From Antarctobacter heliothermus (lineage in GTDB: Bacteria > Pseudomonadota > Alphaproteobacteria > Rhodobacterales > Rhodobacteraceae), in NCBI RefSeq assembly GCF_002237555.1, contig NZ_CP022540.1, positions 868,001 through 932,000 of the forward strand: a DNA stretch of 64,000 nt, read 5' to 3'. The notes beneath the pieces are model-generated. The model was given only the letters and a program-made list of their open reading frames with translations, was not told the origin of the DNA and searched no databases. Of the stretch, positions 1 to 64,000 are shown in pieces (within the stretch, counting starts at the first letter, position 1; every line of letters starts with the position of its first letter). Position numbers and translations under genes: made by a program.

Positions 1-282
1 GCCGCGCGCGCGCGCACCCTCTGCCAGATGCGACCAGCTCGAACGATCAAACCGCAGCCAATAGCCGCCGTGGACAAACACCACCAACCCCTTGGGTGCG
101 GTATCGGGCAGGAACAAATCCAGCGCGGCCCGCGTTCCATGACCATACATCAGCCCAAGACGCGCCCGCCCCGCCACCGACAGCCTTTGGCGATAGGCCT
201 CGGCAGCGGCGGTCCAACGCGGGGGATAGGCATCGCTATCGGGGATATGGGCAGCATTGGCGTAGGCGTCGTCAAGGTCCAT
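1..282 (-). CDS. alpha/beta hydrolase (kynurenine formamidase/esterase-like), C-terminus cut by window edge
   Basis: Reverse-strand frame open from the ATG at 282-280 to the first base (94 codons); the 3' end lies outside the window. A GGAG precedes the ATG by about 6 bases. Around residues 60-72 it reads LVVFVHGGYW, the HGGxW oxyanion-hole signature of the kynurenine formamidase/esterase branch of alpha/beta hydrolases. The nucleophile elbow and the rest of the triad are not in view, so substrate cannot be called. It is divergent from gabD; the 80 bases between must hold both promoters. Confidence 0.75.
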   Translation of the reverse strand, partial: MDLDDAYANAAHIPDSDAYPPRWTAAAEAYRQRLSVAGRARLGLMYGHGTRAALDLFLPDTAPKGLVVFVHGGYWLRFDRSSWSHLAEGARARG

Positions 283-362
283 CGTTTTCTCCATTTTGGC
301 CCTATACTTCCCCTGCAACGGGTGTTTTGCCTTGGGCAAGACCTGCACGGAGGATTTATCGA

Positions 363-1829
363 ATGCGCGACGATGCGACCAATCTCAAGAGCCTATTGAA
401 AGACCCCAGCCTGCTGGAGCCGCGTGCCTACGTCAACGGCGTCTGGATGGACGGAGATGCCACTTTTGACGTCACAAACCCGGCGCGCGGCGACGTGATC
501 GCCGAAGTCGCGGATCTGTCGCGTGCGGACGTGGCACGCGCGGTCGAGGCCGCCTATGCCGCGCAAAAGGACTGGGCCAAGTGGACCGGCAAGGAACGCG
601 CCAGCGTGCTGCGCACATGGTTTGAACTGATGATGGAACATCAGGACGACCTTGCCACCATCATGACCGCCGAACAGGGCAAACCGCTGGCCGAAGCCAA
701 GGGTGAGATCGCCTATGGTGCCGCCTTTATCGAGTTCTTCGGCGAAGAGGCCAAGCGCATCTACGGTGAAACGATCCCCGGCCACCAGCGCGACAAACGC
801 ATCACCGTAATCAAACAGCCCATCGGTGTGGCCGCGTCGATCACCCCGTGGAACTTTCCAACCGCGATGATCACGCGCAAGGCCGCCCCTGCGCTGGCCG
901 CTGGCTGCGCCTTTGTCGGGCGTCCGGCCGCCGAAACGCCGCTGTCGGCGACGGCCCTCGCCGTGCTTGCAGACCGTGCAGGCATCCCGGCAGGCGTGTT
1001 CAACGTCGTCACATCCTCGCGGTCCTCGGACGTGGGCAAGGAGTTCTGCGAGAACCCCAAGGTCCGCAAGCTGACCTTCACCGGCTCCACCGAGGTGGGG
1101 CGCATCCTGCTGAAACAGGCTGCTGATCAGGTGATGAAATGCTCGATGGAGCTGGGCGGCAACGCGCCATTCATCGTCTTTGACGACGCCGATCTGGATG
1201 CCGCGGTCGAAGGCGCGATTGCCTGCAAGTTTCGTAACAACGGCCAGACCTGCGTCTGCGCCAACCGGATTTACGTGCAGGACGGTGTCTATGACGCCTT
1301 CGCCGAAAAGCTCGCCGCCGCCGTGGGCAAGCTCAAGGTCGGTGACGGGCTGGAGGCGGGCACCGATCTGGGGCCACTCATCAACCAAAGCGCCGTCGAC
1401 AAGGTCAAGGAACACATTGCCGATGTGACCGCACATGGCGGCACGCTGCTCTGCGGGGGGGAGGCACAAGAGGGCACCTTCATCACACCCGCGATCCTGA
1501 CCGGCGTGACCCAGGACATGAAAGTCGCGCAAGAGGAAACCTTCGGCCCGATGGCACCACTCTTCCGGTTCAAGGATGAGGACGAGGTGATCGAGATGGC
1601 CAATGACACCATCTTTGGCCTTGCGTCCTATTTCTACGCCAAGGATCTCAGCCGCGTGTACAAGGTGGCCGAGGCGCTGGAATACGGCATCGTCGGCGTG
1701 AACACCGGCATCATCTCGACAGAACTCGCCCCCTTCGGCGGGGTCAAACAATCCGGCCTTGGCCGCGAAGGCAGCCACCACGGCATCGAGGACTACCTCG
1801 AGATGAAATACATCTGCATGAGCGTCTGA
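363..1829 (+). CDS. gabD: NAD(P)-dependent succinate-semialdehyde dehydrogenase
   Basis: 488-residue aldehyde dehydrogenase of GabD type, expected to oxidise succinate semialdehyde to succinate (GABA catabolism) in the cytoplasm. Visible ALDH landmarks are PWNF (about 162-165), the catalytic glutamate in MELGGNAPF (E263), the nucleophilic cysteine in NNGQTCVCANR (C297), and EETFGP. The start is set at the ATG at 363, after GGAGG; the frame is open further upstream but that part has no family similarity. An oddity is that the cofactor-binding lysine of the usual KPA/KPS motif is arginine here (GRPAAETP, R187). The stop overlaps the next start (TGATG), so the two genes are probably cotranslated. 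Confidence 0.9.
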   Translation: MRDDATNLKSLLKDPSLLEPRAYVNGVWMDGDATFDVTNPARGDVIAEVADLSRADVARAVEAAYAAQKDWAKWTGKERASVLRTWFELMMEHQDDLATIMTAEQGKPLAEAKGEIAYGAAFIEFFGEEAKRIYGETIPGHQRDKRITVIKQPIGVAASITPWNFPTAMITRKAAPALAAGCAFVGRPAAETPLSATALAVLADRAGIPAGVFNVVTSSRSSDVGKEFCENPKVRKLTFTGSTEVGRILLKQAADQVMKCSMELGGNAPFIVFDDADLDAAVEGAIACKFRNNGQTCVCANRIYVQDGVYDAFAEKLAAAVGKLKVGDGLEAGTDLGPLINQSAVDKVKEHIADVTAHGGTLLCGGEAQEGTFITPAILTGVTQDMKVAQEETFGPMAPLFRFKDEDEVIEMANDTIFGLASYFYAKDLSRVYKVAEALEYGIVGVNTGIISTELAPFGGVKQSGLGREGSHHGIEDYLEMKYICMSV

Positions 1830-2191
1830 TGACCGGCCTCCTCGCGCCCAATTCCGGCCCGTCGCAAAACGATCTTGCGGCTTGGCGCGAGGACGCCCGC
1901 CACGGCGAAGGATCGCCCTGGCTCAAGGCAGCCCAGGCCGATGCCCTGGCCCGCTACGCGCTGAAATACGGCGAGGGCGTCCACATGATGGAGGCCATCG
2001 CCCCCCGCTTTCGCGAACCGCCCCGCGATGTGTCATGGGAAATCCTCGGAGACGATCCCGAGGGTGACAACTGGGACGACCACCAAAATCCGCAACAGGC
2101 CTATAGGCTGTTCCAGAAAAAACTGCATTGGGCGCAGCGCGACGGCGCAGTTCTGCACTACAAAATCTGGCTAAAAAAGGCCGGACACTAA
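1829..2191 (+). CDS. small hypothetical protein coupled to gabD
   Basis: 120 residues, starting at the ATG that shares its A with the gabD stop codon. The protein is soluble-looking, rich in Trp and Asp/Glu (for example WEILGDDPEGDNWDDHQNP) and without signal peptide or membrane segment. I do not recognise a family. The tight overlap is the main evidence that it is real and suggests expression with gabD; no function is inferred. Confidence 0.6.
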   Translation: MTGLLAPNSGPSQNDLAAWREDARHGEGSPWLKAAQADALARYALKYGEGVHMMEAIAPRFREPPRDVSWEILGDDPEGDNWDDHQNPQQAYRLFQKKLHWAQRDGAVLHYKIWLKKAGH

Positions 2192-2205
2192 GACTCAGGG
2201 CCCGG

Positions 2206-2265
2206 CCCCCGTTTCTTCTGTCCGGAAATATCCCGGGGAGCGCGAGGGGCTGGCCCCTCGCTCCC
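2206..2265 (+). repeat. dispersed TTCTTCTGTCC repeat with GC-rich hairpin, copy 1
   Basis: TTTCTTCTGTCCGGAAATAT (2212-2231) is followed by a perfect hairpin, GCGAGGGGC-TG-GCCCCTCGC (2242-2261). It lies 20 bases after the stop of the small gene behind gabD, so it may end that transcript. Related copies, each pairing the same conserved head with GC-rich inverted sequence, occur at 9171-9238 (reverse) and 22089-22140. The rest of the gap up to 2442 shows nothing else except the AGGAGG of the next gene. Confidence 0.65.
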
Positions 2266-2442
2266 GAAAACGACACGCGCGCGCCGCTGACAGACTTGCA
2301 CCCGCGCCCGCATCGCGACAATCTGCGCGCGGGCCGACGATGGCGTCGTCACCTGTGCGCCCCCCTTTTTTCGTCCTGAACGCCGGGATCTTGCTTTGCC
2401 AGCGCGGCGAGCAAAGAGCCGTCGCGCCTCAGGAGGATCATC

Positions 2443-3645
2443 ATGCACCGTCCACAGTTCCACCGCTTTCATCAGGGGGACCGTGTTCTCCCCTTTACAT
2501 CGCAAGAGTATGACGTCCGGCTCAAGGGGCTGCGACAGGCCATGGCGCAAACGGGGCTGGATGCGGTTGTTCTGACCTCGATGCACAACATCGCCTATTA
2601 CTCGGGTTTTCTGTACTGCGCTTTCGGGCGCCCTTATGCCCTCGTCGTGACGCCCACCGACAGCGTGACGATCAGCGCGGGCATCGACGCGGCGCAGCCG
2701 TGGCGGCGCGGCCACGGCGACAACATCACCTACACCGATTGGGAGCGGAACAACTACTGGCGCGCGATTGCATCTGTCACCGGCGCAAACACGGCGCTGG
2801 GATATGAGGCCGATCACATGACGCTGGCGCAAAAGACGCTGATGGACTCGTTTCTGTCCCCTACCCGCGCCATTGACGTGGCCCCGGCCACCATGCGGCA
2901 GCGGATGCATAAATCGCCTGCCGAGATCGACCTGATCCGGCACGGCGCGCAAGTGGCCGATGTGGGCGGCTATGCGATCCGCGAGGCCATCAAACCCGGC
3001 GTGCGGGAAATCGACGTCGCCATGGCGGGGCGTGACGCAATGGAGCTGGAAATCGCCCAACGCTTTCCCGATGCGGAATACCGCGACACATGGGTCTGGT
3101 TTCAGTCAGGCATCAACACCGATGGCGCGCACAACCCGGTCACGGCGCGGGTGCTGGAGCGCGGCGATATCCTGTCGCTGAACACATTTCCGATGATCTC
3201 TGGCTACTACACCGCCTTGGAACGCACGCTGTTTGTGCAAGAGGTCGATGACGCCAGCCGCGCCATCTGGGACTCGAACGTCGCCGCCCATGAATACGGC
3301 ATGAGCCTGTTGAAACCGGGGGTCTCCTGCGCGGAGGTGACCGAGCAGATCAACGTCTTTTTCGCCGAGCGCGACCTGCTGCAGTACCGCACGTTCGGGT
3401 ACGGGCACAGCTTTGGCATCTTGTCCCACTACTATGGACGTGAGGCCGGTCTGGAACTGCGCGAGGATATCGACACGGTGCTGGAACCGGGCATGGTGAT
3501 CAGCATGGAGCCGATGCTGACAATCCCCGAAGGCGCGCCCGGCGCGGGCGGCTACAGAGAGCATGATATTCTGGTCATCACCGAAGACGGCAATGAGAAC
3601 ATCACCGGCTATCCCTACGGGCCGGATTTCAACGTGGTGGGGTAA
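2443..3645 (+). CDS. creatinase (creatine amidinohydrolase), M24 family
   Basis: 400 residues, close to the length of Pseudomonas creatinase (about 403) and colinear with it as I remember that sequence: FTSQEY near the N-terminus, YYSGFLYCAFGRPYALVV, QPWRR, FQSGINTDGAHNPVT with the active-site histidine (H230), FGYGHSFG, and near-identical stretches around LSHYYGREAGLELRED and EPGMVISMEP. Creatinase hydrolyses creatine to sarcosine and urea without metal, using the pita-bread fold. The ATG at 2443 follows AGGAGG at ideal distance. No sarcosine-oxidising or creatininase gene is adjacent, so the gene stands alone here. A related M24 amidinohydrolase with another guanidino substrate is the main alternative. 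Confidence 0.88.
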   Translation: MHRPQFHRFHQGDRVLPFTSQEYDVRLKGLRQAMAQTGLDAVVLTSMHNIAYYSGFLYCAFGRPYALVVTPTDSVTISAGIDAAQPWRRGHGDNITYTDWERNNYWRAIASVTGANTALGYEADHMTLAQKTLMDSFLSPTRAIDVAPATMRQRMHKSPAEIDLIRHGAQVADVGGYAIREAIKPGVREIDVAMAGRDAMELEIAQRFPDAEYRDTWVWFQSGINTDGAHNPVTARVLERGDILSLNTFPMISGYYTALERTLFVQEVDDASRAIWDSNVAAHEYGMSLLKPGVSCAEVTEQINVFFAERDLLQYRTFGYGHSFGILSHYYGREAGLELREDIDTVLEPGMVISMEPMLTIPEGAPGAGGYREHDILVITEDGNENITGYPYGPDFNVVG

Positions 3646-3660
3646 GGCACCTTCTGTCAG

Positions 3661-3700
3661 CGCGGGCGGCGCGGGGGTCATGCCCTCGCCACCGCCCGCG
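3661..3700. terminator. inverted repeat between convergent genes
   Basis: CGCGGGCGG (3661-3669) and CCGCCCGCG (3692-3700) are perfect complements, with a second short GGG/CCC pairing inside. It sits between the creatinase stop and the stop of the reverse-strand gene that follows, the usual place for a bidirectional terminator. There is no T-run, so Rho-independent function is uncertain. Confidence 0.5.
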
Positions 3701-3704
3701 TCCC

Positions 3705-4256
3705 TTACAGCCCGAAATTGGCCATATCAGCGAAATCCATCGCCTCTAGCAGGGGCCGGGTCTGATCCGGGTCGCCCTCCGTCTGCACAAGGATGCGGTT
3801 GGCGATCAGCGCCATCATCTGCTTGTCCTGAACCGCGAATTTCTGACGCTGGATGCGTTCTGTCTTCATGCCCATAACGGCGGCATTGGCGATCATGCCG
3901 GACATGCTCATCACCATCGGGTTGTCTGCCATCAGCGTAATCTTGACCCGCGCGCCACCCGCATCGGTATAGGTCGCCTCTGCGCCGACGCCGCCGCCCA
4001 TCATGGCCAGTCCAGCGCCCATTTCGGTGCTCACCTCACGGGTCCAGCCCTCGGGCGCCTCGGGCAGATAGCTGCCAAGGCTGGCGGTCTTCATGTCCAG
4101 CAGCGCGCGGCGGGCCATGTCCAGTTCATCAAGGGCGTATTGGATGTCACCATCCTCATACGCCTTGAGCGCGGATTCCATCAGGTCGGAGACATCGTCT
4201 GCCTGTGCGGGCAGGGCCAGCGAGGACATCATCAGAACGGCAAAAATACGGGTCAC
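3705..4256 (-). CDS. exported protein of unknown function
   Basis: 183 residues with a clear Sec signal peptide (MTRIFAVLMMSSLALPAQA, cleavage after AQA). The start of the mature part has a TPR-like helix pair (SALKAYEDGDIQYALDELDMARRAL), then a Met- and Gly-rich region. Predicted periplasmic. The start is at 4256, after a GGGAG. The family looks like a proteobacterial exported conserved hypothetical, but I cannot name it. Confidence 0.7.
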   Translation of the reverse strand: MTRIFAVLMMSSLALPAQADDVSDLMESALKAYEDGDIQYALDELDMARRALLDMKTASLGSYLPEAPEGWTREVSTEMGAGLAMMGGGVGAEATYTDAGGARVKITLMADNPMVMSMSGMIANAAVMGMKTERIQRQKFAVQDKQMMALIANRILVQTEGDPDQTRPLLEAMDFADMANFGL

Positions 4257-4361
4257 GGAAAACTCCCTTCGTTAAATCACTGGACGCATTCTGTCAGACG
4301 ATCCGCCCTTCGGGCAAGTATGGGAATCGGCATACCGTTGCGCCGGCGGCGTTCTGCCCTC

Positions 4362-4706
4362 ATGACTGGGGCCATGATCGCAGACCTCCTTTTGCCCTCT
4401 CTGGGCCTGATGCTGTTGGCCTTTGTCGTGACACGCGGGGTCGAGATGCTGGTGCCGGAAACCGTGCTCGGGCTGGCCGTCATGGCGCTGGTGTCAGCTA
4501 TGCTGTGCTGGGTACTGGCCTCGGCAGGATTTGCCGTGCTGTACGGGGTGCAGGACGGGCGCATTCTGGCGCTGTTGGGACAAACACCAAGCACCTCTGC
4601 CGGGCATTTCCTGCGGTTGGGCGCCAAAGCGGCGCTGCTCTGGGCGCCGATCCTGCTGCTGACCGTATCGACCGCGCCGCGGCGCTGGAAAACCGCCGTT
4701 TGGTGA
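4362..4706 (+). CDS. small inner-membrane protein
   Basis: 114 residues from the ATG at 4362 (another in-frame ATG is at 4374). Three hydrophobic segments are visible, beginning around LLLPSLGLMLLAFVV, AVMALVSAMLCWVLASAGF and AALLWAPILLLTV. No ribosome binding site stands out. The reading frame continues upstream without family-like sequence, so the ATG is a judgement call. Function unknown. Confidence 0.5.
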   Translation: MTGAMIADLLLPSLGLMLLAFVVTRGVEMLVPETVLGLAVMALVSAMLCWVLASAGFAVLYGVQDGRILALLGQTPSTSAGHFLRLGAKAALLWAPILLLTVSTAPRRWKTAVW

Positions 4707-4802
4707 CCCGTCTGCGCCAATCGCGCCCGCGCGGCACGTCCGGGCGCATTCCCCGTTGATTTTTGCCGCCACCCGTATCACGTCAAATACAGGAGGTAGA
4801 GC

Positions 4803-5072
4803 ATGTTGGCACTGGCGCGGTTCCTGATCATGGCGGCGGTCGTGCTCACGGTGATCTACGGGTCGTTGTGGTTCTACCTGCGTTCGCGGCGGCGTGATCT
4901 GCTGGAGACTGACTGGGCCGCCGACCCGTCCGAGACGCGCAGTCAGGACGATTATGTGCGTGACGGACTGGAAACCTACGACAAGCGGCGGCATCGCATG
5001 CTTGTGCTGCTGGTCTACATCGTGCCTCTTTGCCTTGTGAGCCTCATCGTGTATCTGACCAACTTCAACTAA
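4803..5072 (+). CDS. small two-helix membrane protein
   Basis: 89 residues with an AGGAGGT just before the ATG. There is an N-terminal membrane helix (LIMAAVVLTVIYGSLWFYL) followed by RSRRRD, a charged linker, and a C-terminal helix (MLVLLVYIVPLCLVSLIVYL). The topology suggests both ends on the same side, with an acidic cytoplasmic loop. It lies 14 bases upstream of the DUF1523 gene and is probably cotranscribed with it. No known function. Confidence 0.7.
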   Translation: MLALARFLIMAAVVLTVIYGSLWFYLRSRRRDLLETDWAADPSETRSQDDYVRDGLETYDKRRHRMLVLLVYIVPLCLVSLIVYLTNFN

Positions 5073-5086
5073 AAGGCGCCGCACGC

Positions 5087-5701
5087 ATGAAATACGTCAA
5101 ATGGACCCTGATCGTTCTGTTCTGGACGCTGGTGGCCGGGTTTCTGCACTATACCTTGCCGCAGCATGACGTGGTGCGGATCACCGACACCTATGAAACC
5201 CGCGTGAACCCGGGGGAGAACCGTTGGTTCTGGACTCAGGCCGATACGGGCGACGACCCGCTGGCCGCGCGCGATGTGTTCTTTATCCAGACTCGGCGCG
5301 CCAACGATTCGATCATGGTGTACCGGAACGAGGACACCGGCTGGGGCTGGCCGCCTTATTTCAAGTTCGACACCTCGAACCTGCAGGCAGAGGCGGCGGA
5401 TCTGAAATCGACCTCGGACAATCCGAAATGGGCGGTGATCCGGCACTATGGCTGGCGGAATGAGTTCATTTCGATCTATCCCAACGCGGTGTCGATCCGC
5501 CCGGTGGATGGCCCGGACGTGACGATCATCCCGTGGATGAACATCATCCTGCTGAGCGCATTGGTGGCGCTGTTCTGGGCGCTGCGCGTGCGCTGGCGGC
5601 GGTTCTGGTCCAGCCGGGTGGACCCGGTTCTGGAAAGCGCGGGCGACAGGCTGGATGAGGGCGGCGACCGCATCAAGGGCCTGTTCAACCGGTCGAAATA
5701 G
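5087..5701 (+). CDS. DUF1523 family membrane protein
   Basis: 204 residues. It has an N-terminal membrane anchor (VKWTLIVLFWTLVAGFLHYTLP), then a domain with HDVVRITDTYETR and the aromatic stretch GWGWPPYFKFDTSNLQAEA, which I recognise as the DUF1523 pattern common in Rhodobacteraceae. A second membrane helix (MNIILLSALVALFWALRVRW) precedes a charged tail. The ATG at 5087 is chosen over upstream in-frame codons because the signal-anchor begins there and the preceding gene stops at 5072. Function is not established. Confidence 0.75.
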   Translation: MKYVKWTLIVLFWTLVAGFLHYTLPQHDVVRITDTYETRVNPGENRWFWTQADTGDDPLAARDVFFIQTRRANDSIMVYRNEDTGWGWPPYFKFDTSNLQAEAADLKSTSDNPKWAVIRHYGWRNEFISIYPNAVSIRPVDGPDVTIIPWMNIILLSALVALFWALRVRWRRFWSSRVDPVLESAGDRLDEGGDRIKGLFNRSK

Positions 5702-5757
5702 CCCCCGGTCCGATGCAGTGTGAATCTCGGCCAACACTGGCCGAGGTTCTTGGTCAG

Positions 5758-7182
5758 TTAGAGCCCGTTGTCCCGCAAAAAGCTTTCATACCGCCTGACC
5801 AGTTCTGGATCTACCGGGTTGCCGCCGCGATTGCAGGCACCGTTTTGTGTCCGGCCCCACACGTCTTTCAAAGTCTCTTGCGGGATACCGTCGAATGAAA
5901 AAGCCCGGTGCCTTGCATAGATGTCGGGATCACCATGCTCGGCTGCGCCGTATTCCATGCAGATACACATGGCGACGGCCCCGCGGTCGGGAACATTTCG
6001 CCCCTGAATGCGGGCCTCTTGCATATAGGCCGGATAACACTGCGCCATGAATTGACGCCAATCCGGCTGAAAGCCCGTCGCTGCCGCGGCGGCCAGTTCT
6101 TCCGGGAGTAGCGCCACGCCGGCAAGCCTTGCAATCCCGGCTTTCAACTTTCGGACATTCGGGCCATCGCACCCTTCGAGTTGCACGAGCCGTGCGGCGG
6201 CGGCATCAATCACGCCGATTGATTCAGGCGATGACCAAGAGGCGCTCATGGATCGGACGAAAGGTTCGAAACGCTCTTCCACGAACAAGGGATCGACGCT
6301 GGATGCGGAAAAGGACGTCCTGCTCTGGCCCTTCAGATTGCGCTCGTTCATCTCGATGGTGGTCCGGATGTCGATACGCACAACGGGCGCGATCAGGCAG
6401 TTGCGCGCGTTCGGATTGTAGCTCCAGCCTTCCAACACGCGCAAAGCCGCAACGCGCAGTTCCTGCTCTGTGGCCATGTCCGGTTTGTCCCGCAGAAGGG
6501 ACATTAGCCCCTTTTCATCGGTCAAGCCCGCAAGCGGCGCGGGCAGGGCAACGTCGCCTGGCTGTGCTGTCCCGGCGATCCGGATGATCCCGTCAACGAC
6601 CGTGAGCGGACCTTCACGGGGCACCAACCCGCCCTCGGTGTCCCAGCGGTCATCTGGACTGGCCCGCCAGAACAGCTGGAGCGGCTCGCCCGTCATGACC
6701 TTTTGCTCAAGCAGACCGACCAAGGCGCGGGAGTCCCCAACCCGAGACATTTCATAGCCCGCGCGCAGACCGGCACGATGGGCCGGGCTCAAAGGATCCA
6801 CAGCCTCAATGATCCGTGTGTTCATCTCTTGCGCGTAAAGGATACCCGTTTTGGCATAGACAACCTGACGCGCCCGTTCATTTGCCAGCTCATAGTTGTT
6901 CCCGCTGAGCGCGACCATGAACGCCTCGCCGCCCTGCGAATCGGGCGGTATCGGACGGCCGCCGGGCTGTATGAATTCCACCCCGTCTCGCAGCGCAGTG
7001 TCTACGCAGGCCAAGTCAAAACACCCGAAATCCTCCCCATCCAATGGCCGTATCCTGAAGCCGGGAAAGACGAGGCCTGTCTGGAACTGCGGCTCAATAC
7101 GCGGGACAAGGATATTGTAGTTCCCGAAGGTAAAGCCGTCCGGGCCGTGCGCCAGCTCAAATCCCATGATCTGACGCACCAC
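5758..7182 (-). CDS. exported protein with a PDZ-like segment; 5' end interrupted by TAG
   Basis: 474 residues if read from the first GTG (7182-7180) after an in-frame TAG. A segment around residues 115-175 (VDPLSPAHRAGLRAGYE...VGDS) resembles a PDZ domain. The rest, including a Cys-containing C-terminal half (C-I-C-M-E), is unfamiliar. In the same frame upstream lie 37 more sense codons that look like the hydrophobic and cleavage parts of a signal peptide, then TAG, then an ATG with a good GGAGGG. The real protein was therefore probably secreted and longer; the present allele may be inactive, start internally, or be read through. Confidence 0.6.
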   Translation of the reverse strand: MVRQIMGFELAHGPDGFTFGNYNILVPRIEPQFQTGLVFPGFRIRPLDGEDFGCFDLACVDTALRDGVEFIQPGGRPIPPDSQGGEAFMVALSGNNYELANERARQVVYAKTGILYAQEMNTRIIEAVDPLSPAHRAGLRAGYEMSRVGDSRALVGLLEQKVMTGEPLQLFWRASPDDRWDTEGGLVPREGPLTVVDGIIRIAGTAQPGDVALPAPLAGLTDEKGLMSLLRDKPDMATEQELRVAALRVLEGWSYNPNARNCLIAPVVRIDIRTTIEMNERNLKGQSRTSFSASSVDPLFVEERFEPFVRSMSASWSSPESIGVIDAAAARLVQLEGCDGPNVRKLKAGIARLAGVALLPEELAAAAATGFQPDWRQFMAQCYPAYMQEARIQGRNVPDRGAVAMCICMEYGAAEHGDPDIYARHRAFSFDGIPQETLKDVWGRTQNGACNRGGNPVDPELVRRYESFLRDNGL

Positions 7183-7356
7183 AGCAGAAGCGTCCGGCAG
7201 CGGGTCAGCCTCTTGAAATGGCTTTAGGTTTTCGGTCTGGGCCGCCGCGCCGGTTGCGACGGAAAACGCGGATATGATAGCAGCAATAATGTTCTAAATT
7301 GGCCCTCGTCTGTTGCGCGGTTGCTGACCGACCATCGCTTTGATGACTTCGAACAT
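7183..7356 (-). other. signal-peptide-encoding 5' extension carrying an in-frame stop
   Basis: ATG at 7356-7354, with GGAGGG 6 bases upstream, opens 20 codons ending in a basic stretch (QQPRNRRGPI). Then comes TAG (7296-7294), and the same frame continues with NIIAAIISAFSVATGAAAQ and runs into the main gene. Basic n-region, hydrophobic h-region and AAAQ cleavage site together make a normal signal peptide if the TAG is replaced by a sense codon such as CAG. Confidence 0.6.
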
Positions 7357-7498
7357 TCATTTCCCTCCAATTTCCATATTGAAAATTGCGAGAAAAAGGA
7401 ACTTTGGGGCCGGGCAGCGGCCTATTGGCCCGTCCGACACCCAGAATTGTCTTCGAAACGGCGATTTTTTTTCAAGGTTCGCAATGAAAGGGAGGCGC

Positions 7499-8371
7499 TC
7501 AGCGTTTCCCGTAGTAGAGGCCAACAACGTGTTCGGCCTCTGCAAAGAACAGCCAGCGCGACACCAGCACGCCCGCCACATGGGACAGCACCGCGACCAC
7601 GGCCAGCAGATGCCCGAAGGGCAGCAGCAACAGAATTGCAGGCAGCACCGCCATCAAGACTAGCGCGATCAGGCGCAATTTCTGCCCGTGTTTGCGCCCG
7701 ACGACAAAGACCATCTCGCGCAGCAGGTAGTTGGAGCCGGTGTGCGGCGGTTCAAACGCGCGGACCTTGCCGATGTGGCCGAGGCCGGTGGCGCTCTCGA
7801 TCGTTGTGCCCGACGTCGCCAGCCGCTGATCCCCCGCCAGCCACCAGCCCGCCTGCGCCAGTGCGGCCAGCACGATCAGCACAAGGCCGGTGGTGACACG
7901 CCCCGACAACAGCGCGCCGCCGCCCAACGCGTAGAGTTGGAACAGCACCGGCGTCGACCAGTGGTGCCAGCGCGGCACGGTCTTGAGCTGAGTGTAAATC
8001 ATCGAGGTAGTAAAGACGGTCGCCAGACAAAGCGCCGCGCCCAGCCAGCCCAAAACGGTGATCTGAAGGTTCAGGAACACCAGCAGTGCGGCGTAAATGC
8101 CCATGACGGTCAGCGCCGCCACCGCCATCCACGCCTCGCGCGACAGCCAGCTTGACCGCCACTGAGTAAACGCCTTGAGCGCGCGTTCGGGCCGACCAAG
8201 GTGCAAAGCCGATGCCATCAACCCACCCACCGCCAGCAGGTAGCCGATGAGGAAAAAGGCAAAAGCGACCCAGCCGGTTGGCGCGGTCGGGTCGATCCCC
8301 AGCCAGAACAGCAGGCCTAGCCCGAGGCCGGAAAAGGTGGTGAAGGCGATGATAGACGGAGCCGGATGCAT
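7499..8371 (-). CDS. soeC: membrane-anchor subunit of SoeABC-type sulfite dehydrogenase (DmsC/NrfD-like)
   Basis: 290 residues, almost entirely hydrophobic, with about eight membrane helices and the DmsC-like features SALHLGRPERALKAF and SSWLSREAW. It would anchor the two catalytic subunits to the inner membrane and pass electrons to quinone. The ATG at 8371 overlaps the stop of the iron-sulfur gene (ATGA), which fixes the start; an upstream in-frame codon at 8401 is less likely. Assignment to Soe rather than DMSO reductase rests on the adjacent xsc/pta/ackA genes. Confidence 0.82.
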   Translation of the reverse strand: MHPAPSIIAFTTFSGLGLGLLFWLGIDPTAPTGWVAFAFFLIGYLLAVGGLMASALHLGRPERALKAFTQWRSSWLSREAWMAVAALTVMGIYAALLVFLNLQITVLGWLGAALCLATVFTTSMIYTQLKTVPRWHHWSTPVLFQLYALGGGALLSGRVTTGLVLIVLAALAQAGWWLAGDQRLATSGTTIESATGLGHIGKVRAFEPPHTGSNYLLREMVFVVGRKHGQKLRLIALVLMAVLPAILLLLPFGHLLAVVAVLSHVAGVLVSRWLFFAEAEHVVGLYYGKR

Positions 8372-9120
8372 CAGAGTTTCTCCAGCGTCTTGTCGATCCA
8401 CGCGAGAAAGCCCTTGGGTTCCTCGGCCACGGGTTCAAGGAAGGGGGCCAGCACGTCGACCTCTCCCTGCCACGCATCCTTGGGGCGCGGCGGCAGGTAT
8501 TTGTTGACGGGTTTGGTGCCCTGTTCGGGCATCAGGTCCATGCCGCCGCGTTCGGCGACCAACTGGCTGACATCGCTGTCGGGGTCGCCCAGATCACCGA
8601 AATGCCGCGCGCCCGCCGGGCAGGTGCGCACACAGGCGGGGGTGCGGTCCTCTTCGGGCAGATTTTCGTTGTAGATGCGGTCCACGCAAAGGGTGCATTT
8701 CTTCATCACACCTGCGGCCAGATCCAGTTCCCGTGCGCCGTAGGGGCAGGCCCACGCGCAAAGACCGCAGCCGATGCAATCGGTCTCATTCACCAGAACG
8801 ATGCCGTCCTCAGTGCGTTTGTAACTGGCCCCGGTGGGACAGACGGTGACGCAGGGCGCGTCCTCACAATGCAGGCAGGATTTGGGGAAGTGGATCAGTT
8901 GGGCGGGGGCATCCTGTGGTTGGACCTCATAGCTGTGGACACGGTTGAGGAAAGTGCCCGAGGGGTCCGCGCCATAGGGGTGCTGATCCGACAGGGGGGC
9001 GCCGTAGTTTTCCGTATTCCAGCCTTTGCAGGAGATCACGCAGGCATGGCAGCCGACGCATGTATCGAGGTCGATTACAAGGCCGAGTTTGCGGTCGGTG
9101 GTTTCGGGGAGGACGGTCAT
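8371..9120 (-). CDS. soeB: iron-sulfur electron-transfer subunit of SoeABC sulfite dehydrogenase
   Basis: 249 residues with four ferredoxin-type cysteine clusters: CVGCHACVISC, CLHCEDAPCVTVCP, CIGCGLCAWACP and CTLCVD...CVRTCP. This is the four-[4Fe-4S] pattern of DmsB/SoeB-type subunits, which carry electrons from the molybdenum subunit to the membrane anchor. There is no signal peptide and no Tat motif, consistent with a cytoplasm-facing complex as established for Allochromatium SoeABC. It is translationally coupled to soeC and about 120 bases downstream of soeA. Confidence 0.87.
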   Translation of the reverse strand: MTVLPETTDRKLGLVIDLDTCVGCHACVISCKGWNTENYGAPLSDQHPYGADPSGTFLNRVHSYEVQPQDAPAQLIHFPKSCLHCEDAPCVTVCPTGASYKRTEDGIVLVNETDCIGCGLCAWACPYGARELDLAAGVMKKCTLCVDRIYNENLPEEDRTPACVRTCPAGARHFGDLGDPDSDVSQLVAERGGMDLMPEQGTKPVNKYLPPRPKDAWQGEVDVLAPFLEPVAEEPKGFLAWIDKTLEKL

Positions 9121-9170
9121 TGCGTGCCCCCGTGATCCAGCGGAGCCGCTGTCGCGGCACAGGTTTTATT

Positions 9171-9238
9171 GGGCTGGGGGCGCTGCCCCCGTCTCCCTGC
9201 GGGAGCCTCCCCCGGGATATTTTTGGACAGAAGAAGCA
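9171..9238 (-). repeat. dispersed TTCTTCTGTCC repeat with GC-rich hairpin, copy 2
   Basis: On the reverse strand the head TTCTTCTGTCCAAAAATATC (about 9236-9217) is followed by GC-rich inverted repeats, including GGGGGC-GCT-GCCCCC read at 9176-9190 on the forward strand. It fills the gap between soeA and soeB, inside what should be one operon, so it could modulate the amount of soeBC message relative to soeA. Confidence 0.65.
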
Positions 9239-12052
9239 TCAGGACGGAATCTTCCATTTGAGTTGGTCCGGGCCTTGGCCGACGGGAGACATGAGTTTCT
9301 CGAAAGCGGGCTGCGCCTCTGCCGGAGGGGCGATTTTCTCGATACGGACACGCAGGTCGAACCACGCGGCCTGCCCGGTGACCGGATCGGAGTTGGACCA
9401 CCTGAGGCCATCGCCTTTGGGTGGCAACAGTTCGTGGATGATGTGGTTGAGGAGAAAGCCCTTGGTCGCCTCAGGCGCGTCGGGTTTCAGGGCCCATGCG
9501 CCTTTGCGTTTGCCGATGGCGTTCCATGTCCAGATCGTATTTGGGTTGAGAGCGGCCATTTCAGCCACCGGCACCGTGATGTCGCCGTGCGGCGAGGTGA
9601 TGCGAGCCCAATCGCCGTCCTGCAAGGCGTGGTCGCGCATCAGGCGTGTGGGCAGGTACATCGGGTTGTGGCCGTGCAATTGCCGCAGCCACGCGTTCTG
9701 ACTGCCCCAGCTGTGGTACATGGCCATCGGGCGTTGGGTGAGCGCGTGGATGGGGTAGCCGTCCGGGTCGTCCGTTTCCGGCGCGTACCAGATTGGCAGT
9801 GGGTCGAGTTTGTGGGCGATTTGCGCGCGCAGGTGTTCCGGGGGCAGGATGTCGCCCTTGCCCTCACCGGCGCGCTGGAAGCGGCGCAGGGGTTCGACGT
9901 AAAGCTGGAAGATATAGGGCGTGGCGGCATCGAACAGGCCGGTTTGCACCGCCCAGTCCTGATAGGCCATGTTCCACGGTTTGTAATACGCCGCCTCTTC
10001 GGGGATGTGCATGGTCCAGAAGCCGCCATTCGCGATATAGCTGTCGATCTGTGCCTCATTTGGGGCGCCACGCCCGTGTGTCAGGCCGGTCTCTGCCATA
10101 CGCCAACCCGCCAGCGGGCCGATGCCCGGTTTGCGTTCGTGGTTCATGATATAGTCGGCGTAATCCGCGTATTTTGGCGCGCCCGTGTCATCGACCATGC
10201 CAGGCAGGCCAAGCCGTGCGCCGAGGTCTAGCAGGACAGACTGAAAGCCACGCACGTCGCGATCCGGTTCCACCACCGGCCAGCGGATTGCATCGGCGGC
10301 AGCATCAGGTTCCGAGATCGGGCGGTCCAGCAGCGAGATACAGTCGTGCCGTTCCAGATAGGTGGTGTCGGGCAGGATCAGGTCGGCGTAGGCGACCATT
10401 TCCGAAGAATAGGCGTCCGAGTAGATGATGTTCGGGATGACGTAGTCACCATTCTCATCCGTGTCGGTCAGCATCTCCATCACGCCGCTGGAATTCATCG
10501 AGGAATTCCACGCCATGTTGGCCATGTACAGGAACAGCGTGTGGATCTTGTACGGGTCCCCGGCATGGGCGTTCGAGATCACCATATGCATCAACCCATG
10601 TGCGGACATGGGGTTTTCCCATGTAAACGCCTTGTCGATGCGCAGCGGGCTGCCGTCCTCTGCCAGGGCCAGATCCTCGGGGCCGTGCGGATAGCCAAGG
10701 TGCGGGCCGTTTAGAGGCTTGCCGGGGGTCGCCTTGGCATGAGGGCGGGGGTGCGCCTCGGACGGTTTTGGGTAGGGTGGTTTGAAGCGCATCCCGCCCG
10801 GCGTTTCGACCGCACCCAGCAGGATTTGCAGCACATGCAGCGCGCGCGCCGTCTGGAACCCGTTGGCATGGGCAGAAATGCCGCGCATGGCGTGGATCGC
10901 CACGGGGCGACCGATCATCGTCTCGTGCCGTTCGCCGCGGAAATCGGTCCAAGGGCGGTTTAGGGTGATTTCCTCGTCAAAGGCGACGCGGGCCAGTTCG
11001 GCGGCCAGCGCGTGGATGCGGTCCGGGGTCAGTCCGCAGCGGTCTGCCACCGCCTCGGGTGTGTATTCGTCCGCCAGGTAACGGTCGGCGATCAGATGCA
11101 TGACAGAGGTATGCGTGACGCCGGCGCGGCGGATATGGCCGGTCAGGTCGGGGCGCACGCCGGGGGTGTCCCATGCCATCAGCTTGCCGGTTGGACGGTC
11201 GATCACCTGCGGCTTGCCGTCCTCATCGCGCAGGAACAGGCCGTAATCGGGCGATTTTTCATCGCCATTCAGCAGCACCGGCGCATTGGTGAACTGCGCG
11301 AGGTAACCGAGGTCGATCTTGCCCGCCTTCAGCAGGCAGTGGATCAGCGACAGGATCAGCAGCCCGTCTGTACCTGGCGTGATGCCGATCCAGTCATCCG
11401 CCACCGCGTTATAGCCCGAGCGGATCGGATTCACGCCGACGATCTTGGCACCGCGTTCCTTGAGCCGCCCAATGCCCATCTTGATCGGGTTGCTGTCGTG
11501 GTCTTCGGCCACGCCGAACAGCAGGAACAGCTTGGCGTGTTCCCAGTCGGGTGAGCCGAACTCCCAGAACGCGCCGCCCATGGTGTAGATGCCCGCCGTC
11601 GCCATATTGACCGAGCAAAAGCCGCCGTGCGCGGCAAAGTTCGGCGTGCCGTAGTTTTGCGCCCACCAGCCGGTGAAGCTCTGCGATTGGTCGCGCCCAG
11701 TGAAGAAGGCCAGCTTTTCTGGCGCTGTCTCGCGCAGGGGTTTCAGCCAGCTTACAGCGGTTTCCAGCGCCTCATTCCAGCTGATTTCTTCGAACTGGCC
11801 GGACCCGCGTGGGCCGACCCGGCGCAAGGGTGCGCGCAGACGCGAGGGCGCGTTGTGCTGCATGATGCCCGCGCTGCCCTTGGCGCAGAGCACCCCCTTG
11901 TTGATCGGGTGATCTCGGTTGCCCTCGATATAGGCGACCTTGCCACCTTTCATGTGCACGTTGATGCCGCAGCGGCAGGCGCACATGTAGCAGGTGGTCT
12001 TGCGAATCTCGTCCGAAACCTTGGGCGATGTGTCAACCTGCGGCTGTGCCAT
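9239..12052 (-). CDS. soeA: molybdopterin catalytic subunit of SoeABC sulfite dehydrogenase
   Basis: 937 residues. The DMSO-reductase superfamily architecture is clear: an N-terminal [4Fe-4S] motif (CYMCACRCG...GVLCAKG), molybdopterin-guanine-dinucleotide binding stretches (LLFGVAEDHDSNP, GVNPIRSGYN, ADLILPDTTYLERHD) and a C-terminal dinucleotide-binding domain (MYLPTRLMRDHALQDGDWARI). The expected reaction is cytoplasmic oxidation of sulfite to sulfate, feeding quinone through SoeB and SoeC. The start at 12052 follows GGGAGGGGAC; a longer frame begins at 12094. There is no Tat signal, as for other SoeA. A DMSO or polysulfide reductase is the alternative, but the linkage to xsc strongly favours sulfite oxidation. 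Confidence 0.87.
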   Translation of the reverse strand: MAQPQVDTSPKVSDEIRKTTCYMCACRCGINVHMKGGKVAYIEGNRDHPINKGVLCAKGSAGIMQHNAPSRLRAPLRRVGPRGSGQFEEISWNEALETAVSWLKPLRETAPEKLAFFTGRDQSQSFTGWWAQNYGTPNFAAHGGFCSVNMATAGIYTMGGAFWEFGSPDWEHAKLFLLFGVAEDHDSNPIKMGIGRLKERGAKIVGVNPIRSGYNAVADDWIGITPGTDGLLILSLIHCLLKAGKIDLGYLAQFTNAPVLLNGDEKSPDYGLFLRDEDGKPQVIDRPTGKLMAWDTPGVRPDLTGHIRRAGVTHTSVMHLIADRYLADEYTPEAVADRCGLTPDRIHALAAELARVAFDEEITLNRPWTDFRGERHETMIGRPVAIHAMRGISAHANGFQTARALHVLQILLGAVETPGGMRFKPPYPKPSEAHPRPHAKATPGKPLNGPHLGYPHGPEDLALAEDGSPLRIDKAFTWENPMSAHGLMHMVISNAHAGDPYKIHTLFLYMANMAWNSSMNSSGVMEMLTDTDENGDYVIPNIIYSDAYSSEMVAYADLILPDTTYLERHDCISLLDRPISEPDAAADAIRWPVVEPDRDVRGFQSVLLDLGARLGLPGMVDDTGAPKYADYADYIMNHERKPGIGPLAGWRMAETGLTHGRGAPNEAQIDSYIANGGFWTMHIPEEAAYYKPWNMAYQDWAVQTGLFDAATPYIFQLYVEPLRRFQRAGEGKGDILPPEHLRAQIAHKLDPLPIWYAPETDDPDGYPIHALTQRPMAMYHSWGSQNAWLRQLHGHNPMYLPTRLMRDHALQDGDWARITSPHGDITVPVAEMAALNPNTIWTWNAIGKRKGAWALKPDAPEATKGFLLNHIIHELLPPKGDGLRWSNSDPVTGQAAWFDLRVRIEKIAPPAEAQPAFEKLMSPVGQGPDQLKWKIPS

Positions 12053-12199
12053 GTCCCCTCCCATCGGGCTCCGGCCCGTCGCGCGCCGGATCATACATCA
12101 TTCGTAAATCAATTCCGCCAATCCGCAAGCGGTCCCCAATCTGTTTCAGTTTCTGCAAAAAATCGAAACCATTTTCCCGAATAAAGACCAAACTTCGGG

Positions 12200-12222
12200 G
12201 CGTTGGCGCGTTTGGCCAACGC
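12200..12222. promoter_or_regulatory. inverted repeat in the divergent soeA-pta control region
   Basis: GCGTTGGC-GCGTTTG-GCCAACGC is an 8-bp perfect inverted repeat. An overlapping alternative is GCGCGTT-TGGCC-AACGCGC. It lies 64 bases upstream of pta and 148 upstream of soeA in the divergent intergenic region (12053-12285), which is AT-richer than its surroundings (around 12115-12195). It could be an operator or an RNA stem in the pta leader. No regulator gene is next to it. Confidence 0.4.
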
Positions 12223-12285
12223 GCTTGATCATGGCGTGTCGGTTCCTGCATTCTCCGCCGAAAGGGAACAGGAAAGTGACCGGGC

Positions 12286-13137
12286 ATGGGTGTATTGGAC
12301 CGCGCAGTTGATCGGGCAAGGGCACGGCAGGCGCGCGTCGTCTTTCCTGAGATGGCGGAGCCGCGTGTGGCGGCGGCCTGCGCCCGGTTGACGGCCGAAG
12401 GGCTGGCGCAGCCGATGGGCCTGATCCCCCCGTCCGATGCCATGCTGGCAGCCCTGGTCGAGGGGCGCGGCCTCAAGGAACCCGTGGCGCGGCGGATGCT
12501 GGAGCGGCCGCTGTACCGCGCTGCTGCCATGGTCGCCGCCGGAGAGGCAGAGGCTATGGTGGCCGGGGCCGACGCGCCCACGCGGCGGGTGATCGAGGCG
12601 GCCGCCATCGGGATCGGTCTGGCCGAGGGGGTCACGCTGCCGTCGTCGTTTTTCCTGATGATCCTACCGGATGGGCGCGAATTGATTTTTGCCGATTGCG
12701 CGGTGAACGTGGCCCCGGATGCTGACGGGCTGGCCGCCATTGCGCGGGCATCAGAGACCACGGCAAAGGCGCTACTGGGCCGGGCGCAGGTCGCCCTACT
12801 GTCGTTTTCCACCGGCACCAGCGGCGCGGGCGACAGCGTCGACCGGGTGCGCCGGGCGGCAGAGATCACGGGCTTTGCCGGACCATTGCAAGCGGATGCG
12901 GCGTTGAATCCGGTGATTGCCGCAAAAAAGGGGTTGGGCGCGGGCGATGCCAATGTGCTGGTCTTCCCGGACCTCGATTCAGGCAATATCGCGTACAAGT
13001 TGACGCAGGAACTGGCCGGGGCGCAGGCGTTGGGGCCGATCCTGCAAGGATTTCGTCGCCCGGTCTGCGACCTGTCGCGCGGCACCACCGTGGACGATAT
13101 TGTCGCCGCGACGGCGGTGACGCTGGCGCTGGGTTGA
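12286..13137 (+). CDS. pta: phosphate acetyltransferase, short form
   Basis: 283 residues, shorter than the usual catalytic Pta of about 320-330. It matches the phosphate acetyl/butyryltransferase fold: RVVFPE near the N-terminus, ADAPTRRVIEAA, SFSTGTSGAGDSVDRVRRA, LQADAALNP, LVFPDLDSGNIAYKL and the closing LSRGTTVDDIV. It converts acetyl phosphate and CoA to acetyl-CoA, here most likely draining the acetyl phosphate made by Xsc. It is divergent from soeA and convergent with ackA, only four bases away. AGGAAAG precedes the ATG by about 12 bases. Confidence 0.88.
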   Translation: MGVLDRAVDRARARQARVVFPEMAEPRVAAACARLTAEGLAQPMGLIPPSDAMLAALVEGRGLKEPVARRMLERPLYRAAAMVAAGEAEAMVAGADAPTRRVIEAAAIGIGLAEGVTLPSSFFLMILPDGRELIFADCAVNVAPDADGLAAIARASETTAKALLGRAQVALLSFSTGTSGAGDSVDRVRRAAEITGFAGPLQADAALNPVIAAKKGLGAGDANVLVFPDLDSGNIAYKLTQELAGAQALGPILQGFRRPVCDLSRGTTVDDIVAATAVTLALG

Positions 13138-13141
13138 ACGG

Positions 13142-14296
13142 TCATGCCATGATCACAAGATCGCGCGCGGCCTGAGCGATCATGCGTTCCTCTTCTGCCG
13201 GTAGCACCCAAGCTGTGACCAGTGTGCCGTCGTCGTGTAGACGCGGCGCGTGCCGCGAGTTTTTTGCTGGGTCATAGCGCGCACCAGCCCATGTCAAACC
13301 GTCAAGGATACCCGCCCGGATCATTGCAGAGTTTTCGCCGATGCCGCCGGTGAAGACGATGGCATCCAGCCCTTGCATCGCGGCAATCAGGCTGCCGGCG
13401 TGGCGGCGCGCCCAATAGATGAAATGGTCGATGGCAAACCGGCTGGCGGGGTCGCCACGGGCCTCTAGCGTGCGCATATCGGATACCCCGCCCGACAGGC
13501 CCGCAAGCCCGGACCCGTGGTCCAGCAAGTGCCGCGCGCCGTCTATCCCGCGCTCTTCGGCCAGCCGCAGTACGACACTGGGGTCGATGCTGCCGCATCG
13601 TGTGCCCATGGTCAGCCCGTCAGTGGGCGAATAACCCATCGTCGTTGCCACGCTGTGCCCGCCCCGAATGGCACAGGCCGAGGCGCCGTTGCCAAGGTGA
13701 AAGGCCAGCACGCGGTCGGGCAGCGCACCGGCGAGCGTTTCCAGCCGCTCTACCAGACCGGCATAGCTGAGCCCGTGAAACCCGTAGCGCCGCAGGCCGT
13801 TGTCGGCCAGTTCCTGCGGCAAAGCATAGCGCAGCGCGACCTCTGGGTTGGTCGCGTGAAATCCGGTGTCGAAACAGGCCACCTGCGGCAGATCGGGGGC
13901 CAAGGCGGCCAACGCGTCCATGGCGGCAAGGTGGTGGGGATTGTGCAAAGGGGCCAGCGGCGTGCAAAGGGCAATCTCGTCTCGGACTTGCGGCGTGATC
14001 CGCACCGGCTGTGTCAGGCGGGGACCGCCATGCACGACGCGATGCCCCACCACACGCAGGTTGCCCAGCAGCACCCCCTGCGCATCCAGCGCCTCTAGCA
14101 GCACCGCCAGAGCCGCGCGATGGTCGCACGCCTCCACATCCCTGCGCAGGACGCCAAGACGCAGGGTCGCCTGCGGCCCCAGCCCTTCGATCCCGCCGCG
14201 CAAAACCTCGTGCAGGACGCTGTCAAAGACGGCGCATTTGATCGATGACGACCCGACGTTCAGGACAAGGACGTCACCACACGTCGGGTCACTCAT
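13142..14296 (-). CDS. ackA: acetate kinase
   Basis: 384 residues with the acetate-kinase signatures VLNVGSSSIKCAVFD (N-terminal phosphate-binding), HRVVHGG, CFDTGFHATNP, RYGFHGLS, LGNGASACAI, TDGLTMGTRCGSIDP and VFTGGIGENS. It is somewhat shorter than the common 395-400. It interconverts acetyl phosphate plus ADP with acetate plus ATP and so offers an energy-yielding exit for the acetyl phosphate produced by Xsc. The start is three bases after the xsc stop, so it is almost certainly in one operon with xsc. Confidence 0.93.
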   Translation of the reverse strand: MSDPTCGDVLVLNVGSSSIKCAVFDSVLHEVLRGGIEGLGPQATLRLGVLRRDVEACDHRAALAVLLEALDAQGVLLGNLRVVGHRVVHGGPRLTQPVRITPQVRDEIALCTPLAPLHNPHHLAAMDALAALAPDLPQVACFDTGFHATNPEVALRYALPQELADNGLRRYGFHGLSYAGLVERLETLAGALPDRVLAFHLGNGASACAIRGGHSVATTMGYSPTDGLTMGTRCGSIDPSVVLRLAEERGIDGARHLLDHGSGLAGLSGGVSDMRTLEARGDPASRFAIDHFIYWARRHAGSLIAAMQGLDAIVFTGGIGENSAMIRAGILDGLTWAGARYDPAKNSRHAPRLHDDGTLVTAWVLPAEEERMIAQAARDLVIMA

Positions 14297-14299
14297 GAA

Positions 14300-16093
14300 T
14301 TATTCCGCAGCCTTTGCAGGCTGTTGCGGAACCATATCAGCGGCATTGATGCCCGCGACAGAGACGGGTTTCTTCATTGCGTCGCGGCGGAACGGCTCTC
14401 CGAGTTCCTGATTGATCATCGCCTCGATCAGGGTGGTTGTGCCGTGCTCCATCTGGTCCTTGATCGCGGTGTTCAGCGCCTCGGTCAGTTCGTCCATCGT
14501 GCGGGTCACAACGCCCTTCAACCCGCAGGCCTTGGCGATACCGGCATAGCTGACCTGCTCATCCAGTTCGGTGCCGACAAAGTTGTCGTCGAACCAGAGA
14601 GTCGAGTTCCGCTTTTCCGCGCCCCACTGGTAGTTGCGGAACACCACCTGCGTGATCGCCGGCCAATCGCCGCGCCCGATGGCGGTCAGTTCGTTCACCG
14701 CGATGCCGAATGCGCCGTCCCCGGCAAAGCCCACCACCGGCACATCCGGGCAGCCGATCTTGGCCCCGACGATGGAGGGCAAACCATAACCACAGGGGCC
14801 GAACAGGCCGGGGGCAAGGTATTTGCGCCCCTCGTCAAACGACGGATAGGCGTTGCCGATGGCACAGTTGTTGCCGATGTCCGAGCTTATGATCGCCTCG
14901 CGCGGCAGCGCGCTCTGAATCGCACGCCATGCCATGCGGGGGCTCATCCAATCCGGCTTGTCCGCGCGGGCGCGCTGGTTCCATGTGGTGCCCGGATCGT
15001 CGTCCTCATGGGTCATTTCGGTCAGTTGCTGCGCCCAGCGCGACTTGGTCTCGGCGATTTTGGCCTTGCGGTCGGCGCGGCCTGCATCGCCCGCCGTATC
15101 GGACAGTTGGCCAAGGATGCCGCGCGCCACCTTGGCCGCGTCCCCTACGATTCCGACGCTGACCTTTTTGGTCAGGCCGATGCGGTCGGGGTTGATGTCG
15201 ACCTGAATAACCTTGGCGTCGTTCGGCCAGTAATCCATGCCATAGCCCGGCAGAGTCGAAAACGGGTTGAGGCGAGTGCCAAGGGCCAGCACCACGTCGG
15301 CGTCCTTGATCAACTCCATCGCCGCCTTGGAGCCGTTGTAGCCCAGCGGCCCTGCAAACAGAGGGTGCCCGCCAGGGAAAGCATCATTGTGCTGGTAACC
15401 GACGCAGACCGGCGCATCCAGCCGTTCGGCCAGCGCCATCGACGCCGCGATCCCGCCCGCCGACAGCACCACGCCCGCGCCGTTCAGGATCACCGGGTTC
15501 TTTGCGTCGGACAGCAACGCCGCCGCCTGCGCCACTGAGTTCTCACCGCCGGAGGAGCGTTCAAAGTCGATCGGCTCGGGGATTTCGATGTCGATCACCT
15601 GAGTCCAGAAATCGCGCGGAATGTTCAACTGGGCCGGACCGCTGGCGCGCTTGGCCTGCGCGATGACGCGGGTCAGCACCTCGGCCACGCGGGTCGGGTC
15701 ACGGACCTCTTCCTGATAGGCCACCATGTCCTCGAACAGTTTCATCTGTTCGACCTCTTGGAAACCGCCCTGACCGATGGTCTTGTTCGCCGCCTGCGGC
15801 GTGACCAGCAGCAGCGGCGTATGGTTCCAGTAGGCGGTTTTGACGGCGGTGACGAAATTGGTGATGCCGGGGCCGTTCTGGGCGATCATCATCGACATCT
15901 TGCCGGTGGCGCGGGTGTAGCCGTCGGACATCATACCGGCGCTGCCCTCATGGGCGCAGTCCCAGAATTTGATCCCGGCCTGCGGAAACAGATCGGAAAT
16001 CGGCATCATGGCAGAGCCGATGATCCCGAACGCATGTTCGATCCCGTGGCGCTGAAGCACCTTCACAAAGGCTTCTTCGGTGGTCATTTTCAT
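14300..16093 (-). CDS. xsc: sulfoacetaldehyde acetyltransferase
   Basis: 597 residues, a thiamine-diphosphate enzyme that desulfonates sulfoacetaldehyde with phosphate to give acetyl phosphate and sulfite, the key step in taurine and other C2-sulfonate degradation. Features are the N-terminal activating glutamate in FWDCAHEGSAGMMSDGY, TPQAANKTIGQGGFQEVEQM, FGPCGYGLPSIVGA, and the ThDP-binding GFAGDGAFG...NYQWGAEKRN block. The TIGQGGFQE context is typical of Xsc and not of acetolactate synthases. It is followed at once by ackA, and pta and soeABC are nearby. No taurine transporter or taurine dehydrogenase is in this window. Confidence 0.94.
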   Translation of the reverse strand: MKMTTEEAFVKVLQRHGIEHAFGIIGSAMMPISDLFPQAGIKFWDCAHEGSAGMMSDGYTRATGKMSMMIAQNGPGITNFVTAVKTAYWNHTPLLLVTPQAANKTIGQGGFQEVEQMKLFEDMVAYQEEVRDPTRVAEVLTRVIAQAKRASGPAQLNIPRDFWTQVIDIEIPEPIDFERSSGGENSVAQAAALLSDAKNPVILNGAGVVLSAGGIAASMALAERLDAPVCVGYQHNDAFPGGHPLFAGPLGYNGSKAAMELIKDADVVLALGTRLNPFSTLPGYGMDYWPNDAKVIQVDINPDRIGLTKKVSVGIVGDAAKVARGILGQLSDTAGDAGRADRKAKIAETKSRWAQQLTEMTHEDDDPGTTWNQRARADKPDWMSPRMAWRAIQSALPREAIISSDIGNNCAIGNAYPSFDEGRKYLAPGLFGPCGYGLPSIVGAKIGCPDVPVVGFAGDGAFGIAVNELTAIGRGDWPAITQVVFRNYQWGAEKRNSTLWFDDNFVGTELDEQVSYAGIAKACGLKGVVTRTMDELTEALNTAIKDQMEHGTTTLIEAMINQELGEPFRRDAMKKPVSVAGINAADMVPQQPAKAAE

Positions 16094-16116
16094 AGGCCGC
16101 GTTCCCCAAGCAAAGG

Positions 16117-16173
16117 CGCCGGCAAAAAGCGCCGGCGGTTTTGGGGCAATCTACCGGCGGCTCACGCCGCCGG
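16117..16173. other. two adjacent GC-rich stem-loops between the SHOCT gene and xsc
   Basis: Stem 1 is CGCCGGC-AAAAAGC-GCCGGCG (16117-16137) and stem 2 is CCGGCGGC-TCAC-GCCGCCGG (16154-16173), both perfect. They lie between the stop of the SHOCT-domain gene (16214) and the xsc start (16093), so they may terminate the upstream transcript or form part of the xsc leader. Their GC-rich arms are similar enough to pair with each other in alternative ways. Confidence 0.5.
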
Positions 16174-16213
16174 ATAGGGCCAGTTGAAAGGCCCGATTAA
16201 GACCAGATTGCGA

Positions 16214-17059
16214 TTACAGCCGCGACAGCAGTTCGGACTTCTTCGCGGCGAACTCATCCTCGGACAGGATGCCCATGTCCCGCAGGTTACCCAGCTTTTC
16301 CAGCGCGGCAAAAATCTGGTCCGAATTGCCGCCCTGCTGCGCGGGGGCCGGGCTTTGCTCCATCCGCATCGGCTCTGGCTGCTGGACAGGCTCAGGTTCG
16401 ACAAAGGTCGGCTCGGGCTGGGTGGTGAACGACGGCTCGGGCGTGGATGCACCGGAGTTTTGCCCGGGAACAATCGGCAACTGGTTCAGGTAGACGGTGC
16501 CGAACTGGCTGGTAAAGGTCCAACTGGCGTCGCCCGATTGCTGCTGACCGACGCCGCCAATCAGGTGGTCGCCAGTGTCGTAGACGGTGACCTGACCGTT
16601 TAGGTTCACGGCCAGACGCCGCGACTGCGGGAAAATGGCGTAGCTGAGGTTGTTCTGCGAGCCTTGCGAAGACGGCTGACCCAGATCGGACGGCCACCAT
16701 GAGCCAAAGCTGCCACCAGAGAAGGTCATCGACGCGCCGCCCTGCTGCTGGCCTTGATAGCTGCCTTGCGGCTGCGGTGTCGGCGCGTAGAACGCACCTT
16801 GGAAATAGGCATTGGAGATCTCGCCACACAGGTTGTTGACCGTGTTTTTCAGACCATTGTTGAACATATCGCCAACCATGGTCATGCCGCCGGCCTGCCA
16901 TTGGCCCATGCCGCCCAGTTCAGGAATGTTGAACTGCGCCTGCGAACCGCCGCCGCGCGATACGGCATCCATCATGGATTGAACAGCGTCAAGGCTGAGG
17001 CCATAGTTCTGGCTCAGGCGGGATTGCACGGCTGCGCCGTGGTCGGTGAGGGGGGACAT
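16214..17059 (-). CDS. SHOCT-domain protein with Gln-rich linker
   Basis: 281 residues from the ATG at 17059 (GGAG upstream). The N-terminal part is Gly/Gln/Met rich (GGGSQAQFNIPELGGMGQWQAGG). The middle has an IFPQSRRLAVNLNGQVTVYDTGDH segment that looks like a small beta domain. Then comes a Pro/Glu/Gln linker and a C-terminal SHOCT motif (IFAALEKLGNLRDMGILSEDEFAAKKSELL), a short helical hairpin found at protein C-termini. No signal peptide. Function unknown; the SHOCT domain usually mediates oligomerisation. Confidence 0.7.
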   Translation of the reverse strand: MSPLTDHGAAVQSRLSQNYGLSLDAVQSMMDAVSRGGGSQAQFNIPELGGMGQWQAGGMTMVGDMFNNGLKNTVNNLCGEISNAYFQGAFYAPTPQPQGSYQGQQQGGASMTFSGGSFGSWWPSDLGQPSSQGSQNNLSYAIFPQSRRLAVNLNGQVTVYDTGDHLIGGVGQQQSGDASWTFTSQFGTVYLNQLPIVPGQNSGASTPEPSFTTQPEPTFVEPEPVQQPEPMRMEQSPAPAQQGGNSDQIFAALEKLGNLRDMGILSEDEFAAKKSELLSRL

Positions 17060-17245
17060 GTAAGGCTCCAGCCGATTCTCGGCATCCAAAGGTTTCGCTG
17101 CGCCGTAGCATAAACATGGTCTAAGGGCCACCCGGCGCTGTTTCACAGCGCCGTCATGACCCCAATTCCGCCGACGAGCCCCAAACTGACTGCCCAGAAA
17201 ACGTCCAGAGAACGTCCAGCTTGAACCAGCCTCGGGTCTGAAACC

Positions 17246-17479
17246 TCATCCGACCCAGTGGTAAATCGTCAGCGCCACGCGTTTGCGTTCCATCAGCGCG
17301 GCCGACACCGCCAGCGGCCAGCCCATCCCCGGTTTCATCCCGTGATATACCCCGGGCAGCGACACCGCGCGCCGCATCGCAAATTCCGAAGGGATCATAG
17401 CCTGCCCCACGCCGCATTGCAGCACGCGTAGGCCCGCCGACGCCCCATATTCAGGCCGCCGTGTCCGACGACCCATCAC
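17246..17479 (-). CDS. possible small protein overlapping the end of a glycosyltransferase gene
   Basis: 77 codons from an ATG at 17479, overlapping the 3' end of the glycosyltransferase by 29 bases. The sequence (for example GVYHGMKPGMGWPLAVSAAL) does not look like a typical out-of-frame shadow, but I know no family for it and see no good ribosome binding site. An alternative frame (17154-17417) exists over the same DNA. Kept only as a low-confidence candidate. Confidence 0.25.
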   Translation of the reverse strand: MMGRRTRRPEYGASAGLRVLQCGVGQAMIPSEFAMRRAVSLPGVYHGMKPGMGWPLAVSAALMERKRVALTIYHWVG

Positions 17480-18641
17480 GCTTGCGCGCCACGGCCTCTT
17501 GCAGCAAATCGGCGGTTGTCTGCCCCCAGGAATCCCAGTTCAGTTGCGTTTTGAACTCTTCGCGCGCGGACTGGCAGAGCCGGGCATAGGACGCAGGGTC
17601 ATCGAGATAGCCAAGGATTTTCTGCGCGAAATCGGCCGCGTCGGCCCCCGGCGGCAGGGCGTGTCCCGTGATCCCGTCGCGTACCGGCACACCGCCGACC
17701 CGCAGGCACAGCGACGGCAACCCATGCGCCGCCGCCTCGCAAAAGGCGAAGCCGTAGGATTCGAACGATGGCATCACCATGAAGTGCGCCTCGGCCAGCG
17801 CGGCGTTGAACTGTGCCAGATCCGCAGGTACCGCCTTGTTAAGTTGCGAATGCACGGTCACATGCGCATTGCAATGAACCCTTGGCGGCTGACAGCCGAT
17901 CACGGTCAGCCGCGCATCAACGCCCTGCGCACGCAATTCCATCATCGTGTCAAACGCCTCTGGCCCGCCTTTGGCGGACCAGTTTCGACCGATCACCAGC
18001 AGCCGGACAGGTGCGTCCCGCCGCAATGTGTTGGATGCGGCGGGCGGTGGCGTTGCGATGTTGGCCCCCCATGGCACCAGATGATTGCGCCCCGGGTCGA
18101 CGCCATAGCGCGCCGTGACCGCGTCCTTTAACCAGGCAGAGGGCCACAACAACAGGTCGGCCTGCGCCAGAGCCGCGCGTTCGCGCCGTTCCACCCATTT
18201 GTCCAGCAACGGCCCCACCACAAAGACCCGCTTGTGCGCCCGCCCCACCTCTGACAGGCGATAGACGGTCTGCGTCGCGTCCGAGGTAAAGGCCGTGACC
18301 ATGCCCGTAGGTGTCCGGACTCCGGCCAATGCGTGCAGAGCATAGGCGCCAAACAGCACGTCATACCCGCCGCGCTGCAATTCCGCCTCGATCCCACGTG
18401 CAATCACCCGGCGCAGCGCATATTGCGCCCGCCAGCGCGCCCGCAGGTTCAACGCCTCCGGCATTGCATGGATCAAGCGCCGCACAGGTTCGGCCCGCGC
18501 CCAGGTCTGGGGCAGGATGGTCACGTCACCCGCGTGCTTTTGCAGAGCGTCGTGAATCCGCGCATTGCCACCGGAATACAGTGTCCGGTCCAGCGGAGAC
18601 ATGTCGCAAAGATAAGCAATGCGCAGCCGTTCGCGGGTCAT
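17451..18641 (-). CDS. glycosyltransferase, GT-B fold (family 1/4)
   Basis: 396 residues from the ATG at 18641, which follows GGAGGAGAA. It has an N-terminal IAYLCDMSPLDRTLYSGGNARIH acceptor-side segment, a hinge with LLVIGRNWSAKGGPEAF (the usual sugar-nucleotide domain start), and a C-terminal VMPSFESYGFAFCEAAAHGLPSL block that matches the EX7E motif of GT4 enzymes. Predicted cytoplasmic, adding a sugar to a lipid-linked or polymer acceptor. It opens the exopolysaccharide locus and is divergent from the polymerase gene. Donor and linkage cannot be deduced. Confidence 0.87.
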   Translation of the reverse strand: MTRERLRIAYLCDMSPLDRTLYSGGNARIHDALQKHAGDVTILPQTWARAEPVRRLIHAMPEALNLRARWRAQYALRRVIARGIEAELQRGGYDVLFGAYALHALAGVRTPTGMVTAFTSDATQTVYRLSEVGRAHKRVFVVGPLLDKWVERRERAALAQADLLLWPSAWLKDAVTARYGVDPGRNHLVPWGANIATPPPAASNTLRRDAPVRLLVIGRNWSAKGGPEAFDTMMELRAQGVDARLTVIGCQPPRVHCNAHVTVHSQLNKAVPADLAQFNAALAEAHFMVMPSFESYGFAFCEAAAHGLPSLCLRVGGVPVRDGITGHALPPGADAADFAQKILGYLDDPASYARLCQSAREEFKTQLNWDSWGQTTADLLQEAVARKRDGSSDTAA

Positions 18642-18852
18642 TTCTCCTCCAGGTTGCTCTCGATTGCCCTGCAATGCTAGCACATCCGGGCAATATTGCG
18701 GCCAAGCAACGACCATAGACAGGTTTTGCGCCTCAATTACACGTTGCAGCCAATTTCACGGTTTTGCTGCAATGCAGCCGCGACTTTGCCTTTGCCGATT
18801 GGTAGGAACACACAAACCCGGCGCACGCGTGCGTCCCAACCGCAAAGCGACC

Positions 18853-20262
18853 ATGCCCAACCAGATCGCCTTCCTTGCACTGGCGGCAAGCCCGATCTTC
18901 GTGGCCGTGATGTTGTCACGGCTGTCGGTAGAGCGTGCCTTCATCTGGTCGATGATGCTGTGCTACCTGTTCCTGCCCGAACCGCCGGCCGTCTTCGATT
19001 TTCCGATGATGCCGCCGCTGGACAAGCACAATCTCCCCGCGCTCATGGTCTTTGCCATCCTGCTGGGACGGCGTGAGCCCAGCGGCTCGCTGCTGCCGGA
19101 CTCTGTACTGGGCAAGACCCTTGTGCTGACTTTTGTCTTTTCGCCGATCATGACGGTGATCAACAACGGCCAACCGGTCTTTTTCGGCCTCGTCGGCCTG
19201 CCCGCTCTGGGCCTTAAGGATGCCGCCGCGCTTGTACTGGAACAATTCCTGCAAGTGTTGCCGTTTCTGCTGGCGCGTCAGCACCTTGCCACCGGCGGTG
19301 CGCAAAAGGAACTGTTGTGGGCACTGATGATCGGCGGTCTGGTCTATACGCCGCTCATGCTGATTGAGACGCGCCTGTCGCCCCAACTAAACAACTGGGT
19401 CTACGGCTATTTCCAGCACTACTTTGCGCAGACCATCCGGTTTGGTGGCTACCGGCCCATTGTATTTCTCTATCACGGCATCTGGGTCGCCTTTTTCCTG
19501 ATGACCTCGGTTGTGTCGGCCTTTGCGCTGTGGCGTTGGCACAAGGGGGACGGGCGGTGGAAACTGCTGGGCGTGGCGCTGTATCTCACGCTGATCCTCG
19601 TTTTGGCCAAATCGCTGGGGTCGCTGATCTTCGTGGTGCTTCTGGTCCCGCTGGTCGTGCTGTTGGCACCGCGCACGCAGGTGCGCATTGCCGTGCTGAT
19701 CGGTGCGATGACCCTAGCCTATCCGCTGCTCAAGGGGGCCGATCTGGTTCCGCAGGAACAGATGCTGGAACAGGCGACCAAGATTGACCCGGACCGCGCC
19801 GGATCACTGCGCTTTCGTTTTCACAATGAGGACCAGTTGCTGGAGCGCGCTTATATCAAGCCGATCTTTGGCTGGGGCAGTTGGGGGCGCAACCACATCC
19901 TTGACCCCTATAGCGGAGCGATCCTGACCGTCACCGATGGCTTTTGGATCATTTCCATCGGCACCTATGGCTGGATCGGGTTCCTTGCGCAGTTCGGCAC
20001 GTTGCTGTTGCCGCTGGCGCTGATCTGGCGGGCGATGGGCAGCCATCGCAATGACGCCATTTCCCCTTTTGTCGGACCGTTGTCGCTGATGCTTGCCATC
20101 AACGTGTCTGACATGATTCCCAATGCCACGCTGACCCCGCTGACCTGGCTGCTGGCCGGGGCGCTGACCGGCTACGCCGAAAAACTCCGTCAGGCCGCCC
20201 CCACCCAGCGTCGGGGCCATGCCAACCATACCGCCGAAACCCGGCGCCGCACGGTGATGTAG
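18853..20262 (+). CDS. O-antigen/exopolysaccharide polymerase-like membrane protein (Wzy type)
   Basis: 469 residues, about 10-12 hydrophobic segments, with a long extracytoplasmic stretch in the second half (FRFHNEDQLLERAYIKPIFGWGSWGRNHIL). That stretch has the xxRxxxW/GWGxxG look of O-antigen ligase/polymerase family proteins. It would join oligosaccharide repeat units on the periplasmic face. The ATG at 18853 is preferred, though a weak ribosome binding site leaves an upstream ATG at 18772 possible. The stop is 11 bases before the next glycosyltransferase. Ligase versus polymerase cannot be separated by sequence alone. Confidence 0.75.
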   Translation: MPNQIAFLALAASPIFVAVMLSRLSVERAFIWSMMLCYLFLPEPPAVFDFPMMPPLDKHNLPALMVFAILLGRREPSGSLLPDSVLGKTLVLTFVFSPIMTVINNGQPVFFGLVGLPALGLKDAAALVLEQFLQVLPFLLARQHLATGGAQKELLWALMIGGLVYTPLMLIETRLSPQLNNWVYGYFQHYFAQTIRFGGYRPIVFLYHGIWVAFFLMTSVVSAFALWRWHKGDGRWKLLGVALYLTLILVLAKSLGSLIFVVLLVPLVVLLAPRTQVRIAVLIGAMTLAYPLLKGADLVPQEQMLEQATKIDPDRAGSLRFRFHNEDQLLERAYIKPIFGWGSWGRNHILDPYSGAILTVTDGFWIISIGTYGWIGFLAQFGTLLLPLALIWRAMGSHRNDAISPFVGPLSLMLAINVSDMIPNATLTPLTWLLAGALTGYAEKLRQAAPTQRRGHANHTAETRRRTVM

Positions 20263-20273
20263 AAAGGCTGCTC

Positions 20274-21560
20274 ATGACCCAAAGGCTTCGTGTTCTGCTG
20301 GTGGCGGACGAGTGCAATCCCGAATGGCCCTCGCTGCCCATTGTCGGATACAAATACGCGCTGGAGATCGGCAAACTGGCGGATGTGACCGTGGCAACCC
20401 ATGTGCGCAACCGCGAGAACATTGAGAAATCCAGCCCCGGCATCCCCTTTGCCTATATCGACAACGAATGGATCGCCTCGCCGATGTACCGGCTGGCCCG
20501 GATGATCCGGGGCGGCGATGAGGTCGGCTGGTCGACCTCGATGATCTTCAACTATCTGCCGTACCTGGCCTTTGAGCGCGGCGTCTGGCGGCATTTCCAA
20601 AAGGAACTGACATCAGGCGGGTTCGACATCGTGCACCGTATCACACCGATGTCGCCCACCCTACCCAGTTGGCTGGCGCACAAGGTGCCGCAGCCCTTTG
20701 TGATCGGGCCGCTGAACGGCAACCTTGACTGGCCGCGCGCCTTTGCCGCCGAACAAGCGCGAGAGAAAGAGGGGCTGCGCAAGCTGCGCAATGCCTACAA
20801 ATACCTGCCCTACGCGCGCAGCACTTATGACGATGCCGCCGCCGTGCTCTGCGCATTTTCCCACACCCGCGCCGACCTGCCGAGGGTCGAGGACGCGCGC
20901 ATCGTCTCTTTCCCAGAGATCGGATTTGACCCGGCGATCTTTCACGCGACGGGGGCCAAACCAGCAGGCAGCCGTGGCGAAGGGAGGCTCAATTTCCTCT
21001 ACGCCGGGCGCCTTGTACCTTACAAATTACCCGAACTGCCGCTGCGCGCCTTCGCGGCGTCAAGCACCCTGCGCCGCCATCACCTGCACATCGCAGGCGA
21101 CGGGCCAGAGCGCCCAAGGATGGAGGCGCTGATCGCCGAACACGGCCTGCAGGACTGCGTGACGATGCACGGGCGCAAATCACAGGCAGAGGTCGCCGAC
21201 ATGATGCGCGCCTCAGACGCCTTTGTCTTTCCCTCGATCCGCGAACTGGGCGCTGGCGTGGTGATAGAGGCGATGGCCTGCGGATGTCAGGTCATCGTTG
21301 CCAACTACGGCGCGCCGGGCGATCTGGCGGATGAGGGGCGCGGCGCACGGGTGGACATGGCAGGGATCGACCGGATGGTCGACGGCTTTCGCCTAGAGAT
21401 GGAGGCCTGCGTCGAAACCCCAGCCAACGTGGCAGACACCGCCGCCCGCGCCAAAGCCTATGCCGACGGGTTTTTCCCCTGGGCGCGCAAGGGCGAAAAA
21501 ACGATGGCGGTCTATGAAGCGCTTATGGCGGGAGAACCTTTGGCCGGATTGGGCTATTGA
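20274..21560 (+). CDS. glycosyltransferase family 4
   Basis: 428 residues. The C-terminal half has the canonical GT4 layout: FLYAGRLVPYKLPELPLRAFA, LHIAGDGPERPRMEAL, the EVADMMRASDAFVFPSIRELGAGVVIEAMACG motif region with both conserved glutamates, and the closing VIVANYGAPGDLA. It starts 11 bases after the polymerase gene with GAAAGG upstream. It acts as a cytoplasmic retaining glycosyltransferase in repeat-unit assembly; donor unknown. Confidence 0.9.
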   Translation: MTQRLRVLLVADECNPEWPSLPIVGYKYALEIGKLADVTVATHVRNRENIEKSSPGIPFAYIDNEWIASPMYRLARMIRGGDEVGWSTSMIFNYLPYLAFERGVWRHFQKELTSGGFDIVHRITPMSPTLPSWLAHKVPQPFVIGPLNGNLDWPRAFAAEQAREKEGLRKLRNAYKYLPYARSTYDDAAAVLCAFSHTRADLPRVEDARIVSFPEIGFDPAIFHATGAKPAGSRGEGRLNFLYAGRLVPYKLPELPLRAFAASSTLRRHHLHIAGDGPERPRMEALIAEHGLQDCVTMHGRKSQAEVADMMRASDAFVFPSIRELGAGVVIEAMACGCQVIVANYGAPGDLADEGRGARVDMAGIDRMVDGFRLEMEACVETPANVADTAARAKAYADGFFPWARKGEKTMAVYEALMAGEPLAGLGY

Positions 21561-22060
21561 CCGCGTTCACCACCCCACACCTGACGGTTCGCCCTTGGGA
21601 ACCCGTATTGGACGTCACAGCGGCGCGCCACCTGTTGGAGGCACGTTTGCCCACCCTGCTGACTCCTGCGGTGCTAGAGCACCTGCCGCCCGATTTCGGC
21701 CGGGAAAGTGGCCCATGCGGCATTGCCCACTGGATCGAAGCCCGCCGCAAAAAGGCGCAGGTCAGCCTTGTCGAACGAAATTCGGAGCTGATCGGCCTGC
21801 TGTTCCTGTTTTCGCCGGAAGGCGAGACGACACGCCACCTCGGCTACTTGCTGTGCGAGGACGGTTGGGGGCAAGGCTATGCGTCTGAACTGGTGCAGGG
21901 CCTTGTGGCACACTTGCAGAACGGTCCGCCCCAGATCCTGCACGCTGGTGTCACTTTCGACAATCCGGCCTCCGCCCGCGTCTTGCTCAAGGCCGGGTTC
22001 AGCGAAGACCGGCCCAACACGCAGGACGACATACGCAGGTTCACCTTTGCCATCGATTAA
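21557..22060 (+). CDS. GNAT-family N-acetyltransferase (RimJ/RimL-like)
   Basis: 167 residues, started here at a TTG that overlaps the glycosyltransferase stop (TTGA). The core shows LTVRPWEPVLDVTAARHLLEAR, the acetyl-CoA binding loop region YLLCEDGWGQGYASELVQGLV (motif A, Q/R-x-x-G-x-G/A variant) and FDNPASARVLLKAGF, the RimJ/RimL hallmark. Coupling to the glycosyltransferase suggests it may acetylate an amino-sugar donor, but GNATs of this type more often modify proteins or small amines. Confidence 0.78.
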   Translation: MTAFTTPHLTVRPWEPVLDVTAARHLLEARLPTLLTPAVLEHLPPDFGRESGPCGIAHWIEARRKKAQVSLVERNSELIGLLFLFSPEGETTRHLGYLLCEDGWGQGYASELVQGLVAHLQNGPPQILHAGVTFDNPASARVLLKAGFSEDRPNTQDDIRRFTFAID

Positions 22061-22088
22061 AACGCCCACCCCAAGACGTGACTCGGCC

Positions 22089-22140
22089 TTGCGCTTCTTC
22101 TGTCTAAAAATATCCATTGGGGCGACCGTAGGGAGACCGG
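22089..22140 (+). repeat. dispersed TTCTTCTGTCC-like repeat, copy 3
   Basis: CTTCTTCTGTCTAAAAATAT (from about 22094) is followed by ATCCATTGGGGCGACC, the same head as the copies at 2206 and 9171 but with a weaker hairpin part. It lies in the convergent gap between the acetyltransferase stop (22060) and the stop of the hexapeptide acyltransferase (22176). Confidence 0.6.
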
Positions 22141-22175
22141 AGCGCGCTCAAAACACTCTCCCGGCAAGACGCCCC

Positions 22176-22664
22176 CTACCCGCCCGAGATCACCCGCGCC
22201 GGCACCCCGGCCACCGTGGCCCCGGCTGGCACATCGCGCGTCACGACCGCATTTGCCCCGATCACCGCGTGATCGCCCACCGTCAATGGCCCGATCAGCT
22301 TGGCTCCCGCGCCCACATCCACATGACCTCCCAACACCACCGGACCCGCCAGCGTCACCTGATGAAAGATCATACAATTCACACCGATCCTTGCGCCTGG
22401 ATGGATGATGATCCCGGTTGGATGGGTCAGCCGCAGCCCGCCCCCCACCTGCGTGGTCAGATGCAGCTCGCTCTGGCACATCAGCGACCAGAACCAGTGA
22501 TTCAAGACCCAGTAACGGGACAGGCCCCGACCAAGCACGCCGCGCCCGCGACAGGCCTGATAGCGGCGCACAGCACGGATCATCTTTTTGCCCGGCTCCC
22601 AGAAACGCTCTATCCGCTCCCGCGACCAATCCGGCACCTGTGCCGATATGCCCGTATCCGCCAT
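22176..22664 (-). CDS. hexapeptide-repeat acyltransferase (serine acetyltransferase/colanic-type)
   Basis: 162 residues from the ATG at 22664; the frame continues upstream without recognisable sequence. The C-terminal 90 residues are left-handed beta-helix hexapeptide repeats: LTHPTGIIIHPGARIGVNCMI with the histidine of the active site, FHQVTLAGPVVLGGHVDVGAGAKLIGPLTVGDHAVIGANAVVTRDVPAGATVAGVPARVI. This ending is shared by CysE-like enzymes and sugar O-acetyltransferases. Given the surroundings, acetylation of a polysaccharide building block is more likely than cysteine biosynthesis. Confidence 0.8.
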   Translation of the reverse strand: MADTGISAQVPDWSRERIERFWEPGKKMIRAVRRYQACRGRGVLGRGLSRYWVLNHWFWSLMCQSELHLTTQVGGGLRLTHPTGIIIHPGARIGVNCMIFHQVTLAGPVVLGGHVDVGAGAKLIGPLTVGDHAVIGANAVVTRDVPAGATVAGVPARVISGG

Positions 22665-22837
22665 GTCCGCGCCAATGCCCGTGATCTGCCATATTCCTGC
22701 CCTGAAATGCGGTATCCTAAGCGATATGGCAACACTCTGAGCGCAGACTGCCCGCCAAGCAGGGCGCCGGACATCTCCGGAGAACCCGGAAGGACAGACA
22801 TGACGCGCCTGCGCGACGGACGAGGATACAGCCCGGC

Positions 22838-24889
22838 ATGAGCGCACCGGCGCATAACCCACTCCCTTACCGGGGAGACATCGACGGGCTGCGCGCTGTC
22901 GCCGTTTTGGCCGTGGTATTGTACCACTTTGGACTGCCGCTGGACGGCGGGTTTGTGGGCGTCGACATCTTCTTTGTGATCTCCGGCTTTCTGATCGGCG
23001 GCATCCTGTGGCGCGAATACGATGCCACCGGCCGCATCAGCCTGCGAAATTTCTATATCCGCCGGCTTCGCCGCCTCGCCCCCGCCTTTTTCGCCATGCT
23101 GCTGGTCACAACCGCACTGGGCTGGGTGATCCTGCTGCCGTTCGAGTTTCGCGAGTACGGCAAGGCGGTGATTGCCTCGACGGTCTATCTGTCAAACGTG
23201 CTGTTCTTTCGGCAGGCGGGCTATTTCGACACCGCGTCCGAAGACAAACCGCTACTGCACACATGGTCACTGGCTGTTGAGGAACAGTTCTACATCTTCC
23301 TGCCGCTGCTGCTGATCGTGCTGGCGCGATGGCGTTGGGGGCTGATCGGCACGCTGGTGGCGTGCTGGGCCGCCTCACTGATCGCCTGCGTACTGCTGAC
23401 CCCGCTGTCACACACCGCCGCGTTTTACCTGTTTCCCTTCCGCGCGTGGGAGCTGTTGTCCGGCGTCTTGCTGGCGATCTGGGGACAGTCGCGGGGCAGC
23501 AATTGGCGCGGCCACCCGGCGTTTTCCTCTGTCGGGATCGTCATGGTCAGCGCGTCGATCTGGTTCACCCCGGCGGGGCCCTTGTTCCCCGGGCTGTTGG
23601 CGGTCCCGCCCGTCCTTGGCACGCTGTTGCTATTGTCGTCGGGCAACGGCGACAACCCGGTGAACCGGATGCTGACCATGCCGGTGATGCGGTTCTTCGG
23701 GCTGATCTCGTATTCGCTCTACCTGTGGCACTGGCCCGTCTACACGCTGGCCTCTGCGCTGCGCGGGGATATGAGCCTGCTGGAATCGCTGGTCTGGATG
23801 ACCGTGTCGATCGGCCTTGGCTGGACGTCATGGCGATTTGTCGAACAGCCCGTGCGCCATGCCCGCCGCCTGACCGGGCGCGCAGTGTTTGGCGGTATGG
23901 CGCTGGCGTCGCTGGCAGCACTGGTGGTGGGCTTTGCCCTGTTCACCCGCGACGGGCTGCCGGAACGGTTCGGGACACAAGCACGGGTGCATATCGCCGC
24001 CTCCGGCGATTTCCTTCAGGACTGGAGCAGGTGCCGCATCGCCGACAGCGGCCCGCTGGACGGGCTGGAGGTCTGCCCGATCGGTCCAGACGGCCCTCCC
24101 CGCCTGCTGGTCTGGGGAGACAGCCATGTGCGCGCGATGAAAGAAGGACTGGATGTCGCCGCGCATGAGGCAGAGGTGCCCGCCATCCTGATATGGCGCG
24201 CAGGATGTGCGCCGCTCTTTGGTCTGCGCAAGGTCGAAAGCGCCGCCACCCCGGCACAGGACACTGCCTGCACAAGGGCCAACAAACAGATCCGGCAGGC
24301 CCTGCCCGCGCTGAACAGCCTCGACTCCGTGCTGCTGATCGGGCGGTGGAGTTATTATGCCACGGGTGAGGGCGTCGGGCTGAATGCCCATGACCGGATC
24401 GCACTGTTTCCCACCGACCGGCCCGCGTCGACCGGGACGCGACAACCGCAATTGCTGGCCAAGGCGGCGCGTACCACGGTTGAGGAACTGGGCCATCTAG
24501 TCGATCACGTCCATGTCCTGCGCCAACCCCCCGAAATCCCGTGGTACAACAGCCGCTTTGCCGCGCGCGAGGCGGCGCATGTGGGCCTGCCCCTCGCCGC
24601 ACCGGCGACCACGAAGGCCTCTGTTCCCGCTGAGGCCATCGTCCTGCGCGGCACCCTTTCGGATTCCCCGTGGCTGCCGCTGGTCGATGAGGGCCGCATC
24701 ACCTTCCTCGACACTTGGCCGTATTTCTGCGCGGACGGTCTGTGTTCTGCCGTTCAGCAGGGGCAGGGCCAGTATTTCGACAACAATCACCTGACCAACA
24801 GCGCCGCGATCCGCATACGCGACGTTTTGCGCCCCGTCTTTGCACCGCTGCAACCAGCGGTTTCCATGAACGGGGCCTCAGACGGATGA
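22838..24889 (+). CDS. OafA-type O-acyltransferase with C-terminal SGNH domain
   Basis: 683 residues. The N-terminal 360 residues are an acyltransferase-3 membrane domain with YRGDIDGLRAVAVLAVVLYHF, FVGVDIFFVISGFLI, RRLRRLAPAFF, LLHTWSLAVEEQFYIFLPLLL and about ten helices. The C-terminal 290 residues form a periplasmic SGNH domain with LLVWGDSHVRAM (block I) and FDNNHLTNSAA (block with catalytic D-x-x-H). Such fusions move acetyl groups across the membrane onto extracellular polysaccharide. The stop overlaps the next start (ATGA). The first 10 residues before YRGDIDGL are short, as usual for this family. Confidence 0.92.
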   Translation: MSAPAHNPLPYRGDIDGLRAVAVLAVVLYHFGLPLDGGFVGVDIFFVISGFLIGGILWREYDATGRISLRNFYIRRLRRLAPAFFAMLLVTTALGWVILLPFEFREYGKAVIASTVYLSNVLFFRQAGYFDTASEDKPLLHTWSLAVEEQFYIFLPLLLIVLARWRWGLIGTLVACWAASLIACVLLTPLSHTAAFYLFPFRAWELLSGVLLAIWGQSRGSNWRGHPAFSSVGIVMVSASIWFTPAGPLFPGLLAVPPVLGTLLLLSSGNGDNPVNRMLTMPVMRFFGLISYSLYLWHWPVYTLASALRGDMSLLESLVWMTVSIGLGWTSWRFVEQPVRHARRLTGRAVFGGMALASLAALVVGFALFTRDGLPERFGTQARVHIAASGDFLQDWSRCRIADSGPLDGLEVCPIGPDGPPRLLVWGDSHVRAMKEGLDVAAHEAEVPAILIWRAGCAPLFGLRKVESAATPAQDTACTRANKQIRQALPALNSLDSVLLIGRWSYYATGEGVGLNAHDRIALFPTDRPASTGTRQPQLLAKAARTTVEELGHLVDHVHVLRQPPEIPWYNSRFAAREAAHVGLPLAAPATTKASVPAEAIVLRGTLSDSPWLPLVDEGRITFLDTWPYFCADGLCSAVQQGQGQYFDNNHLTNSAAIRIRDVLRPVFAPLQPAVSMNGASDG

Positions 24890-26439
24890 CATCGGTCTTT
24901 GACACGCACTGGGATGCCATCGTGATCGGCGCGGGCATGGGCGGCGGTACGCTGGGCCGCGCGCTGGCCGAGGCAGGCCAAAAGGTGCTGTTTGTCGAAA
25001 AGGGTACACCGGGTTTGCGCAGCGAACGCAACGGCCTGACAGAGGTCTTCGTGCCAGAGGCACGCGCTGCGCGGGGCCTGTGGCCTGATCCGCTGCATGT
25101 GTCGCTCGACGGCGTTCAGACCAGCTTTTTCGCACCGCTGGGCAGCGGACCGGGGGGCAGTTCGGTGTTCTACGCCGCCACGCTGGAACGCCCCGAACGA
25201 CACGATCTGGACGATCTGCCCGGCCAGCCGCACCCAACCGGCGGCTGGCCGGTGGGATTTGACGAAATGGCCCCGTGGTATGACCGCGCCGCCCTGCAAT
25301 TCCGCGTCCACGGCACGCCCGATCCCCTGTCGCCTGAGGCCTCGATGCCACTGGAAATCCCGCCACCTCTGCGCGAGGCAGAGGCCGGATTGACCGACAG
25401 CCTGCGCGCCGCCGGGTTGCATCCTTATCGCACGCATACGGGCATCGCCAATGTCGGGGGCTGTGAGAATTGCCTTGGCCGCAAATGCCCCAAGGTCTGC
25501 AAAATGGATGGCCGCTCTGCCGGGGTGGAACCCGCGCTGGCCAGCGGCAATGCGCATCTCTTGACCGGCGCAAATGTCATCCGTCTGCACACCCAAGGCA
25601 ATCGCATCACCAGTGCCGAGGTGCGTATTGATGGCGAAATCCGACATTTGCGGGCGGGTCGTTTCATCCTTGCCGCCGGGGCACTGCATTCGCCCCGCCT
25701 GCTGCTGGCCTCTGCGTCAGAGGACTGGCCCGAGGGGCTGGCCAATCGGTCCGGATGTGTCGGAGCCAACCTGATGCTGCATGTCGATGAACGCTTTGCC
25801 CTTTGGCCGAAACGCGGCACCCCGGACAGTGGCGCGACCAAGGCGATATCCTTTCGCGACTTTTACCACCGTGAGGATATGCGGCTGGGGTCGGTACAGG
25901 CCATGGGCATCCGCGCCTCGTATGGCGAGATGGTGCATTTCCTGAATCGTATGTTCGACCTGCGCGGGCAGTCCCGCCTGCGCACTCTGTCACGCCCCAT
26001 GGCGGCGGTGGCGCAGGTATTTCTGGGCCACGCACATCTGTTTGTCGGGTTGATGGAGGATTTTCCCTACGCCCAAAACCGCGTGCTGTTCGATCCCACG
26101 CAACCCGACAAACTGTCCGTCACCTACACCCTGTCAGATGAACTGCGCACGCGCCGCCGTGCCTTTCGCAAGGCTCTGAGGCGCGGGTTGCGCGGGCACC
26201 GGCACATGTTCCTGTCGATGACTCCTGAATTGAACTGGGGTCATCCCTGCGGCACGCTGCGGTTCGGGCATGATCCGGCGACATCCGTCACGGACGCGGG
26301 CGGGCGGGCGCATGATCTGGCCAACCTTTGGGTGGCGGATGCCAGTTTCATGCCCACCTCCATGGGGGTCAACCCCAGCCTGACCATTGCCGCCAACGCC
26401 CTGCGGGTGGCGGACCAGATCCTGAAGGACCGGACATGA
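24886..26439 (+). CDS. GMC-family FAD oxidoreductase
   Basis: 517 residues. The N-terminal FAD-binding motif is AIVIGAGMGGGTLGRALAEAGQKVLFVEKG, followed by GSGPGGSSVFYAATLERPE (GMC signature region), and a C-terminal GMC box, LWVADASFMPTSMGVNPSLTIAANALR. It oxidises an alcohol or sugar, but the substrate is not evident. A Cys-rich insert at GGCENCLGRKCPKVCKMDGRS (split into short parts: GGCENC, RKCPKVCK) recalls the cholesterol-oxidase/glucose-methanol subgroup that has such a loop. Start and stop both overlap neighbours by ATGA, so it is cotranslated with the acyltransferase and the SDR gene. Confidence 0.87.
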   Translation: MTSVFDTHWDAIVIGAGMGGGTLGRALAEAGQKVLFVEKGTPGLRSERNGLTEVFVPEARAARGLWPDPLHVSLDGVQTSFFAPLGSGPGGSSVFYAATLERPERHDLDDLPGQPHPTGGWPVGFDEMAPWYDRAALQFRVHGTPDPLSPEASMPLEIPPPLREAEAGLTDSLRAAGLHPYRTHTGIANVGGCENCLGRKCPKVCKMDGRSAGVEPALASGNAHLLTGANVIRLHTQGNRITSAEVRIDGEIRHLRAGRFILAAGALHSPRLLLASASEDWPEGLANRSGCVGANLMLHVDERFALWPKRGTPDSGATKAISFRDFYHREDMRLGSVQAMGIRASYGEMVHFLNRMFDLRGQSRLRTLSRPMAAVAQVFLGHAHLFVGLMEDFPYAQNRVLFDPTQPDKLSVTYTLSDELRTRRRAFRKALRRGLRGHRHMFLSMTPELNWGHPCGTLRFGHDPATSVTDAGGRAHDLANLWVADASFMPTSMGVNPSLTIAANALRVADQILKDRT

Positions 26440-27200
26440 CGCAGATCACGCCACAGGACGGTTTTGCCGTGGTCACCGGTGCCGGATCCGGTCTGGGCCG
26501 CGCGCTGGCGCAACAGCTCTGCGCGCAGGGCTTTACCGTGGTCGGCACCGGACGCAGGGCAGAGGCGCTGGAGGAAACCGCCGCGCTGTGCGGGGGCCGT
26601 TTTGACGCTGTACCGCTGGACGTGTCCGATTTCGACGCTGTGACGACCGGATTTACGGAAATGACCAGCCGTCATGGACCGCTGGCGCTGCTGATCAACA
26701 ACGCCGCCGTCTATCCCAAGCGCGATGTGCTGGAGGAAACGCCGGACCGCTTTTGGCACAGCATAAAAATCAACCTTGGCGGGGTTTATGCCTGTTCATG
26801 GGCGGCGCTACAGGACATGGCCCCGCGCGGCAAAGGCCGTATCCTGAACGTGGCCAGCTACGCCGACATTGCACCCCTGCCCGCATCAGCGGCCTATTCC
26901 GTATCCAAGGGCGCGCAGCGCATTCTGACGCGGGCGCTGATCGCCGATCTGTTTGACCGTTTCCCCGGTATCGTGATCAGCGACTGGCTGCCCGGCGCGC
27001 TGGCGACCGGCATGGGCATCCCCGACGGCCTGCCGCCAGACGTGGCGGCAAAGTGGGGTGTGAAACTGGCGCTGATGCGCGACACGGGCCTGAACGGCAC
27101 GACGTTTGAGCGCGACATGGAATTGCTGCCGCCGCGCGGGCTAAAATCCAAACTAAAGGATGCTCTGCTGTTGCGCCGCCCCAAACCCAGGCGCCTGTGA
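26436..27200 (+). CDS. short-chain dehydrogenase/reductase
   Basis: 254 residues, classical SDR: TGAGSGLGRALAQQL cofactor motif, LLINNAAVYPKRD (NNAG equivalent), NVASYADIAPL (catalytic Ser) and YSVSKGAQRIL (YxxxK). NAD(P)-dependent oxidation or reduction, probably of a sugar or of the product of the coupled GMC enzyme. It begins at ATGA of the GMC stop and ends one base before the stop of the convergent WecG-like gene. Confidence 0.88.
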   Translation: MTQITPQDGFAVVTGAGSGLGRALAQQLCAQGFTVVGTGRRAEALEETAALCGGRFDAVPLDVSDFDAVTTGFTEMTSRHGPLALLINNAAVYPKRDVLEETPDRFWHSIKINLGGVYACSWAALQDMAPRGKGRILNVASYADIAPLPASAAYSVSKGAQRILTRALIADLFDRFPGIVISDWLPGALATGMGIPDGLPPDVAAKWGVKLALMRDTGLNGTTFERDMELLPPRGLKSKLKDALLLRRPKPRRL

Positions 27201-27965
27201 TCAGTCGCGCCTGTCACTAAGGCGCAGCAGCAAGGCCCGCACGGTCAGACCCGGCAGCGCAAGGGCGCATTTGAAGTAACGGCCAAACAGCCGCCTTGGG
27301 TCCAGCATCATCCGCCACAGCCATTCCATCGCAATCTTGCGCACCCAATTTGGGGCGCGCTGCTGCGTTCCGGCAAAGAAGTCCAAGCCCGCCCCAATCG
27401 AGGCAAAGCCGATGTCCGGGGCAATCCTTCGCCCCGTCGCGGCGAAACTTTCCTGCTTGGGCGCGCCCAGCGCGACAAAACACAGCCGCGCGCCAGAGGC
27501 GGAAATCTGGCGCAGCATCTCCTGCGCCTCAGCGCCAGCGGGGTCAAAGCCCATCGGTGGAGCAATCTGGCTGACCACCTCCAGATCGCGGACCTCACGC
27601 TCCAGGTATTCCGCCGCCGCTGCCAGAACCGGCGCGCTGGAGCCGAACAGCGCAACCGTGACTCCTTGTGCGGCCGCAATACGGGCAAGCGGCAGAATCG
27701 CCTCAGACCCCGGAACCAACGCGACGGGCCGTCCCGCCAGTCGCGACAGCCAGACGATGGGATAGCCATCGGCCACGACAAAATCCTGCGCGGCATAGAC
27801 CTCGCGGAAGGCATCAGAAGCCTGCAGCTTGACGATGTGATCCAGATTGATTGTGGCCAACGCAAATCCGCTGCGCCGGGCAAACCGTTCGCGCACGCGG
27901 GCCTCCAGCACGGCCCAGCTTGGCACGTTCACGGTGATCGTGTCGTCGCCTATTCGAAAATCCAT
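27201..27965 (-). CDS. WecG/TagA/CpsF family glycosyltransferase (GT26)
   Basis: 254 residues with the GT26 pattern: TINLDHIVKLQASDAFREVY, VADGYPIVWLSRLAGRPVALVPGSEAI, VTVALFGSSAPVLAAAAEYL, LCFVALGAPKQESFA, GFASIGAGLDFFAGTQQRAPNWVRKIAMEWLWRMMLDPRRLFGRYF. These enzymes add the second sugar (for example ManNAc) to an undecaprenyl-diphosphate-linked acceptor, so this may act early in repeat-unit assembly. The gene is alone on the reverse strand between two forward-strand operons. The initiating transferase that it would follow is not in the window. Confidence 0.9.
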   Translation of the reverse strand: MDFRIGDDTITVNVPSWAVLEARVRERFARRSGFALATINLDHIVKLQASDAFREVYAAQDFVVADGYPIVWLSRLAGRPVALVPGSEAILPLARIAAAQGVTVALFGSSAPVLAAAAEYLEREVRDLEVVSQIAPPMGFDPAGAEAQEMLRQISASGARLCFVALGAPKQESFAATGRRIAPDIGFASIGAGLDFFAGTQQRAPNWVRKIAMEWLWRMMLDPRRLFGRYFKCALALPGLTVRALLLRLSDRRD

Positions 27966-28151
27966 GTGAACACCTTGGCCCCCCGGGGCCCCCCGGCTAT
28001 GGTCTAACGTGAAAGCCGCGTGTTTTCAGTGCCCTTTACGGCACACATCGCAAGTTTCGAAACAACTGGTGCCGCGCTGCCGCAATTATCCGGGCCATGT
28101 CGAATTGTAGCCATGTTCTCTTGCCAAAGAGAGCGAAACCAAGGGCGGGCC

Positions 28152-29321
28152 ATGGGTGGCACAGTGAAACCGAATAGCGCAGGGGCGGATAGCCGCGCGG
28201 CAGGGCAGGTTGTCCTGCTGGGCTGTGGCTTTGTCGCGGACCTATACATGCGCTCATTACAGGCCACGCCGGGTATCGAGGTTGCGGGCGTCTGGGACAG
28301 GGATGCCACCCGGCTTGCCGCCTTTTGCACCCATTGGGATGTCCCCGCGCGCGACGGTCTAGCCGCGCTGTTGGCGCGAGCCCCGAATGCGCTGGTCCTG
28401 AACCTAACCAATCCCGCCGAACATTTCGAGACCACGAAAGCCTGTCTTGAAGCGGACCGCCACGTCTACTCGGAAAAACCTCTGGCGATGATGCTGGACG
28501 ACGCCAAGACCCTGCATACGATGGCCGCCGAAAAGGGCCTGATGCTGGCCTCTGCCCCGTGTTCGGCGCTGGGTGAAGCGGCACAGACCCTTGGGCACGC
28601 GATCCGCAGCGGCATCGCGGGCACACCCCGCCTGATCTATGCCGAGCTTGACGACGGCTTTGTCCCGCAGGCCGCCTACGACAAATGGCTGACCGAATCC
28701 GGCGCGCCTTGGCCCTATGAGGATGAGTTCCGGGTGGGCTGCACGCTGGAACACGCTGGCTATTATCTGACATGGCTGATCTCTTGGTTTGGGCCGGTGC
28801 GAACGGTGGTGGCCGCCTCTGCCGAGACGATCCCGGAAAAAGAGGGCGCTGGCCCCTTTGCGCCGGATTTCGCTACCGCGACGCTGTTCTTTGACAATGG
28901 CCCGGTGACGCGGCTGACCTGTTCCATCGTCGCCCCGCATGACCACGGTATCCGCATTGTCGGCGACAAAGGCGTGCTCAGTTGCAAGGCTGCGTGGGAC
29001 AATTCCGCCAAGGTCCGCTTTGCCCGCCGGATCAACCTGCGCCGCCGGTTGATGGAACATCCGTTTCCGCAAACCGTCCGCCTGAAACAGCCCACCCACC
29101 CCAAGGTCAAACGCTGGGGCGCTGCGGCGATGAATTTTATGCTTGGCCCCGTCGAGGTGCTGGAGGCCCTGCGCGACGGCCGCCCGTGTCGCCTGACCAA
29201 CGATTTCGCCTTGCACCTGACAGAGGTCACGCTGGCGATCCAGAACGCAGGAGAAACCGGCGGCGCGCAGACTATGACCACCACATGTGACCGGATGGAA
29301 CCGATGCCATGGGCGAAGTGA
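28152..29321 (+). CDS. Gfo/Idh/MocA family oxidoreductase
   Basis: 389 residues from the ATG at 28152. The N-terminal Rossmann motif is VVLLGCGFVADLYMRSLQ, then NLTNPAEHFETTKACLEADRHVYSEKPLAMMLDDAKTL with the EKP motif conserved in the family, and the C-terminal alpha/beta domain. Likely an NAD(P)-dependent sugar dehydrogenase in nucleotide-sugar or repeat-unit synthesis. It overlaps the next gene by 13 bases. A fused homologue of this and the next gene lies downstream at 32578. Confidence 0.87.
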   Translation: MGGTVKPNSAGADSRAAGQVVLLGCGFVADLYMRSLQATPGIEVAGVWDRDATRLAAFCTHWDVPARDGLAALLARAPNALVLNLTNPAEHFETTKACLEADRHVYSEKPLAMMLDDAKTLHTMAAEKGLMLASAPCSALGEAAQTLGHAIRSGIAGTPRLIYAELDDGFVPQAAYDKWLTESGAPWPYEDEFRVGCTLEHAGYYLTWLISWFGPVRTVVAASAETIPEKEGAGPFAPDFATATLFFDNGPVTRLTCSIVAPHDHGIRIVGDKGVLSCKAAWDNSAKVRFARRINLRRRLMEHPFPQTVRLKQPTHPKVKRWGAAAMNFMLGPVEVLEALRDGRPCRLTNDFALHLTEVTLAIQNAGETGGAQTMTTTCDRMEPMPWAK

Positions 29322-30340
29322 CACCAAGGCCAAACAATTTGCGCGAAGTGAAAAGGCTAGGCAGCGAAGGCGACGTGACCTGCATCCTGATCACCGGGGC
29401 CAATGGCTTTGTCGGCAGCGCCTGCGTGACTGAGGCGCGCGCGCGCGGGATTGAGGTGATCGCCCTGTATCGCCGCGCGCCCTTGGCCAAATGGGCCAAC
29501 GACCCCGGCATTTACCCGCTACAGGCGGACCTGTCAGATCCCGCCATCACCGCCCCCTTGCAAAACGCCACCGCGAAAGCACAGTCCGTGATCCACGCCG
29601 CCGCGCACCTCGGCGGCGACGCCGCCAGCCACGCTCAGGACACGCTGCGCGGCACGCAAACCTTGTTGGACGCAATGGCAGGCGGTGGCACGCGGCTGGT
29701 CCTTGTCTCCTCCATCGCAGTTTACGACACGATGCAGATCGTCCCCGGCGCGGCGCTGGACGAAACCGCGCCTTTGGACGATCCCGATCATCCCCGTGAC
29801 GCCTACGCTGGGGCCAAACTGCGTCAGGAACAGATGTGCCGCGCCTCTGGTCTGCCGCTGTGGATCCTGCGACCCGGCGCAGTCTGGGGGCCAGGACGAA
29901 CATGGAACGGGCTGCTGGGACTTTGGGCCGCCAAATTACATGTCCAGATCAACTCGGGCGGGGAACTGCCCCTGACCCATGTGACGCACACAGCCTGGGC
30001 ATTGGTCGAGGCGGCGATGCGCGCCCCGCAAGGCACAGCCGCCCTGAATGTCCTGGACGATGACCGCCCCACGCGCGCCCGTTTCCTGCGCGCGCATCGG
30101 CGGATGTCGGGTTGGCCACGCCTGACCCTGCCGATTCCCTACAACGTCTGGATGGCCTTAGTTCACCTGCTCAAACCGCTGTCGTCCCGCCTGCCCGGTC
30201 TGCTGCAGGAGCCCGTCGCCCGCGCCCGCCTGTTGCCGCTGACATGGCCCAACACCGCCCTGCGCAGCACGTTGGGCGGCGAGGATACCGACACATTTGA
30301 GGGGATGCTGGCCCGCACTTTGGGGGATAACAGCCCATGA
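29309..30340 (+). CDS. NAD-dependent epimerase/dehydratase (extended SDR)
   Basis: 343 residues. ILITGANGFVGSACV is the TGxxGxxG motif, LVLVSSIAVYD supplies the catalytic Ser, and AYAGAKLRQEQ is the YxxxK. An approximately 24-residue N-terminal lead (before CILITGA) overlaps the preceding gene, so a later start is possible. Predicted nucleotide-sugar epimerase/dehydratase. The stop overlaps the next glycosyltransferase start (ATGA). Confidence 0.87.
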   Translation: MGEVTPRPNNLREVKRLGSEGDVTCILITGANGFVGSACVTEARARGIEVIALYRRAPLAKWANDPGIYPLQADLSDPAITAPLQNATAKAQSVIHAAAHLGGDAASHAQDTLRGTQTLLDAMAGGGTRLVLVSSIAVYDTMQIVPGAALDETAPLDDPDHPRDAYAGAKLRQEQMCRASGLPLWILRPGAVWGPGRTWNGLLGLWAAKLHVQINSGGELPLTHVTHTAWALVEAAMRAPQGTAALNVLDDDRPTRARFLRAHRRMSGWPRLTLPIPYNVWMALVHLLKPLSSRLPGLLQEPVARARLLPLTWPNTALRSTLGGEDTDTFEGMLARTLGDNSP

Positions 30341-31605
30341 CGCTGCCGAAACTGGCCTATCTGACCGGCGAATACCCCCGCGCCTCTGATACCTTTATCC
30401 AGCGTGAAGTCGCCGCCCTGCGCGCCCTTGGGCATGAGGTCGACACCTGTTCGATCCGTACTACGGGGCCAGAGCACCTAGTCGGCCCTGAACAGCGCGC
30501 CGAACATGCCCGCACGTTCAAGGTGCTGGATGCTTGCAAACGCCCTATGACCTTGATCCGTGCCCACCTGCACTGGATGCGCGCGCCGCGCCGATACCTG
30601 AGGGCGTTGAAACTGGCATGGGCAACCGCGCCCAAAGGCGTCAAAGGGCGGCTGTATAACCTCATCTATTTTCTTGAGGCCGGGGTGTTGGCGGCCCATT
30701 TGACAGATAAGGGCATCGACCACCTCCACAACCACATCGCCAAGGCATCCTGCACCGTGGCGATGCTGGCCAGCGCGCTGTCGGGCATCCCCTACAGCTT
30801 TACCATCCACGGGCCGGACATCTTTTTTGAACCGCATCATTGGCGCATCGACGAAAAGGCCGCCCGCGCGACCTTTGTTGCCTGCATCAGCGACTTTTGC
30901 CGCTCACAACTCATGTGTTTCGCGGATCAGGCACACTGGGACCGCTTTCACATCGTCCATTGCGGGGTAGAGCCTGACCGCTACACCCCAATTGAGCGCG
31001 AAGAAAAGTCGCGCACCGATCTGGTCTTTGTGGGCCGTCTGGCCGGGGTCAAAGGCGTGCCGCTGCTGCTGAATGCCATGCGCCGCCTGCAACAACCGCC
31101 CGCCACCGACGACCCGCACCGCGCCTTTGACGAACCGCCCGCCGTCCACCTGACTATCGTTGGCGATGGCCCCGACCGCGCGGCGCTGGAACAGCAGGCA
31201 GCGGGGCTGCCCGTCACCTTTACCGGATACCGCAGCCAGTCCGAGGTGGCAGAAATCCTGTCCAAGGCCGACATCTTTGTCCTGCCCAGCTTTGCCGAGG
31301 GGCTGCCCGTCGTGTTGATGGAGGCGATGGCCGCTGGCCTGCCCGTCATCACCACCCGCATCGCCGGAGTGCCGGAACTGGTGACCCACGGCTATAACGG
31401 ACTGCTGGTGCCGCCGGGCAATGAAACCGCGCTATTCGCCGCGATCAGCACGTTGGTTGAAAGCCCCGAATTGCGCGCCCAAATGGGCGAGACAGGGCGG
31501 GAAACCGTAAAGGCCGACTTCGATATCGCGACCGAGGCAAAGAAACTGTCGTGGCTGTTTCAGGAATACTCCGCAGGGCGGCAACCCCGATGGACTCGCC
31601 CATGA
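30337..31605 (+). CDS. glycosyltransferase family 4
   Basis: 422 residues. It opens with LAYLTGEYPRASDTFIQREVAALRALGHEV, a start typical of colanic-acid type GT4 (WcaL/AmsK-like), then HLHNHIAKASCTVAMLAS, DLVFVGRLAGVKGVPLLLNAM, LTIVGDGPDRAALE and DIFVLPSFAEGLPVVLMEAMAAG with the EX7E motif. A short insert (PPATDDPHRAFDEPPAV) separates the hinge elements. Cytoplasmic; donor unknown. Overlaps genes on both sides. Confidence 0.9.
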   Translation: MTLPKLAYLTGEYPRASDTFIQREVAALRALGHEVDTCSIRTTGPEHLVGPEQRAEHARTFKVLDACKRPMTLIRAHLHWMRAPRRYLRALKLAWATAPKGVKGRLYNLIYFLEAGVLAAHLTDKGIDHLHNHIAKASCTVAMLASALSGIPYSFTIHGPDIFFEPHHWRIDEKAARATFVACISDFCRSQLMCFADQAHWDRFHIVHCGVEPDRYTPIEREEKSRTDLVFVGRLAGVKGVPLLLNAMRRLQQPPATDDPHRAFDEPPAVHLTIVGDGPDRAALEQQAAGLPVTFTGYRSQSEVAEILSKADIFVLPSFAEGLPVVLMEAMAAGLPVITTRIAGVPELVTHGYNGLLVPPGNETALFAAISTLVESPELRAQMGETGRETVKADFDIATEAKKLSWLFQEYSAGRQPRWTRP

Positions 31606-32567
31606 CCGGCACACCCGTGGATGTCGTCCTGATTGGCCGCAACGAAGGCGACCGCCTGAAGGCCGCGCTGGCCTCTGTGGCCGGGCAGGCGCGGCAGGTG
31701 GTCTATGTGGACTCTGGGTCCACCGATAACAGCGTGGCCGAGGCACGCAACAGCGGTGCCACGGTTGTCGCGCTGGACATGTCCATCCCCTTTACCGCAG
31801 CGCGCGCGCGCAATGCCGGGTTTGATGCGCTGGACGATCCGCAGATCGTGCAGTTCATCGACGGCGATTGCAGCCTGATCCCCGGCTATCTGGTCGCGGC
31901 ACGGACCCACCTGGAGACACATCCAGAGCTGGGGCTGGTGACAGGGTGGCGGTCGGAAATGCACCCTGAGGCATCGATCTACAACGCGATCTGCGACTGG
32001 GAATGGCATCGCCCCGCCGGGCAGATCCTTGCCTGTGGTGGTGACATGATGGTGCGGGCAGAGGCATGGGCAGAGGTCGGCGGCATGAACCCCAGCGTGA
32101 TCGCCGCCGAGGATGATGAGTTCTGCACCCGCCTGCGCAAGGCAGGCTGGCGGTTAGAGCGCCTGCCGCTGGAAATGACCCGCCATGACGCCGCCATGAC
32201 CACCTTTGGCCAATGGTGGCGCCGCGCCGTGCGCACCGGTCACGGCTTTGCCCAGGTCGGACATCTGCACCCAGAGTATTTTCGCTCCGAACGTCGTCGC
32301 GTGCTGGTCTTTGGCCTGCTGCTGCCCGTTTTGTTTGTCCTTGGTCTTTTTGCCACACCCATGCTGAGCCTTGTGGTTGTAGCGCTCTATCTCGTCAGCC
32401 ACCTACGGTCGATCCGGGGGTTGCGCCGTGACGGTCTGCCGCCACGCAGAGCGCGCCGGTTGGCGATCCTGTTGACGCTGTCCAAGTTCCCGAACCTGAT
32501 CGGCATGGCGACATTCCACGCCCGGCACCTATCTGGTGCCGACATGCGGATTATCGAATACAAATGA
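31602..32567 (+). CDS. glycosyltransferase family 2 with C-terminal membrane segments
   Basis: 321 residues from the ATG overlapping the preceding stop (ATGA); an ATG four codons earlier is also possible. VVLIGRNEGDRLKAALASV and VVYVDSGSTDNSVAEA are the nucleotide-binding start, and FIDGDCSLIPGYL holds the D-x-D-like metal site. GGMNPSVIAAEDDEFCTRLRKAGWRL is the acceptor/ED region and FGQWWRRAVRTGHGF resembles the QxxRW-type element. About two C-terminal helices (VFGLLLPVLFVLGLFATPML, LVVVALYLVSHL) anchor it. An inverting transferase of the repeat-unit assembly. Confidence 0.87.
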   Translation: MTGTPVDVVLIGRNEGDRLKAALASVAGQARQVVYVDSGSTDNSVAEARNSGATVVALDMSIPFTAARARNAGFDALDDPQIVQFIDGDCSLIPGYLVAARTHLETHPELGLVTGWRSEMHPEASIYNAICDWEWHRPAGQILACGGDMMVRAEAWAEVGGMNPSVIAAEDDEFCTRLRKAGWRLERLPLEMTRHDAAMTTFGQWWRRAVRTGHGFAQVGHLHPEYFRSERRRVLVFGLLLPVLFVLGLFATPMLSLVVVALYLVSHLRSIRGLRRDGLPPRRARRLAILLTLSKFPNLIGMATFHARHLSGADMRIIEYK

Positions 32568-32577
32568 GGTCTTAGAG

Positions 32578-34680
32578 ATGCCCACCCCCATTCGCGTCGG
32601 TCTGATCGGGGCCGGATACATCGCCGACTGGCACGCCGACGCGCTGCGCGCCACGACTGACGTCAAGATTACCGCCGTCTGCGATCTGAGCGAGGCCGCC
32701 GCCCGCGCCATCGCCGACCCGCTTGGCGCGAGGGTGTTCACAACTGTGCAGCACTTGATTGATTCGAAGGCCTGCGACGCTGTCCATATCTTGACTCCGC
32801 CAAATATACATAAGGATATCGCGACTCAGTGCCTCGCCGCTGGGTTGCATGTGCTTGTGGAAAAGCCTGTGGCTGAATCCGCAACCGAGACCGCAGAAAT
32901 CCTTGCCGCCGCCGATTTCGCAGGCCGCCATTTCCACGCCGGACACAACTTTCTGGGCCTGCCCTCTTACATCCGGATGAAGGCTGCGATGCAGGCGGGC
33001 GACTATGGCCGAGTCTCTGGCGCAGAGATCACATGGGCGCTGCCACTGTCGCCGTTGCGGTCCGGTCCGTTCAATCTGTGGCTGCTGCGTCAACCCAAAA
33101 ACCTGCTGCTGGAACTGGGGCCGCATCTTGTCGCTTTTGCACATGACCTGTTTGGCGAGGTCGAAATCCTGCACGCCGAGGCCGCGCATCCCGTCACCCT
33201 GCCGGGGGACGATCCGCGCCCGCAAAGCTTTCGCATCCTCGCCCGCGCAGGCCATGTCGAGATCACGTTCACCATCGCCCTTGTCGAGACGATCGACGAC
33301 AGGTCCGTTACCCTGCGCGGATCGTCGGCCCGCGCGCGGCTCGACTATGCGCAGGACGTGCTGGTGGTGGAACGCGAAAACGCCGCCGATCTGGTGGCCA
33401 ACCCGCTCAGAAAACAGCGCGAGCTGGCGCATCAACGGCTGGTTGAGGGGTTCTCCAACGCCTTCACGCAGTTCAGATCGCTCAACACGCGCAACCCCTA
33501 CGGCCTCAGCTTTCGGGGCATGACCGCAGCGATCTATAGTGCGCTGGCCGAAGGAAAACCGCAGGACCCGCGGTTTTCCGGGCAAACCGCCGTCACTGTC
33601 ATGCGGACCATCGACGCAATCATTGCGAAGCTACCCGATAAGGTGCTGCAAACCGCTGCTCCTGCGGTACAGACCCGCGCCCCGAAACCGACCGCCTTGG
33701 TCATCGGCGGCACCGGGTTCATCGGGCGGGCGCTGACCCGGCGTCTGGTGGCGGACGGACGGGACGTGCGGGTGTTGTCGCGGGGCAAATCCGGCCCCTT
33801 CCCCGATCTGCCCGATCGTGTCGAAACCGTCTCTGCCTCACTGCACGATCTGGATGCGCTGACAGCGGCGATGCGGGGCATCGAGGTGGTGTTCAACCTT
33901 GCCAAATCACTGGACGATACGTGGGCCGATTGCCTGAAAAACGATGTGGGCGTTGCGCTGCGCATCGCCATGGCTGCGGAACAGGCGGGTGTGAAACGGC
34001 TGATCTATACTGGCACCATCGCCAGCTACGACATGTCCGATCCCAACGTGCAGATCACCGAGGACACCGGTTTTGCCGAGGATATGACTGACCGCAACCT
34101 GTACGCCCGGTCCAAGGCGGAATGCGAACGCAAGCTGTTGGAATTGCACCGCACCCGTGGCCTGCCACTGGTCATAGCCCGACCCGGCATCGTTGTGGGC
34201 AAGGGCGGGCCGCTGCAACATTGGGGGATTGGGCGGTGGCATGGTGCGGGCGCTGTGCGCATCTGGGGACATGGGCGCAACATCCTGCCGTTTGTGCTGA
34301 TCGACGACGTGGTTGATGGGCTGGTGCGGATGATCGACGCGCCAGTCGTCGGTCAGAGCTTTAACCTTGTGGGGGAACCGATGCTGTCCGCGCGCGGCTA
34401 TTTCAACGCCATCCATGAGGCTTTGGGCGCAAAGATCCGCGTTGTGCCAGGCAATCTGACCGCGTTTTACGCGTCGGATTCGGTGAAATACCTGCTCAAG
34501 AAATACGCCCTGCGCAAACAGGGAGTCATCCGCCCGTCACGCGCGGACTGGCAAAGCCGGGCGCATTTTTCGCCCTTCATCAACACCCGCGCCAAACAGG
34601 GTTTGGGCTGGCAGCCGGAACACGAGAAAGCGCGCTTTGTTGAAAAGGCGATCACAAACGCCAATCTCTTTGGCTTCTAG
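32578..34680 (+). CDS. fused Gfo/Idh/MocA oxidoreductase - NAD-dependent epimerase
   Basis: 700 residues containing two enzymes. Residues 1-360 are a Gfo/Idh/MocA protein (VGLIGAGYIADWHADAL; HVLVEKPVAESATET; FHAGHNFLG). Residues from about 370 on are an extended SDR (ALVIGGTGFIGRALTRRL; LIYTGTIASYD; YARSKAECERKLL; NILPFVLIDDVVDGL). A short Ala/Pro linker joins them. The order matches the separate genes at 28152 and 29309. The fusion suggests two consecutive steps on one sugar nucleotide. The ATG at 32578 follows GAGG at about 12 bases. Confidence 0.9.
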   Translation: MPTPIRVGLIGAGYIADWHADALRATTDVKITAVCDLSEAAARAIADPLGARVFTTVQHLIDSKACDAVHILTPPNIHKDIATQCLAAGLHVLVEKPVAESATETAEILAAADFAGRHFHAGHNFLGLPSYIRMKAAMQAGDYGRVSGAEITWALPLSPLRSGPFNLWLLRQPKNLLLELGPHLVAFAHDLFGEVEILHAEAAHPVTLPGDDPRPQSFRILARAGHVEITFTIALVETIDDRSVTLRGSSARARLDYAQDVLVVERENAADLVANPLRKQRELAHQRLVEGFSNAFTQFRSLNTRNPYGLSFRGMTAAIYSALAEGKPQDPRFSGQTAVTVMRTIDAIIAKLPDKVLQTAAPAVQTRAPKPTALVIGGTGFIGRALTRRLVADGRDVRVLSRGKSGPFPDLPDRVETVSASLHDLDALTAAMRGIEVVFNLAKSLDDTWADCLKNDVGVALRIAMAAEQAGVKRLIYTGTIASYDMSDPNVQITEDTGFAEDMTDRNLYARSKAECERKLLELHRTRGLPLVIARPGIVVGKGGPLQHWGIGRWHGAGAVRIWGHGRNILPFVLIDDVVDGLVRMIDAPVVGQSFNLVGEPMLSARGYFNAIHEALGAKIRVVPGNLTAFYASDSVKYLLKKYALRKQGVIRPSRADWQSRAHFSPFINTRAKQGLGWQPEHEKARFVEKAITNANLFGF

Positions 34681-34897
34681 GGCGCGTCGTCAAATCACCT
34701 GCGGTTGGTGAACAATAGGGACAAATCCACCTTATTCTGGCCAAATTTGACTGGTTAAAGAGGCGGTAAGCCGGGGTCCGTTCGGGATCAGTGGCGATTT
34801 AGATGGGGTCGGATCAGGTCATGAACCGGGACAAGCGCACAGGTCAGACAACGGCGCAGGTCAGCGGCGGCATCTGGCACGTCACGGAGCAAGGGGC

Positions 34898-36277
34898 ATG
34901 AACATGATGGACAGCCCGAAATTCAGACGCAAACGCACATCGGCCACGGCTCACCCCCCTGCAGCCGCTCCGGCATCGCCGTACGCGGCCGTCAAGGCGG
35001 CGTCGCAAGAGGCCGCGCACCTGCGAGTTGAGGCCGACGAACGCGCCCGCGCCGAGGCAGAGACACAGCGCATCGCCAAGGCCGCCGAACGAGCTAAGTT
35101 CGAGGAAAAAGCACGCCGCAAGGCCGAGTTTGAGGAACGCGCTCAGACTGAGGCGCTGCGCCGGGTCAAGGCGGCCCGCGAACAACGCGCGGCGGATGCT
35201 ATGAAAGCCCGCGAAGACGCGGAACGGCAGGAAAGCGCACGCCAGCACCGCGAAGCCGAAGAAGCCCGCTCTCGTCAGGAGGCGGCCGCAAAGGCGGCGC
35301 AAGACGCCGAAGATCACCGGCAACAAGTCGAAAAGCGCGCCGCTGAAGAGGCCGCGCGGCGCGAAAAGGCCAAACGCGATGCCGAGGCACGCGACGCAGA
35401 CGCGCGACGCACCGAGGAAGACGCCCGCCGCAAGGCGCAGCCCCCTGCGCCCGTCTTGCCGTTGACCGACATGATCCCTGTCACACGCCGCGCCGAACCA
35501 GCCCCGACGACAGCACCCGTGACACCCACCCCAAAAACCATCGTGGACGTCGAACACGCCTGGTCTGGTCTGCCCGAACTGACCGTCGACAAGGCGCATC
35601 TTGCCCGCAATCGGATCATTACCGCCACGCGTGAAGATCCGGCACATGGTGCATTCGACGTATTGCGCACCCGGCTGTTGCAGACCCTATCGGAAAACGG
35701 CTGGCGGCGGGTGGCGATCACTTCGCCGGGCAAGGACTGTGGCAAGACCTTTACTGCTGCCAATCTGGCAATCAGCCTGTCACGGCAGGAAAACTGCCGC
35801 ACGCTGCTGATGGATCTCGATATGCGCAGGCCCAGTCTGCATCACGTTCTGGGGGTCGGCTCACCGGGATCGGTGGGCGACATGCTGCGTGGCATGATCC
35901 CGCCAGAGACGCATTTGCACCGAATGGGCCGCAACCCGATCAACGCCGGGCGCAACATCGCCTTTGCGCTGAACGACCGCCCCGAGGCATATGCCTCTGA
36001 ACTGTTGCAAGATCCGCGCAGCGCGGAAACCCTGCGCGCCATTGATGAGCACTATGCGCCCGATGTGGTGCTGTTCGATCTGCCGCCGGCGCTGTTCTAC
36101 GACGATGTGATTGCCGCCAGACCGCTGTTCGACGGTGTGCTTTTGGTGGTTGGCGGTGGTCTGACAACCGAAAGTGAGATTTCTGAAGTCGAGCGCCGCC
36201 TTGGCGACTCCATGCCCGTTCTGGGCATGGTTCTGAACAAGGCAGAAGGCACCGACATCAGCCGCTACACCTATTAA
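34898..36277 (+). CDS. BY-kinase-like (CpsD/CapB) ATPase with long charged N-terminal coiled coil
   Basis: 459 residues. Residues 35-180 are almost only Ala, Glu, Arg, Lys, Asp and Gln, a TolA-like extended helix. Residues 250-459 are the exopolysaccharide tyrosine-kinase/MinD fold: AFDVLRTRLLQTL, Walker A at S276-T284 (SPGKDCGKT), Walker A' LLMDLDMRRPSLHHVLG, then DVVLFDLPPALFYDD. The tail ends GTDISRYTY, a very short version of the usual tyrosine cluster. BY-kinases normally need the cytoplasmic tail of a Wzz partner for activity, and a Wzz gene is next door, convergent. The intergenic 34681-34897 upstream has no gene and no promoter that I can support. Confidence 0.85.
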   Translation: MNMMDSPKFRRKRTSATAHPPAAAPASPYAAVKAASQEAAHLRVEADERARAEAETQRIAKAAERAKFEEKARRKAEFEERAQTEALRRVKAAREQRAADAMKAREDAERQESARQHREAEEARSRQEAAAKAAQDAEDHRQQVEKRAAEEAARREKAKRDAEARDADARRTEEDARRKAQPPAPVLPLTDMIPVTRRAEPAPTTAPVTPTPKTIVDVEHAWSGLPELTVDKAHLARNRIITATREDPAHGAFDVLRTRLLQTLSENGWRRVAITSPGKDCGKTFTAANLAISLSRQENCRTLLMDLDMRRPSLHHVLGVGSPGSVGDMLRGMIPPETHLHRMGRNPINAGRNIAFALNDRPEAYASELLQDPRSAETLRAIDEHYAPDVVLFDLPPALFYDDVIAARPLFDGVLLVVGGGLTTESEISEVERRLGDSMPVLGMVLNKAEGTDISRYTY

Positions 36278-36310
36278 ACCCAGTAAGCCCCGCCGCTCCA
36301 GCGACCGCCG

Positions 36311-37639
36311 CTAGTGGCGGATCGCACGAGGCAAGAACCGCTCCGCAAAACCGGCCAGCACCGGAGAGCGTTCCCAGATCAGCCGCAGCCCCAGCCCGGC
36401 AAGGGCAAAGATCACCAGCAGTTTCGCCAACACCTTTAGCCCGCCGCGGCTGCGATCCTGCCGGGTGGTCACAACCGGGATAGCAACAACCGGCTGAATG
36501 CCCAGCATCCGTTCCATCTGTGCCGCCGAGCGGATCACCGGGTTCATCGTCTCGACCACAAAGGCGGCGGCAAGCCCCGCCAGCACGCTGGCCACGCCCC
36601 CCATCAGGGCAAGTTTCTTGCGGCTGCGCGAGACGGGAAATTCGGGAGGCAGGGCTGTTTCCAGCGCCTCGAACCTGTCGGTTGCCTGACGGTTCTCCAG
36701 CATCTGACCCAGTTCCGCCTCGGCCTTGCGCCGTGTGATCACCTCATACTGTTCGCGCAACATCGTCATCTCGCGTTCCAGCCGGTTGAACTCTCGCTCA
36801 ACCTCGGGCGCGCCAAGGATCAGCCTCTCAATTTCGGTAATGCGTGAGGCGATAAGCGCCTTTTGCTCCTGCAACGCCGCGATCTGGCGCAACCGCACAT
36901 CGTCCCGCGTCCGGTCGCTGGAGGTTTCGATGGTCAAGATCTGCTGATCAAGGTCCAAGTCGGTGGCGCGCAATGTGCTGAGTTGCGCCCGCAGGTCCAC
37001 CACGCCCGAAGGCAGCTGCTCTGCATTTTTACGCTTGAAGGCGGCCATTCGACCCTCAAGATCCTCGATTTCGGCCCCGACTCGGGCCTCTTCGGTGGCG
37101 AAAAAGTCAAAGGTATCACGCGCACGGCTGACGCTGCGCGAGCGCGATTGGTCGATCACAAGTTGCATCAGTTCGTTCGCCACATTGGCGGCCTTGTCCG
37201 GATCGTCCAATCGAACCGTGATCATCAATCCCGAAGGCGCATTGCCCCCTGGCGCAAAGGTCTGCGCCTGGCTGACCAGCTGCTGGATGCGCACGGCGTC
37301 CCGCATCCATCCCACACGTTCCGTCATGGTCATCGCCGGATTGTCGGCGAACAGCACATGTTTTTCCATTACCCGCACAAGATTGTCGCGTGCCATCAAC
37401 CGCTGTTCGATCAATCTGATCCGGCGGGCGGCGTCTGTATTGGTGGCCAGCGCTCCGGCCAGTTGGTCCGGCACCTGCGCATCTTCGATCTGTACGACGG
37501 CGGTGGCCTCATAGACCTTGGACTGGCCCAGCGCATAGTACAACGAGCCAAAGCAGCCCAGAAAGGTCACTACAATAATCAAAAGTGCGCGACGCCGGAG
37601 GGCCGCGAGAACTTCGCCAATCGACTGAAACTGCATCAT
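36311..37639 (-). CDS. Wzz/GumC-like polysaccharide chain-length protein
   Basis: 442 residues from the ATG pair at 37639/37636 (GGGAG upstream). One N-terminal membrane helix (LLIIVVTFLGCFGSLYYAL), VYEATAVVQIEDAQVPDQLAG (the Wzz beta start), a long periplasmic coiled-coil region (about 190-320), SRSRKKLALMGGVASVLAGLAAAFVVE as second helix with the Pro/Arg-flanked pattern of Wzz C-terminal anchors, then a cytoplasmic segment and an extra C-terminal hydrophobic stretch (LKVLAKLLVIFALAGLGLRL). Controls polymer length or forms the export conduit base with the BY-kinase-like gene. The extra third helix is unusual. Confidence 0.87.
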   Translation of the reverse strand: MMQFQSIGEVLAALRRRALLIIVVTFLGCFGSLYYALGQSKVYEATAVVQIEDAQVPDQLAGALATNTDAARRIRLIEQRLMARDNLVRVMEKHVLFADNPAMTMTERVGWMRDAVRIQQLVSQAQTFAPGGNAPSGLMITVRLDDPDKAANVANELMQLVIDQSRSRSVSRARDTFDFFATEEARVGAEIEDLEGRMAAFKRKNAEQLPSGVVDLRAQLSTLRATDLDLDQQILTIETSSDRTRDDVRLRQIAALQEQKALIASRITEIERLILGAPEVEREFNRLEREMTMLREQYEVITRRKAEAELGQMLENRQATDRFEALETALPPEFPVSRSRKKLALMGGVASVLAGLAAAFVVETMNPVIRSAAQMERMLGIQPVVAIPVVTTRQDRSRGGLKVLAKLLVIFALAGLGLRLIWERSPVLAGFAERFLPRAIRH

Positions 37640-37914
37640 CTCAATAACTCCCGCAAAACCGCCCCCGGCGCGGAGACAACATCCCAGGCCATCCGGCCCA
37701 ATCGCGTCGTCTTCTGGCCCCAACCTATCGAAGTTGCCTAAATTTTGCCATGAGATTGCCGTGGAAATGCAGGAAACAATGCGTGTCCCAGACGGGAACC
37801 ACGGTCATATTTTTGCCTCATTTCTAGCAGGATACAGGTGTATACCGGGAAACTGCAGCATGATTGTGGCTTAGTTTGAAGACGAGTGGGCGGGTGTAGC
37901 GCTAAGTGACAGGA
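37640..37914. other. gene-free region upstream of the Wzz gene
   Basis: About 275 bases with no supported reading frame, noticeably richer in A and T around 37740-37880 than the flanking genes. It probably carries the reverse-strand promoter of the Wzz gene. It separates the polysaccharide export genes from the decayed phosphopantetheinyl transferase remnant and the NRPS. No repeat or insertion-sequence end seen. Confidence 0.4.
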
Positions 37915-38227
37915 TCAGCCCACCACCCGCAGCCTGACGTATGAGCAGATCCATGCGCGATTCGGGCGGAATTGCGGCAGCATCCAGGTGATCGGTAGCC
38001 GCGCACAGCCCTTCGACAGATCAACCGCAAGCGCGTGAAAACCGAACACATGCTTCGCCATTGGACAATGCGTCTTGTAGGCGGCTTCCTTGGCCGAAAA
38101 CAGCCGATTGTCCAGCGTAGGGTGAGCGGCGTTCGGCAGCGTTCTCTGCCCGGCGGGCAGGACGCGCACGGGTCATCGCGGCGGCCTCCTCGGGGTACAG
38201 ATCATCCTCGCCGAGGACCGCATCGCG
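37915..38227 (-). pseudogene. remnant of an EntD/Sfp-type 4'-phosphopantetheinyl transferase, frameshifted and N-truncated
   Basis: One reverse frame (ending at 37915) encodes LDNRLFSAKEAAYKTHCPM...VFGFHALAVDL...LPITWMLPQF...WICSYVRL, the FSAKEAxYK core and C-terminal part of an EntD-type PPTase. Just upstream, in another frame that directly continues the NRPS frame after its stop, lies RDAVLGEDDLYPEEAAAMTRARPA, which fits the segment preceding that core. A frameshift near 38150 separates them. The N-terminal half (the ADP-binding and G-x-D parts) is missing, replaced by the NRPS end. It therefore cannot be active as it stands; the carrier proteins nearby must be primed by another enzyme. Confidence 0.7.
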
Positions 38228-41200
38228 TCAGGCCCGGCGCCGCGCGCGCATTTCCCGGCGGCGCGCCATTGCGTCGCTGCGCGATTGGGCGCGGGTGACT
38301 GCTTCCACAGGCGCAGGAGCGGCGGATTTCGCCACCATTGGCCCGTCAATCAACCCAGCAACCCGGCCTGCCAGATCAGCCAGCACCGGAAAGCGGAAGA
38401 TGTCGGTGATGGACAGTTTCAAAGCTCCCAGTTCCTCGCGGATGGCGCGGTGCGCCTGCACCGCCAGCAAGGAATGCCCGCCAAGATCAAAGAAATTGTC
38501 GCGCCCCGTCGCGCTGACGCCCAGAGTGCGCTGCCAGATCGCAGCAATCGCGGCCTCGACCTGTTGCGCGTCACCAGAGCCTGCAGGCGCAACCACCGGA
38601 ACAGCCACAGGTTTCGCCTGTGCCGCTTGCGGTAGGGGCAGCGCCTTGCGGTCAACCTTTTTGTTGGGCGTCAGGGGGAACGCATCCAGATGCACAAACC
38701 GTCCCGGCACCATAAATGCGGGCAAATCCCGCGCCATTGCCGCTTTCAGCGCGGCCTCTGGTTTCGATATGCCCGTGTAGTAGCCCACCAGCCGCACGTC
38801 GCCGGGCGTATCCTCCCGCGCTGCTACTACTCCCTGGGTCACGCTATCCAGCGCCTCAAGACAGGCCTCGATTTCGCCCAGTTCGATCCGGTGACCGCGC
38901 AGTTTGACCTGATGATCCACCCGCCCGACAAAGTCGATCTTGCCGTCAACACGCCGCCGCACCAGATCGCCGGTGCTATACATGCGACCGGGATGGAACG
39001 GGTTGTCGGTAAACTTTTCCGCCGTCAGATCGGGCCGCTGCCAATAGCCGCGCGTCACACCCTCACCGCCGATCCACAATTCGCCTTCCTGGCCAATACC
39101 GACAGGCTTGCGCTCTTCGTTCAGAACGTACAGATGCTGGTTCGCCAAAGGTGAACCGATATTCACCACTGCCTCACCCGGCGCGGCCCGCGTGCAAGAG
39201 GACCAGATCGTCGTTTCCGTCGGCCCGTACATGTTGGTCACGGTCGCATCAGTGATCTGGGCGAACTCCTCAACCAACGCTCCCGGCAGCGGCTCTCCGC
39301 CCAAGTACAGATGTTGTACGCTATTCAGGGCAAAGCGTGCCTCGTCGTTCATGGCGATCATCCGCGCCATCGACGGAGTGCATTGCAGATGGGTGACACC
39401 GTGGCGCACGATCTGCGCCGCGATGCTGAAATCATCGTCGGCCAGTTCTGCGGCACCGCCCGCTTGGGCGACCACATCTGCCAAGGGCCGCAGCCCCGCC
39501 ATCACCGTCCCACGGTCAATGCCATAGTCGATCAGACAGGCGATTTCGGTGACGCCGATGGCCTGCACCTGCTCTGTCCGCGCCAAGGCATCCTGAACCG
39601 TGCCGAACAGCCCGCTGTCGTTGAAATACCGCTCAAAGGCGAAGTCGAGGATAGCCTCAAGCTCATCCGGTTCCAGCCCGTCCAACTGCAAGTCAAAGGC
39701 ATTGGACGCGCCTTCGGGACGTTTGAACGCCGGAAAGGCCCAAGCGTATTGCTTGATCAGCCCCGCCGCCGACCGCAGGTAATCCTTCATCGGTTCACGA
39801 GCGATTTCGCGGGCGTGGTCGCGGCTGTCGGACAGGAAAGTGTGCAGCATCAGCGTCACTGTAAACTGCGCCGGATCATGGCCCGCCTCACGCAGCGCGG
39901 CGTGGTAGAGTTTGATCTTTTCGCCGACTTCATCGACCGTCTGACCCAACAGGTGAGTCAGCACGTTGCACCCCGCGCGCCCCGCCTCTTGCCAAGTCTG
40001 CGGGTTGCCTGCGGTCGTGACCCAAACCGGCAGTTCTTTGGACACCGGGCGCGGTTGCGTCACTACCTCATGCAGGGTGCCATCCTGACGGGGAAAACCA
40101 ACCGCCTCGCCGCGCCACAGCTTTCGCACGATCTCAAGATCGCGCATCATGGCGGGCTTGTTCTCGGGCGGGGTGTTTTCGGGGCGCAGGACAAAATCGT
40201 CCGGCTGCCAACCGCTGGCAATCGCCATGCCTGCGCGCCCGTTGGTCAGGTTGTCGATCACCGCCCATTCCTCGGCGATGCGGGCGGGATGGTGCAAAGG
40301 GGCCACAACAGAGCCGCCGCGCACACCGATGTTCTTGGTCACGCCCGCAACCGCCGCGCCGGTAACGCTAGGATTGGGATAGGGGCCGCCAAAGGCATGA
40401 AAATGCCGCTCCGGTGTCCAGACGGCGACAAAACCGTTTTCGTCCGCGAACTGCGCCCCCTCCAGCAGCAAGGCGTATTTATCTCTGCCCGCGCCGTCGT
40501 CATTGCCCCAGTAATACAGCGAGAATTCCATACCGTTGCCGCGCGGCATCGGCCCGTTGGAAATCAGGCCCCGGTCCTCATCGCCCGTCAGCACCACGGT
40601 CAGCCCGCGCGCCGTCGTCCAGAACAGTTCCAGCACAGAGATGTCGAACGACAGCGAAGTCACCGCCAGCCACGTCCCGCCATCATGCGGAACATGGGCG
40701 TCCATTCCGGTGTAGAAGTTGCAGACATTGCGATGCTCGACCATCACGCCCTTGGGTTTGCCGGTCGATCCGCTGGTGTAGATCAAATAGGCAAGATCTT
40801 CGGGGCCGCTGGTGTCGGGCAGGTTGTGGTCTGGCTTCGCGGTCAGGCGCGGCTCTGCGTCCAGCACCAAAAGCTGAGCATCGTGGCGCGGCAGCGCCGG
40901 TTCAATCGCCGCCTGAGTGACGATGACCTGTGCGCCACTGTCCTCAACGAAATGCTGCAAACGGTCGGCGGGGTAGCCGGGATCCATCGGCAGATAGGCC
41001 CCCCCCGCCTTGAGGATCGCCAGCGCGCCGACCATCAGATCGACAGAGCGGCGACAGCACAGGCCCACCACCTGCCCCTTTGTCACGCCCATGTCGCGCA
41101 ACACATGTGCGGCCCGGTTGGCACGCGCATTCAGGTCAGCATAGGTCAGGTTCTGGTTCTCAAAGATCAGCGCGACGGCGTCCGGCGTGCGCGCGGCCTG

Positions 41201-42715
41201 CACCTCAAAGGCGCGGTGCATGGTCAGAGTGCGGTCATGCGCCGTCTCTGTCACGTTCCATCGGTTCAGCACCAGATCGCGTTCAGGATCGGGCAAGTCC
41301 TGTTCCGGCGCGACCGCCATCAGTTCCAGCCGTGCGGCCAGCAGTTCCGCAAAGGCAGGCGGCAACCGTCCGGCATCATAGCTGAGTTGGACCTCATCGC
41401 CAAAGATCACCGTCACCACGGTGCCGGGCACATGGCCCGCACCATCCACAGCGACACCAATCTGCGGCACGTCCGGCCAGTTCAATTCCGGGGCGCGGAC
41501 AAAGAGATCCGTCGCCACCGGGTGCCGCGCCCGCAGCGGGGCCCAAGGCAGCACCAGCCCACCAGCCGCCATTCGCACCAGCGCGCCGTCTGCCCACGCC
41601 AGGTCCGCCCCCCGCCCGGCCAGATGGTCCGCCCAACGGGATACCAGAGCAACTCCATCCTCCCCGCCCGGCACGTTCAGCGTTCGGGTTTCCAGCACGG
41701 TTTCGCCTGCCTCCAACCCGCTCAATTCCGCGGGTTGCAAAGACGCCATGACTGTCCGCATCCGACCTTCATGGCGGGCGACCTTGCCCATCTCCGCATC
41801 AATCGTGGTGCGGGTGTCCGCATCCGGCAAGTCCAACACATCCCCAACGGCAACGATCTGATCCGCCCTGACCGGCGCACCGCAGAGGCGCGTCAGTGCC
41901 GACAACACCAGCGCGTGTTCTCCGCACGCCACGGTCAGATGGTCATCACCAACCTCCAGCACAGTGCCGGGCGCGGCGTGCGCCTCTGTCAGGCGCGCAC
42001 GACCGACCAACCAGACAGACCCTCGCGCGCGGATTTTCGGCGTACAAAGCGGGTTCCAATACGGCCCATGATCCAGTGCGCGCACCATCCGTTCCAGCTC
42101 AGCTGCAGAGCGACGGAAATCCAACAACCCAAACCCCAAAGGACGCTTAGCGAGCGCATGGTAGCTGCGTTGCGACAAGTCCTGCTTTACCCGGCGCAAA
42201 TCACCGCTTTCAAGCTGGTCCAGCAGCGCAGGAAACGACCCCATCGCCGCCTCATAGGCCTTTGCGTTCAGGGTCAGCGCCGTGTCCTGCGCCGCCACGT
42301 CAAACCCGGCCTGAACAAGGATATCCCCCTTATCCACGCCGCCTTCGATCATGTGCCAGGTGATGCCGTGCCGCGTCTCGTCCTCGATCAACGCCCAGAT
42401 CGGGGCATTCAGCCCGGCGTGACGCGGTAAAGGGCCGTCGTGGAAATTCACCGCGCCTTTTGAGGGCAACGCCAGCACGTCGTCGGGAATGATTGACAGG
42501 TTCGCGATGGACAAAAGCCAGTCAAAATCCCCTGGCAGGCGCGCCGCCAGATCCTGTCCCGGTGACTCAACCCGCAATCCCGCAGCCTCGGCCCACCGAC
42601 GCACTTCGGCGCTGTCGGTCACCACTGCAGCAACGGTGTTGCCCCGCGCGCGCGCCATCTCGGCACAGTGCACCAGCAGCGATTCATTGCCCCAGACGAC
42701 GCAGGAAAACCCCAT
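38228..42715 (-). CDS. NRPS: formyltransferase - (C remnant) - A with internal luciferase-like monooxygenase - T
   Basis: 1495 residues. About 1-307 is a formyltransferase of the methionyl-tRNA formyltransferase fold, with the catalytic N-x-H (AVNFHDGPLPRHAG, N90/H92) and GGVDKGDIL (D128). About 327-487 resembles only the tail of a condensation domain and has no HHxxxDG. The adenylation domain starts about 502 (LTYADLNARAN, YLIYTSGSTGKPKGV, LSFDISVLE), is interrupted at about 727-1082 by a luciferase-like FMN monooxygenase (EFSLYYWGNDDG, VWTPERHFHAFGGPYPNPSV, RAGMAIASGW), and resumes with LQCTPSM, NMYGPTETTIWS, YSTGDLVRR, GRVDHQVKLRGHRIELGEIE and NKKVDRKAL. The carrier site is DLGGHSLL (S1415). 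A basic tail ends the protein. The ATG at 42715 is chosen because GGAG lies 8 bases upstream, inside the end of the preceding gene. Confidence 0.93.
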   Translation of the reverse strand: MGFSCVVWGNESLLVHCAEMARARGNTVAAVVTDSAEVRRWAEAAGLRVESPGQDLAARLPGDFDWLLSIANLSIIPDDVLALPSKGAVNFHDGPLPRHAGLNAPIWALIEDETRHGITWHMIEGGVDKGDILVQAGFDVAAQDTALTLNAKAYEAAMGSFPALLDQLESGDLRRVKQDLSQRSYHALAKRPLGFGLLDFRRSAAELERMVRALDHGPYWNPLCTPKIRARGSVWLVGRARLTEAHAAPGTVLEVGDDHLTVACGEHALVLSALTRLCGAPVRADQIVAVGDVLDLPDADTRTTIDAEMGKVARHEGRMRTVMASLQPAELSGLEAGETVLETRTLNVPGGEDGVALVSRWADHLAGRGADLAWADGALVRMAAGGLVLPWAPLRARHPVATDLFVRAPELNWPDVPQIGVAVDGAGHVPGTVVTVIFGDEVQLSYDAGRLPPAFAELLAARLELMAVAPEQDLPDPERDLVLNRWNVTETAHDRTLTMHRAFEVQAARTPDAVALIFENQNLTYADLNARANRAAHVLRDMGVTKGQVVGLCCRRSVDLMVGALAILKAGGAYLPMDPGYPADRLQHFVEDSGAQVIVTQAAIEPALPRHDAQLLVLDAEPRLTAKPDHNLPDTSGPEDLAYLIYTSGSTGKPKGVMVEHRNVCNFYTGMDAHVPHDGGTWLAVTSLSFDISVLELFWTTARGLTVVLTGDEDRGLISNGPMPRGNGMEFSLYYWGNDDGAGRDKYALLLEGAQFADENGFVAVWTPERHFHAFGGPYPNPSVTGAAVAGVTKNIGVRGGSVVAPLHHPARIAEEWAVIDNLTNGRAGMAIASGWQPDDFVLRPENTPPENKPAMMRDLEIVRKLWRGEAVGFPRQDGTLHEVVTQPRPVSKELPVWVTTAGNPQTWQEAGRAGCNVLTHLLGQTVDEVGEKIKLYHAALREAGHDPAQFTVTLMLHTFLSDSRDHAREIAREPMKDYLRSAAGLIKQYAWAFPAFKRPEGASNAFDLQLDGLEPDELEAILDFAFERYFNDSGLFGTVQDALARTEQVQAIGVTEIACLIDYGIDRGTVMAGLRPLADVVAQAGGAAELADDDFSIAAQIVRHGVTHLQCTPSMARMIAMNDEARFALNSVQHLYLGGEPLPGALVEEFAQITDATVTNMYGPTETTIWSSCTRAAPGEAVVNIGSPLANQHLYVLNEERKPVGIGQEGELWIGGEGVTRGYWQRPDLTAEKFTDNPFHPGRMYSTGDLVRRRVDGKIDFVGRVDHQVKLRGHRIELGEIEACLEALDSVTQGVVAAREDTPGDVRLVGYYTGISKPEAALKAAMARDLPAFMVPGRFVHLDAFPLTPNKKVDRKALPLPQAAQAKPVAVPVVAPAGSGDAQQVEAAIAAIWQRTLGVSATGRDNFFDLGGHSLLAVQAHRAIREELGALKLSITDIFRFPVLADLAGRVAGLIDGPMVAKSAAPAPVEAVTRAQSRSDAMARRREMRARRRA

Positions 42716-42720
42716 TTTCT

Positions 42721-43737
42721 TCACTCCGCTTCCAGTTCAGCCGCGACCCGCACCCTTGGTGGGGCCGCTTTGCGCTTTTCCGGCGGGGGCCGGAACAGCA
42801 CCTCGATGTCATGTACCAGCAGATCACGCAGAAAATGCGGCGGATCGGCAGGCGTCTTTCGCTGCAGCAGGACGCGCAGCCGCCAAAACGCCCCGCCCAC
42901 CCCGTGCATAAGCGTTGCCAGCGCAGCATAACCCCGCCCGTGGTTTTTGGAGAAATAGTGCCATCGGCTGTCCAGCCAGAACCCCGGGATGCGCTTCCAT
43001 TTCTTCATACCAGTCGAAACTGACCCGATGTGGGCGACCTCACTCTCGCGTACATAATGGGTCTCATACCCCGCCCGCGCGGCGCGCAGGCAAAGGTCGG
43101 TTTCCTCGAAGTACAGGAAGAACAGCTCATCAAAGAGGCCGATCTCCTTCAGCACGCTGTGCCGCATCATGATCGACGCCCCGGCCAACCAATCGACCCG
43201 CCGTGTGGCCTCTGGCACGCCAATCGGCACAGATTTTTCCGCCAACCAACGCGACACAGGGCCAAAGCGCATCGCCCCTTCAAGTTCAGACCATATCGAC
43301 GGAAACCGAAAGGCCGTCACATGCGCATCGCCGTCTTCGCCGTGGATGTAACTGCCGGCAAAGCCCGCCTCTGGATGGTTTTCCAGATGGTCGTGCAAGT
43401 GTCGGATCGCATCGGGCGCAGGGAAGGCATCGGAGTTGAGCAGATAGACGTAGTCTGGGACTCTGCCATCCGATATCGCCGCGCGAATACCGACGTTGTT
43501 GCCCGCGCCGAACCCGCCATTCACGCCCGATTGCACCACCCGGATTGGCGCACCTTGTGCCCAATCCTCGGAAGCAACCGCCTTGACGATCCGCTCATAC
43601 GACCCATCACCTGAGGCGTTGTCGACCACCACCAATTCGGCATCCATACCGTCCATAGCGCGCAATGCGGCGCGCATGGACCGCAGCGTCATCTCTGCCG
43701 TCCTGTAGTTCAGCGACACCACCAGAACCCGCGCCAT
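42721..43737 (-). CDS. glycosyltransferase family 2 (rhamnosyltransferase-like) between PKS and NRPS
   Basis: 338 residues: VLVVSLNYRTAEMTLRSM, LVVVDNASGDGSYE, GGFGAGNNVGIR, YVYLLNSDAFPAPDAI (D-x-D-type site) and WLAGASIMMRHSVLKEIGLFDELFFLYFEETDLCLRAARAGY, the strongly conserved block of GT2 rhamnosyl/galactofuranosyl transferases. Its ATG at 43737 uses a GGAG that overlaps the PKS stop (GCGGAGTGA), and its own end has the same GCGGAGTGA feeding the NRPS start. It is therefore cotranslated with both megasynthases and probably glycosylates their product or links it to the polysaccharide. Confidence 0.9.
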   Translation of the reverse strand: MARVLVVSLNYRTAEMTLRSMRAALRAMDGMDAELVVVDNASGDGSYERIVKAVASEDWAQGAPIRVVQSGVNGGFGAGNNVGIRAAISDGRVPDYVYLLNSDAFPAPDAIRHLHDHLENHPEAGFAGSYIHGEDGDAHVTAFRFPSIWSELEGAMRFGPVSRWLAEKSVPIGVPEATRRVDWLAGASIMMRHSVLKEIGLFDELFFLYFEETDLCLRAARAGYETHYVRESEVAHIGSVSTGMKKWKRIPGFWLDSRWHYFSKNHGRGYAALATLMHGVGGAFWRLRVLLQRKTPADPPHFLRDLLVHDIEVLFRPPPEKRKAAPPRVRVAAELEAE

Positions 43738-43742
43738 GCCGA

Positions 43743-46700
43743 TCACTCCGCCGCGTGGCTGGGAAAGGCCACCACTTCGCCATTGCCGCCAGATGCCGCC
43801 TCTGCGCCGTCGATCGCGTCCCGCATAATTGCAGCCAGCACGCGCACGTTAGGCTCTAGCACCATGCTGTCATGGTCGCCGGGCACCTCGTGCACCTCAA
43901 CCCCCGGCACCATCCGGCCCCAGTCGTTGTCATGGGTCACATAGGTCCGCTCCGAGTTCACCAGCGCACCGTTTGAAACCGCCCATTTTCCCACCAGCGG
44001 CGGACGACACAGCACCACGCGCCCATCCCAAGGCCGCACCGTGTACCCGGCGATGGCGCGGTAGAACGCCGCTTCGATTTCGGCGTTGTGGAAACCGTGC
44101 TGCGGACCTGTAGCCTCTGCCTGCCGCCGTTTGGCGATCTCCCATTTGATGCGGTTCTTCAGCCAGATGAAGGGATACAGCGGCCCCTTTTCGCGGGCCT
44201 GATGCCATTGGATGATCAACCGATCTTGCCGTGACAAAGCCCGCCGCTGCGGCAAAGGCGTGTCCAGCATGACCACCAGAGAGACCTCTTCGCCCATGAT
44301 CTCCAATTGGCGCGCCACCTCATAGGCGGTAATTCCACCGCCAGAGAACCCCCCAAGCATGTAGGGACCGTTCGGTTGCACTTGCCGCATCTCGGCGATG
44401 TAATCGCGCGCCGCCTCTTCGATGCTGTCGTGCGGGGCCTCGCCGCCATACAGGCCCCGCGCCTGAAGACCGTAAAACGGCCGGTCCGCGCCCAACAGAT
44501 GCGCAAGGTGGCGCAGGTTCAGCACGTTGCCAAACATCCCTGCGATCAGGAAAAAGGGCCGTCGCGCGCCACCGTCGCCGTCATGCATCGGCACCAAATG
44601 CGTGAAACGACGCTCTGGCGTGGGTTTGGCACCGGGCTCGGCATCAACGGGGCCAATCTGCGCCTCAATCAAGGCGGCGCATTTGCGAATGGTCGGCGCC
44701 TCGAACAGAACAGAGATCGGGAAATCCACGCGGAACGCCTTTTTCACCATCGCAAACAGACGCACCGCGATCAACGAATGCCCGCCAAGGTCGAAAAAGC
44801 TGTCTTCGGCACCGACGTTTTGTACGCCCAGCAGTTCCTCCCAGAACCCGGCCAGCCGCTGCTCTATCTCACCCTCAGGGGCGACATAATCGCTTTCCAA
44901 TTGCGGCCGATCAAAGGTCTGCCCGCTTGTCGCCTCTGCCACCGAGGCCGCCGCCTGACGCGTCAGTGCATCCAGATCCATCGAGGACACCACCACCTGC
45001 CGCGCGCCCAATGCGAGCGCCCGATGAAACGCCTCAATCCCCTCGTCCGGCAAGATGCCTTGGCTCAGGTTATGCGCCAGACGCTCTTCGGCGGCGGACA
45101 ACGGATGCAAGATGTCGGTGTCATCCAGTTCCAGTTCGGCAGCCGTCAGCGGAGGGGCGGCCTTCAGCACATTCGCCGTGGCCAATTTGCGGATGGTAAA
45201 GCCCGTGACCTCGACCAGCACCTCTCCTGCGGCGTCGCACAGCGTGATGTCAAAGCTCGCCGTCTCACGGTCCGCGCGGTTTTCAGCAGCATTGCGGACC
45301 CAGGACACAACGCGATCCGGTAGCGCCCCATGTACCCGCACGCGGCCATAGCGCACCGGCACCCACAAATGCGTCGGCTGATAGCCCGCAATCAGATCCA
45401 TCGCCCATCCGGTGGCAATGTCCATCAGCGCCGGGTGCAGCAGAGTTTCGGGCGCAGAGGCATTCGCGAGCAGCGACAGGTCGGCAATCCCTTCCCCTTG
45501 CCCCAGCGCGCGGGCATCCAGCACCCTCCAACTGTCACCAAACGCCAGATGCACCTCCTGCGCCGAAGTCAGCTTGGCCCCGTTGCCGTCCACATGGGCC
45601 GGGCATCGCGCCCGGATCGCGTCCAGATCCAGCCGAGCGGGCCGCGCCATCGGCATCAGCGACAGCGCCCCCTGCGCCGTCAGGGCAAAGCCGTGGCGAC
45701 CATTCAGTGTGGCATCCCCCAGCACGTCAAAGTCATAGCCCTCGTCAGAGCGTGTCAGCCGCAGCCGCACATCCCGCGCGCCACCATCGGCCACCCTCAG
45801 GGGGCGCAGGAACGACAGGTCGCGGATCTCGAACACGCCGCTTTCGCCATGGGCCTGCAGCGCTTGGGCTGCCAGCGATAGATAGCCGGTGCCCGGCAAC
45901 AGCGCATCGCCCGCCTTGGTGCGATGCTGATCGATGAACCAGTCGTCAGTGGAATAGCGCGCGGAAAAGATGCGGTTGCCGTGGTCGTCGAAACTCGCCT
46001 CGGCCAGCATCTCTTGCGCCACCGGCGTCACCGGGGGTTTCGGCAGGTCGCCAGTGCGCGCGGCGACTGCCTCGGCCGCCATGCCGACCTCGTTCCAGAT
46101 ACCCCAGTTGATCGCGACGATCCGCGTCTTTCCAGTGCGAGCGCAGGCAAAGGCGTTCAAGAACTCATTTGCGGCGACGTAGTCCACCTGACCCGCCGGT
46201 GCGGTGACGGTGGAAGAGGAACTGAACAGCGCCATCCAGTCCAGCGCACCGTCAGGGAAAACCTCTCCCAATACCTGCGCTCCGTGGATTTTAGGGGTGA
46301 ATACGTCCTCGACGCTGGCGGACGTTTTGGTCAGCAAAGGAGCATCGTCAATGACGCCCGCGCCATGAATCACGCCGGTGATCGGACCAAATCGGTCCTC
46401 AACCGTGCGCCGTACTTGCTGCATCTGGCCAAGGTTGCAAACGTCTGCGGCCAACACCATGACCTCTGCCCCGGCCTCTTCCAAGGCCTGAACGGATTTG
46501 ATCCGCCGTGCAATCCGGTCCTGCGGTGCGTGGCGATGCAGGTAATCGGGCCAGTCGGCACGATCCGGCAGCGCCTTGCGCGCCAATAGCACCAGTTTTG
46601 CCCCCCGTGAGGCGAAATCCTGCGCCAATGTCAGACCAATTCCGCCAAACCCGCCGGTGATCAGAACAACGCCGCCCCCTTCGACCACGGGTTCCTCGCG

Positions 46701-49700
46701 CAGTGCCACGGGACGCAGCGCGCATTCGAAACGGCGATCGCCGCGCAGGGCCGCGATGCGATCCCCCGGTTCACTGAGCAGTTCCTCCAGAACGCGCAAA
46801 GCCAGCGCCTCCTGCGCGGCGTCCTGTGCCGCCTGCCCCTTGGCCCGCGACCAGAATGAAGCCTCCAATGGGTTTGGCAATGTCACGTCCAGAGTCGAGA
46901 CGCTTACGCCCGGTAGTTCGCGCGGGATCACCCGGGCAGGCCCCGCGATGGTCGCCTTTTCAGGGTAGGGCAGCGCCTCATCCCGCAATTGCGCAGCGCC
47001 ATTCGTCACGACGGTCATATGCAACGGACGCGGCAGCCCCTCAGTCTCCATCGCCTGCGCAAGGAACATCAGCGCATAGAATCCTTGCTCTTGCACGCGG
47101 TGGAAAAAGCTGGACCCGGGACGATGGGTTTCCCCTTCTGTCAGCAACCAGAAATGCCCGATCCGTGTGGGCACGATCCCACGCAGACCAAGGTCCTGCA
47201 ACAAAAGGTCATATCCTTCGCGCCCGCGTTCTGGTGCCAGCACATAACCCTCGCCGACACGCGAGAATGCGTCGCCGGGGCGCACCTCGACCACAGCATG
47301 GCCAGCCTTGCGCAGACGATGCACCGAACGCATCGCCACGCCAGCCTCATCCATAAACATGAGCCAGACCTGAGGTGTGGCCTCATGCAGGCCCTCCACC
47401 ACGTCCACTTCGACCGGGGCGGACCGGGGCCGCCAAACCGGCTGCCAGCCCCATTCGGACAGGTCGTCATTGCGCATCAGGAAACTGGGCGCGCTGTCTG
47501 TTGCGGCCTTGCCCGGAGCGATGAAATAGGGGCTGCGCTGAAAGGCATAGGTCGGCAGAACCACGCGGTTGCGCCGCGCGTCGCCCCAGATCTGCCCCCA
47601 GTCAATGTCCACGCCCAGCGCGGACAGCCGCCCCAGCACCTCGAACATGTGCTTGTCGTCGGCGATCGCTTCTTCGGGATGGCGCAGCGACGACAGCACC
47701 TGATTGCCGGAAACCTCGGCGTGTTGCCGCGCCAGAGAGGACAGCGCCTTGCCCGGTCCGACCTCAAGAAAAACCCGGTTGTCCGCAGCCAAGGCCCCCA
47801 CGCAATCGGCGAACAGCACCGTGCCGCGCAGATGCGCAACCCAATAGTCCGGGTCCGTCGCCTGTTCCGCCGTCATCATCTGGCCGGTCCGATTCGATGT
47901 CAGAGGAAGCCGCGGCGCGTGCAGATCTATCGACCGCAAGTATTCGCCAAATTGCGCCAAAATCGGCTCCAGCATGCGGCTGTGCGCCGCGATGTCGATG
48001 CCGATGCGGGTGTTTTGCACCTCACGCCGCTCCAACTCTGCCTGCAAGACATCCAGCGCCGCCTGCGGCCCGGACGCCACCGACAGTTCTGGTCCGTTCA
48101 CCGCGCCCAGATCCAGATCATCGCCCAACAAGGGCTGCAGTTCATCCGCAGGCAGGCCCACTGACAGCATCCCGCCCGCAGGCACCGAGTCAAACAGCCG
48201 CCCGCGCAGGTGCACCAAACCGATGCAATCCTCAAATCCGATCACCCCCGCCACGCAGGCGGCGGTGTTTTCGCCCATGCTATGACCGGTCAGCGCGACA
48301 GGCGTCACGCCCCAACTTTGCCACAACTGCGCCAGCGCATATTCCGTGATCATGATCAGCGGCAATTGCAGTGAGGGCGTCAACAGCGCGGCATCCGCTG
48401 CCGCCTCTTCCCCGCGCGGGGGTAGCCAAAGATCCCGGACCCCCGGCTTCTTCTTGGCAGAAATACTCACTTCGGCATCGCCACCCGCGATCCGCTCAAG
48501 ATGGTCCAGCCCCCGGTCCATCCACTCAGCAAAAACCGGCTCTGTCTCATACAGATCACGCGCCATGCCTGCGTACTGCGCGCCCCCGCCGGGAAACATG
48601 AACACGACCTCAGGCCGGTCCAGCGCTTGATGGTCGAACACCCGCCGCGCCTCGACGCCTTCCAATAGGCGCGCCGCCTCTTCGTGAGAGTTCGCCACAA
48701 CGACCCGGCGCTTTTCAAACGCGCGCCGCCCCTCTTTCAGGGTCCAAGCGACATCCGCCAGATCCTGTTCCGGATGCGCCCGCAGATGCGTGGCCAACCG
48801 GGTGGCATTGCCGTCCAGCGCCAGTTTGCTCCGGGCGGAGATCGTCAGAATTTGGAACGGCCAGTCAGATTTCGCGCTTGCCGCGCGCTCCGGTGCCTCT
48901 TCGAGAACCACATGTGCGTTGGTCCCGCCCACCCCCAAAGAGTTCACCCCGGCGCGGCGCGGATGCGTCAATCGCGGCCAGTCGCGCAAACGGTCGTTCA
49001 CCGCAAAGGGCGACCCATCAAAGTCAATCGCGGGGTTCGGGGCCTCAAACCCCAATGAGGGTGGCATCTGCTGGTTGTGCAGGGCCAGGGACGCCTTGAT
49101 CAAGGACGCCACACCCGCCGCCGTATCCAGATGCCCGATGTTGGTCTTGACCGATCCGATGCGGCAATGACCAACAGCATTCGATGTCTCGGCAAAGGCC
49201 TGTGTCAGTGCGGCCACCTCAATCGGGTCGCCCAGATAGGTGCCGGTGCCGTGGCATTCGACGTAATCCACAGTATCCGCCGTAACCCCCGCAATGGCCT
49301 GCGCCTCCGCCACGGCCACGGCCTGTCCCTCGACGCTGGGCGCGAGGTATCCGGCCTTTTGTGCGCCGTCATTGTTGACAGCGGACCCCTTGATCACCGC
49401 CCAGATGTGGTCGCCATCAGCCGCCGCATCTGCCAGCCGCCGCAACACCACAACCCCCGCGCCAGAGCCGAACACCGTGCCTTGCGCGCGATGGTCAAAG
49501 GCGTGGCATTGGCCGTCCGGAGACAGGATTTCATTCTCCTTGTAGAGATACCCGCGCCCCTGCGGCAGTTCGATGGTCACGCCGCCCGCAATGGCCATGT
49601 CGCATTCACCGTTCAGCAGCGCTTGCGCGGCGTAGTGTGTCGCCACCAACGAGGTCGAACACGCCGTCTGAAGGTTGATCGACGGCCCGTGCAGATCCAG

Positions 49701-50210
49701 CACATGGCTCAGCCGCGTGGTCATGAAATCCTTGTCGTTGCCAGTATGGCGCAGCAAGAACATGCCCGTATTCTCGACCAGATCCGGGTTCGAACAGACG
49801 TTGAAATAAAAGTACGACCCCATGCCACAACCGGCAAAGACACCAACCTGACCGTCGAATGTCTCGGGCACATGACCTGCCGTCTCCAGCGCCTCCCAGG
49901 CGCATTCCAGGAATTGGCGGTGCTGCGGGTCCATGATCGCCGCCTCCTTTGGACTGAATCCAAAGAACTCGGCATCGAAGTGGTCAAAATCATCCAGAGG
50001 CGCGGCAAAAGGCACATAATCGCGGTGCCGCATCAGGCCGGGGTCTTCGCCCGCCGCGCGCAAATCGTCCTCAGACAGACGCCGGATCGACGACACGCCG
50101 TCACGCAGATTTCGCCAATAGGTCGCGATGTCCGCAGCCCCCGGCAAATGCGCCGCCATCCCCACGATGGCGATATCGTTTTCACCAATGCGGGCGTTGT
50201 CATCGGTCAT
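43743..50210 (-). CDS. modular type I PKS: KS-AT-KR-DH-ACP-TE
   Basis: 2155 residues. The ketosynthase has C184 (TACSTSL), H320 (HGTGT) and H360 (KTNIGH). The acyltransferase has GHSMGE (S644), with AAHS in place of the classical HAFH/YASH specificity motif. A long linker leads to a ketoreductase with TGGFGGIG (about 1185), FSSSSTVTAPAGQVDYVAANEF and WGIWNEVGMA. A dehydratase-like double hotdog follows, with H1429 (DQHRTKAGDALLPG) and D1597 (HPALMDIATG). Next is ILPDEGIEAFHRAL...QVVVSSMDL, which normally closes a KR. Then come ACP S1812 (DLGGHSLI) and a thioesterase with GFSGGG (S1956) and GDHDSMV. The ATG at 50210 follows GGAG; a TTG at 50222 is possible. First gene of the PKS-GT-NRPS operon. 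Confidence 0.94.
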   Translation of the reverse strand: MTDDNARIGENDIAIVGMAAHLPGAADIATYWRNLRDGVSSIRRLSEDDLRAAGEDPGLMRHRDYVPFAAPLDDFDHFDAEFFGFSPKEAAIMDPQHRQFLECAWEALETAGHVPETFDGQVGVFAGCGMGSYFYFNVCSNPDLVENTGMFLLRHTGNDKDFMTTRLSHVLDLHGPSINLQTACSTSLVATHYAAQALLNGECDMAIAGGVTIELPQGRGYLYKENEILSPDGQCHAFDHRAQGTVFGSGAGVVVLRRLADAAADGDHIWAVIKGSAVNNDGAQKAGYLAPSVEGQAVAVAEAQAIAGVTADTVDYVECHGTGTYLGDPIEVAALTQAFAETSNAVGHCRIGSVKTNIGHLDTAAGVASLIKASLALHNQQMPPSLGFEAPNPAIDFDGSPFAVNDRLRDWPRLTHPRRAGVNSLGVGGTNAHVVLEEAPERAASAKSDWPFQILTISARSKLALDGNATRLATHLRAHPEQDLADVAWTLKEGRRAFEKRRVVVANSHEEAARLLEGVEARRVFDHQALDRPEVVFMFPGGGAQYAGMARDLYETEPVFAEWMDRGLDHLERIAGGDAEVSISAKKKPGVRDLWLPPRGEEAAADAALLTPSLQLPLIMITEYALAQLWQSWGVTPVALTGHSMGENTAACVAGVIGFEDCIGLVHLRGRLFDSVPAGGMLSVGLPADELQPLLGDDLDLGAVNGPELSVASGPQAALDVLQAELERREVQNTRIGIDIAAHSRMLEPILAQFGEYLRSIDLHAPRLPLTSNRTGQMMTAEQATDPDYWVAHLRGTVLFADCVGALAADNRVFLEVGPGKALSSLARQHAEVSGNQVLSSLRHPEEAIADDKHMFEVLGRLSALGVDIDWGQIWGDARRNRVVLPTYAFQRSPYFIAPGKAATDSAPSFLMRNDDLSEWGWQPVWRPRSAPVEVDVVEGLHEATPQVWLMFMDEAGVAMRSVHRLRKAGHAVVEVRPGDAFSRVGEGYVLAPERGREGYDLLLQDLGLRGIVPTRIGHFWLLTEGETHRPGSSFFHRVQEQGFYALMFLAQAMETEGLPRPLHMTVVTNGAAQLRDEALPYPEKATIAGPARVIPRELPGVSVSTLDVTLPNPLEASFWSRAKGQAAQDAAQEALALRVLEELLSEPGDRIAALRGDRRFECALRPVALREEPVVEGGGVVLITGGFGGIGLTLAQDFASRGAKLVLLARKALPDRADWPDYLHRHAPQDRIARRIKSVQALEEAGAEVMVLAADVCNLGQMQQVRRTVEDRFGPITGVIHGAGVIDDAPLLTKTSASVEDVFTPKIHGAQVLGEVFPDGALDWMALFSSSSTVTAPAGQVDYVAANEFLNAFACARTGKTRIVAINWGIWNEVGMAAEAVAARTGDLPKPPVTPVAQEMLAEASFDDHGNRIFSARYSTDDWFIDQHRTKAGDALLPGTGYLSLAAQALQAHGESGVFEIRDLSFLRPLRVADGGARDVRLRLTRSDEGYDFDVLGDATLNGRHGFALTAQGALSLMPMARPARLDLDAIRARCPAHVDGNGAKLTSAQEVHLAFGDSWRVLDARALGQGEGIADLSLLANASAPETLLHPALMDIATGWAMDLIAGYQPTHLWVPVRYGRVRVHGALPDRVVSWVRNAAENRADRETASFDITLCDAAGEVLVEVTGFTIRKLATANVLKAAPPLTAAELELDDTDILHPLSAAEERLAHNLSQGILPDEGIEAFHRALALGARQVVVSSMDLDALTRQAAASVAEATSGQTFDRPQLESDYVAPEGEIEQRLAGFWEELLGVQNVGAEDSFFDLGGHSLIAVRLFAMVKKAFRVDFPISVLFEAPTIRKCAALIEAQIGPVDAEPGAKPTPERRFTHLVPMHDGDGGARRPFFLIAGMFGNVLNLRHLAHLLGADRPFYGLQARGLYGGEAPHDSIEEAARDYIAEMRQVQPNGPYMLGGFSGGGITAYEVARQLEIMGEEVSLVVMLDTPLPQRRALSRQDRLIIQWHQAREKGPLYPFIWLKNRIKWEIAKRRQAEATGPQHGFHNAEIEAAFYRAIAGYTVRPWDGRVVLCRPPLVGKWAVSNGALVNSERTYVTHDNDWGRMVPGVEVHEVPGDHDSMVLEPNVRVLAAIMRDAIDGAEAASGGNGEVVAFPSHAAE

Positions 50211-50391
50211 TGCTGACTCCAAATGAATTCACGCCGCCACCCACCGTCTCATTTGCCCGGCGATTGCGGCGATTTTTAGGAGTTTCCGCCTGAATCCGCC
50301 CTATTGGCGACAAGATATGGGGATAACTGTAACGACGCCTAGACAAACAGCCTATCCTTTTCGGGATTGTTTCCTAACGGGAAAAATGGGC

Positions 50392-51753
50392 CTATCCTCC
50401 CTGCAGGACCAGTTGCAGAATCGGGCCCCAGTTCAGCCAAAGCGCCAGTGCCGACAGCATCAGGCCAACCCCAAAAAACACCGCATCATGCAGCCTGTCC
50501 CACGCCCCCGAGCGCCGCGCCAGCCAGACAACCGCCGGATATGCCAGCGTAAAGGCCGCCGCCTGCCCGATCAACGCACCGATCAACCCGGCCGCCTGCA
50601 ATCCGATCAGAACGCAGCCCACCATCAGGACCGCGCGCGCAAAGGCGAGATAGAAATAGCGCCGCGAATCCCCGGCCGCCAAGGCCGCCTGATCATAGGT
50701 CATCACAATCAGCATCGGGATTTGCGCACAGGCCAACACCACGGCCACAGCCCCTGCCTCATCATAGCGTACGTCATATAGCGTCTGCACCAACCAGACC
50801 CCGAGCAGGGCAAAGACCGCCACAAACCCGATCAACAGCGACGAGACGGCAAACCGCATCTTGCGCAGCTTGAGGAAGTTTTCCCGGCTTTCGGTAGGCG
50901 GGGTTTCCCGGTAGACAGGGATCAAGATTTTATGCGTCACCAGATTGCCCAGCATCAGCGGGAAAGACGCCCAGAAAAACCCGATATTGTAGACTCCAAA
51001 AGCGTCCAGCGCGATAAACTTGCCAATCAGCATCTTGTCGGCTTGGGTAAAGAAGAACCCGCAGACCGTGGCTAGAAACACCCATTTGCCAAAACCAATC
51101 AGCTCTTTTGCCGCCGCTTTTTCCCAGCGCAGCCGGTTGCCTGGCCCAGGCAGAAAGCGCCAGTTCAGAACAACCTCGATCAGAGCGCCGATCACGCCTG
51201 ACACTACCAGCGCCCAGATTGACCCCCACCACCAAGCCAGCAGGACCGCGGTGAGCATTCCGGCCACTTGCGTCCCGATGTCCAGAACCGTCACCCGGCC
51301 CAGCATCAGGTGTCGGTTGGCGGTGATCATCCGCGTCGGTCGAAACCCGGTAATCAGCAGCGTCAGCGCAGAGACTGGCAAGATTTGCGCCAGCATCGGT
51401 TGGTCATAAAACCACGCCATCGGCCAGGCCAATGCGCAAGCCACCAGCCACAGCCCAACGCCACGAAACGCCTGAATGGTCCATGCGGTATCCAGAAAGC
51501 GTTGATCGTCGCCGCGTCTGGATTGCATGATCGATGGGGTCACTCCGACGTCGGAAAACTGCCCCAACCCCATCAGGAACACCATGACCAAGGCCATCAG
51601 GCCAAAAGCCTCTGGGAACAGCAGGCGGGTCAGAATCAGGTTTGACGCCAGACGCAAGACTTGGGCAAAACCAAAACTGCCCATCGTGAGCAGCGATGAA
51701 CGCATGGCGCGTGCGGTGATCGACCCGCCTCGGAGCGCGGCAAGCGTGCTCAT
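50392..51753 (-). CDS. Wzx-like polysaccharide flippase (MATE/MOP superfamily)
   Basis: 453 residues, about 12-14 hydrophobic segments. The N-terminal half has FAQVLRLASNLILTRLLFPEAFGLMALVMVF and FSDVGVTPSIMQSRRGDDQRFLDTAWTIQAFRGV, the signature of the polysaccharide-exporter branch (WzxC/RfbX/MviN-like). It would flip lipid-linked repeat units to the periplasm for the Wzy-like polymerase. The ATG overlaps the stop of its downstream partner glycosyltransferase (TCAT on the forward strand), so they form a two-gene operon transcribed toward the PKS, 182 bases upstream of it. Confidence 0.88.
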   Translation of the reverse strand: MSTLAALRGGSITARAMRSSLLTMGSFGFAQVLRLASNLILTRLLFPEAFGLMALVMVFLMGLGQFSDVGVTPSIMQSRRGDDQRFLDTAWTIQAFRGVGLWLVACALAWPMAWFYDQPMLAQILPVSALTLLITGFRPTRMITANRHLMLGRVTVLDIGTQVAGMLTAVLLAWWWGSIWALVVSGVIGALIEVVLNWRFLPGPGNRLRWEKAAAKELIGFGKWVFLATVCGFFFTQADKMLIGKFIALDAFGVYNIGFFWASFPLMLGNLVTHKILIPVYRETPPTESRENFLKLRKMRFAVSSLLIGFVAVFALLGVWLVQTLYDVRYDEAGAVAVVLACAQIPMLIVMTYDQAALAAGDSRRYFYLAFARAVLMVGCVLIGLQAAGLIGALIGQAAAFTLAYPAVVWLARRSGAWDRLHDAVFFGVGLMLSALALWLNWGPILQLVLQGG

Positions 51754-52601
51754 CGTCCCCGGCTCCAGTCCTGATTGCTGCGCGGGGTCAATTTGACCGC
51801 CAAAGCGACCCCGGCATAGATCAAAAACCCCAGCGGATCACTCAGGGCGATCCCCAATTTTTCCGCTGCTGGAAAATCAGGCTTGTCCTCGTTACGGATG
51901 AGGTCGGGGTAACGCGCGGCAATCTCATCCACACCCGCGTTCTGCCGCCGCCGCACCCTGACCAGATTGCGCCACCCTTCGGCTATCGGCCAACGGTAAG
52001 AGGAAGGCACGCCAACGCGTTCCTTGGGATCAAAGTGCAGGCGCACAAAAACGTCGTCTGCGATGATGTGGGGAAAGCTCCCCCAGCGCGCGCGCCCCGC
52101 CGCGTTCACGGCAAACAGTCCGCACCCCGGCACCACATCTCGCATAAACGGCACGCGCCGCCAGATCCGCGCATAGGCGCGGCTGATCGGCGTTGTCGCG
52201 ACGATATGGACCGCACCACTTGCGTAGCGTGGCGTGGCGGCGTCCAAGGCAGCGAAAAGCTGCCCCAACAGATCAGGCGTCACCGTCACATCGGCATCCA
52301 GATACACACGGACAGGCCCCTGCGCCGCCGCATCCCCTGCGTTCAGCGCACCCGGCTTGCCGCCCTCCGCGCGTTCTATCACCGCAAGGGTCCAGCCCAT
52401 GCCCGCCGCCTGCGCCGCAAATGACCGCGCCACCGATGCGGTATCATCCACGCAGCCGTTGGCCACCACGATCACCTCGGCGCAGCCGGAAAACCGTGAC
52501 GCCAGCAACGCCTCAAGGCAGCCGCCGATCAGCGCCGCCTCATTGCTTGCTGGCACGATCACAGTGACGTCCGTGCCGCGCGATTGATAGTCTTGATCCA
52601 T
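51750..52601 (-). CDS. glycosyltransferase family 2
   Basis: 283 residues from the ATG at 52601 (GGCAGGGAT upstream); the frame continues upstream without family similarity. VTVIVPASNEAALIGGCLEALL, EVIVVANGCVDDTASVA and VRVYLDADVTVTPDLL (D-x-D site) are the GT2 landmarks; IIADDVFVRLHF is a plausible acceptor/catalytic ED region. A C-terminal hydrophobic stretch (LGFLIYAGVALAVKL) may associate it with the membrane. The flippase gene stands upstream in transcription order only by the 4-base overlap at its stop. Confidence 0.85.
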   Translation of the reverse strand: MDQDYQSRGTDVTVIVPASNEAALIGGCLEALLASRFSGCAEVIVVANGCVDDTASVARSFAAQAAGMGWTLAVIERAEGGKPGALNAGDAAAQGPVRVYLDADVTVTPDLLGQLFAALDAATPRYASGAVHIVATTPISRAYARIWRRVPFMRDVVPGCGLFAVNAAGRARWGSFPHIIADDVFVRLHFDPKERVGVPSSYRWPIAEGWRNLVRVRRRQNAGVDEIAARYPDLIRNEDKPDFPAAEKLGIALSDPLGFLIYAGVALAVKLTPRSNQDWSRGR

Positions 52602-52763
52602 ATCCCTGCCCACACCCGTACCCATGTGGCCACACCTTGAAAAAATACGCCATGCCCCGCACTGGAAACTGCCCCGGAACTGTGGCCAAAGCGTGAAATC
52701 ACTTAGGTTTGTAAGAGACCAACGCCCTAGCGGCGGTGCGGCTGCCATCTCAAGGACTAACAG

Positions 52764-54014
52764 GTGACGCAAGGATTGCGTATCGGGTATATCGTCCCGC
52801 AATTCCCGGGACAGACACATATTTTCTTCTGGCGCGAAATCCAGGCGCTGGAAGCGATGGGGCATGCCGTTCACGTTTTTTCCACCCGCAAGCCGCCGCG
52901 CAAGCTGATTTCACACGACTGGTCGGCCGAGGCGATCGCCCGCACCACCTATCTGGGCCGGGTCGATCCGATCCCCGCCGCCATCGGCCTTGCCAAGATG
53001 TCGGCCAAGGGCCTGCCACTGTGGATGCTGCGCGAGGGGACGGGTTTTGCCCACGACGCATTGGTCACGCTGGCGGCTGCCGAACGGTTGCGGAAAGAGG
53101 CTGCGGCCCGCGGCCTAGACCACATCCACGCGCATTCCTGTGGCCGCTCCGCGCTGATCGCCACCTTTTGCCACCTCATGGGCGGACCGACCTATTCACT
53201 GACGTTGCACGGTCCGCTGTCCGATTATGGCCCCGGTCAGCGGGTCAAGTGGCGACACGCCAGTTTCGCCACCATCATCACCCGCAAAATCCTGAACGAG
53301 ATCGAGCAGAGCCTTGCAGGCTATCTGCCCGAGCGCCGCATCATTCGCGCCATGGGGGTCGATACAGAGGCGCTCAAACGCATCACGCCTTACGTCCCGC
53401 CCGAACATGGTCGCCCGATCCGCCTGTTCAGCTGTGGGCGGCTGAACGTGGTCAAGGGCCATCAGGATGTCATGGCCGCCACCCGGCAATTGCTAGATCA
53501 GGGCGTTGACGTCCGTTTGGAAATCGCCGGAGAGGACGACGCGGGCGGCACCGGCTATCGAGCCGAACTGGAAGACACGCTGAAAAAGCTGCGCCTTCAG
53601 GATCACGTCAAACTGCTGGGCGCGATCGACGCCGGTGCGGTCAAGGCCAAGCTAGAACAGGCGCATCTGTTTGTGCTGGCCTCGTGGCATGAACCTCTGG
53701 GCGTTGCCTATATGGAGGCGATGTCGATGGGCGTGCCGACCATCGGCACCGATGCGGGGGGCGTGGCCGAATTGATCACCGATGGCTCGACCGGCTATCT
53801 GGTGGAACCGAAGAACCCCGGCCAGTTGACCCGCACGATCCGGTCGCTGGTCAATGACCCCGACGCACTGTTGCGCTTGTCGCAGGCAGGACGGGAACAT
53901 GTGGTGGAAAACTTCCGCGCCTCGCTGGGGGCAGATGTTCTGGTGGAAGAAATCCAGCGCTTGAAAGGCACTAGCCAAATGCCTGATCCAGCGGCGGACA
54001 CGCAGGAATCATAG
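52764..54014 (+). CDS. glycosyltransferase family 4
   Basis: 416 residues starting at a GTG with AAGGA 8 bases upstream. IGYIVPQFPGQTHIFFWREIQALEAMGHAV is the acceptor-side start shared with colanic-acid type GT4s. IRLFSCGRLNVVKGHQDVMAA and LEIAGEDDAGGTGYRAELEDTL form the donor domain, and LFVLASWHEPLGVAYMEAMSMGVPTIGTDAGGV contains the EX7E motif. It is divergent from the GT2/flippase pair and overlaps the stop of the convergent large secreted protein by six bases. Confidence 0.9.
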   Translation: MTQGLRIGYIVPQFPGQTHIFFWREIQALEAMGHAVHVFSTRKPPRKLISHDWSAEAIARTTYLGRVDPIPAAIGLAKMSAKGLPLWMLREGTGFAHDALVTLAAAERLRKEAAARGLDHIHAHSCGRSALIATFCHLMGGPTYSLTLHGPLSDYGPGQRVKWRHASFATIITRKILNEIEQSLAGYLPERRIIRAMGVDTEALKRITPYVPPEHGRPIRLFSCGRLNVVKGHQDVMAATRQLLDQGVDVRLEIAGEDDAGGTGYRAELEDTLKKLRLQDHVKLLGAIDAGAVKAKLEQAHLFVLASWHEPLGVAYMEAMSMGVPTIGTDAGGVAELITDGSTGYLVEPKNPGQLTRTIRSLVNDPDALLRLSQAGREHVVENFRASLGADVLVEEIQRLKGTSQMPDPAADTQES

Positions 54015-56918
54015 CCCCGCGACGGGTACTTCCACTTCTGGGGCGTCCTGAAACACCAGCGCATCAACCCCGATCATCCGCACGGGGCCATCCGGCCCCA
54101 CCGCCACCAATCGGTCGCTGTCCTGCGTGATCTGATAGGCGTCGCGCGCGCTGGGCAGCACCGCAACGTCGCGGCCCGGTCCACCGGCCAGCACATCCGC
54201 GCCTCCGCCGGACACCAGAATATCATCGCCATCGCCCGCGACGATGTAATCCTCCTGCGGCGTGCCTTCGATCCGGCCAACGCCGTCCAGAACCCTGGAC
54301 CCGTTCGCAAAGGCCCGATCATCGCGGGTCTCCCAAGAGTTTGGACCGGAGGCGTTGAAAGCCATCAACATGTCCCAGCGCGGGTTTTCATCCTCAAGAT
54401 ATCGCTTGGCACCCCAACTGCCCCACATCGTCGCCGGGGCCACATCCACAAAGGCGTTGAACAGCACACCGCCCGCATCGACCCAACCCGCCAACAACTG
54501 CTCATACAGCTTGGCCATTTCTGGCGTATAGCTGAAGGCATTGAAGAAGTCGGTCAGCCGCTCATCATTGACCCGCGCGCCGTGGCCGACAAGATGCGTG
54601 CCGCCCTCGTACATGATCAGGCGCAAGTTGTTCTTGCGCGCGACGCCCGCGTGATAGGGAAACACCTCTTGCACGATCTGCCGCACCGATCCCTCTGCCA
54701 GGGCCTGAGCCACCGGCGCGACTGCCCCGTCAAAGCGCCGCTCACGGACGTATTCGCGCAGGGCGACCCGCTGCAGGCCCTCTGCCTCACCGGCGTCGCG
54801 CGCCATCTTTTCGGCGGCGTCCAGCCAGCCATCCATCCGCTGCGCCATCTCGGCACCGCCGATCTCATAGCCGAAATAGCCGGTCACGGCGTAGGCATCG
54901 AAACTGTCCACCGGCATACGCCCCAGTTCCAGAAAGGCCAGCGGTGCTTGCAGTATCTGCTGTTCCAGTCCCGGCCAGCCGGTGTGCGTGGCCACCACCC
55001 GCACCAGCCGGTCCGACACTTCGCCAAAGACCTCTGTCCAGATATCCATGATCTGTGCCGATCGCAGGCCATAGAACTGGGTCCATCCCTCACCTGTCGC
55101 ACCCCAGCGCGCGTCTGCCTGCTGGCGCACCCAAGTGGCCTGCGGAAAGCCAAGGTTCCAGACCTCATTCGAGAATTCCACATAGGCCTTTAGCCGGGGG
55201 TCCAGATCGCGTTCCACCACCTCGGCGAATTTGCGGATATAGGTGTCATCGACAAGGTGGGGCATGTTGAACCACGGATCCGCGCCGGTCACATTGGCCA
55301 GTCGCACCATCACCTCGACCGGGACGCCCCATTCCGACCAACTGGCCGTCGCCATAGTCGGGCGCGCATCCCATCCTGTTACCGGAGAGCCGTTGGTGAT
55401 CATCCAGTCCATAAAGCGCAGCACGCGCATATCCTCGATCTGATCAAGGAACGCGGGGTTGAACAGCGCCCCGGCCTGATGCAACGCCTGATGTTCCTTG
55501 CGCAGGATAACGATGTTGCGGATCGGGTCCTTGGTGTCGATGCCAGTGATCGACAGCGCCACCAGCCCCTCCCCCGGATCATAAGAAAAGGTGATGCGGC
55601 CGTTTTCGCGCCGCACACGTTTGGCCCGCCCGACAAGCTTCACGCGGGCATTGCCGTCATAGGTCAGCACATAGTCACCGCGCAGCGACTCGGCTCCGAT
55701 CGGCTGGTTTGTCAGGATCACGGTTTCCAGCGCATCGACCCCGTCTGGCATCCGCAACGGCCAGTCGTTTTCGTCCAGATCGCCGCGTTCGCGCAGTTCC
55801 TCTGTGCGGACCGCGCCCCATGTGTCCCCGACATTACCGACCCAGCCGCGTGAGGATTTCATCAGGTCCAGAAAGGGATGCTGCGTCGACCAGTCGGAAA
55901 TACCGTTTAACCCCATGGCCAGCGCCGGGATGCCATCCGGGCGGATGCCACTGGGGGGCAGGGACACCGGCTGGCGTTCCGGCAGCGCGGGCGCGACCGG
56001 CGTTTCAGGGTTCACCACCAACGCACGCGCCTCACGTTGCGGGACCGCCTGCCAGATCGCCTTGGCCAGCGCGTCATAGTTTTCCACCACATCGGGGTGC
56101 AGCGTGGCGGGGGGGATAAATTCGGCGGGCGGCGGGGCATCATACAGCCAAGCATAAGTGACCATGGCGGCCAGCATGTACAGAGTCGGCGTACCATGCG
56201 GAGCGTTATCGGTGTACAGCGCCTCCGGCGGCACGCCCTCCAACAGTCCCCCCTCGGCCAAAAAACCCGCCAGAACCGAGGCAACCGGGATCAGTTCGAC
56301 CTGCGTATCCGGCCGCGTGATTGTCAGGACGTTCAACAGGTCGCGATACCACTGATGGTATTCGCCCGTGTTGTAGGCGTGAAACTCCTGCGTTTCCTGC
56401 GCGTTGGGGGGAAAGACGGCGACAATGCCGTCCATCGTCGACCAGCCTTCGTAGATGAACAGGCGTGTGCCGGGGCTATTGGTGCCGACCCAGTCAAACA
56501 GGCGTTGCAACGCGCCCAGCGGGCTTTCGTCGGTTGGGTTGTCGCCGTCGTAGGGCACATCCGGCAACTGATACTGGATAAAGTTTGCCGGCGTCACGAT
56601 CACCGCGTCAAAACGCCCGTCGCGGAAACTGCCCTGCCCGGGCGACCACGCGCCCGACACACCCGGAAAGCCCCAATTCGCCGTTGGCGGCAAACCATCC
56701 GCAAAGTTCCGCAAGAACCCCCACTGACCGTCCAGCGCCAGCGTCCTCCCGTCAGCCTTGGCCATTTCGTTCAACCAATGCGGCACGTTGGTAAGGTCGG
56801 ACGTCTCGCTAAGATGGTGGACCAGAGAATTGCCAAAAACGTAGACGCGCGCCTCGTCCCGTTCTGCCGCCGCGACGCTTGCCCATAGCGCCACTAGCGC
56901 CGTCAGGATCCGTTTCAT
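54009..56918 (-). CDS. large secreted protein: SGNH-like + glycoside-hydrolase-like + RTX-type repeats
   Basis: 969 residues. A Sec signal peptide (MKRILTALVALWASVAAA) precedes VYVFGNSLVHHL, a GNSL motif like block I of SGNH esterases. The domain to about 270 includes TPTLYMLAAMVTYAW. From about 330 to 800 a TIM-barrel-like region has AYVEFSNEVWN (about 575), whose Asn-Glu pair resembles the acid/base motif of clan A glycoside hydrolases, and YEGGTHLVGHG (about 750), whose Glu could be the nucleophile. Near 894-917 GDGDDILVSGGGADVLAGG is a pair of RTX-type calcium-binding repeats. It may trim or release the polysaccharide made by this locus. RTX repeats with a Sec signal are unusual. The ATG at 56918 follows GGGGCAGGG. 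Confidence 0.8.
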   Translation of the reverse strand: MKRILTALVALWASVAAAERDEARVYVFGNSLVHHLSETSDLTNVPHWLNEMAKADGRTLALDGQWGFLRNFADGLPPTANWGFPGVSGAWSPGQGSFRDGRFDAVIVTPANFIQYQLPDVPYDGDNPTDESPLGALQRLFDWVGTNSPGTRLFIYEGWSTMDGIVAVFPPNAQETQEFHAYNTGEYHQWYRDLLNVLTITRPDTQVELIPVASVLAGFLAEGGLLEGVPPEALYTDNAPHGTPTLYMLAAMVTYAWLYDAPPPAEFIPPATLHPDVVENYDALAKAIWQAVPQREARALVVNPETPVAPALPERQPVSLPPSGIRPDGIPALAMGLNGISDWSTQHPFLDLMKSSRGWVGNVGDTWGAVRTEELRERGDLDENDWPLRMPDGVDALETVILTNQPIGAESLRGDYVLTYDGNARVKLVGRAKRVRRENGRITFSYDPGEGLVALSITGIDTKDPIRNIVILRKEHQALHQAGALFNPAFLDQIEDMRVLRFMDWMITNGSPVTGWDARPTMATASWSEWGVPVEVMVRLANVTGADPWFNMPHLVDDTYIRKFAEVVERDLDPRLKAYVEFSNEVWNLGFPQATWVRQQADARWGATGEGWTQFYGLRSAQIMDIWTEVFGEVSDRLVRVVATHTGWPGLEQQILQAPLAFLELGRMPVDSFDAYAVTGYFGYEIGGAEMAQRMDGWLDAAEKMARDAGEAEGLQRVALREYVRERRFDGAVAPVAQALAEGSVRQIVQEVFPYHAGVARKNNLRLIMYEGGTHLVGHGARVNDERLTDFFNAFSYTPEMAKLYEQLLAGWVDAGGVLFNAFVDVAPATMWGSWGAKRYLEDENPRWDMLMAFNASGPNSWETRDDRAFANGSRVLDGVGRIEGTPQEDYIVAGDGDDILVSGGGADVLAGGPGRDVAVLPSARDAYQITQDSDRLVAVGPDGPVRMIGVDALVFQDAPEVEVPVAGL

Positions 56919-56979
56919 GCCCTGCCCCAATTTTTTTTATGCCTCGGGGTCAGTATGCCTGATGTTTCACGCTGAGCAA

Positions 56980-57000
56980 ATGGGGCGCGACGCGCCCCAT
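56980..57000 (-). terminator. stem-loop after the three-repeat secreted protein gene
   Basis: ATGGGGCGC-GAC-GCGCCCCAT, a perfect 9-bp stem with three-base loop, starts 14 bases downstream of the stop of the 57015 gene on the reverse strand and is followed by TTTGCTC. A T-rich stretch (56932-56939 on the forward strand as T-run) lies too far for classic use. Likely end of that transcript. Confidence 0.55.
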
Positions 57001-57014
57001 TCAGAGACAACAGA

Positions 57015-58259
57015 CTATTGGTCCGACGCGTCCTCATAGGTGCAAGTGCTGCACAACTCATCAGCGCAATACCCGGGTATGCAGACAGGCCCGGTGTAAC
57101 CAGACGGCGCATCACCGACACAGAGATATTCCGCTGTAAAGGTCGACCCGTCGCAGGTGCCGGATTCAAGACAGCTGGTCCCAGTCCCGGTTGAGAATTG
57201 CCACAACGCACGCGAGGTGTAGCTTCCGCTGGGGTCACAGGTGGCGGTGTAGTTCTGCGCCACCGACTGTGACAGCGCGCTACTATAGGCATAAGACCCT
57301 GCATAGCTCTCCGCGACAGAGGCCGATGCCTTTACGCCTGTGCCAAAGATCGTCAGGCCCGCCTCCATTGATTCGGTAACTGTAACGCTCCATTGCTGGG
57401 TTGTGGTCCAACTGTTTGTGCGCTCTGTCCCGACAGAGATCTGGTGGCTGATCGGGCAATTGAGCCCGTCACAAGAGATTACCTTTTGCCAGCGGCCCAC
57501 CGTGTTGACCGAAACCGGCACCTGTGCCTGATAGTAACACCGCTTGTTGGTGCGGATCGGGTCGACACCAAAATAGTTGTTATTGCAGGGAAACTTATTG
57601 CCCGTGTGGTGAATGAAACGGATGTCGTACCGTTTGTCCGCCCCGTACCGCGCCATGACAACGTCTCCGACGTCCATCTGGCAGTCACGGTCTTCGGTGG
57701 CGCATTCCACGATGTCCCCTTCGCTAAGGGTATATGCGCCGCCTATCTGGCAGGTCTTGTCTGTGCCCTTGGCCGGATCAAATCCGAAATAGTCGTTCGT
57801 GCAGGCCAGCTTTTGCTGATCAGATCCTTCAATCAGCGTGTAAGTCCACTTGCCATCCGCGCCGTAACGGACCCAGCGGAAATCACTGTTGGGGTTGGTG
57901 AAATCCTTGCCTTCGTCGGCCACTTTGGAAAACGTGTCGTCCGCCGGGACACCGAACAGGTTCTCCAGGATAAAGGCGCATTCCTTGTCTGTCCCCTTTG
58001 AGGGGTCGCCCCAGAAATTCTTGCACGGCACTTTTTCAATGCCCTTGGTGACGAAAAAGGTGAAATCTTCACTGATGCCGTAGCGCACGATTACCAGATC
58101 ATCGGTGTCCGGGGCGCAGTCCTTTCCTTCTTTGGCGCAATTGACCCATTGCTGCGTGGTGACTGTGGCCAATTTCGTGACGCTGTCACCATAAACAGGC
58201 TGCGCCACAACAGGTGGAGCCATACAGAGAGCGGAAATCAAGATAAGAATACGTTTCAT
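57015..58259 (-). CDS. secreted three-repeat protein with aerolysin-like beta-stretch
   Basis: 414 residues from the ATG at 58259 (GGAGG upstream); Sec signal peptide MKRILILISALCMAPPVVA. Three repeats share Cys...RYG...C-x-N-x-x-F-G-x-D-P-x-K-G-T-D-K-x-C: about 35-95 (VRYG, PCKNFWGDPSKGTDKEC), 115-165 (VRYG, ACTNDYFGFDPAKGTDKTC) and 175-240 (ARYG, PCNNNYFGVDP). This CA-EG-C / RYG / FGDP-KxC pattern occurs as repeats in extracellular bacterial proteins. Residues 260-350 (SWTTTQQWSVTVTESMEAG, VKASASVAESYAGSYAYSS) alternate polar and hydrophobic with many Ser/Thr, as in the membrane-insertion region of aerolysin-type pore-formers. A Cys-rich tail follows. Possible lectin-like pore-forming protein; function inferred only. 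Confidence 0.7.
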   Translation of the reverse strand: MKRILILISALCMAPPVVAQPVYGDSVTKLATVTTQQWVNCAKEGKDCAPDTDDLVIVRYGISEDFTFFVTKGIEKVPCKNFWGDPSKGTDKECAFILENLFGVPADDTFSKVADEGKDFTNPNSDFRWVRYGADGKWTYTLIEGSDQQKLACTNDYFGFDPAKGTDKTCQIGGAYTLSEGDIVECATEDRDCQMDVGDVVMARYGADKRYDIRFIHHTGNKFPCNNNYFGVDPIRTNKRCYYQAQVPVSVNTVGRWQKVISCDGLNCPISHQISVGTERTNSWTTTQQWSVTVTESMEAGLTIFGTGVKASASVAESYAGSYAYSSALSQSVAQNYTATCDPSGSYTSRALWQFSTGTGTSCLESGTCDGSTFTAEYLCVGDAPSGYTGPVCIPGYCADELCSTCTYEDASDQ

Positions 58260-58424
58260 GCGTGCCAGGGCCTCCCGCCCAAATGGAATCAACTTAAGAG
58301 AGAATAAGTATAGTGCGATTCTCGCAAATAGTGATCATTGATTTCCACCTAAACGGTATCTATTTATATTTCATTCCCCCTTAAGGCGTGCAATCACTCT
58401 CGACGATTTCGTGCACAAGGTGGG

Positions 58425-58452
58425 TTTTCATTTGAAAATCGCGGCGTATAGT
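58425..58452 (+). promoter_or_regulatory. candidate promoter placing +1 at the leader-peptide ATG
   Basis: TTTTCA (58425-58430) and TATAGT (58447-58452) are separated by 16 bases and match the sigma-70 consensus at 4/6 and 5/6 positions. The expected start site is about 58459-58460, exactly the ATG of the leader peptide, which has no Shine-Dalgarno sequence. This would make the leader peptide a leaderless open reading frame. Prediction by eye only. Confidence 0.45.
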
Positions 58453-58459
58453 GTCGTCC

Positions 58460-58546
58460 ATGATCGTTGACCGCCATATCCCCCGCTTGACCCGCCTTCC
58501 GGCGGCCGTCGCGTATGGTGCCGATCTGCTACTAACTCGCCTCTGA
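58460..58546 (+). CDS. putative leucine leader peptide (leuL-like)
   Basis: 28 codons, ATG at 58460 to TGA at 58544-58546. It ends DLLLTRL-stop with the Leu codons CTG CTA CTA ... CTC. CTA is rare in a genome of this composition, and such runs are the mark of amino-acid-responsive leader peptides. In total six of 28 residues are Leu. It lies 80 bases upstream of the cupin-leuA unit, whose product starts leucine synthesis. No ribosome binding site is evident, consistent with leaderless translation from the promoter proposed at 58425-58452. Confidence 0.65.
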   Translation: MIVDRHIPRLTRLPAAVAYGADLLLTRL

Positions 58547-58618
58547 GCGTGGCCCCCTCGGCGCGCGTGCTCAGAGGATGTGTGTGACGCGCCGAAGACC
58601 CCCACACCCGAGTTAGGA
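58532..58618 (+). promoter_or_regulatory. leucine attenuator with nested and crossing stems covering the next ribosome binding site
   Basis: Three perfect complementary pairs are present: A/F CTAACTCG (58532-58539) with CGAGTTAG (58609-58616); B/D CCTCTGAGC (58540-58548) with GCTCAGAGG (58569-58577); C/E TCGGCGCG (58558-58565) with CGCGCCGA (58588-58595). B/D and C/E cross, so they either exclude each other or form a pseudoknot. Arm A contains the last Leu codon CTA, and arm F overlaps the TAGGA ribosome binding site of the cupin gene. A ribosome stalled at the Leu codons would cover A and B and free F. There is no T-run after E, favouring translational rather than terminator-based attenuation. 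Confidence 0.65.
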
Positions 58619-58625
58619 CAAACCC

Positions 58626-58982
58626 ATGAACGCGATCAATCTGGCTGAAAAGCTGGCGCTGTTTTCCACCCATTGGGATCCCCATGTGGTGGCCGGTTAC
58701 AACGGCAACGACGTGATGGTGGTGAAATTCCAAGGTGAGTTTCCATTCCACAAACACGAGGACACCGATGATTTCTTTCTGGTCCTCGAAGGGGAAATGC
58801 AGATGGATTACCCCGACCGTGCGCCTGTGACAGTGCGAGCCGGGGAAATCGTGATCGTGCCCGCAGGTCAGATCCACCGCCCCCGCGCCGCCGCTGAGGT
58901 CAAGGTGCTGCTGATCGAACCCAAGGGCGAACCAAACTCCGGGGACGCGGATATTCCGCCTGCTCCGAAACCAAGTATCTGA
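58626..58982 (+). CDS. small cupin-domain protein
   Basis: 118 residues, a single-domain cupin: the first motif is FPFHKHEDTDDFFLVLEGEMQM (H-x-H and E ligands) and the second is GEIVIVPAGQIHRPRA with the third His, so the metal site is complete. It is 12 bases upstream of leuA and shares its leader. Metal-dependent binding, isomerase or dioxygenase activity is possible; link to leucine metabolism is by position only. Confidence 0.85.
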   Translation: MNAINLAEKLALFSTHWDPHVVAGYNGNDVMVVKFQGEFPFHKHEDTDDFFLVLEGEMQMDYPDRAPVTVRAGEIVIVPAGQIHRPRAAAEVKVLLIEPKGEPNSGDADIPPAPKPSI

Positions 58983-58994
58983 GGATCTCACACC

Positions 58995-60560
58995 ATGACT
59001 GAACAGAACAAGGACAAGGTCGTCATCTTTGACACCACGCTTCGCGACGGTGAACAATCGCCCGGCGCCACCATGACCCATGCCGAAAAGATCGAGATTG
59101 CCGAACTGTTGGACGACATGGGCGTCGACATCATCGAGGCCGGTTTCCCCATCGCGTCCGAAGGCGATTTCCGCGCCGTGTCAGAAATTGCCGAACGGTC
59201 GAAGAACTCGGTGATCTGCGGCCTTGCCCGTGCGCAATTGCCCGACATCGATCGCTGCTGGGAGGCGGTGAAAAAAGCGGCCAAGCCGCGCATCCACACC
59301 TTTATCGGCACCTCGCCCCTGCACCGCGCCATCCCCAACCTGACGATGGACGAAATGGCCGACCGCATCGAACAGACCGTCAGCCACGCCCGCAATTTGT
59401 GCGACAACGTGCAGTGGTCTCCGATGGACGCCACGCGGACCGAATGGGACTACCTTTGCCGGACCGTTGAAATTGCCATCAAGGCAGGCGCGACCACCAT
59501 CAATATCCCCGACACCGTGGGCTATACCGCACCCGTGGAAAGCGCCGATCTGATCAAGCGCCTGATCGAAACCGTGCCGGGCGCAGATGAAGTGATCTTT
59601 GCCACCCACTGCCACAACGACCTTGGCATGGCGACGGCGAACGCACTGGCCGCCGTGGCTGGTGGTGCGCGTCAGATCGAATGCACCATCAACGGGCTGG
59701 GTGAACGCGCGGGCAACACCGCGCTTGAAGAGGTGGTTATGGCGCTGAAGGTGCGCGGGGACATCATGCCCTTCTACACTGGCATCGACACCAAAAAGCT
59801 GATGCACATCTCGCGCCGCGTCTCGACCGTGTCCGGCTTTCCGGTGCAGTTCAACAAAGCCATCGTCGGCAAGAACGCCTTTGCACATGAAAGCGGCATC
59901 CATCAGGACGGCATGCTGAAAAACGCCGAAACCTTTGAGATTATGCGCCCCGAGGATGTGGGTCTGGCAGGCACCTCACTTCCGCTTGGCAAACATTCGG
60001 GCCGCGCCGCCTTGCGCGCCAAGCTCAAAGAGCTTGGAACCGAAGTGGGCGATAACCAGCTCAAGGACATCTTTGTGCGGTTCAAGGATCTGGCCGACCG
60101 CAAAAAAGAGGTGTTCGACGATGACATCCTTGCGCTTGTCTCCGCCACAACGGATGGCCCCGAGGCGCTGCAACTTGTCAATCTGCGCGTCATCTGCGGC
60201 ACCGGCGGTCCCGCCGAGGCGCAGATAGAGATGGAGATTGAGGGCAAGGACCTGTCAGCCACCTGTGAGGGCGACGGCCCGGTAGATGCCTCTTTCAAGG
60301 CGGTACGCGAGGTGTTTCCGAACAAGGCAGCTTTGCAACTCTACCAAGTGCACGCCGTGACAGAGGGCACCGACGCGCAGGCAACAGTTTCCGTGCGGCT
60401 GGAAGAGGACGGCATGATCGCCACCGGCCAATCGGCGGACACCGATACGGTTGTGGCTTCGGTTCGGGCGTATATTCAGGCGCTCAACCGGCTGATCGTG
60501 CGCCGCAACCGTGTCGGCCCGGGTGTCGACACGCGTGAAATCAGCTACAAGGACGTGTGA
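58995..60560 (+). CDS. leuA: 2-isopropylmalate synthase
   Basis: 521 residues, the usual length of bacterial LeuA. The catalytic TIM barrel has FDTTLRDGEQSPGATM, then ATHCHNDLGMATANALAAVAGGARQIECTINGLGERAGN (metal-binding H-x-H region and GLGERAGN signature), FAHESGIHQDG, and a C-terminal leucine-binding regulatory domain from about residue 395. It condenses acetyl-CoA with 2-oxoisovalerate and is feedback-inhibited by leucine. The leader region upstream adds a probable leucine-responsive control of its expression. Ends at a strong stem-loop (60568-60598). Confidence 0.96.
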   Translation: MTEQNKDKVVIFDTTLRDGEQSPGATMTHAEKIEIAELLDDMGVDIIEAGFPIASEGDFRAVSEIAERSKNSVICGLARAQLPDIDRCWEAVKKAAKPRIHTFIGTSPLHRAIPNLTMDEMADRIEQTVSHARNLCDNVQWSPMDATRTEWDYLCRTVEIAIKAGATTINIPDTVGYTAPVESADLIKRLIETVPGADEVIFATHCHNDLGMATANALAAVAGGARQIECTINGLGERAGNTALEEVVMALKVRGDIMPFYTGIDTKKLMHISRRVSTVSGFPVQFNKAIVGKNAFAHESGIHQDGMLKNAETFEIMRPEDVGLAGTSLPLGKHSGRAALRAKLKELGTEVGDNQLKDIFVRFKDLADRKKEVFDDDILALVSATTDGPEALQLVNLRVICGTGGPAEAQIEMEIEGKDLSATCEGDGPVDASFKAVREVFPNKAALQLYQVHAVTEGTDAQATVSVRLEEDGMIATGQSADTDTVVASVRAYIQALNRLIVRRNRVGPGVDTREISYKDV

Positions 60561-60567
60561 TTGCAGC

Positions 60568-60598
60568 GCAGGCCGTCGGGGACACCCCGGCGGCCTGC
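60568..60598. terminator. bidirectional stem-loop between leuA and PhnA gene
   Basis: GCAGGCCG (60568-60575) pairs perfectly with CGGCCTGC (60591-60598), and GGGG/CCCC pair inside with an ACA loop. It fills the 43-base gap between two convergent genes. No T-run. Confidence 0.6.
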
Positions 60599-60603
60599 TC
60601 GCC

Positions 60604-61116
60604 TCAGCTTTTCTTGACGAACTTCGTCAGAATCACGATCCGCTGACCTTCGACCCGGCCAGAGATGTGTTCGGCATTGTCAGCCTCCAGGCTGATCTTG
60701 CGCACCGCCGTGCCTTGCTTGGCGGTAAAGCCCGCGCCTTTGACTGGCAGAGCTTTGATCAGGGTCACGGTGTCGCCGTTCTGCAAGACGGTGCCGTTGC
60801 TGTCGCGGTGCACGATCTCATCGCCTGAGGGCACGCCCGCCTCCGCCCATTCCAGAACCTCTGGTTCCAGATAGGCGATGTCCAGCAGGTCATTGGCCCA
60901 TGCCGCGTCCAGACGTTTCAACAGCCGGTACGCCAAAACCTGTTCGGCGGGTTCCGTGCTCCAGATCGCCTCATTCAGACATTGCCAATGCGGGCCGTCC
61001 TGCGGCCCTTGTTCAACGCCTGCGGAGCAGGTCGCACACAGGGCGACCTCAACATCCTTAGGGGAAACGGCAACAGGCACGGCATCCTCTGCTTTGCACA
61101 AAACGCATTGGGTCAT
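60604..61116 (-). CDS. PhnA-like (YjdM) protein with N-terminal zinc ribbon
   Basis: 170 residues from the ATG at 61116 (AAGGAG upstream). An N-terminal treble CxxC pair (CVLCKAED, CATCSAG) forms a zinc ribbon, followed by the PhnA C-terminal domain (VHRDSNGTVLQNGDTVTLIKALPVKG, TAKQGTAVRKISL...EGQRIVILTKFVKKS), which is highly characteristic. Despite the name it is not established as a phosphonate hydrolase; function remains unclear. No phosphonate gene is nearby. Confidence 0.88.
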   Translation of the reverse strand: MTQCVLCKAEDAVPVAVSPKDVEVALCATCSAGVEQGPQDGPHWQCLNEAIWSTEPAEQVLAYRLLKRLDAAWANDLLDIAYLEPEVLEWAEAGVPSGDEIVHRDSNGTVLQNGDTVTLIKALPVKGAGFTAKQGTAVRKISLEADNAEHISGRVEGQRIVILTKFVKKS

Positions 61117-61189
61117 GGCCGGGTCTCCTTGTTTGACCCGGCCTGTCAGATCGTGTGGAAGCCGCGCTGTCCATGCGTCGAAATGCGCG

Positions 61190-62974
61190 TCACTCGCCCA
61201 GCGCGATTCCCTCACGCCGGGGATCCGCACCACCTTGCAACCCGTCCGGCCCAACGGCGATGGCGTGCAACCCAGAGGTCAGATCCCGAACGCTGACCTC
61301 AAATCCCAGCGCCTCCAACGGGGCCTGAAGGGCCGCCATGTCGGTGCCTTCTTCCAGATCGAAGGTGCCAAACCGGTTCAGCCCGTGCGGCGTTGCCACT
61401 GCTTGCTGCACGTCCATACCCCAATCGATATAGGCAAGGATCGCCTGTGCCACATACCCGATGATGCGCGACCCTCCCGGCGATCCGATCACCAGAACCG
61501 GCGCGCCGTCCTTGCGGACAATTGTCGGTGCCATCGACGACCGGGGACGTTTGCCCGGTGCCACCGCATTGGCAATCGGCACCCCGTCGGCATGTGATCG
61601 GAAAGAGAAATCCGTCAGCTCATTGTTCAACAGGAAACCGTTGGTCATGAGCCGAGAGCCAAAGCCGTTCTCAATGGTCGTCGTCATCGAGAGCGCGTTG
61701 CCATATTGATCCACGATCGAGATATGCGAGGTCGACGGCAGTTCGATGCTTTCGTCATCGGCCCACAGCATCGCGTGATCCCACGCGGGCATCCCCGGCG
61801 CCACCTCTGGCAAGGCATCGTCACCCGCCAGCAGCTTGGCCCGTTCAGCCAGATAGGCCGGATCAACCAGCCCTTTGGTCGGCATCGGGACAAAATCGCT
61901 GTCAGCCATGTAACGACCCCGGTCCGCAAAGGCGAGGCGCGAGGCATCGCCGATCTTCCGCCATGTATCGACATCGCCCGGATCGCCGGGTGCAGAGGCA
62001 TCCAGCAGCCCAAGGATCTGACCGACCGTCAGCGCACCAGACGATGGTGGGCCCATGCCGCAAACCTCATGCCCCCGAAACGGGGCGCAGACGGCGGGGC
62101 GTTCCTTGACCTCATAGGCCGCCAGATCGCGTAGCGTCATGACGCCGGGATTGGCTGAGAACCCCTGCACCGTGTCCACGATGTCCTGCGCGATGGGACC
62201 TTCGTAGATCGCCGTCGCGCCATCCGCCGCCATCGCCCGCATGACCGCCGCATAGGCAGGGTTGGTCAGCATCGACCCTTCGGCAATCGGTGCGCCGCCG
62301 GGGTAAAAGTAATCCTTTGTTGGCCCGTGCTGGCCTAGCCTGTCAGCATCCCCTGCCACTAGCCCGGCAAGGCGCGGCGACACAGCAAAACCACCTTCGG
62401 CCAATCGCGTGGCTGGATCGAACAGGTCCGCCCAGTCGGCCTTGCCCCACTTTTCATGCGCGGCCTGCATCAATGCGGGTGTGCCCGGCACACCGACAGA
62501 ACGCCCCCCCACAACCGCATCCCAGAACTGAAGCGGACTGCCCTCGGCGTCCTGAAACAGCCGGGGTGTTGCGGCCAGCGGCGCGGTTTCGCGACCGTCG
62601 AGCGTTGTGATCTCTCCCGTTGCCCCGTCGTGCCAGACAAGGAAGGCCCCTCCGCCCATGCCCGAGCTTTGCGGCTCGACCAGACCCAGCACGGTCTGCA
62701 CGGCAATCATGGCGTCCGCCGCCGTGCCCCCCGCCCGCAGCACCTCGGCCCCGGCTTCAACGGCATGGGGATTCGCGGCGGCGACCATCCATGTATCGGC
62801 CATCACAGGCTTGCCGGCTACTTTGGCCGCCAAAGCCTCCCCGACCGGGGCAGACATCGCGGCAAACCCGCTGTCTGCCACCGCCTGTTCAGGATCGACA
62901 GCGTCGGCCGCCTGTTGTGCCAGACCCGCAGACCCCAACAGACCCGCGACGGCAAAAGACATGATGAAACGCAT
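61190..62974 (-). CDS. ggt: gamma-glutamyltransferase (periplasmic)
   Basis: 594 residues from the ATG at 62974 (GGGAGGGG upstream). It has a Sec signal peptide (MRFIMSFAVAGLLGSAGLAQQ). MVAAANPHAVEAGAEVLRAGGTAADAMIA and GLVEPQSSGMGGGAF are the large-subunit motifs. ELPSTSHISIVDQYGNALSM contains the catalytic Thr at which the precursor cuts itself (about residue 415). MAPTIVRKDGAPVLVIGSPGGSRI is the small-subunit motif. It hydrolyses or transfers the gamma-glutamyl group of glutathione in the periplasm. The frame is open 61 codons further upstream but without coding character. Confidence 0.93.
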   Translation of the reverse strand: MRFIMSFAVAGLLGSAGLAQQAADAVDPEQAVADSGFAAMSAPVGEALAAKVAGKPVMADTWMVAAANPHAVEAGAEVLRAGGTAADAMIAVQTVLGLVEPQSSGMGGGAFLVWHDGATGEITTLDGRETAPLAATPRLFQDAEGSPLQFWDAVVGGRSVGVPGTPALMQAAHEKWGKADWADLFDPATRLAEGGFAVSPRLAGLVAGDADRLGQHGPTKDYFYPGGAPIAEGSMLTNPAYAAVMRAMAADGATAIYEGPIAQDIVDTVQGFSANPGVMTLRDLAAYEVKERPAVCAPFRGHEVCGMGPPSSGALTVGQILGLLDASAPGDPGDVDTWRKIGDASRLAFADRGRYMADSDFVPMPTKGLVDPAYLAERAKLLAGDDALPEVAPGMPAWDHAMLWADDESIELPSTSHISIVDQYGNALSMTTTIENGFGSRLMTNGFLLNNELTDFSFRSHADGVPIANAVAPGKRPRSSMAPTIVRKDGAPVLVIGSPGGSRIIGYVAQAILAYIDWGMDVQQAVATPHGLNRFGTFDLEEGTDMAALQAPLEALGFEVSVRDLTSGLHAIAVGPDGLQGGADPRREGIALGE

Positions 62975-63170
62975 GGTGCGAACCCCTCCCTTGATAAGCA
63001 AAATACACCCGCAGCTTTGCATCTTTGCCGCGAATCTCAAGCGCGGGTTTCCGCCGATAGGTGTTCCGACACAAAACAACCGGAAGAAAGTCAGCCTTTG
63101 CAACGGACTTGGCGCTATACTGCGGTGCAGAAACCGATGCCCACACCTGTCAGACAACCCGAGTATTGCC

Positions 63171-63680
63171 GTGCCCCTCGACCTGACGTTCTTTCCGCGC
63201 TGGAACCTCGTGCATGCCGATTATTTCGGCTGCACAACAGTCGGGGACATCGTACGCAGCTATTCCGACATGCTCTCACACCCCCAGTCAGATTGCCTGC
63301 GATATGCCATCAACGACATGCGAAGCCTGACAAATCTGAACGTGTTCTATGAGGGTATGTCCTTTTTGGCCCGGACCATTTCAGCTGATGCCGCCCTGCG
63401 GGCCGCCCCATGGGAAATCGCCTTTGTCGCGCCTCAACGGGACATGACACCCATCTTGACGGACTATTGCGCGCAGGTGTCACGCGCGGGCACCGCACGA
63501 TGTGCGCGGTTTGCGGATATTCCTGCGGCGATCGATTGGCTTGGTCTTCCGCGCGGCGTTATGGACCTGAGCGTGGCCAACGGTCGACGCATTGAGGATG
63601 CCCGCGCATCGGCCACGGCCCCTACAGCATCGCGGGCACAACCTGATCCGGCGGACGGTGACCATCGTCAAAAGTCTTGA
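63171..63680 (+). CDS. unknown protein with STAS/SpoIIAA-like pattern
   Basis: 169 residues from a GTG at 63171; no strong ribosome binding site, so the start is uncertain. The protein begins LDLTFFPRWNLVHADYFGCTT and has DMRSLTNLNVFYEGM, WEIAFVAPQRDMTPILTDYCAQ, ARFADIPAAIDWLGLP. This order (strand, helix, 'DxR', 'aiVaP', 'F.d..aAi.WL') recalls small STAS/SpoIIAA-like proteins of marine alphaproteobacteria. The last 59 bases overlap the convergent dehydrogenase gene, and the tail there is Ala/Asp-rich and may be poorly conserved. Function unknown. Confidence 0.55.
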   Translation: MPLDLTFFPRWNLVHADYFGCTTVGDIVRSYSDMLSHPQSDCLRYAINDMRSLTNLNVFYEGMSFLARTISADAALRAAPWEIAFVAPQRDMTPILTDYCAQVSRAGTARCARFADIPAAIDWLGLPRGVMDLSVANGRRIEDARASATAPTASRAQPDPADGDHRQKS

Positions 63681-64000
63681 TGTTGATGATCACCTTTTCG
63701 CCCATCTCGACGCGGCCTTCCTGCGTGGCCGATCCCATGTGCGGCAGCATCACCACGTTGGGCATATCACGCAGTTCGGGATTGCCCGCCAGCCCCTGTT
63801 CGTAGACATCCAACCCTGCGCCCGCCAATTGCCCGGCCTTGAGCATCCGCGTCAGCGCGTTTTCGTCGATCACCTCTCCGCGTGAGGTATTCACGATCAC
63901 GGCGCTGGGTTTCATCAGTTGCAATCGGCGCGCGTTCAGCAGGTGATAGGTGCTGGGCGTTGACGGGCAATTGACGCTGATCACGTCCATCCGCGCGACC
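63622..64000 (-). CDS. D-2-hydroxyacid dehydrogenase (glyoxylate/hydroxypyruvate reductase-like), N-terminus outside window
   Basis: C-terminal 125 residues visible: DVISVNCPSTPSTYHLLN, KPSAVIVNTSRGEVIDENALTRML with the catalytic Arg of NTSRG, LAGAGLDVYEQ with the conserved Glu region, and VVMLPHMGSATQEGR with the catalytic His. This is the nucleotide-binding and catalytic half of the 2-hydroxyacid dehydrogenase family. GSAT after the histidine is typical of glyoxylate/hydroxypyruvate reductases. The 5' end lies beyond position 64000. Confidence 0.9.
   Translation of the reverse strand, partial: VARMDVISVNCPSTPSTYHLLNARRLQLMKPSAVIVNTSRGEVIDENALTRMLKAGQLAGAGLDVYEQGLAGNPELRDMPNVVMLPHMGSATQEGRVEMGEKVIINIKTFDDGHRPPDQVVPAML

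Follow-up and report, generated by a model that had tools for sequence, protein, structure and literature searches.

Modules of the type represented by MtaG (myxothiazol), MelG (melithiazol) and SolF (solanimycin) act on a growing chain via a full condensation (C) domain. According to a 2025 survey, four glycine-activating domains with a monooxygenase share the code DILQLGMIWK (PMC12283262), and such a module is reported to hydroxylate the glycine α-carbon in solanimycin B (PMC10204066). Formylation at the start of an assembly line is represented by the initiation module of linear gramicidin LgrA, which has the order formyltransferase-adenylation-carrier (F-A-T). Type I polyketide synthase (PKS) genes, RkpA and WcbR, are known in capsule loci of rhizobia and Burkholderia, and the part of that account used here mentions no coupled glycine-loading nonribosomal peptide synthetase (NRPS) (PMC3908369). 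Finally, an orphan PKS (Inhi_1972) and NRPS (Inhi_1974) of Phaeobacter inhibens are listed, in the portion of the source consulted, without a product or a link to exopolysaccharide (EPS) (PMC4062626); as they lie one gene apart, they are perhaps the same trio of PKS, GT2 glycosyltransferase and NRPS that we describe here. Within the excerpts of the open-access literature covered, we found no account of the product of this trio, or of the trio as part of EPS loci. New here are its glycine code, its C-domain remnant, its contiguity and EPS linkage, the co-occurrence of an EPS marker, its distant carriers, and a variant with joint losses.

The stretch of DNA analyzed (the window; C1:868001-932000, 64,000 nucleotides of a 5.33-Mb genome) contains a minus-strand run of five genes: a GT2 glycosyltransferase (51750-52874; PF00535, E 2.3e-18), a Wzx-type flippase (50392-51753; PF13440, E 2.8e-47), the PKS (43743-50222), the trio GT2 (42721-43746; PF00535, E 4.5e-15), and the NRPS (38228-42724). 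Wzx and the PKS are separated by 169 bp, while the PKS/GT2 and GT2/NRPS junctions each overlap by 4 bp; open reading frames, overlaps and domain searches thus confirmed the original prediction that PKS, GT2 and NRPS form a single reverse-strand operon. The polysaccharide genes expected to flank it (BY-kinase-like, Wzz, Wzx and several glycosyltransferases) were also found, with glycosyltransferases on both sides. Among them are a plus-strand GT4 glycosyltransferase (52764-54014; PF00534, E 5.7e-35), a minus-strand Wzz-type chain-length protein (36311-37723; PF02706), and, on the plus strand, a BY-kinase-like protein (34898-36277) and a Gfo/Idh-epimerase fusion (32536-34680) that served as our EPS marker. 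Further genes around the trio encode WecG, Gfo/Idh and epimerase proteins, and an AT3-SGNH acyltransferase. A plus-strand gene (18619-20262) with eight TM-like segments by hydrophobicity, and no match in Pfam or NCBIfam, encodes a possible polymerase. Both a Wzx flippase and Wzz are present, as in a Wzx/Wzy-type EPS locus. The best models for Wzz (TIGR03007, 135.8 bits against a cut-off of 278.9) and the BY-kinase-like protein (TIGR03018, 80.7 bits against 230.7) are XrtA-type, both scoring below their curated cut-offs. When the XrtA/PEP-CTERM connection was tested, the exosortase model PF09721 had no match across the window's own genome, and exosortase dependence was therefore ruled out for that genome.

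For comparison we kept 80 named loci out of 105 confirmed relatives. These were found by NRPS peptide patterns, one of which lies inside the luciferase-like monooxygenase (LLM), so the set is biased toward LLM-bearing copies, as the GT2-based count given below is not. Alignments covered 78 of the 80 named NRPS, 72 of the PKS and 76 of the GT2 proteins, each together with the window sequence.

The NRPS-like loading protein (38228-42724, minus strand, as are all of its parts) shares 91% identity with the NRPS of Antarctobacter heliothermus, the nearest named relative. It begins with a formyltransferase domain (residues 1-291, 41852-42724; PF00551/PF02911, Formyl_trans_N and _C), followed by a C-domain C-lobe remnant lacking HHxxxDG (residues about 291-505, 41210-41854). 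The adenylation (A) domain comes in two parts (residues 506-717, 40574-41209, PF00501, with code residues D694, I695 and L698; and residues 1097-1362, 38639-39436), between which the LLM is inserted (residues 734-1084, 39473-40525; TIGR04020, 471 bits, cut-off 244). A carrier (T) domain completes the protein (residues 1392-1454, 38363-38551; PF00550, PP-binding). The order formyltransferase-A(monooxygenase)-T, as it had been read from the sequence, therefore holds, with the AMP-binding domain split by a TIGR04020 match above cut-off. Formyltransferase residues N93, H95 and D131 are invariant in 79/79 aligned NRPS, and the carrier serine is kept in 78/79, the remaining one being X. With code positions placed by the GrsA motifs, the A-domain code reads D-I-L-Q-x-G-M-I-W-K in the 79 aligned NRPS, with variation only at position 299 (the fifth) and a lone X at position 322. 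Because it matches the DILQLGMIWK printed for monooxygenase-bearing glycine A domains, the amino acid activated is most likely glycine.

In its glycine code and in the monooxygenase inside its A domain, the protein resembles MtaG, MelG and SolF; it differs from them in being a loader with a formyltransferase, in having only a C-lobe remnant, and in lying inside EPS loci. It resembles the LgrA initiation module in its formyltransferase-A-T order, in its catalytic N-H-D triad, and in having no working C domain before the A domain (no Pfam condensation domain was matched in the window NRPS), but is set apart by the LLM insert, the remnant between F and A, and the glycine code. LgrA chains are the best solved-structure matches for the NRPS as a whole, whereas the nearest solved relatives of the formyltransferase, by E-value, are Met-tRNA and sugar-nucleotide formyltransferases, with LgrA further off. 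Residues about 291-505 match the end of C domains whose structures have been solved (best E 2e-10) and, in a single profile comparison, are collinear with the condensation C-terminal lobe (probability 78%, E 1.8e-5). The same profile also fits the NRPS of Ruegeria, Shinella, Aminobacter and Paracoccus, fits that of Aliiroseovarius weakly, and does not fit that of Deinococcus; neither HHxxxDG nor HHxxxDA was present in the NRPS of the six relatives checked. Of the NRPS stretches in which conservation was measured, this remnant is the most variable and the LLM the least. An ancestral extension module may have turned into a loader when a formyltransferase took the place of the N-lobe in its C domain.

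The type I PKS (minus strand) has its first in-frame start, a TTG, at 50222, and an ATG at 50210; the domain search upheld the order KS-AT-KR-DH-ACP-TE. Here KR precedes DH, the reverse of the usual PKS order, and the same is true of the Aliiroseovarius, Aminobacter and Deinococcus relatives. A solved-structure search returned many KS-AT relatives. Invariant in 73/73 aligned PKS are KS C188/H324/H364, AT S648/H747, KR Y1348/N1352, DH H1433/D1601, ACP S1816, and TE S1960/D1987/H2117, and by these residues and those of the NRPS the enzymes look active. A conserved AAE at the end of many PKS was set aside, since the GT2 gene overlaps there and its ribosome-binding site probably accounts for it. 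A 4'-phosphopantetheinyl transferase gene lies 3' of the NRPS in 70/80 named loci (in 8/70 a stop interrupts the aligned part); in the window it is broken (37874-38355, minus strand; four homologous pieces, internal part missing), and two other members of this enzyme family score above cut-off elsewhere in the genome.

The association of the trio with polysaccharide genes extends well beyond the window. Among the named loci, PKS, GT2 and NRPS are contiguous in 77/80 (of the other three, two are cut by contig ends and the Curvibacter locus L066 is ordered GT2-PKS-NRPS), and EPS-type genes occur in 77/80, the remainder being short contigs. An even sample of 198 genomes from the family contained the NRPS in 68, the trio GT2 in 67, and both in 64. 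From 70 NRPS places, 62 loci were fetched; the eight left out (G000, the window's own genome; G127, G098, G187, G033, G147, G195 and G143) were for the most part short contigs or incomplete matches. The trio was contiguous in 58/62 of these loci, and EPS-type genes lay within about 20 kb in 58/62, against 0/20 arbitrarily placed 20-kb loci in genomes of the same family, a contrast to be read with caution, since trio loci supplied the queries and detection in them is thereby favored; the control database does return other matches. EPS-type genes were not found in loci L128, L143, L153 and L172, of which the first two both carry the eight-TM protein. The EPS marker was present in 31/198 genomes, of which 30 also have the NRPS (Fisher p 1.5e-15) and all 31 the trio GT2; in the 30, marker and NRPS are within about 20 kb of each other in 25, on different contigs in four, and about 190 kb apart in one. 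Synteny in relatives, the test set beforehand, thus supported the tie between trio and polysaccharide genes. Chance adjacency has in its favor only the handful of relatives in which no EPS-type genes were detected; given the counts in both locus sets, we consider it highly improbable, and within the family it is refuted as a general account.

We propose, with a probability of roughly 0.5, that the trio makes a C4 acyl substituent, derived from N-formylglycine, that decorates the surrounding EPS. In a scheme drawn from the established chemistry of these enzyme families, the NRPS would activate glycine and hold the glycyl group on its carrier domain, its formyltransferase would formylate the glycyl amine, and the flavin monooxygenase would oxidize the α-carbon. 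The PKS ketosynthase would then receive the N-formyl-(hydroxy)glycyl unit and add one C2 unit from malonate, and reduction by KR and dehydration by DH would yield a C4 acyl group, for example a 4-formamido-but-2-enoyl group that may also bear a 4-hydroxyl. This group would be freed by the TE or moved by it onto a sugar, and the GT2 would place the acylated sugar into the repeat unit before Wzx/Wzz-dependent export. We infer the reaction order, the single extension, the acceptor and the role of the GT2, the last two being led by genomic context. The formylated, FMN-oxidized aminoacyl unit with a C2 extension that had been predicted can now be narrowed to glycine by the code, and placed in the order NRPS before PKS by the genes of Aliiroseovarius and Deinococcus, where loading comes ahead of the PKS; its chemistry is still something that we infer. 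Several points count against decoration, among them that a TE can normally yield a free acid, that no aminotransferase for an amino-sugar acceptor was recognized among the window genes scanned, and that EPS-type genes were missed in four of the 62 family loci.

The oxidation step could also take another course. As in the myxothiazol and melithiazol pathways, an α-hydroxylated N-formylglycine might break, leaving glyoxylyl on the carrier and a final product without formamide, which may still decorate the EPS. Accounts of known pathways do describe similar modules with glycine and a monooxygenase that cleave the glycine backbone (PMC12283262; PMC10204066), whereas the latter also reports that solanimycin B retains the α-hydroxyglycine. 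Cleavage of this sort seems doubtful to us, in part because a natural variant described below (G114) retains the formyltransferase without the monooxygenase.

Beyond the family, PKS-NRPS pairs occur in polysaccharide loci of Burkholderiales, Hyphomicrobiales and a Deinococcus. In Hydrogenophaga pseudoflava the trio lies with WecG, an ATPase nearest to an XrtA-type model (below cut-off), a phosphopantetheinyl transferase and a GT4; homologs of this ATPase are found in 11/13 Burkholderiales loci. The trio is also within EPS loci on plasmids of Ruegeria conchae and Paracoccus marcusii, and xrtD is annotated in the R. conchae trio locus. Plasmids of Aminobacter and Shinella carry divergent PKS and NRPS genes in EPS loci, with no GT2 between them. 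The polysaccharide locus of Deinococcus actinosclerus encodes the formyltransferase in a gene of its own, in line with A[LLM]-T and KS-AT-KR-DH-ACP-C, so that its PKS terminates in a condensation domain, not a TE; terminal condensation-type release can join a chain to an acceptor. Against the decoration reading, no trio GT2 was detected in the loci of Aminobacter, Shinella and Deinococcus. More tentatively than for the locus itself, we suggest that a widespread EPS class in several Proteobacteria orders and Deinococcus could bear an acyl substituent that a dedicated NRPS-PKS line makes from formyl-glycine and malonate, with the TE (in Deinococcus the terminal condensation domain) serving as acyl transferase to sugar, such that assembly-line enzymology would be part of ordinary polysaccharide synthesis.

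The distant relatives also bear on whether the product is instead a free glycosylated small molecule, such as a signal, chelator or antibiotic, whose regulation is shared with that of the EPS in the service of a biofilm lifestyle but which remains outside the polymer. The terminal TE of the PKS would suit such a molecule, as would Aliiroseovarius, in which the loading protein is followed by a longer line (KS-AT-KR-DH-ACP-C-A-T-TE) with no EPS gene annotated within 31 kb, and H. pseudoflava, in which a further A-T-C-A-T-TE NRPS adjoins the trio. EPS-type genes were detected in three of six sampled non-family loci and not in the other three; this occurrence of the loading protein outside EPS loci, together with that in Aliiroseovarius, speaks against decoration. 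However, the EPS linkage holds across orders and in a Deinococcus, the GT2 sits between PKS and NRPS in nearly all of the named loci, and no dedicated exporter or regulator was recognized between the trio and its EPS neighbors in the window. A free molecule is, in our judgment, rather unlikely.

Two natural variants within the family are informative. In G114 (locus L202), which keeps the EPS neighbors and the trio, the NRPS lacks the LLM and has the code DILQLGLIWK while retaining its formyltransferase and carrier residues, and the PKS lacks DH and has altered KR residues while retaining those of KS, AT, ACP and TE. Such a joint loss of oxidation and reduction steps, with formyl-glycine loading, a single condensation, TE and GT2 retained, is what a joint NRPS-PKS pathway would predict, in this one case. 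G126 (L201) is the sole EPS-marker genome without a high-scoring NRPS, and its trio has decayed: no LLM or carrier domain was found there, KS and AT residues are changed, and the PKS contains an in-frame stop. The EPS genes around it still match, and the trio product thus seems dispensable for the locus, which, again from a single case, fits a dispensable decoration better than an anchor or carrier.

Both variants are relevant to the suggestion that the PKS acts iteratively to make a lipid anchoring or carrying the polysaccharide, as proposed for capsule PKS of the RkpA/WcbR type. The account of those genes provides a precedent for capsule loci that include a type I PKS (PMC3908369), and the likeness lies in a type I PKS gene among capsule or EPS genes. 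On the other side, the present PKS is coupled to a glycine-loading, formylating NRPS, G114 with its altered KR residues and lost DH would have no way to a reduced chain, and G126 retained its EPS genes where the trio decayed; a lipid role is, in our estimate, improbable. Decoration by the C4 acyl group is favored by the trio-EPS linkage, the glycine/monooxygenase code (constant but for one position), the Deinococcus PKS that ends in a C domain, and the joint loss in G114.

Many marine, and some freshwater and soil, bacteria keep, inside their EPS genes, a small assembly line with a predicted formylated, glycine-based acid as its product, which suggests an unrecognized chemical decoration of polysaccharide. 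To cluster miners the trio would be one more orphan metabolite cluster, and researchers on polysaccharides would pass over its PKS and NRPS; in roughly one third of the family genera sampled (68/198), the NRPS-PKS and EPS genes belong together. Should the product prove to be attached to the EPS, it would give a common marine biofilm polymer a testable chemical signature, and the variants (without LLM or DH, TE- or C-terminated, or decayed) would offer a natural series in which to study how assembly lines feed polysaccharide synthesis.

A phylum-wide sample yielded matches in 16/398 genomes, the window's own included. In a tree built by a quick method, 12/13 Burkholderiales copies form one group. 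The Curvibacter copy is placed next to one from an alphaproteobacterial MAG, within a set that includes Gemmobacter copies; this placement suggests transfer. Phaeobacter marinintestinus (L088) is also among the trio-bearing loci.

Variant forms of the trio were found among the genomes of the even family sample. Two adjoin exopolysaccharide (EPS) genes: a trio without the monooxygenase and the dehydratase (locus L202, genome G114), and a decayed trio (locus L201, genome G126). In a third genome, G214 (loci L153 and L204), the PKS, the NRPS and a phosphopantetheinyl transferase are present and the middle GT2 is absent; EPS-type genes were not detected in the roughly 20 kb covered there.

The NRPS of the window ends in a conserved basic tail (about 38231-38290, minus strand) resembling DAMxRRRxMRxRR, and similar tails were seen in most of the 27 compared, those of Burkholderiales among them. 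This tail could be a docking element. Beside the NRPS lies a broken 4'-phosphopantetheinyl transferase gene (window 37874-38355, minus strand), of which four homologous pieces remain and an internal part is absent. Open homologues occupy this position in most named relatives, and the A. heliothermus genome encodes two further members of the family elsewhere.

Outside the window, a region of the same contig (3510000-3563000) holds several further genes for type I PKSs, close to adenylation domains and a phosphopantetheinyl transferase; it is apparently a larger PKS/NRPS cluster. In Hydrogenophaga pseudoflava (locus L084), an A-T-C-A-T-TE NRPS gene (16594-22605, plus strand) lies two genes behind the trio. 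The trio at locus L075, in a MAG whose record is titled Exiguobacterium profundum, groups with Gemmobacter copies; the record is probably mislabelled or a mixed assembly.

Other genes of the window, both on the minus strand, include one for a protein with a CEL-III C-terminal domain (57015-58292; PF18054, 289 bits), a fold known from a sea cucumber lectin, and one for a 973-residue protein with RTX repeats (54009-56930), relatives of which occur near the trio in 33 of the 80 named loci (80 kept of 105 confirmed relatives).
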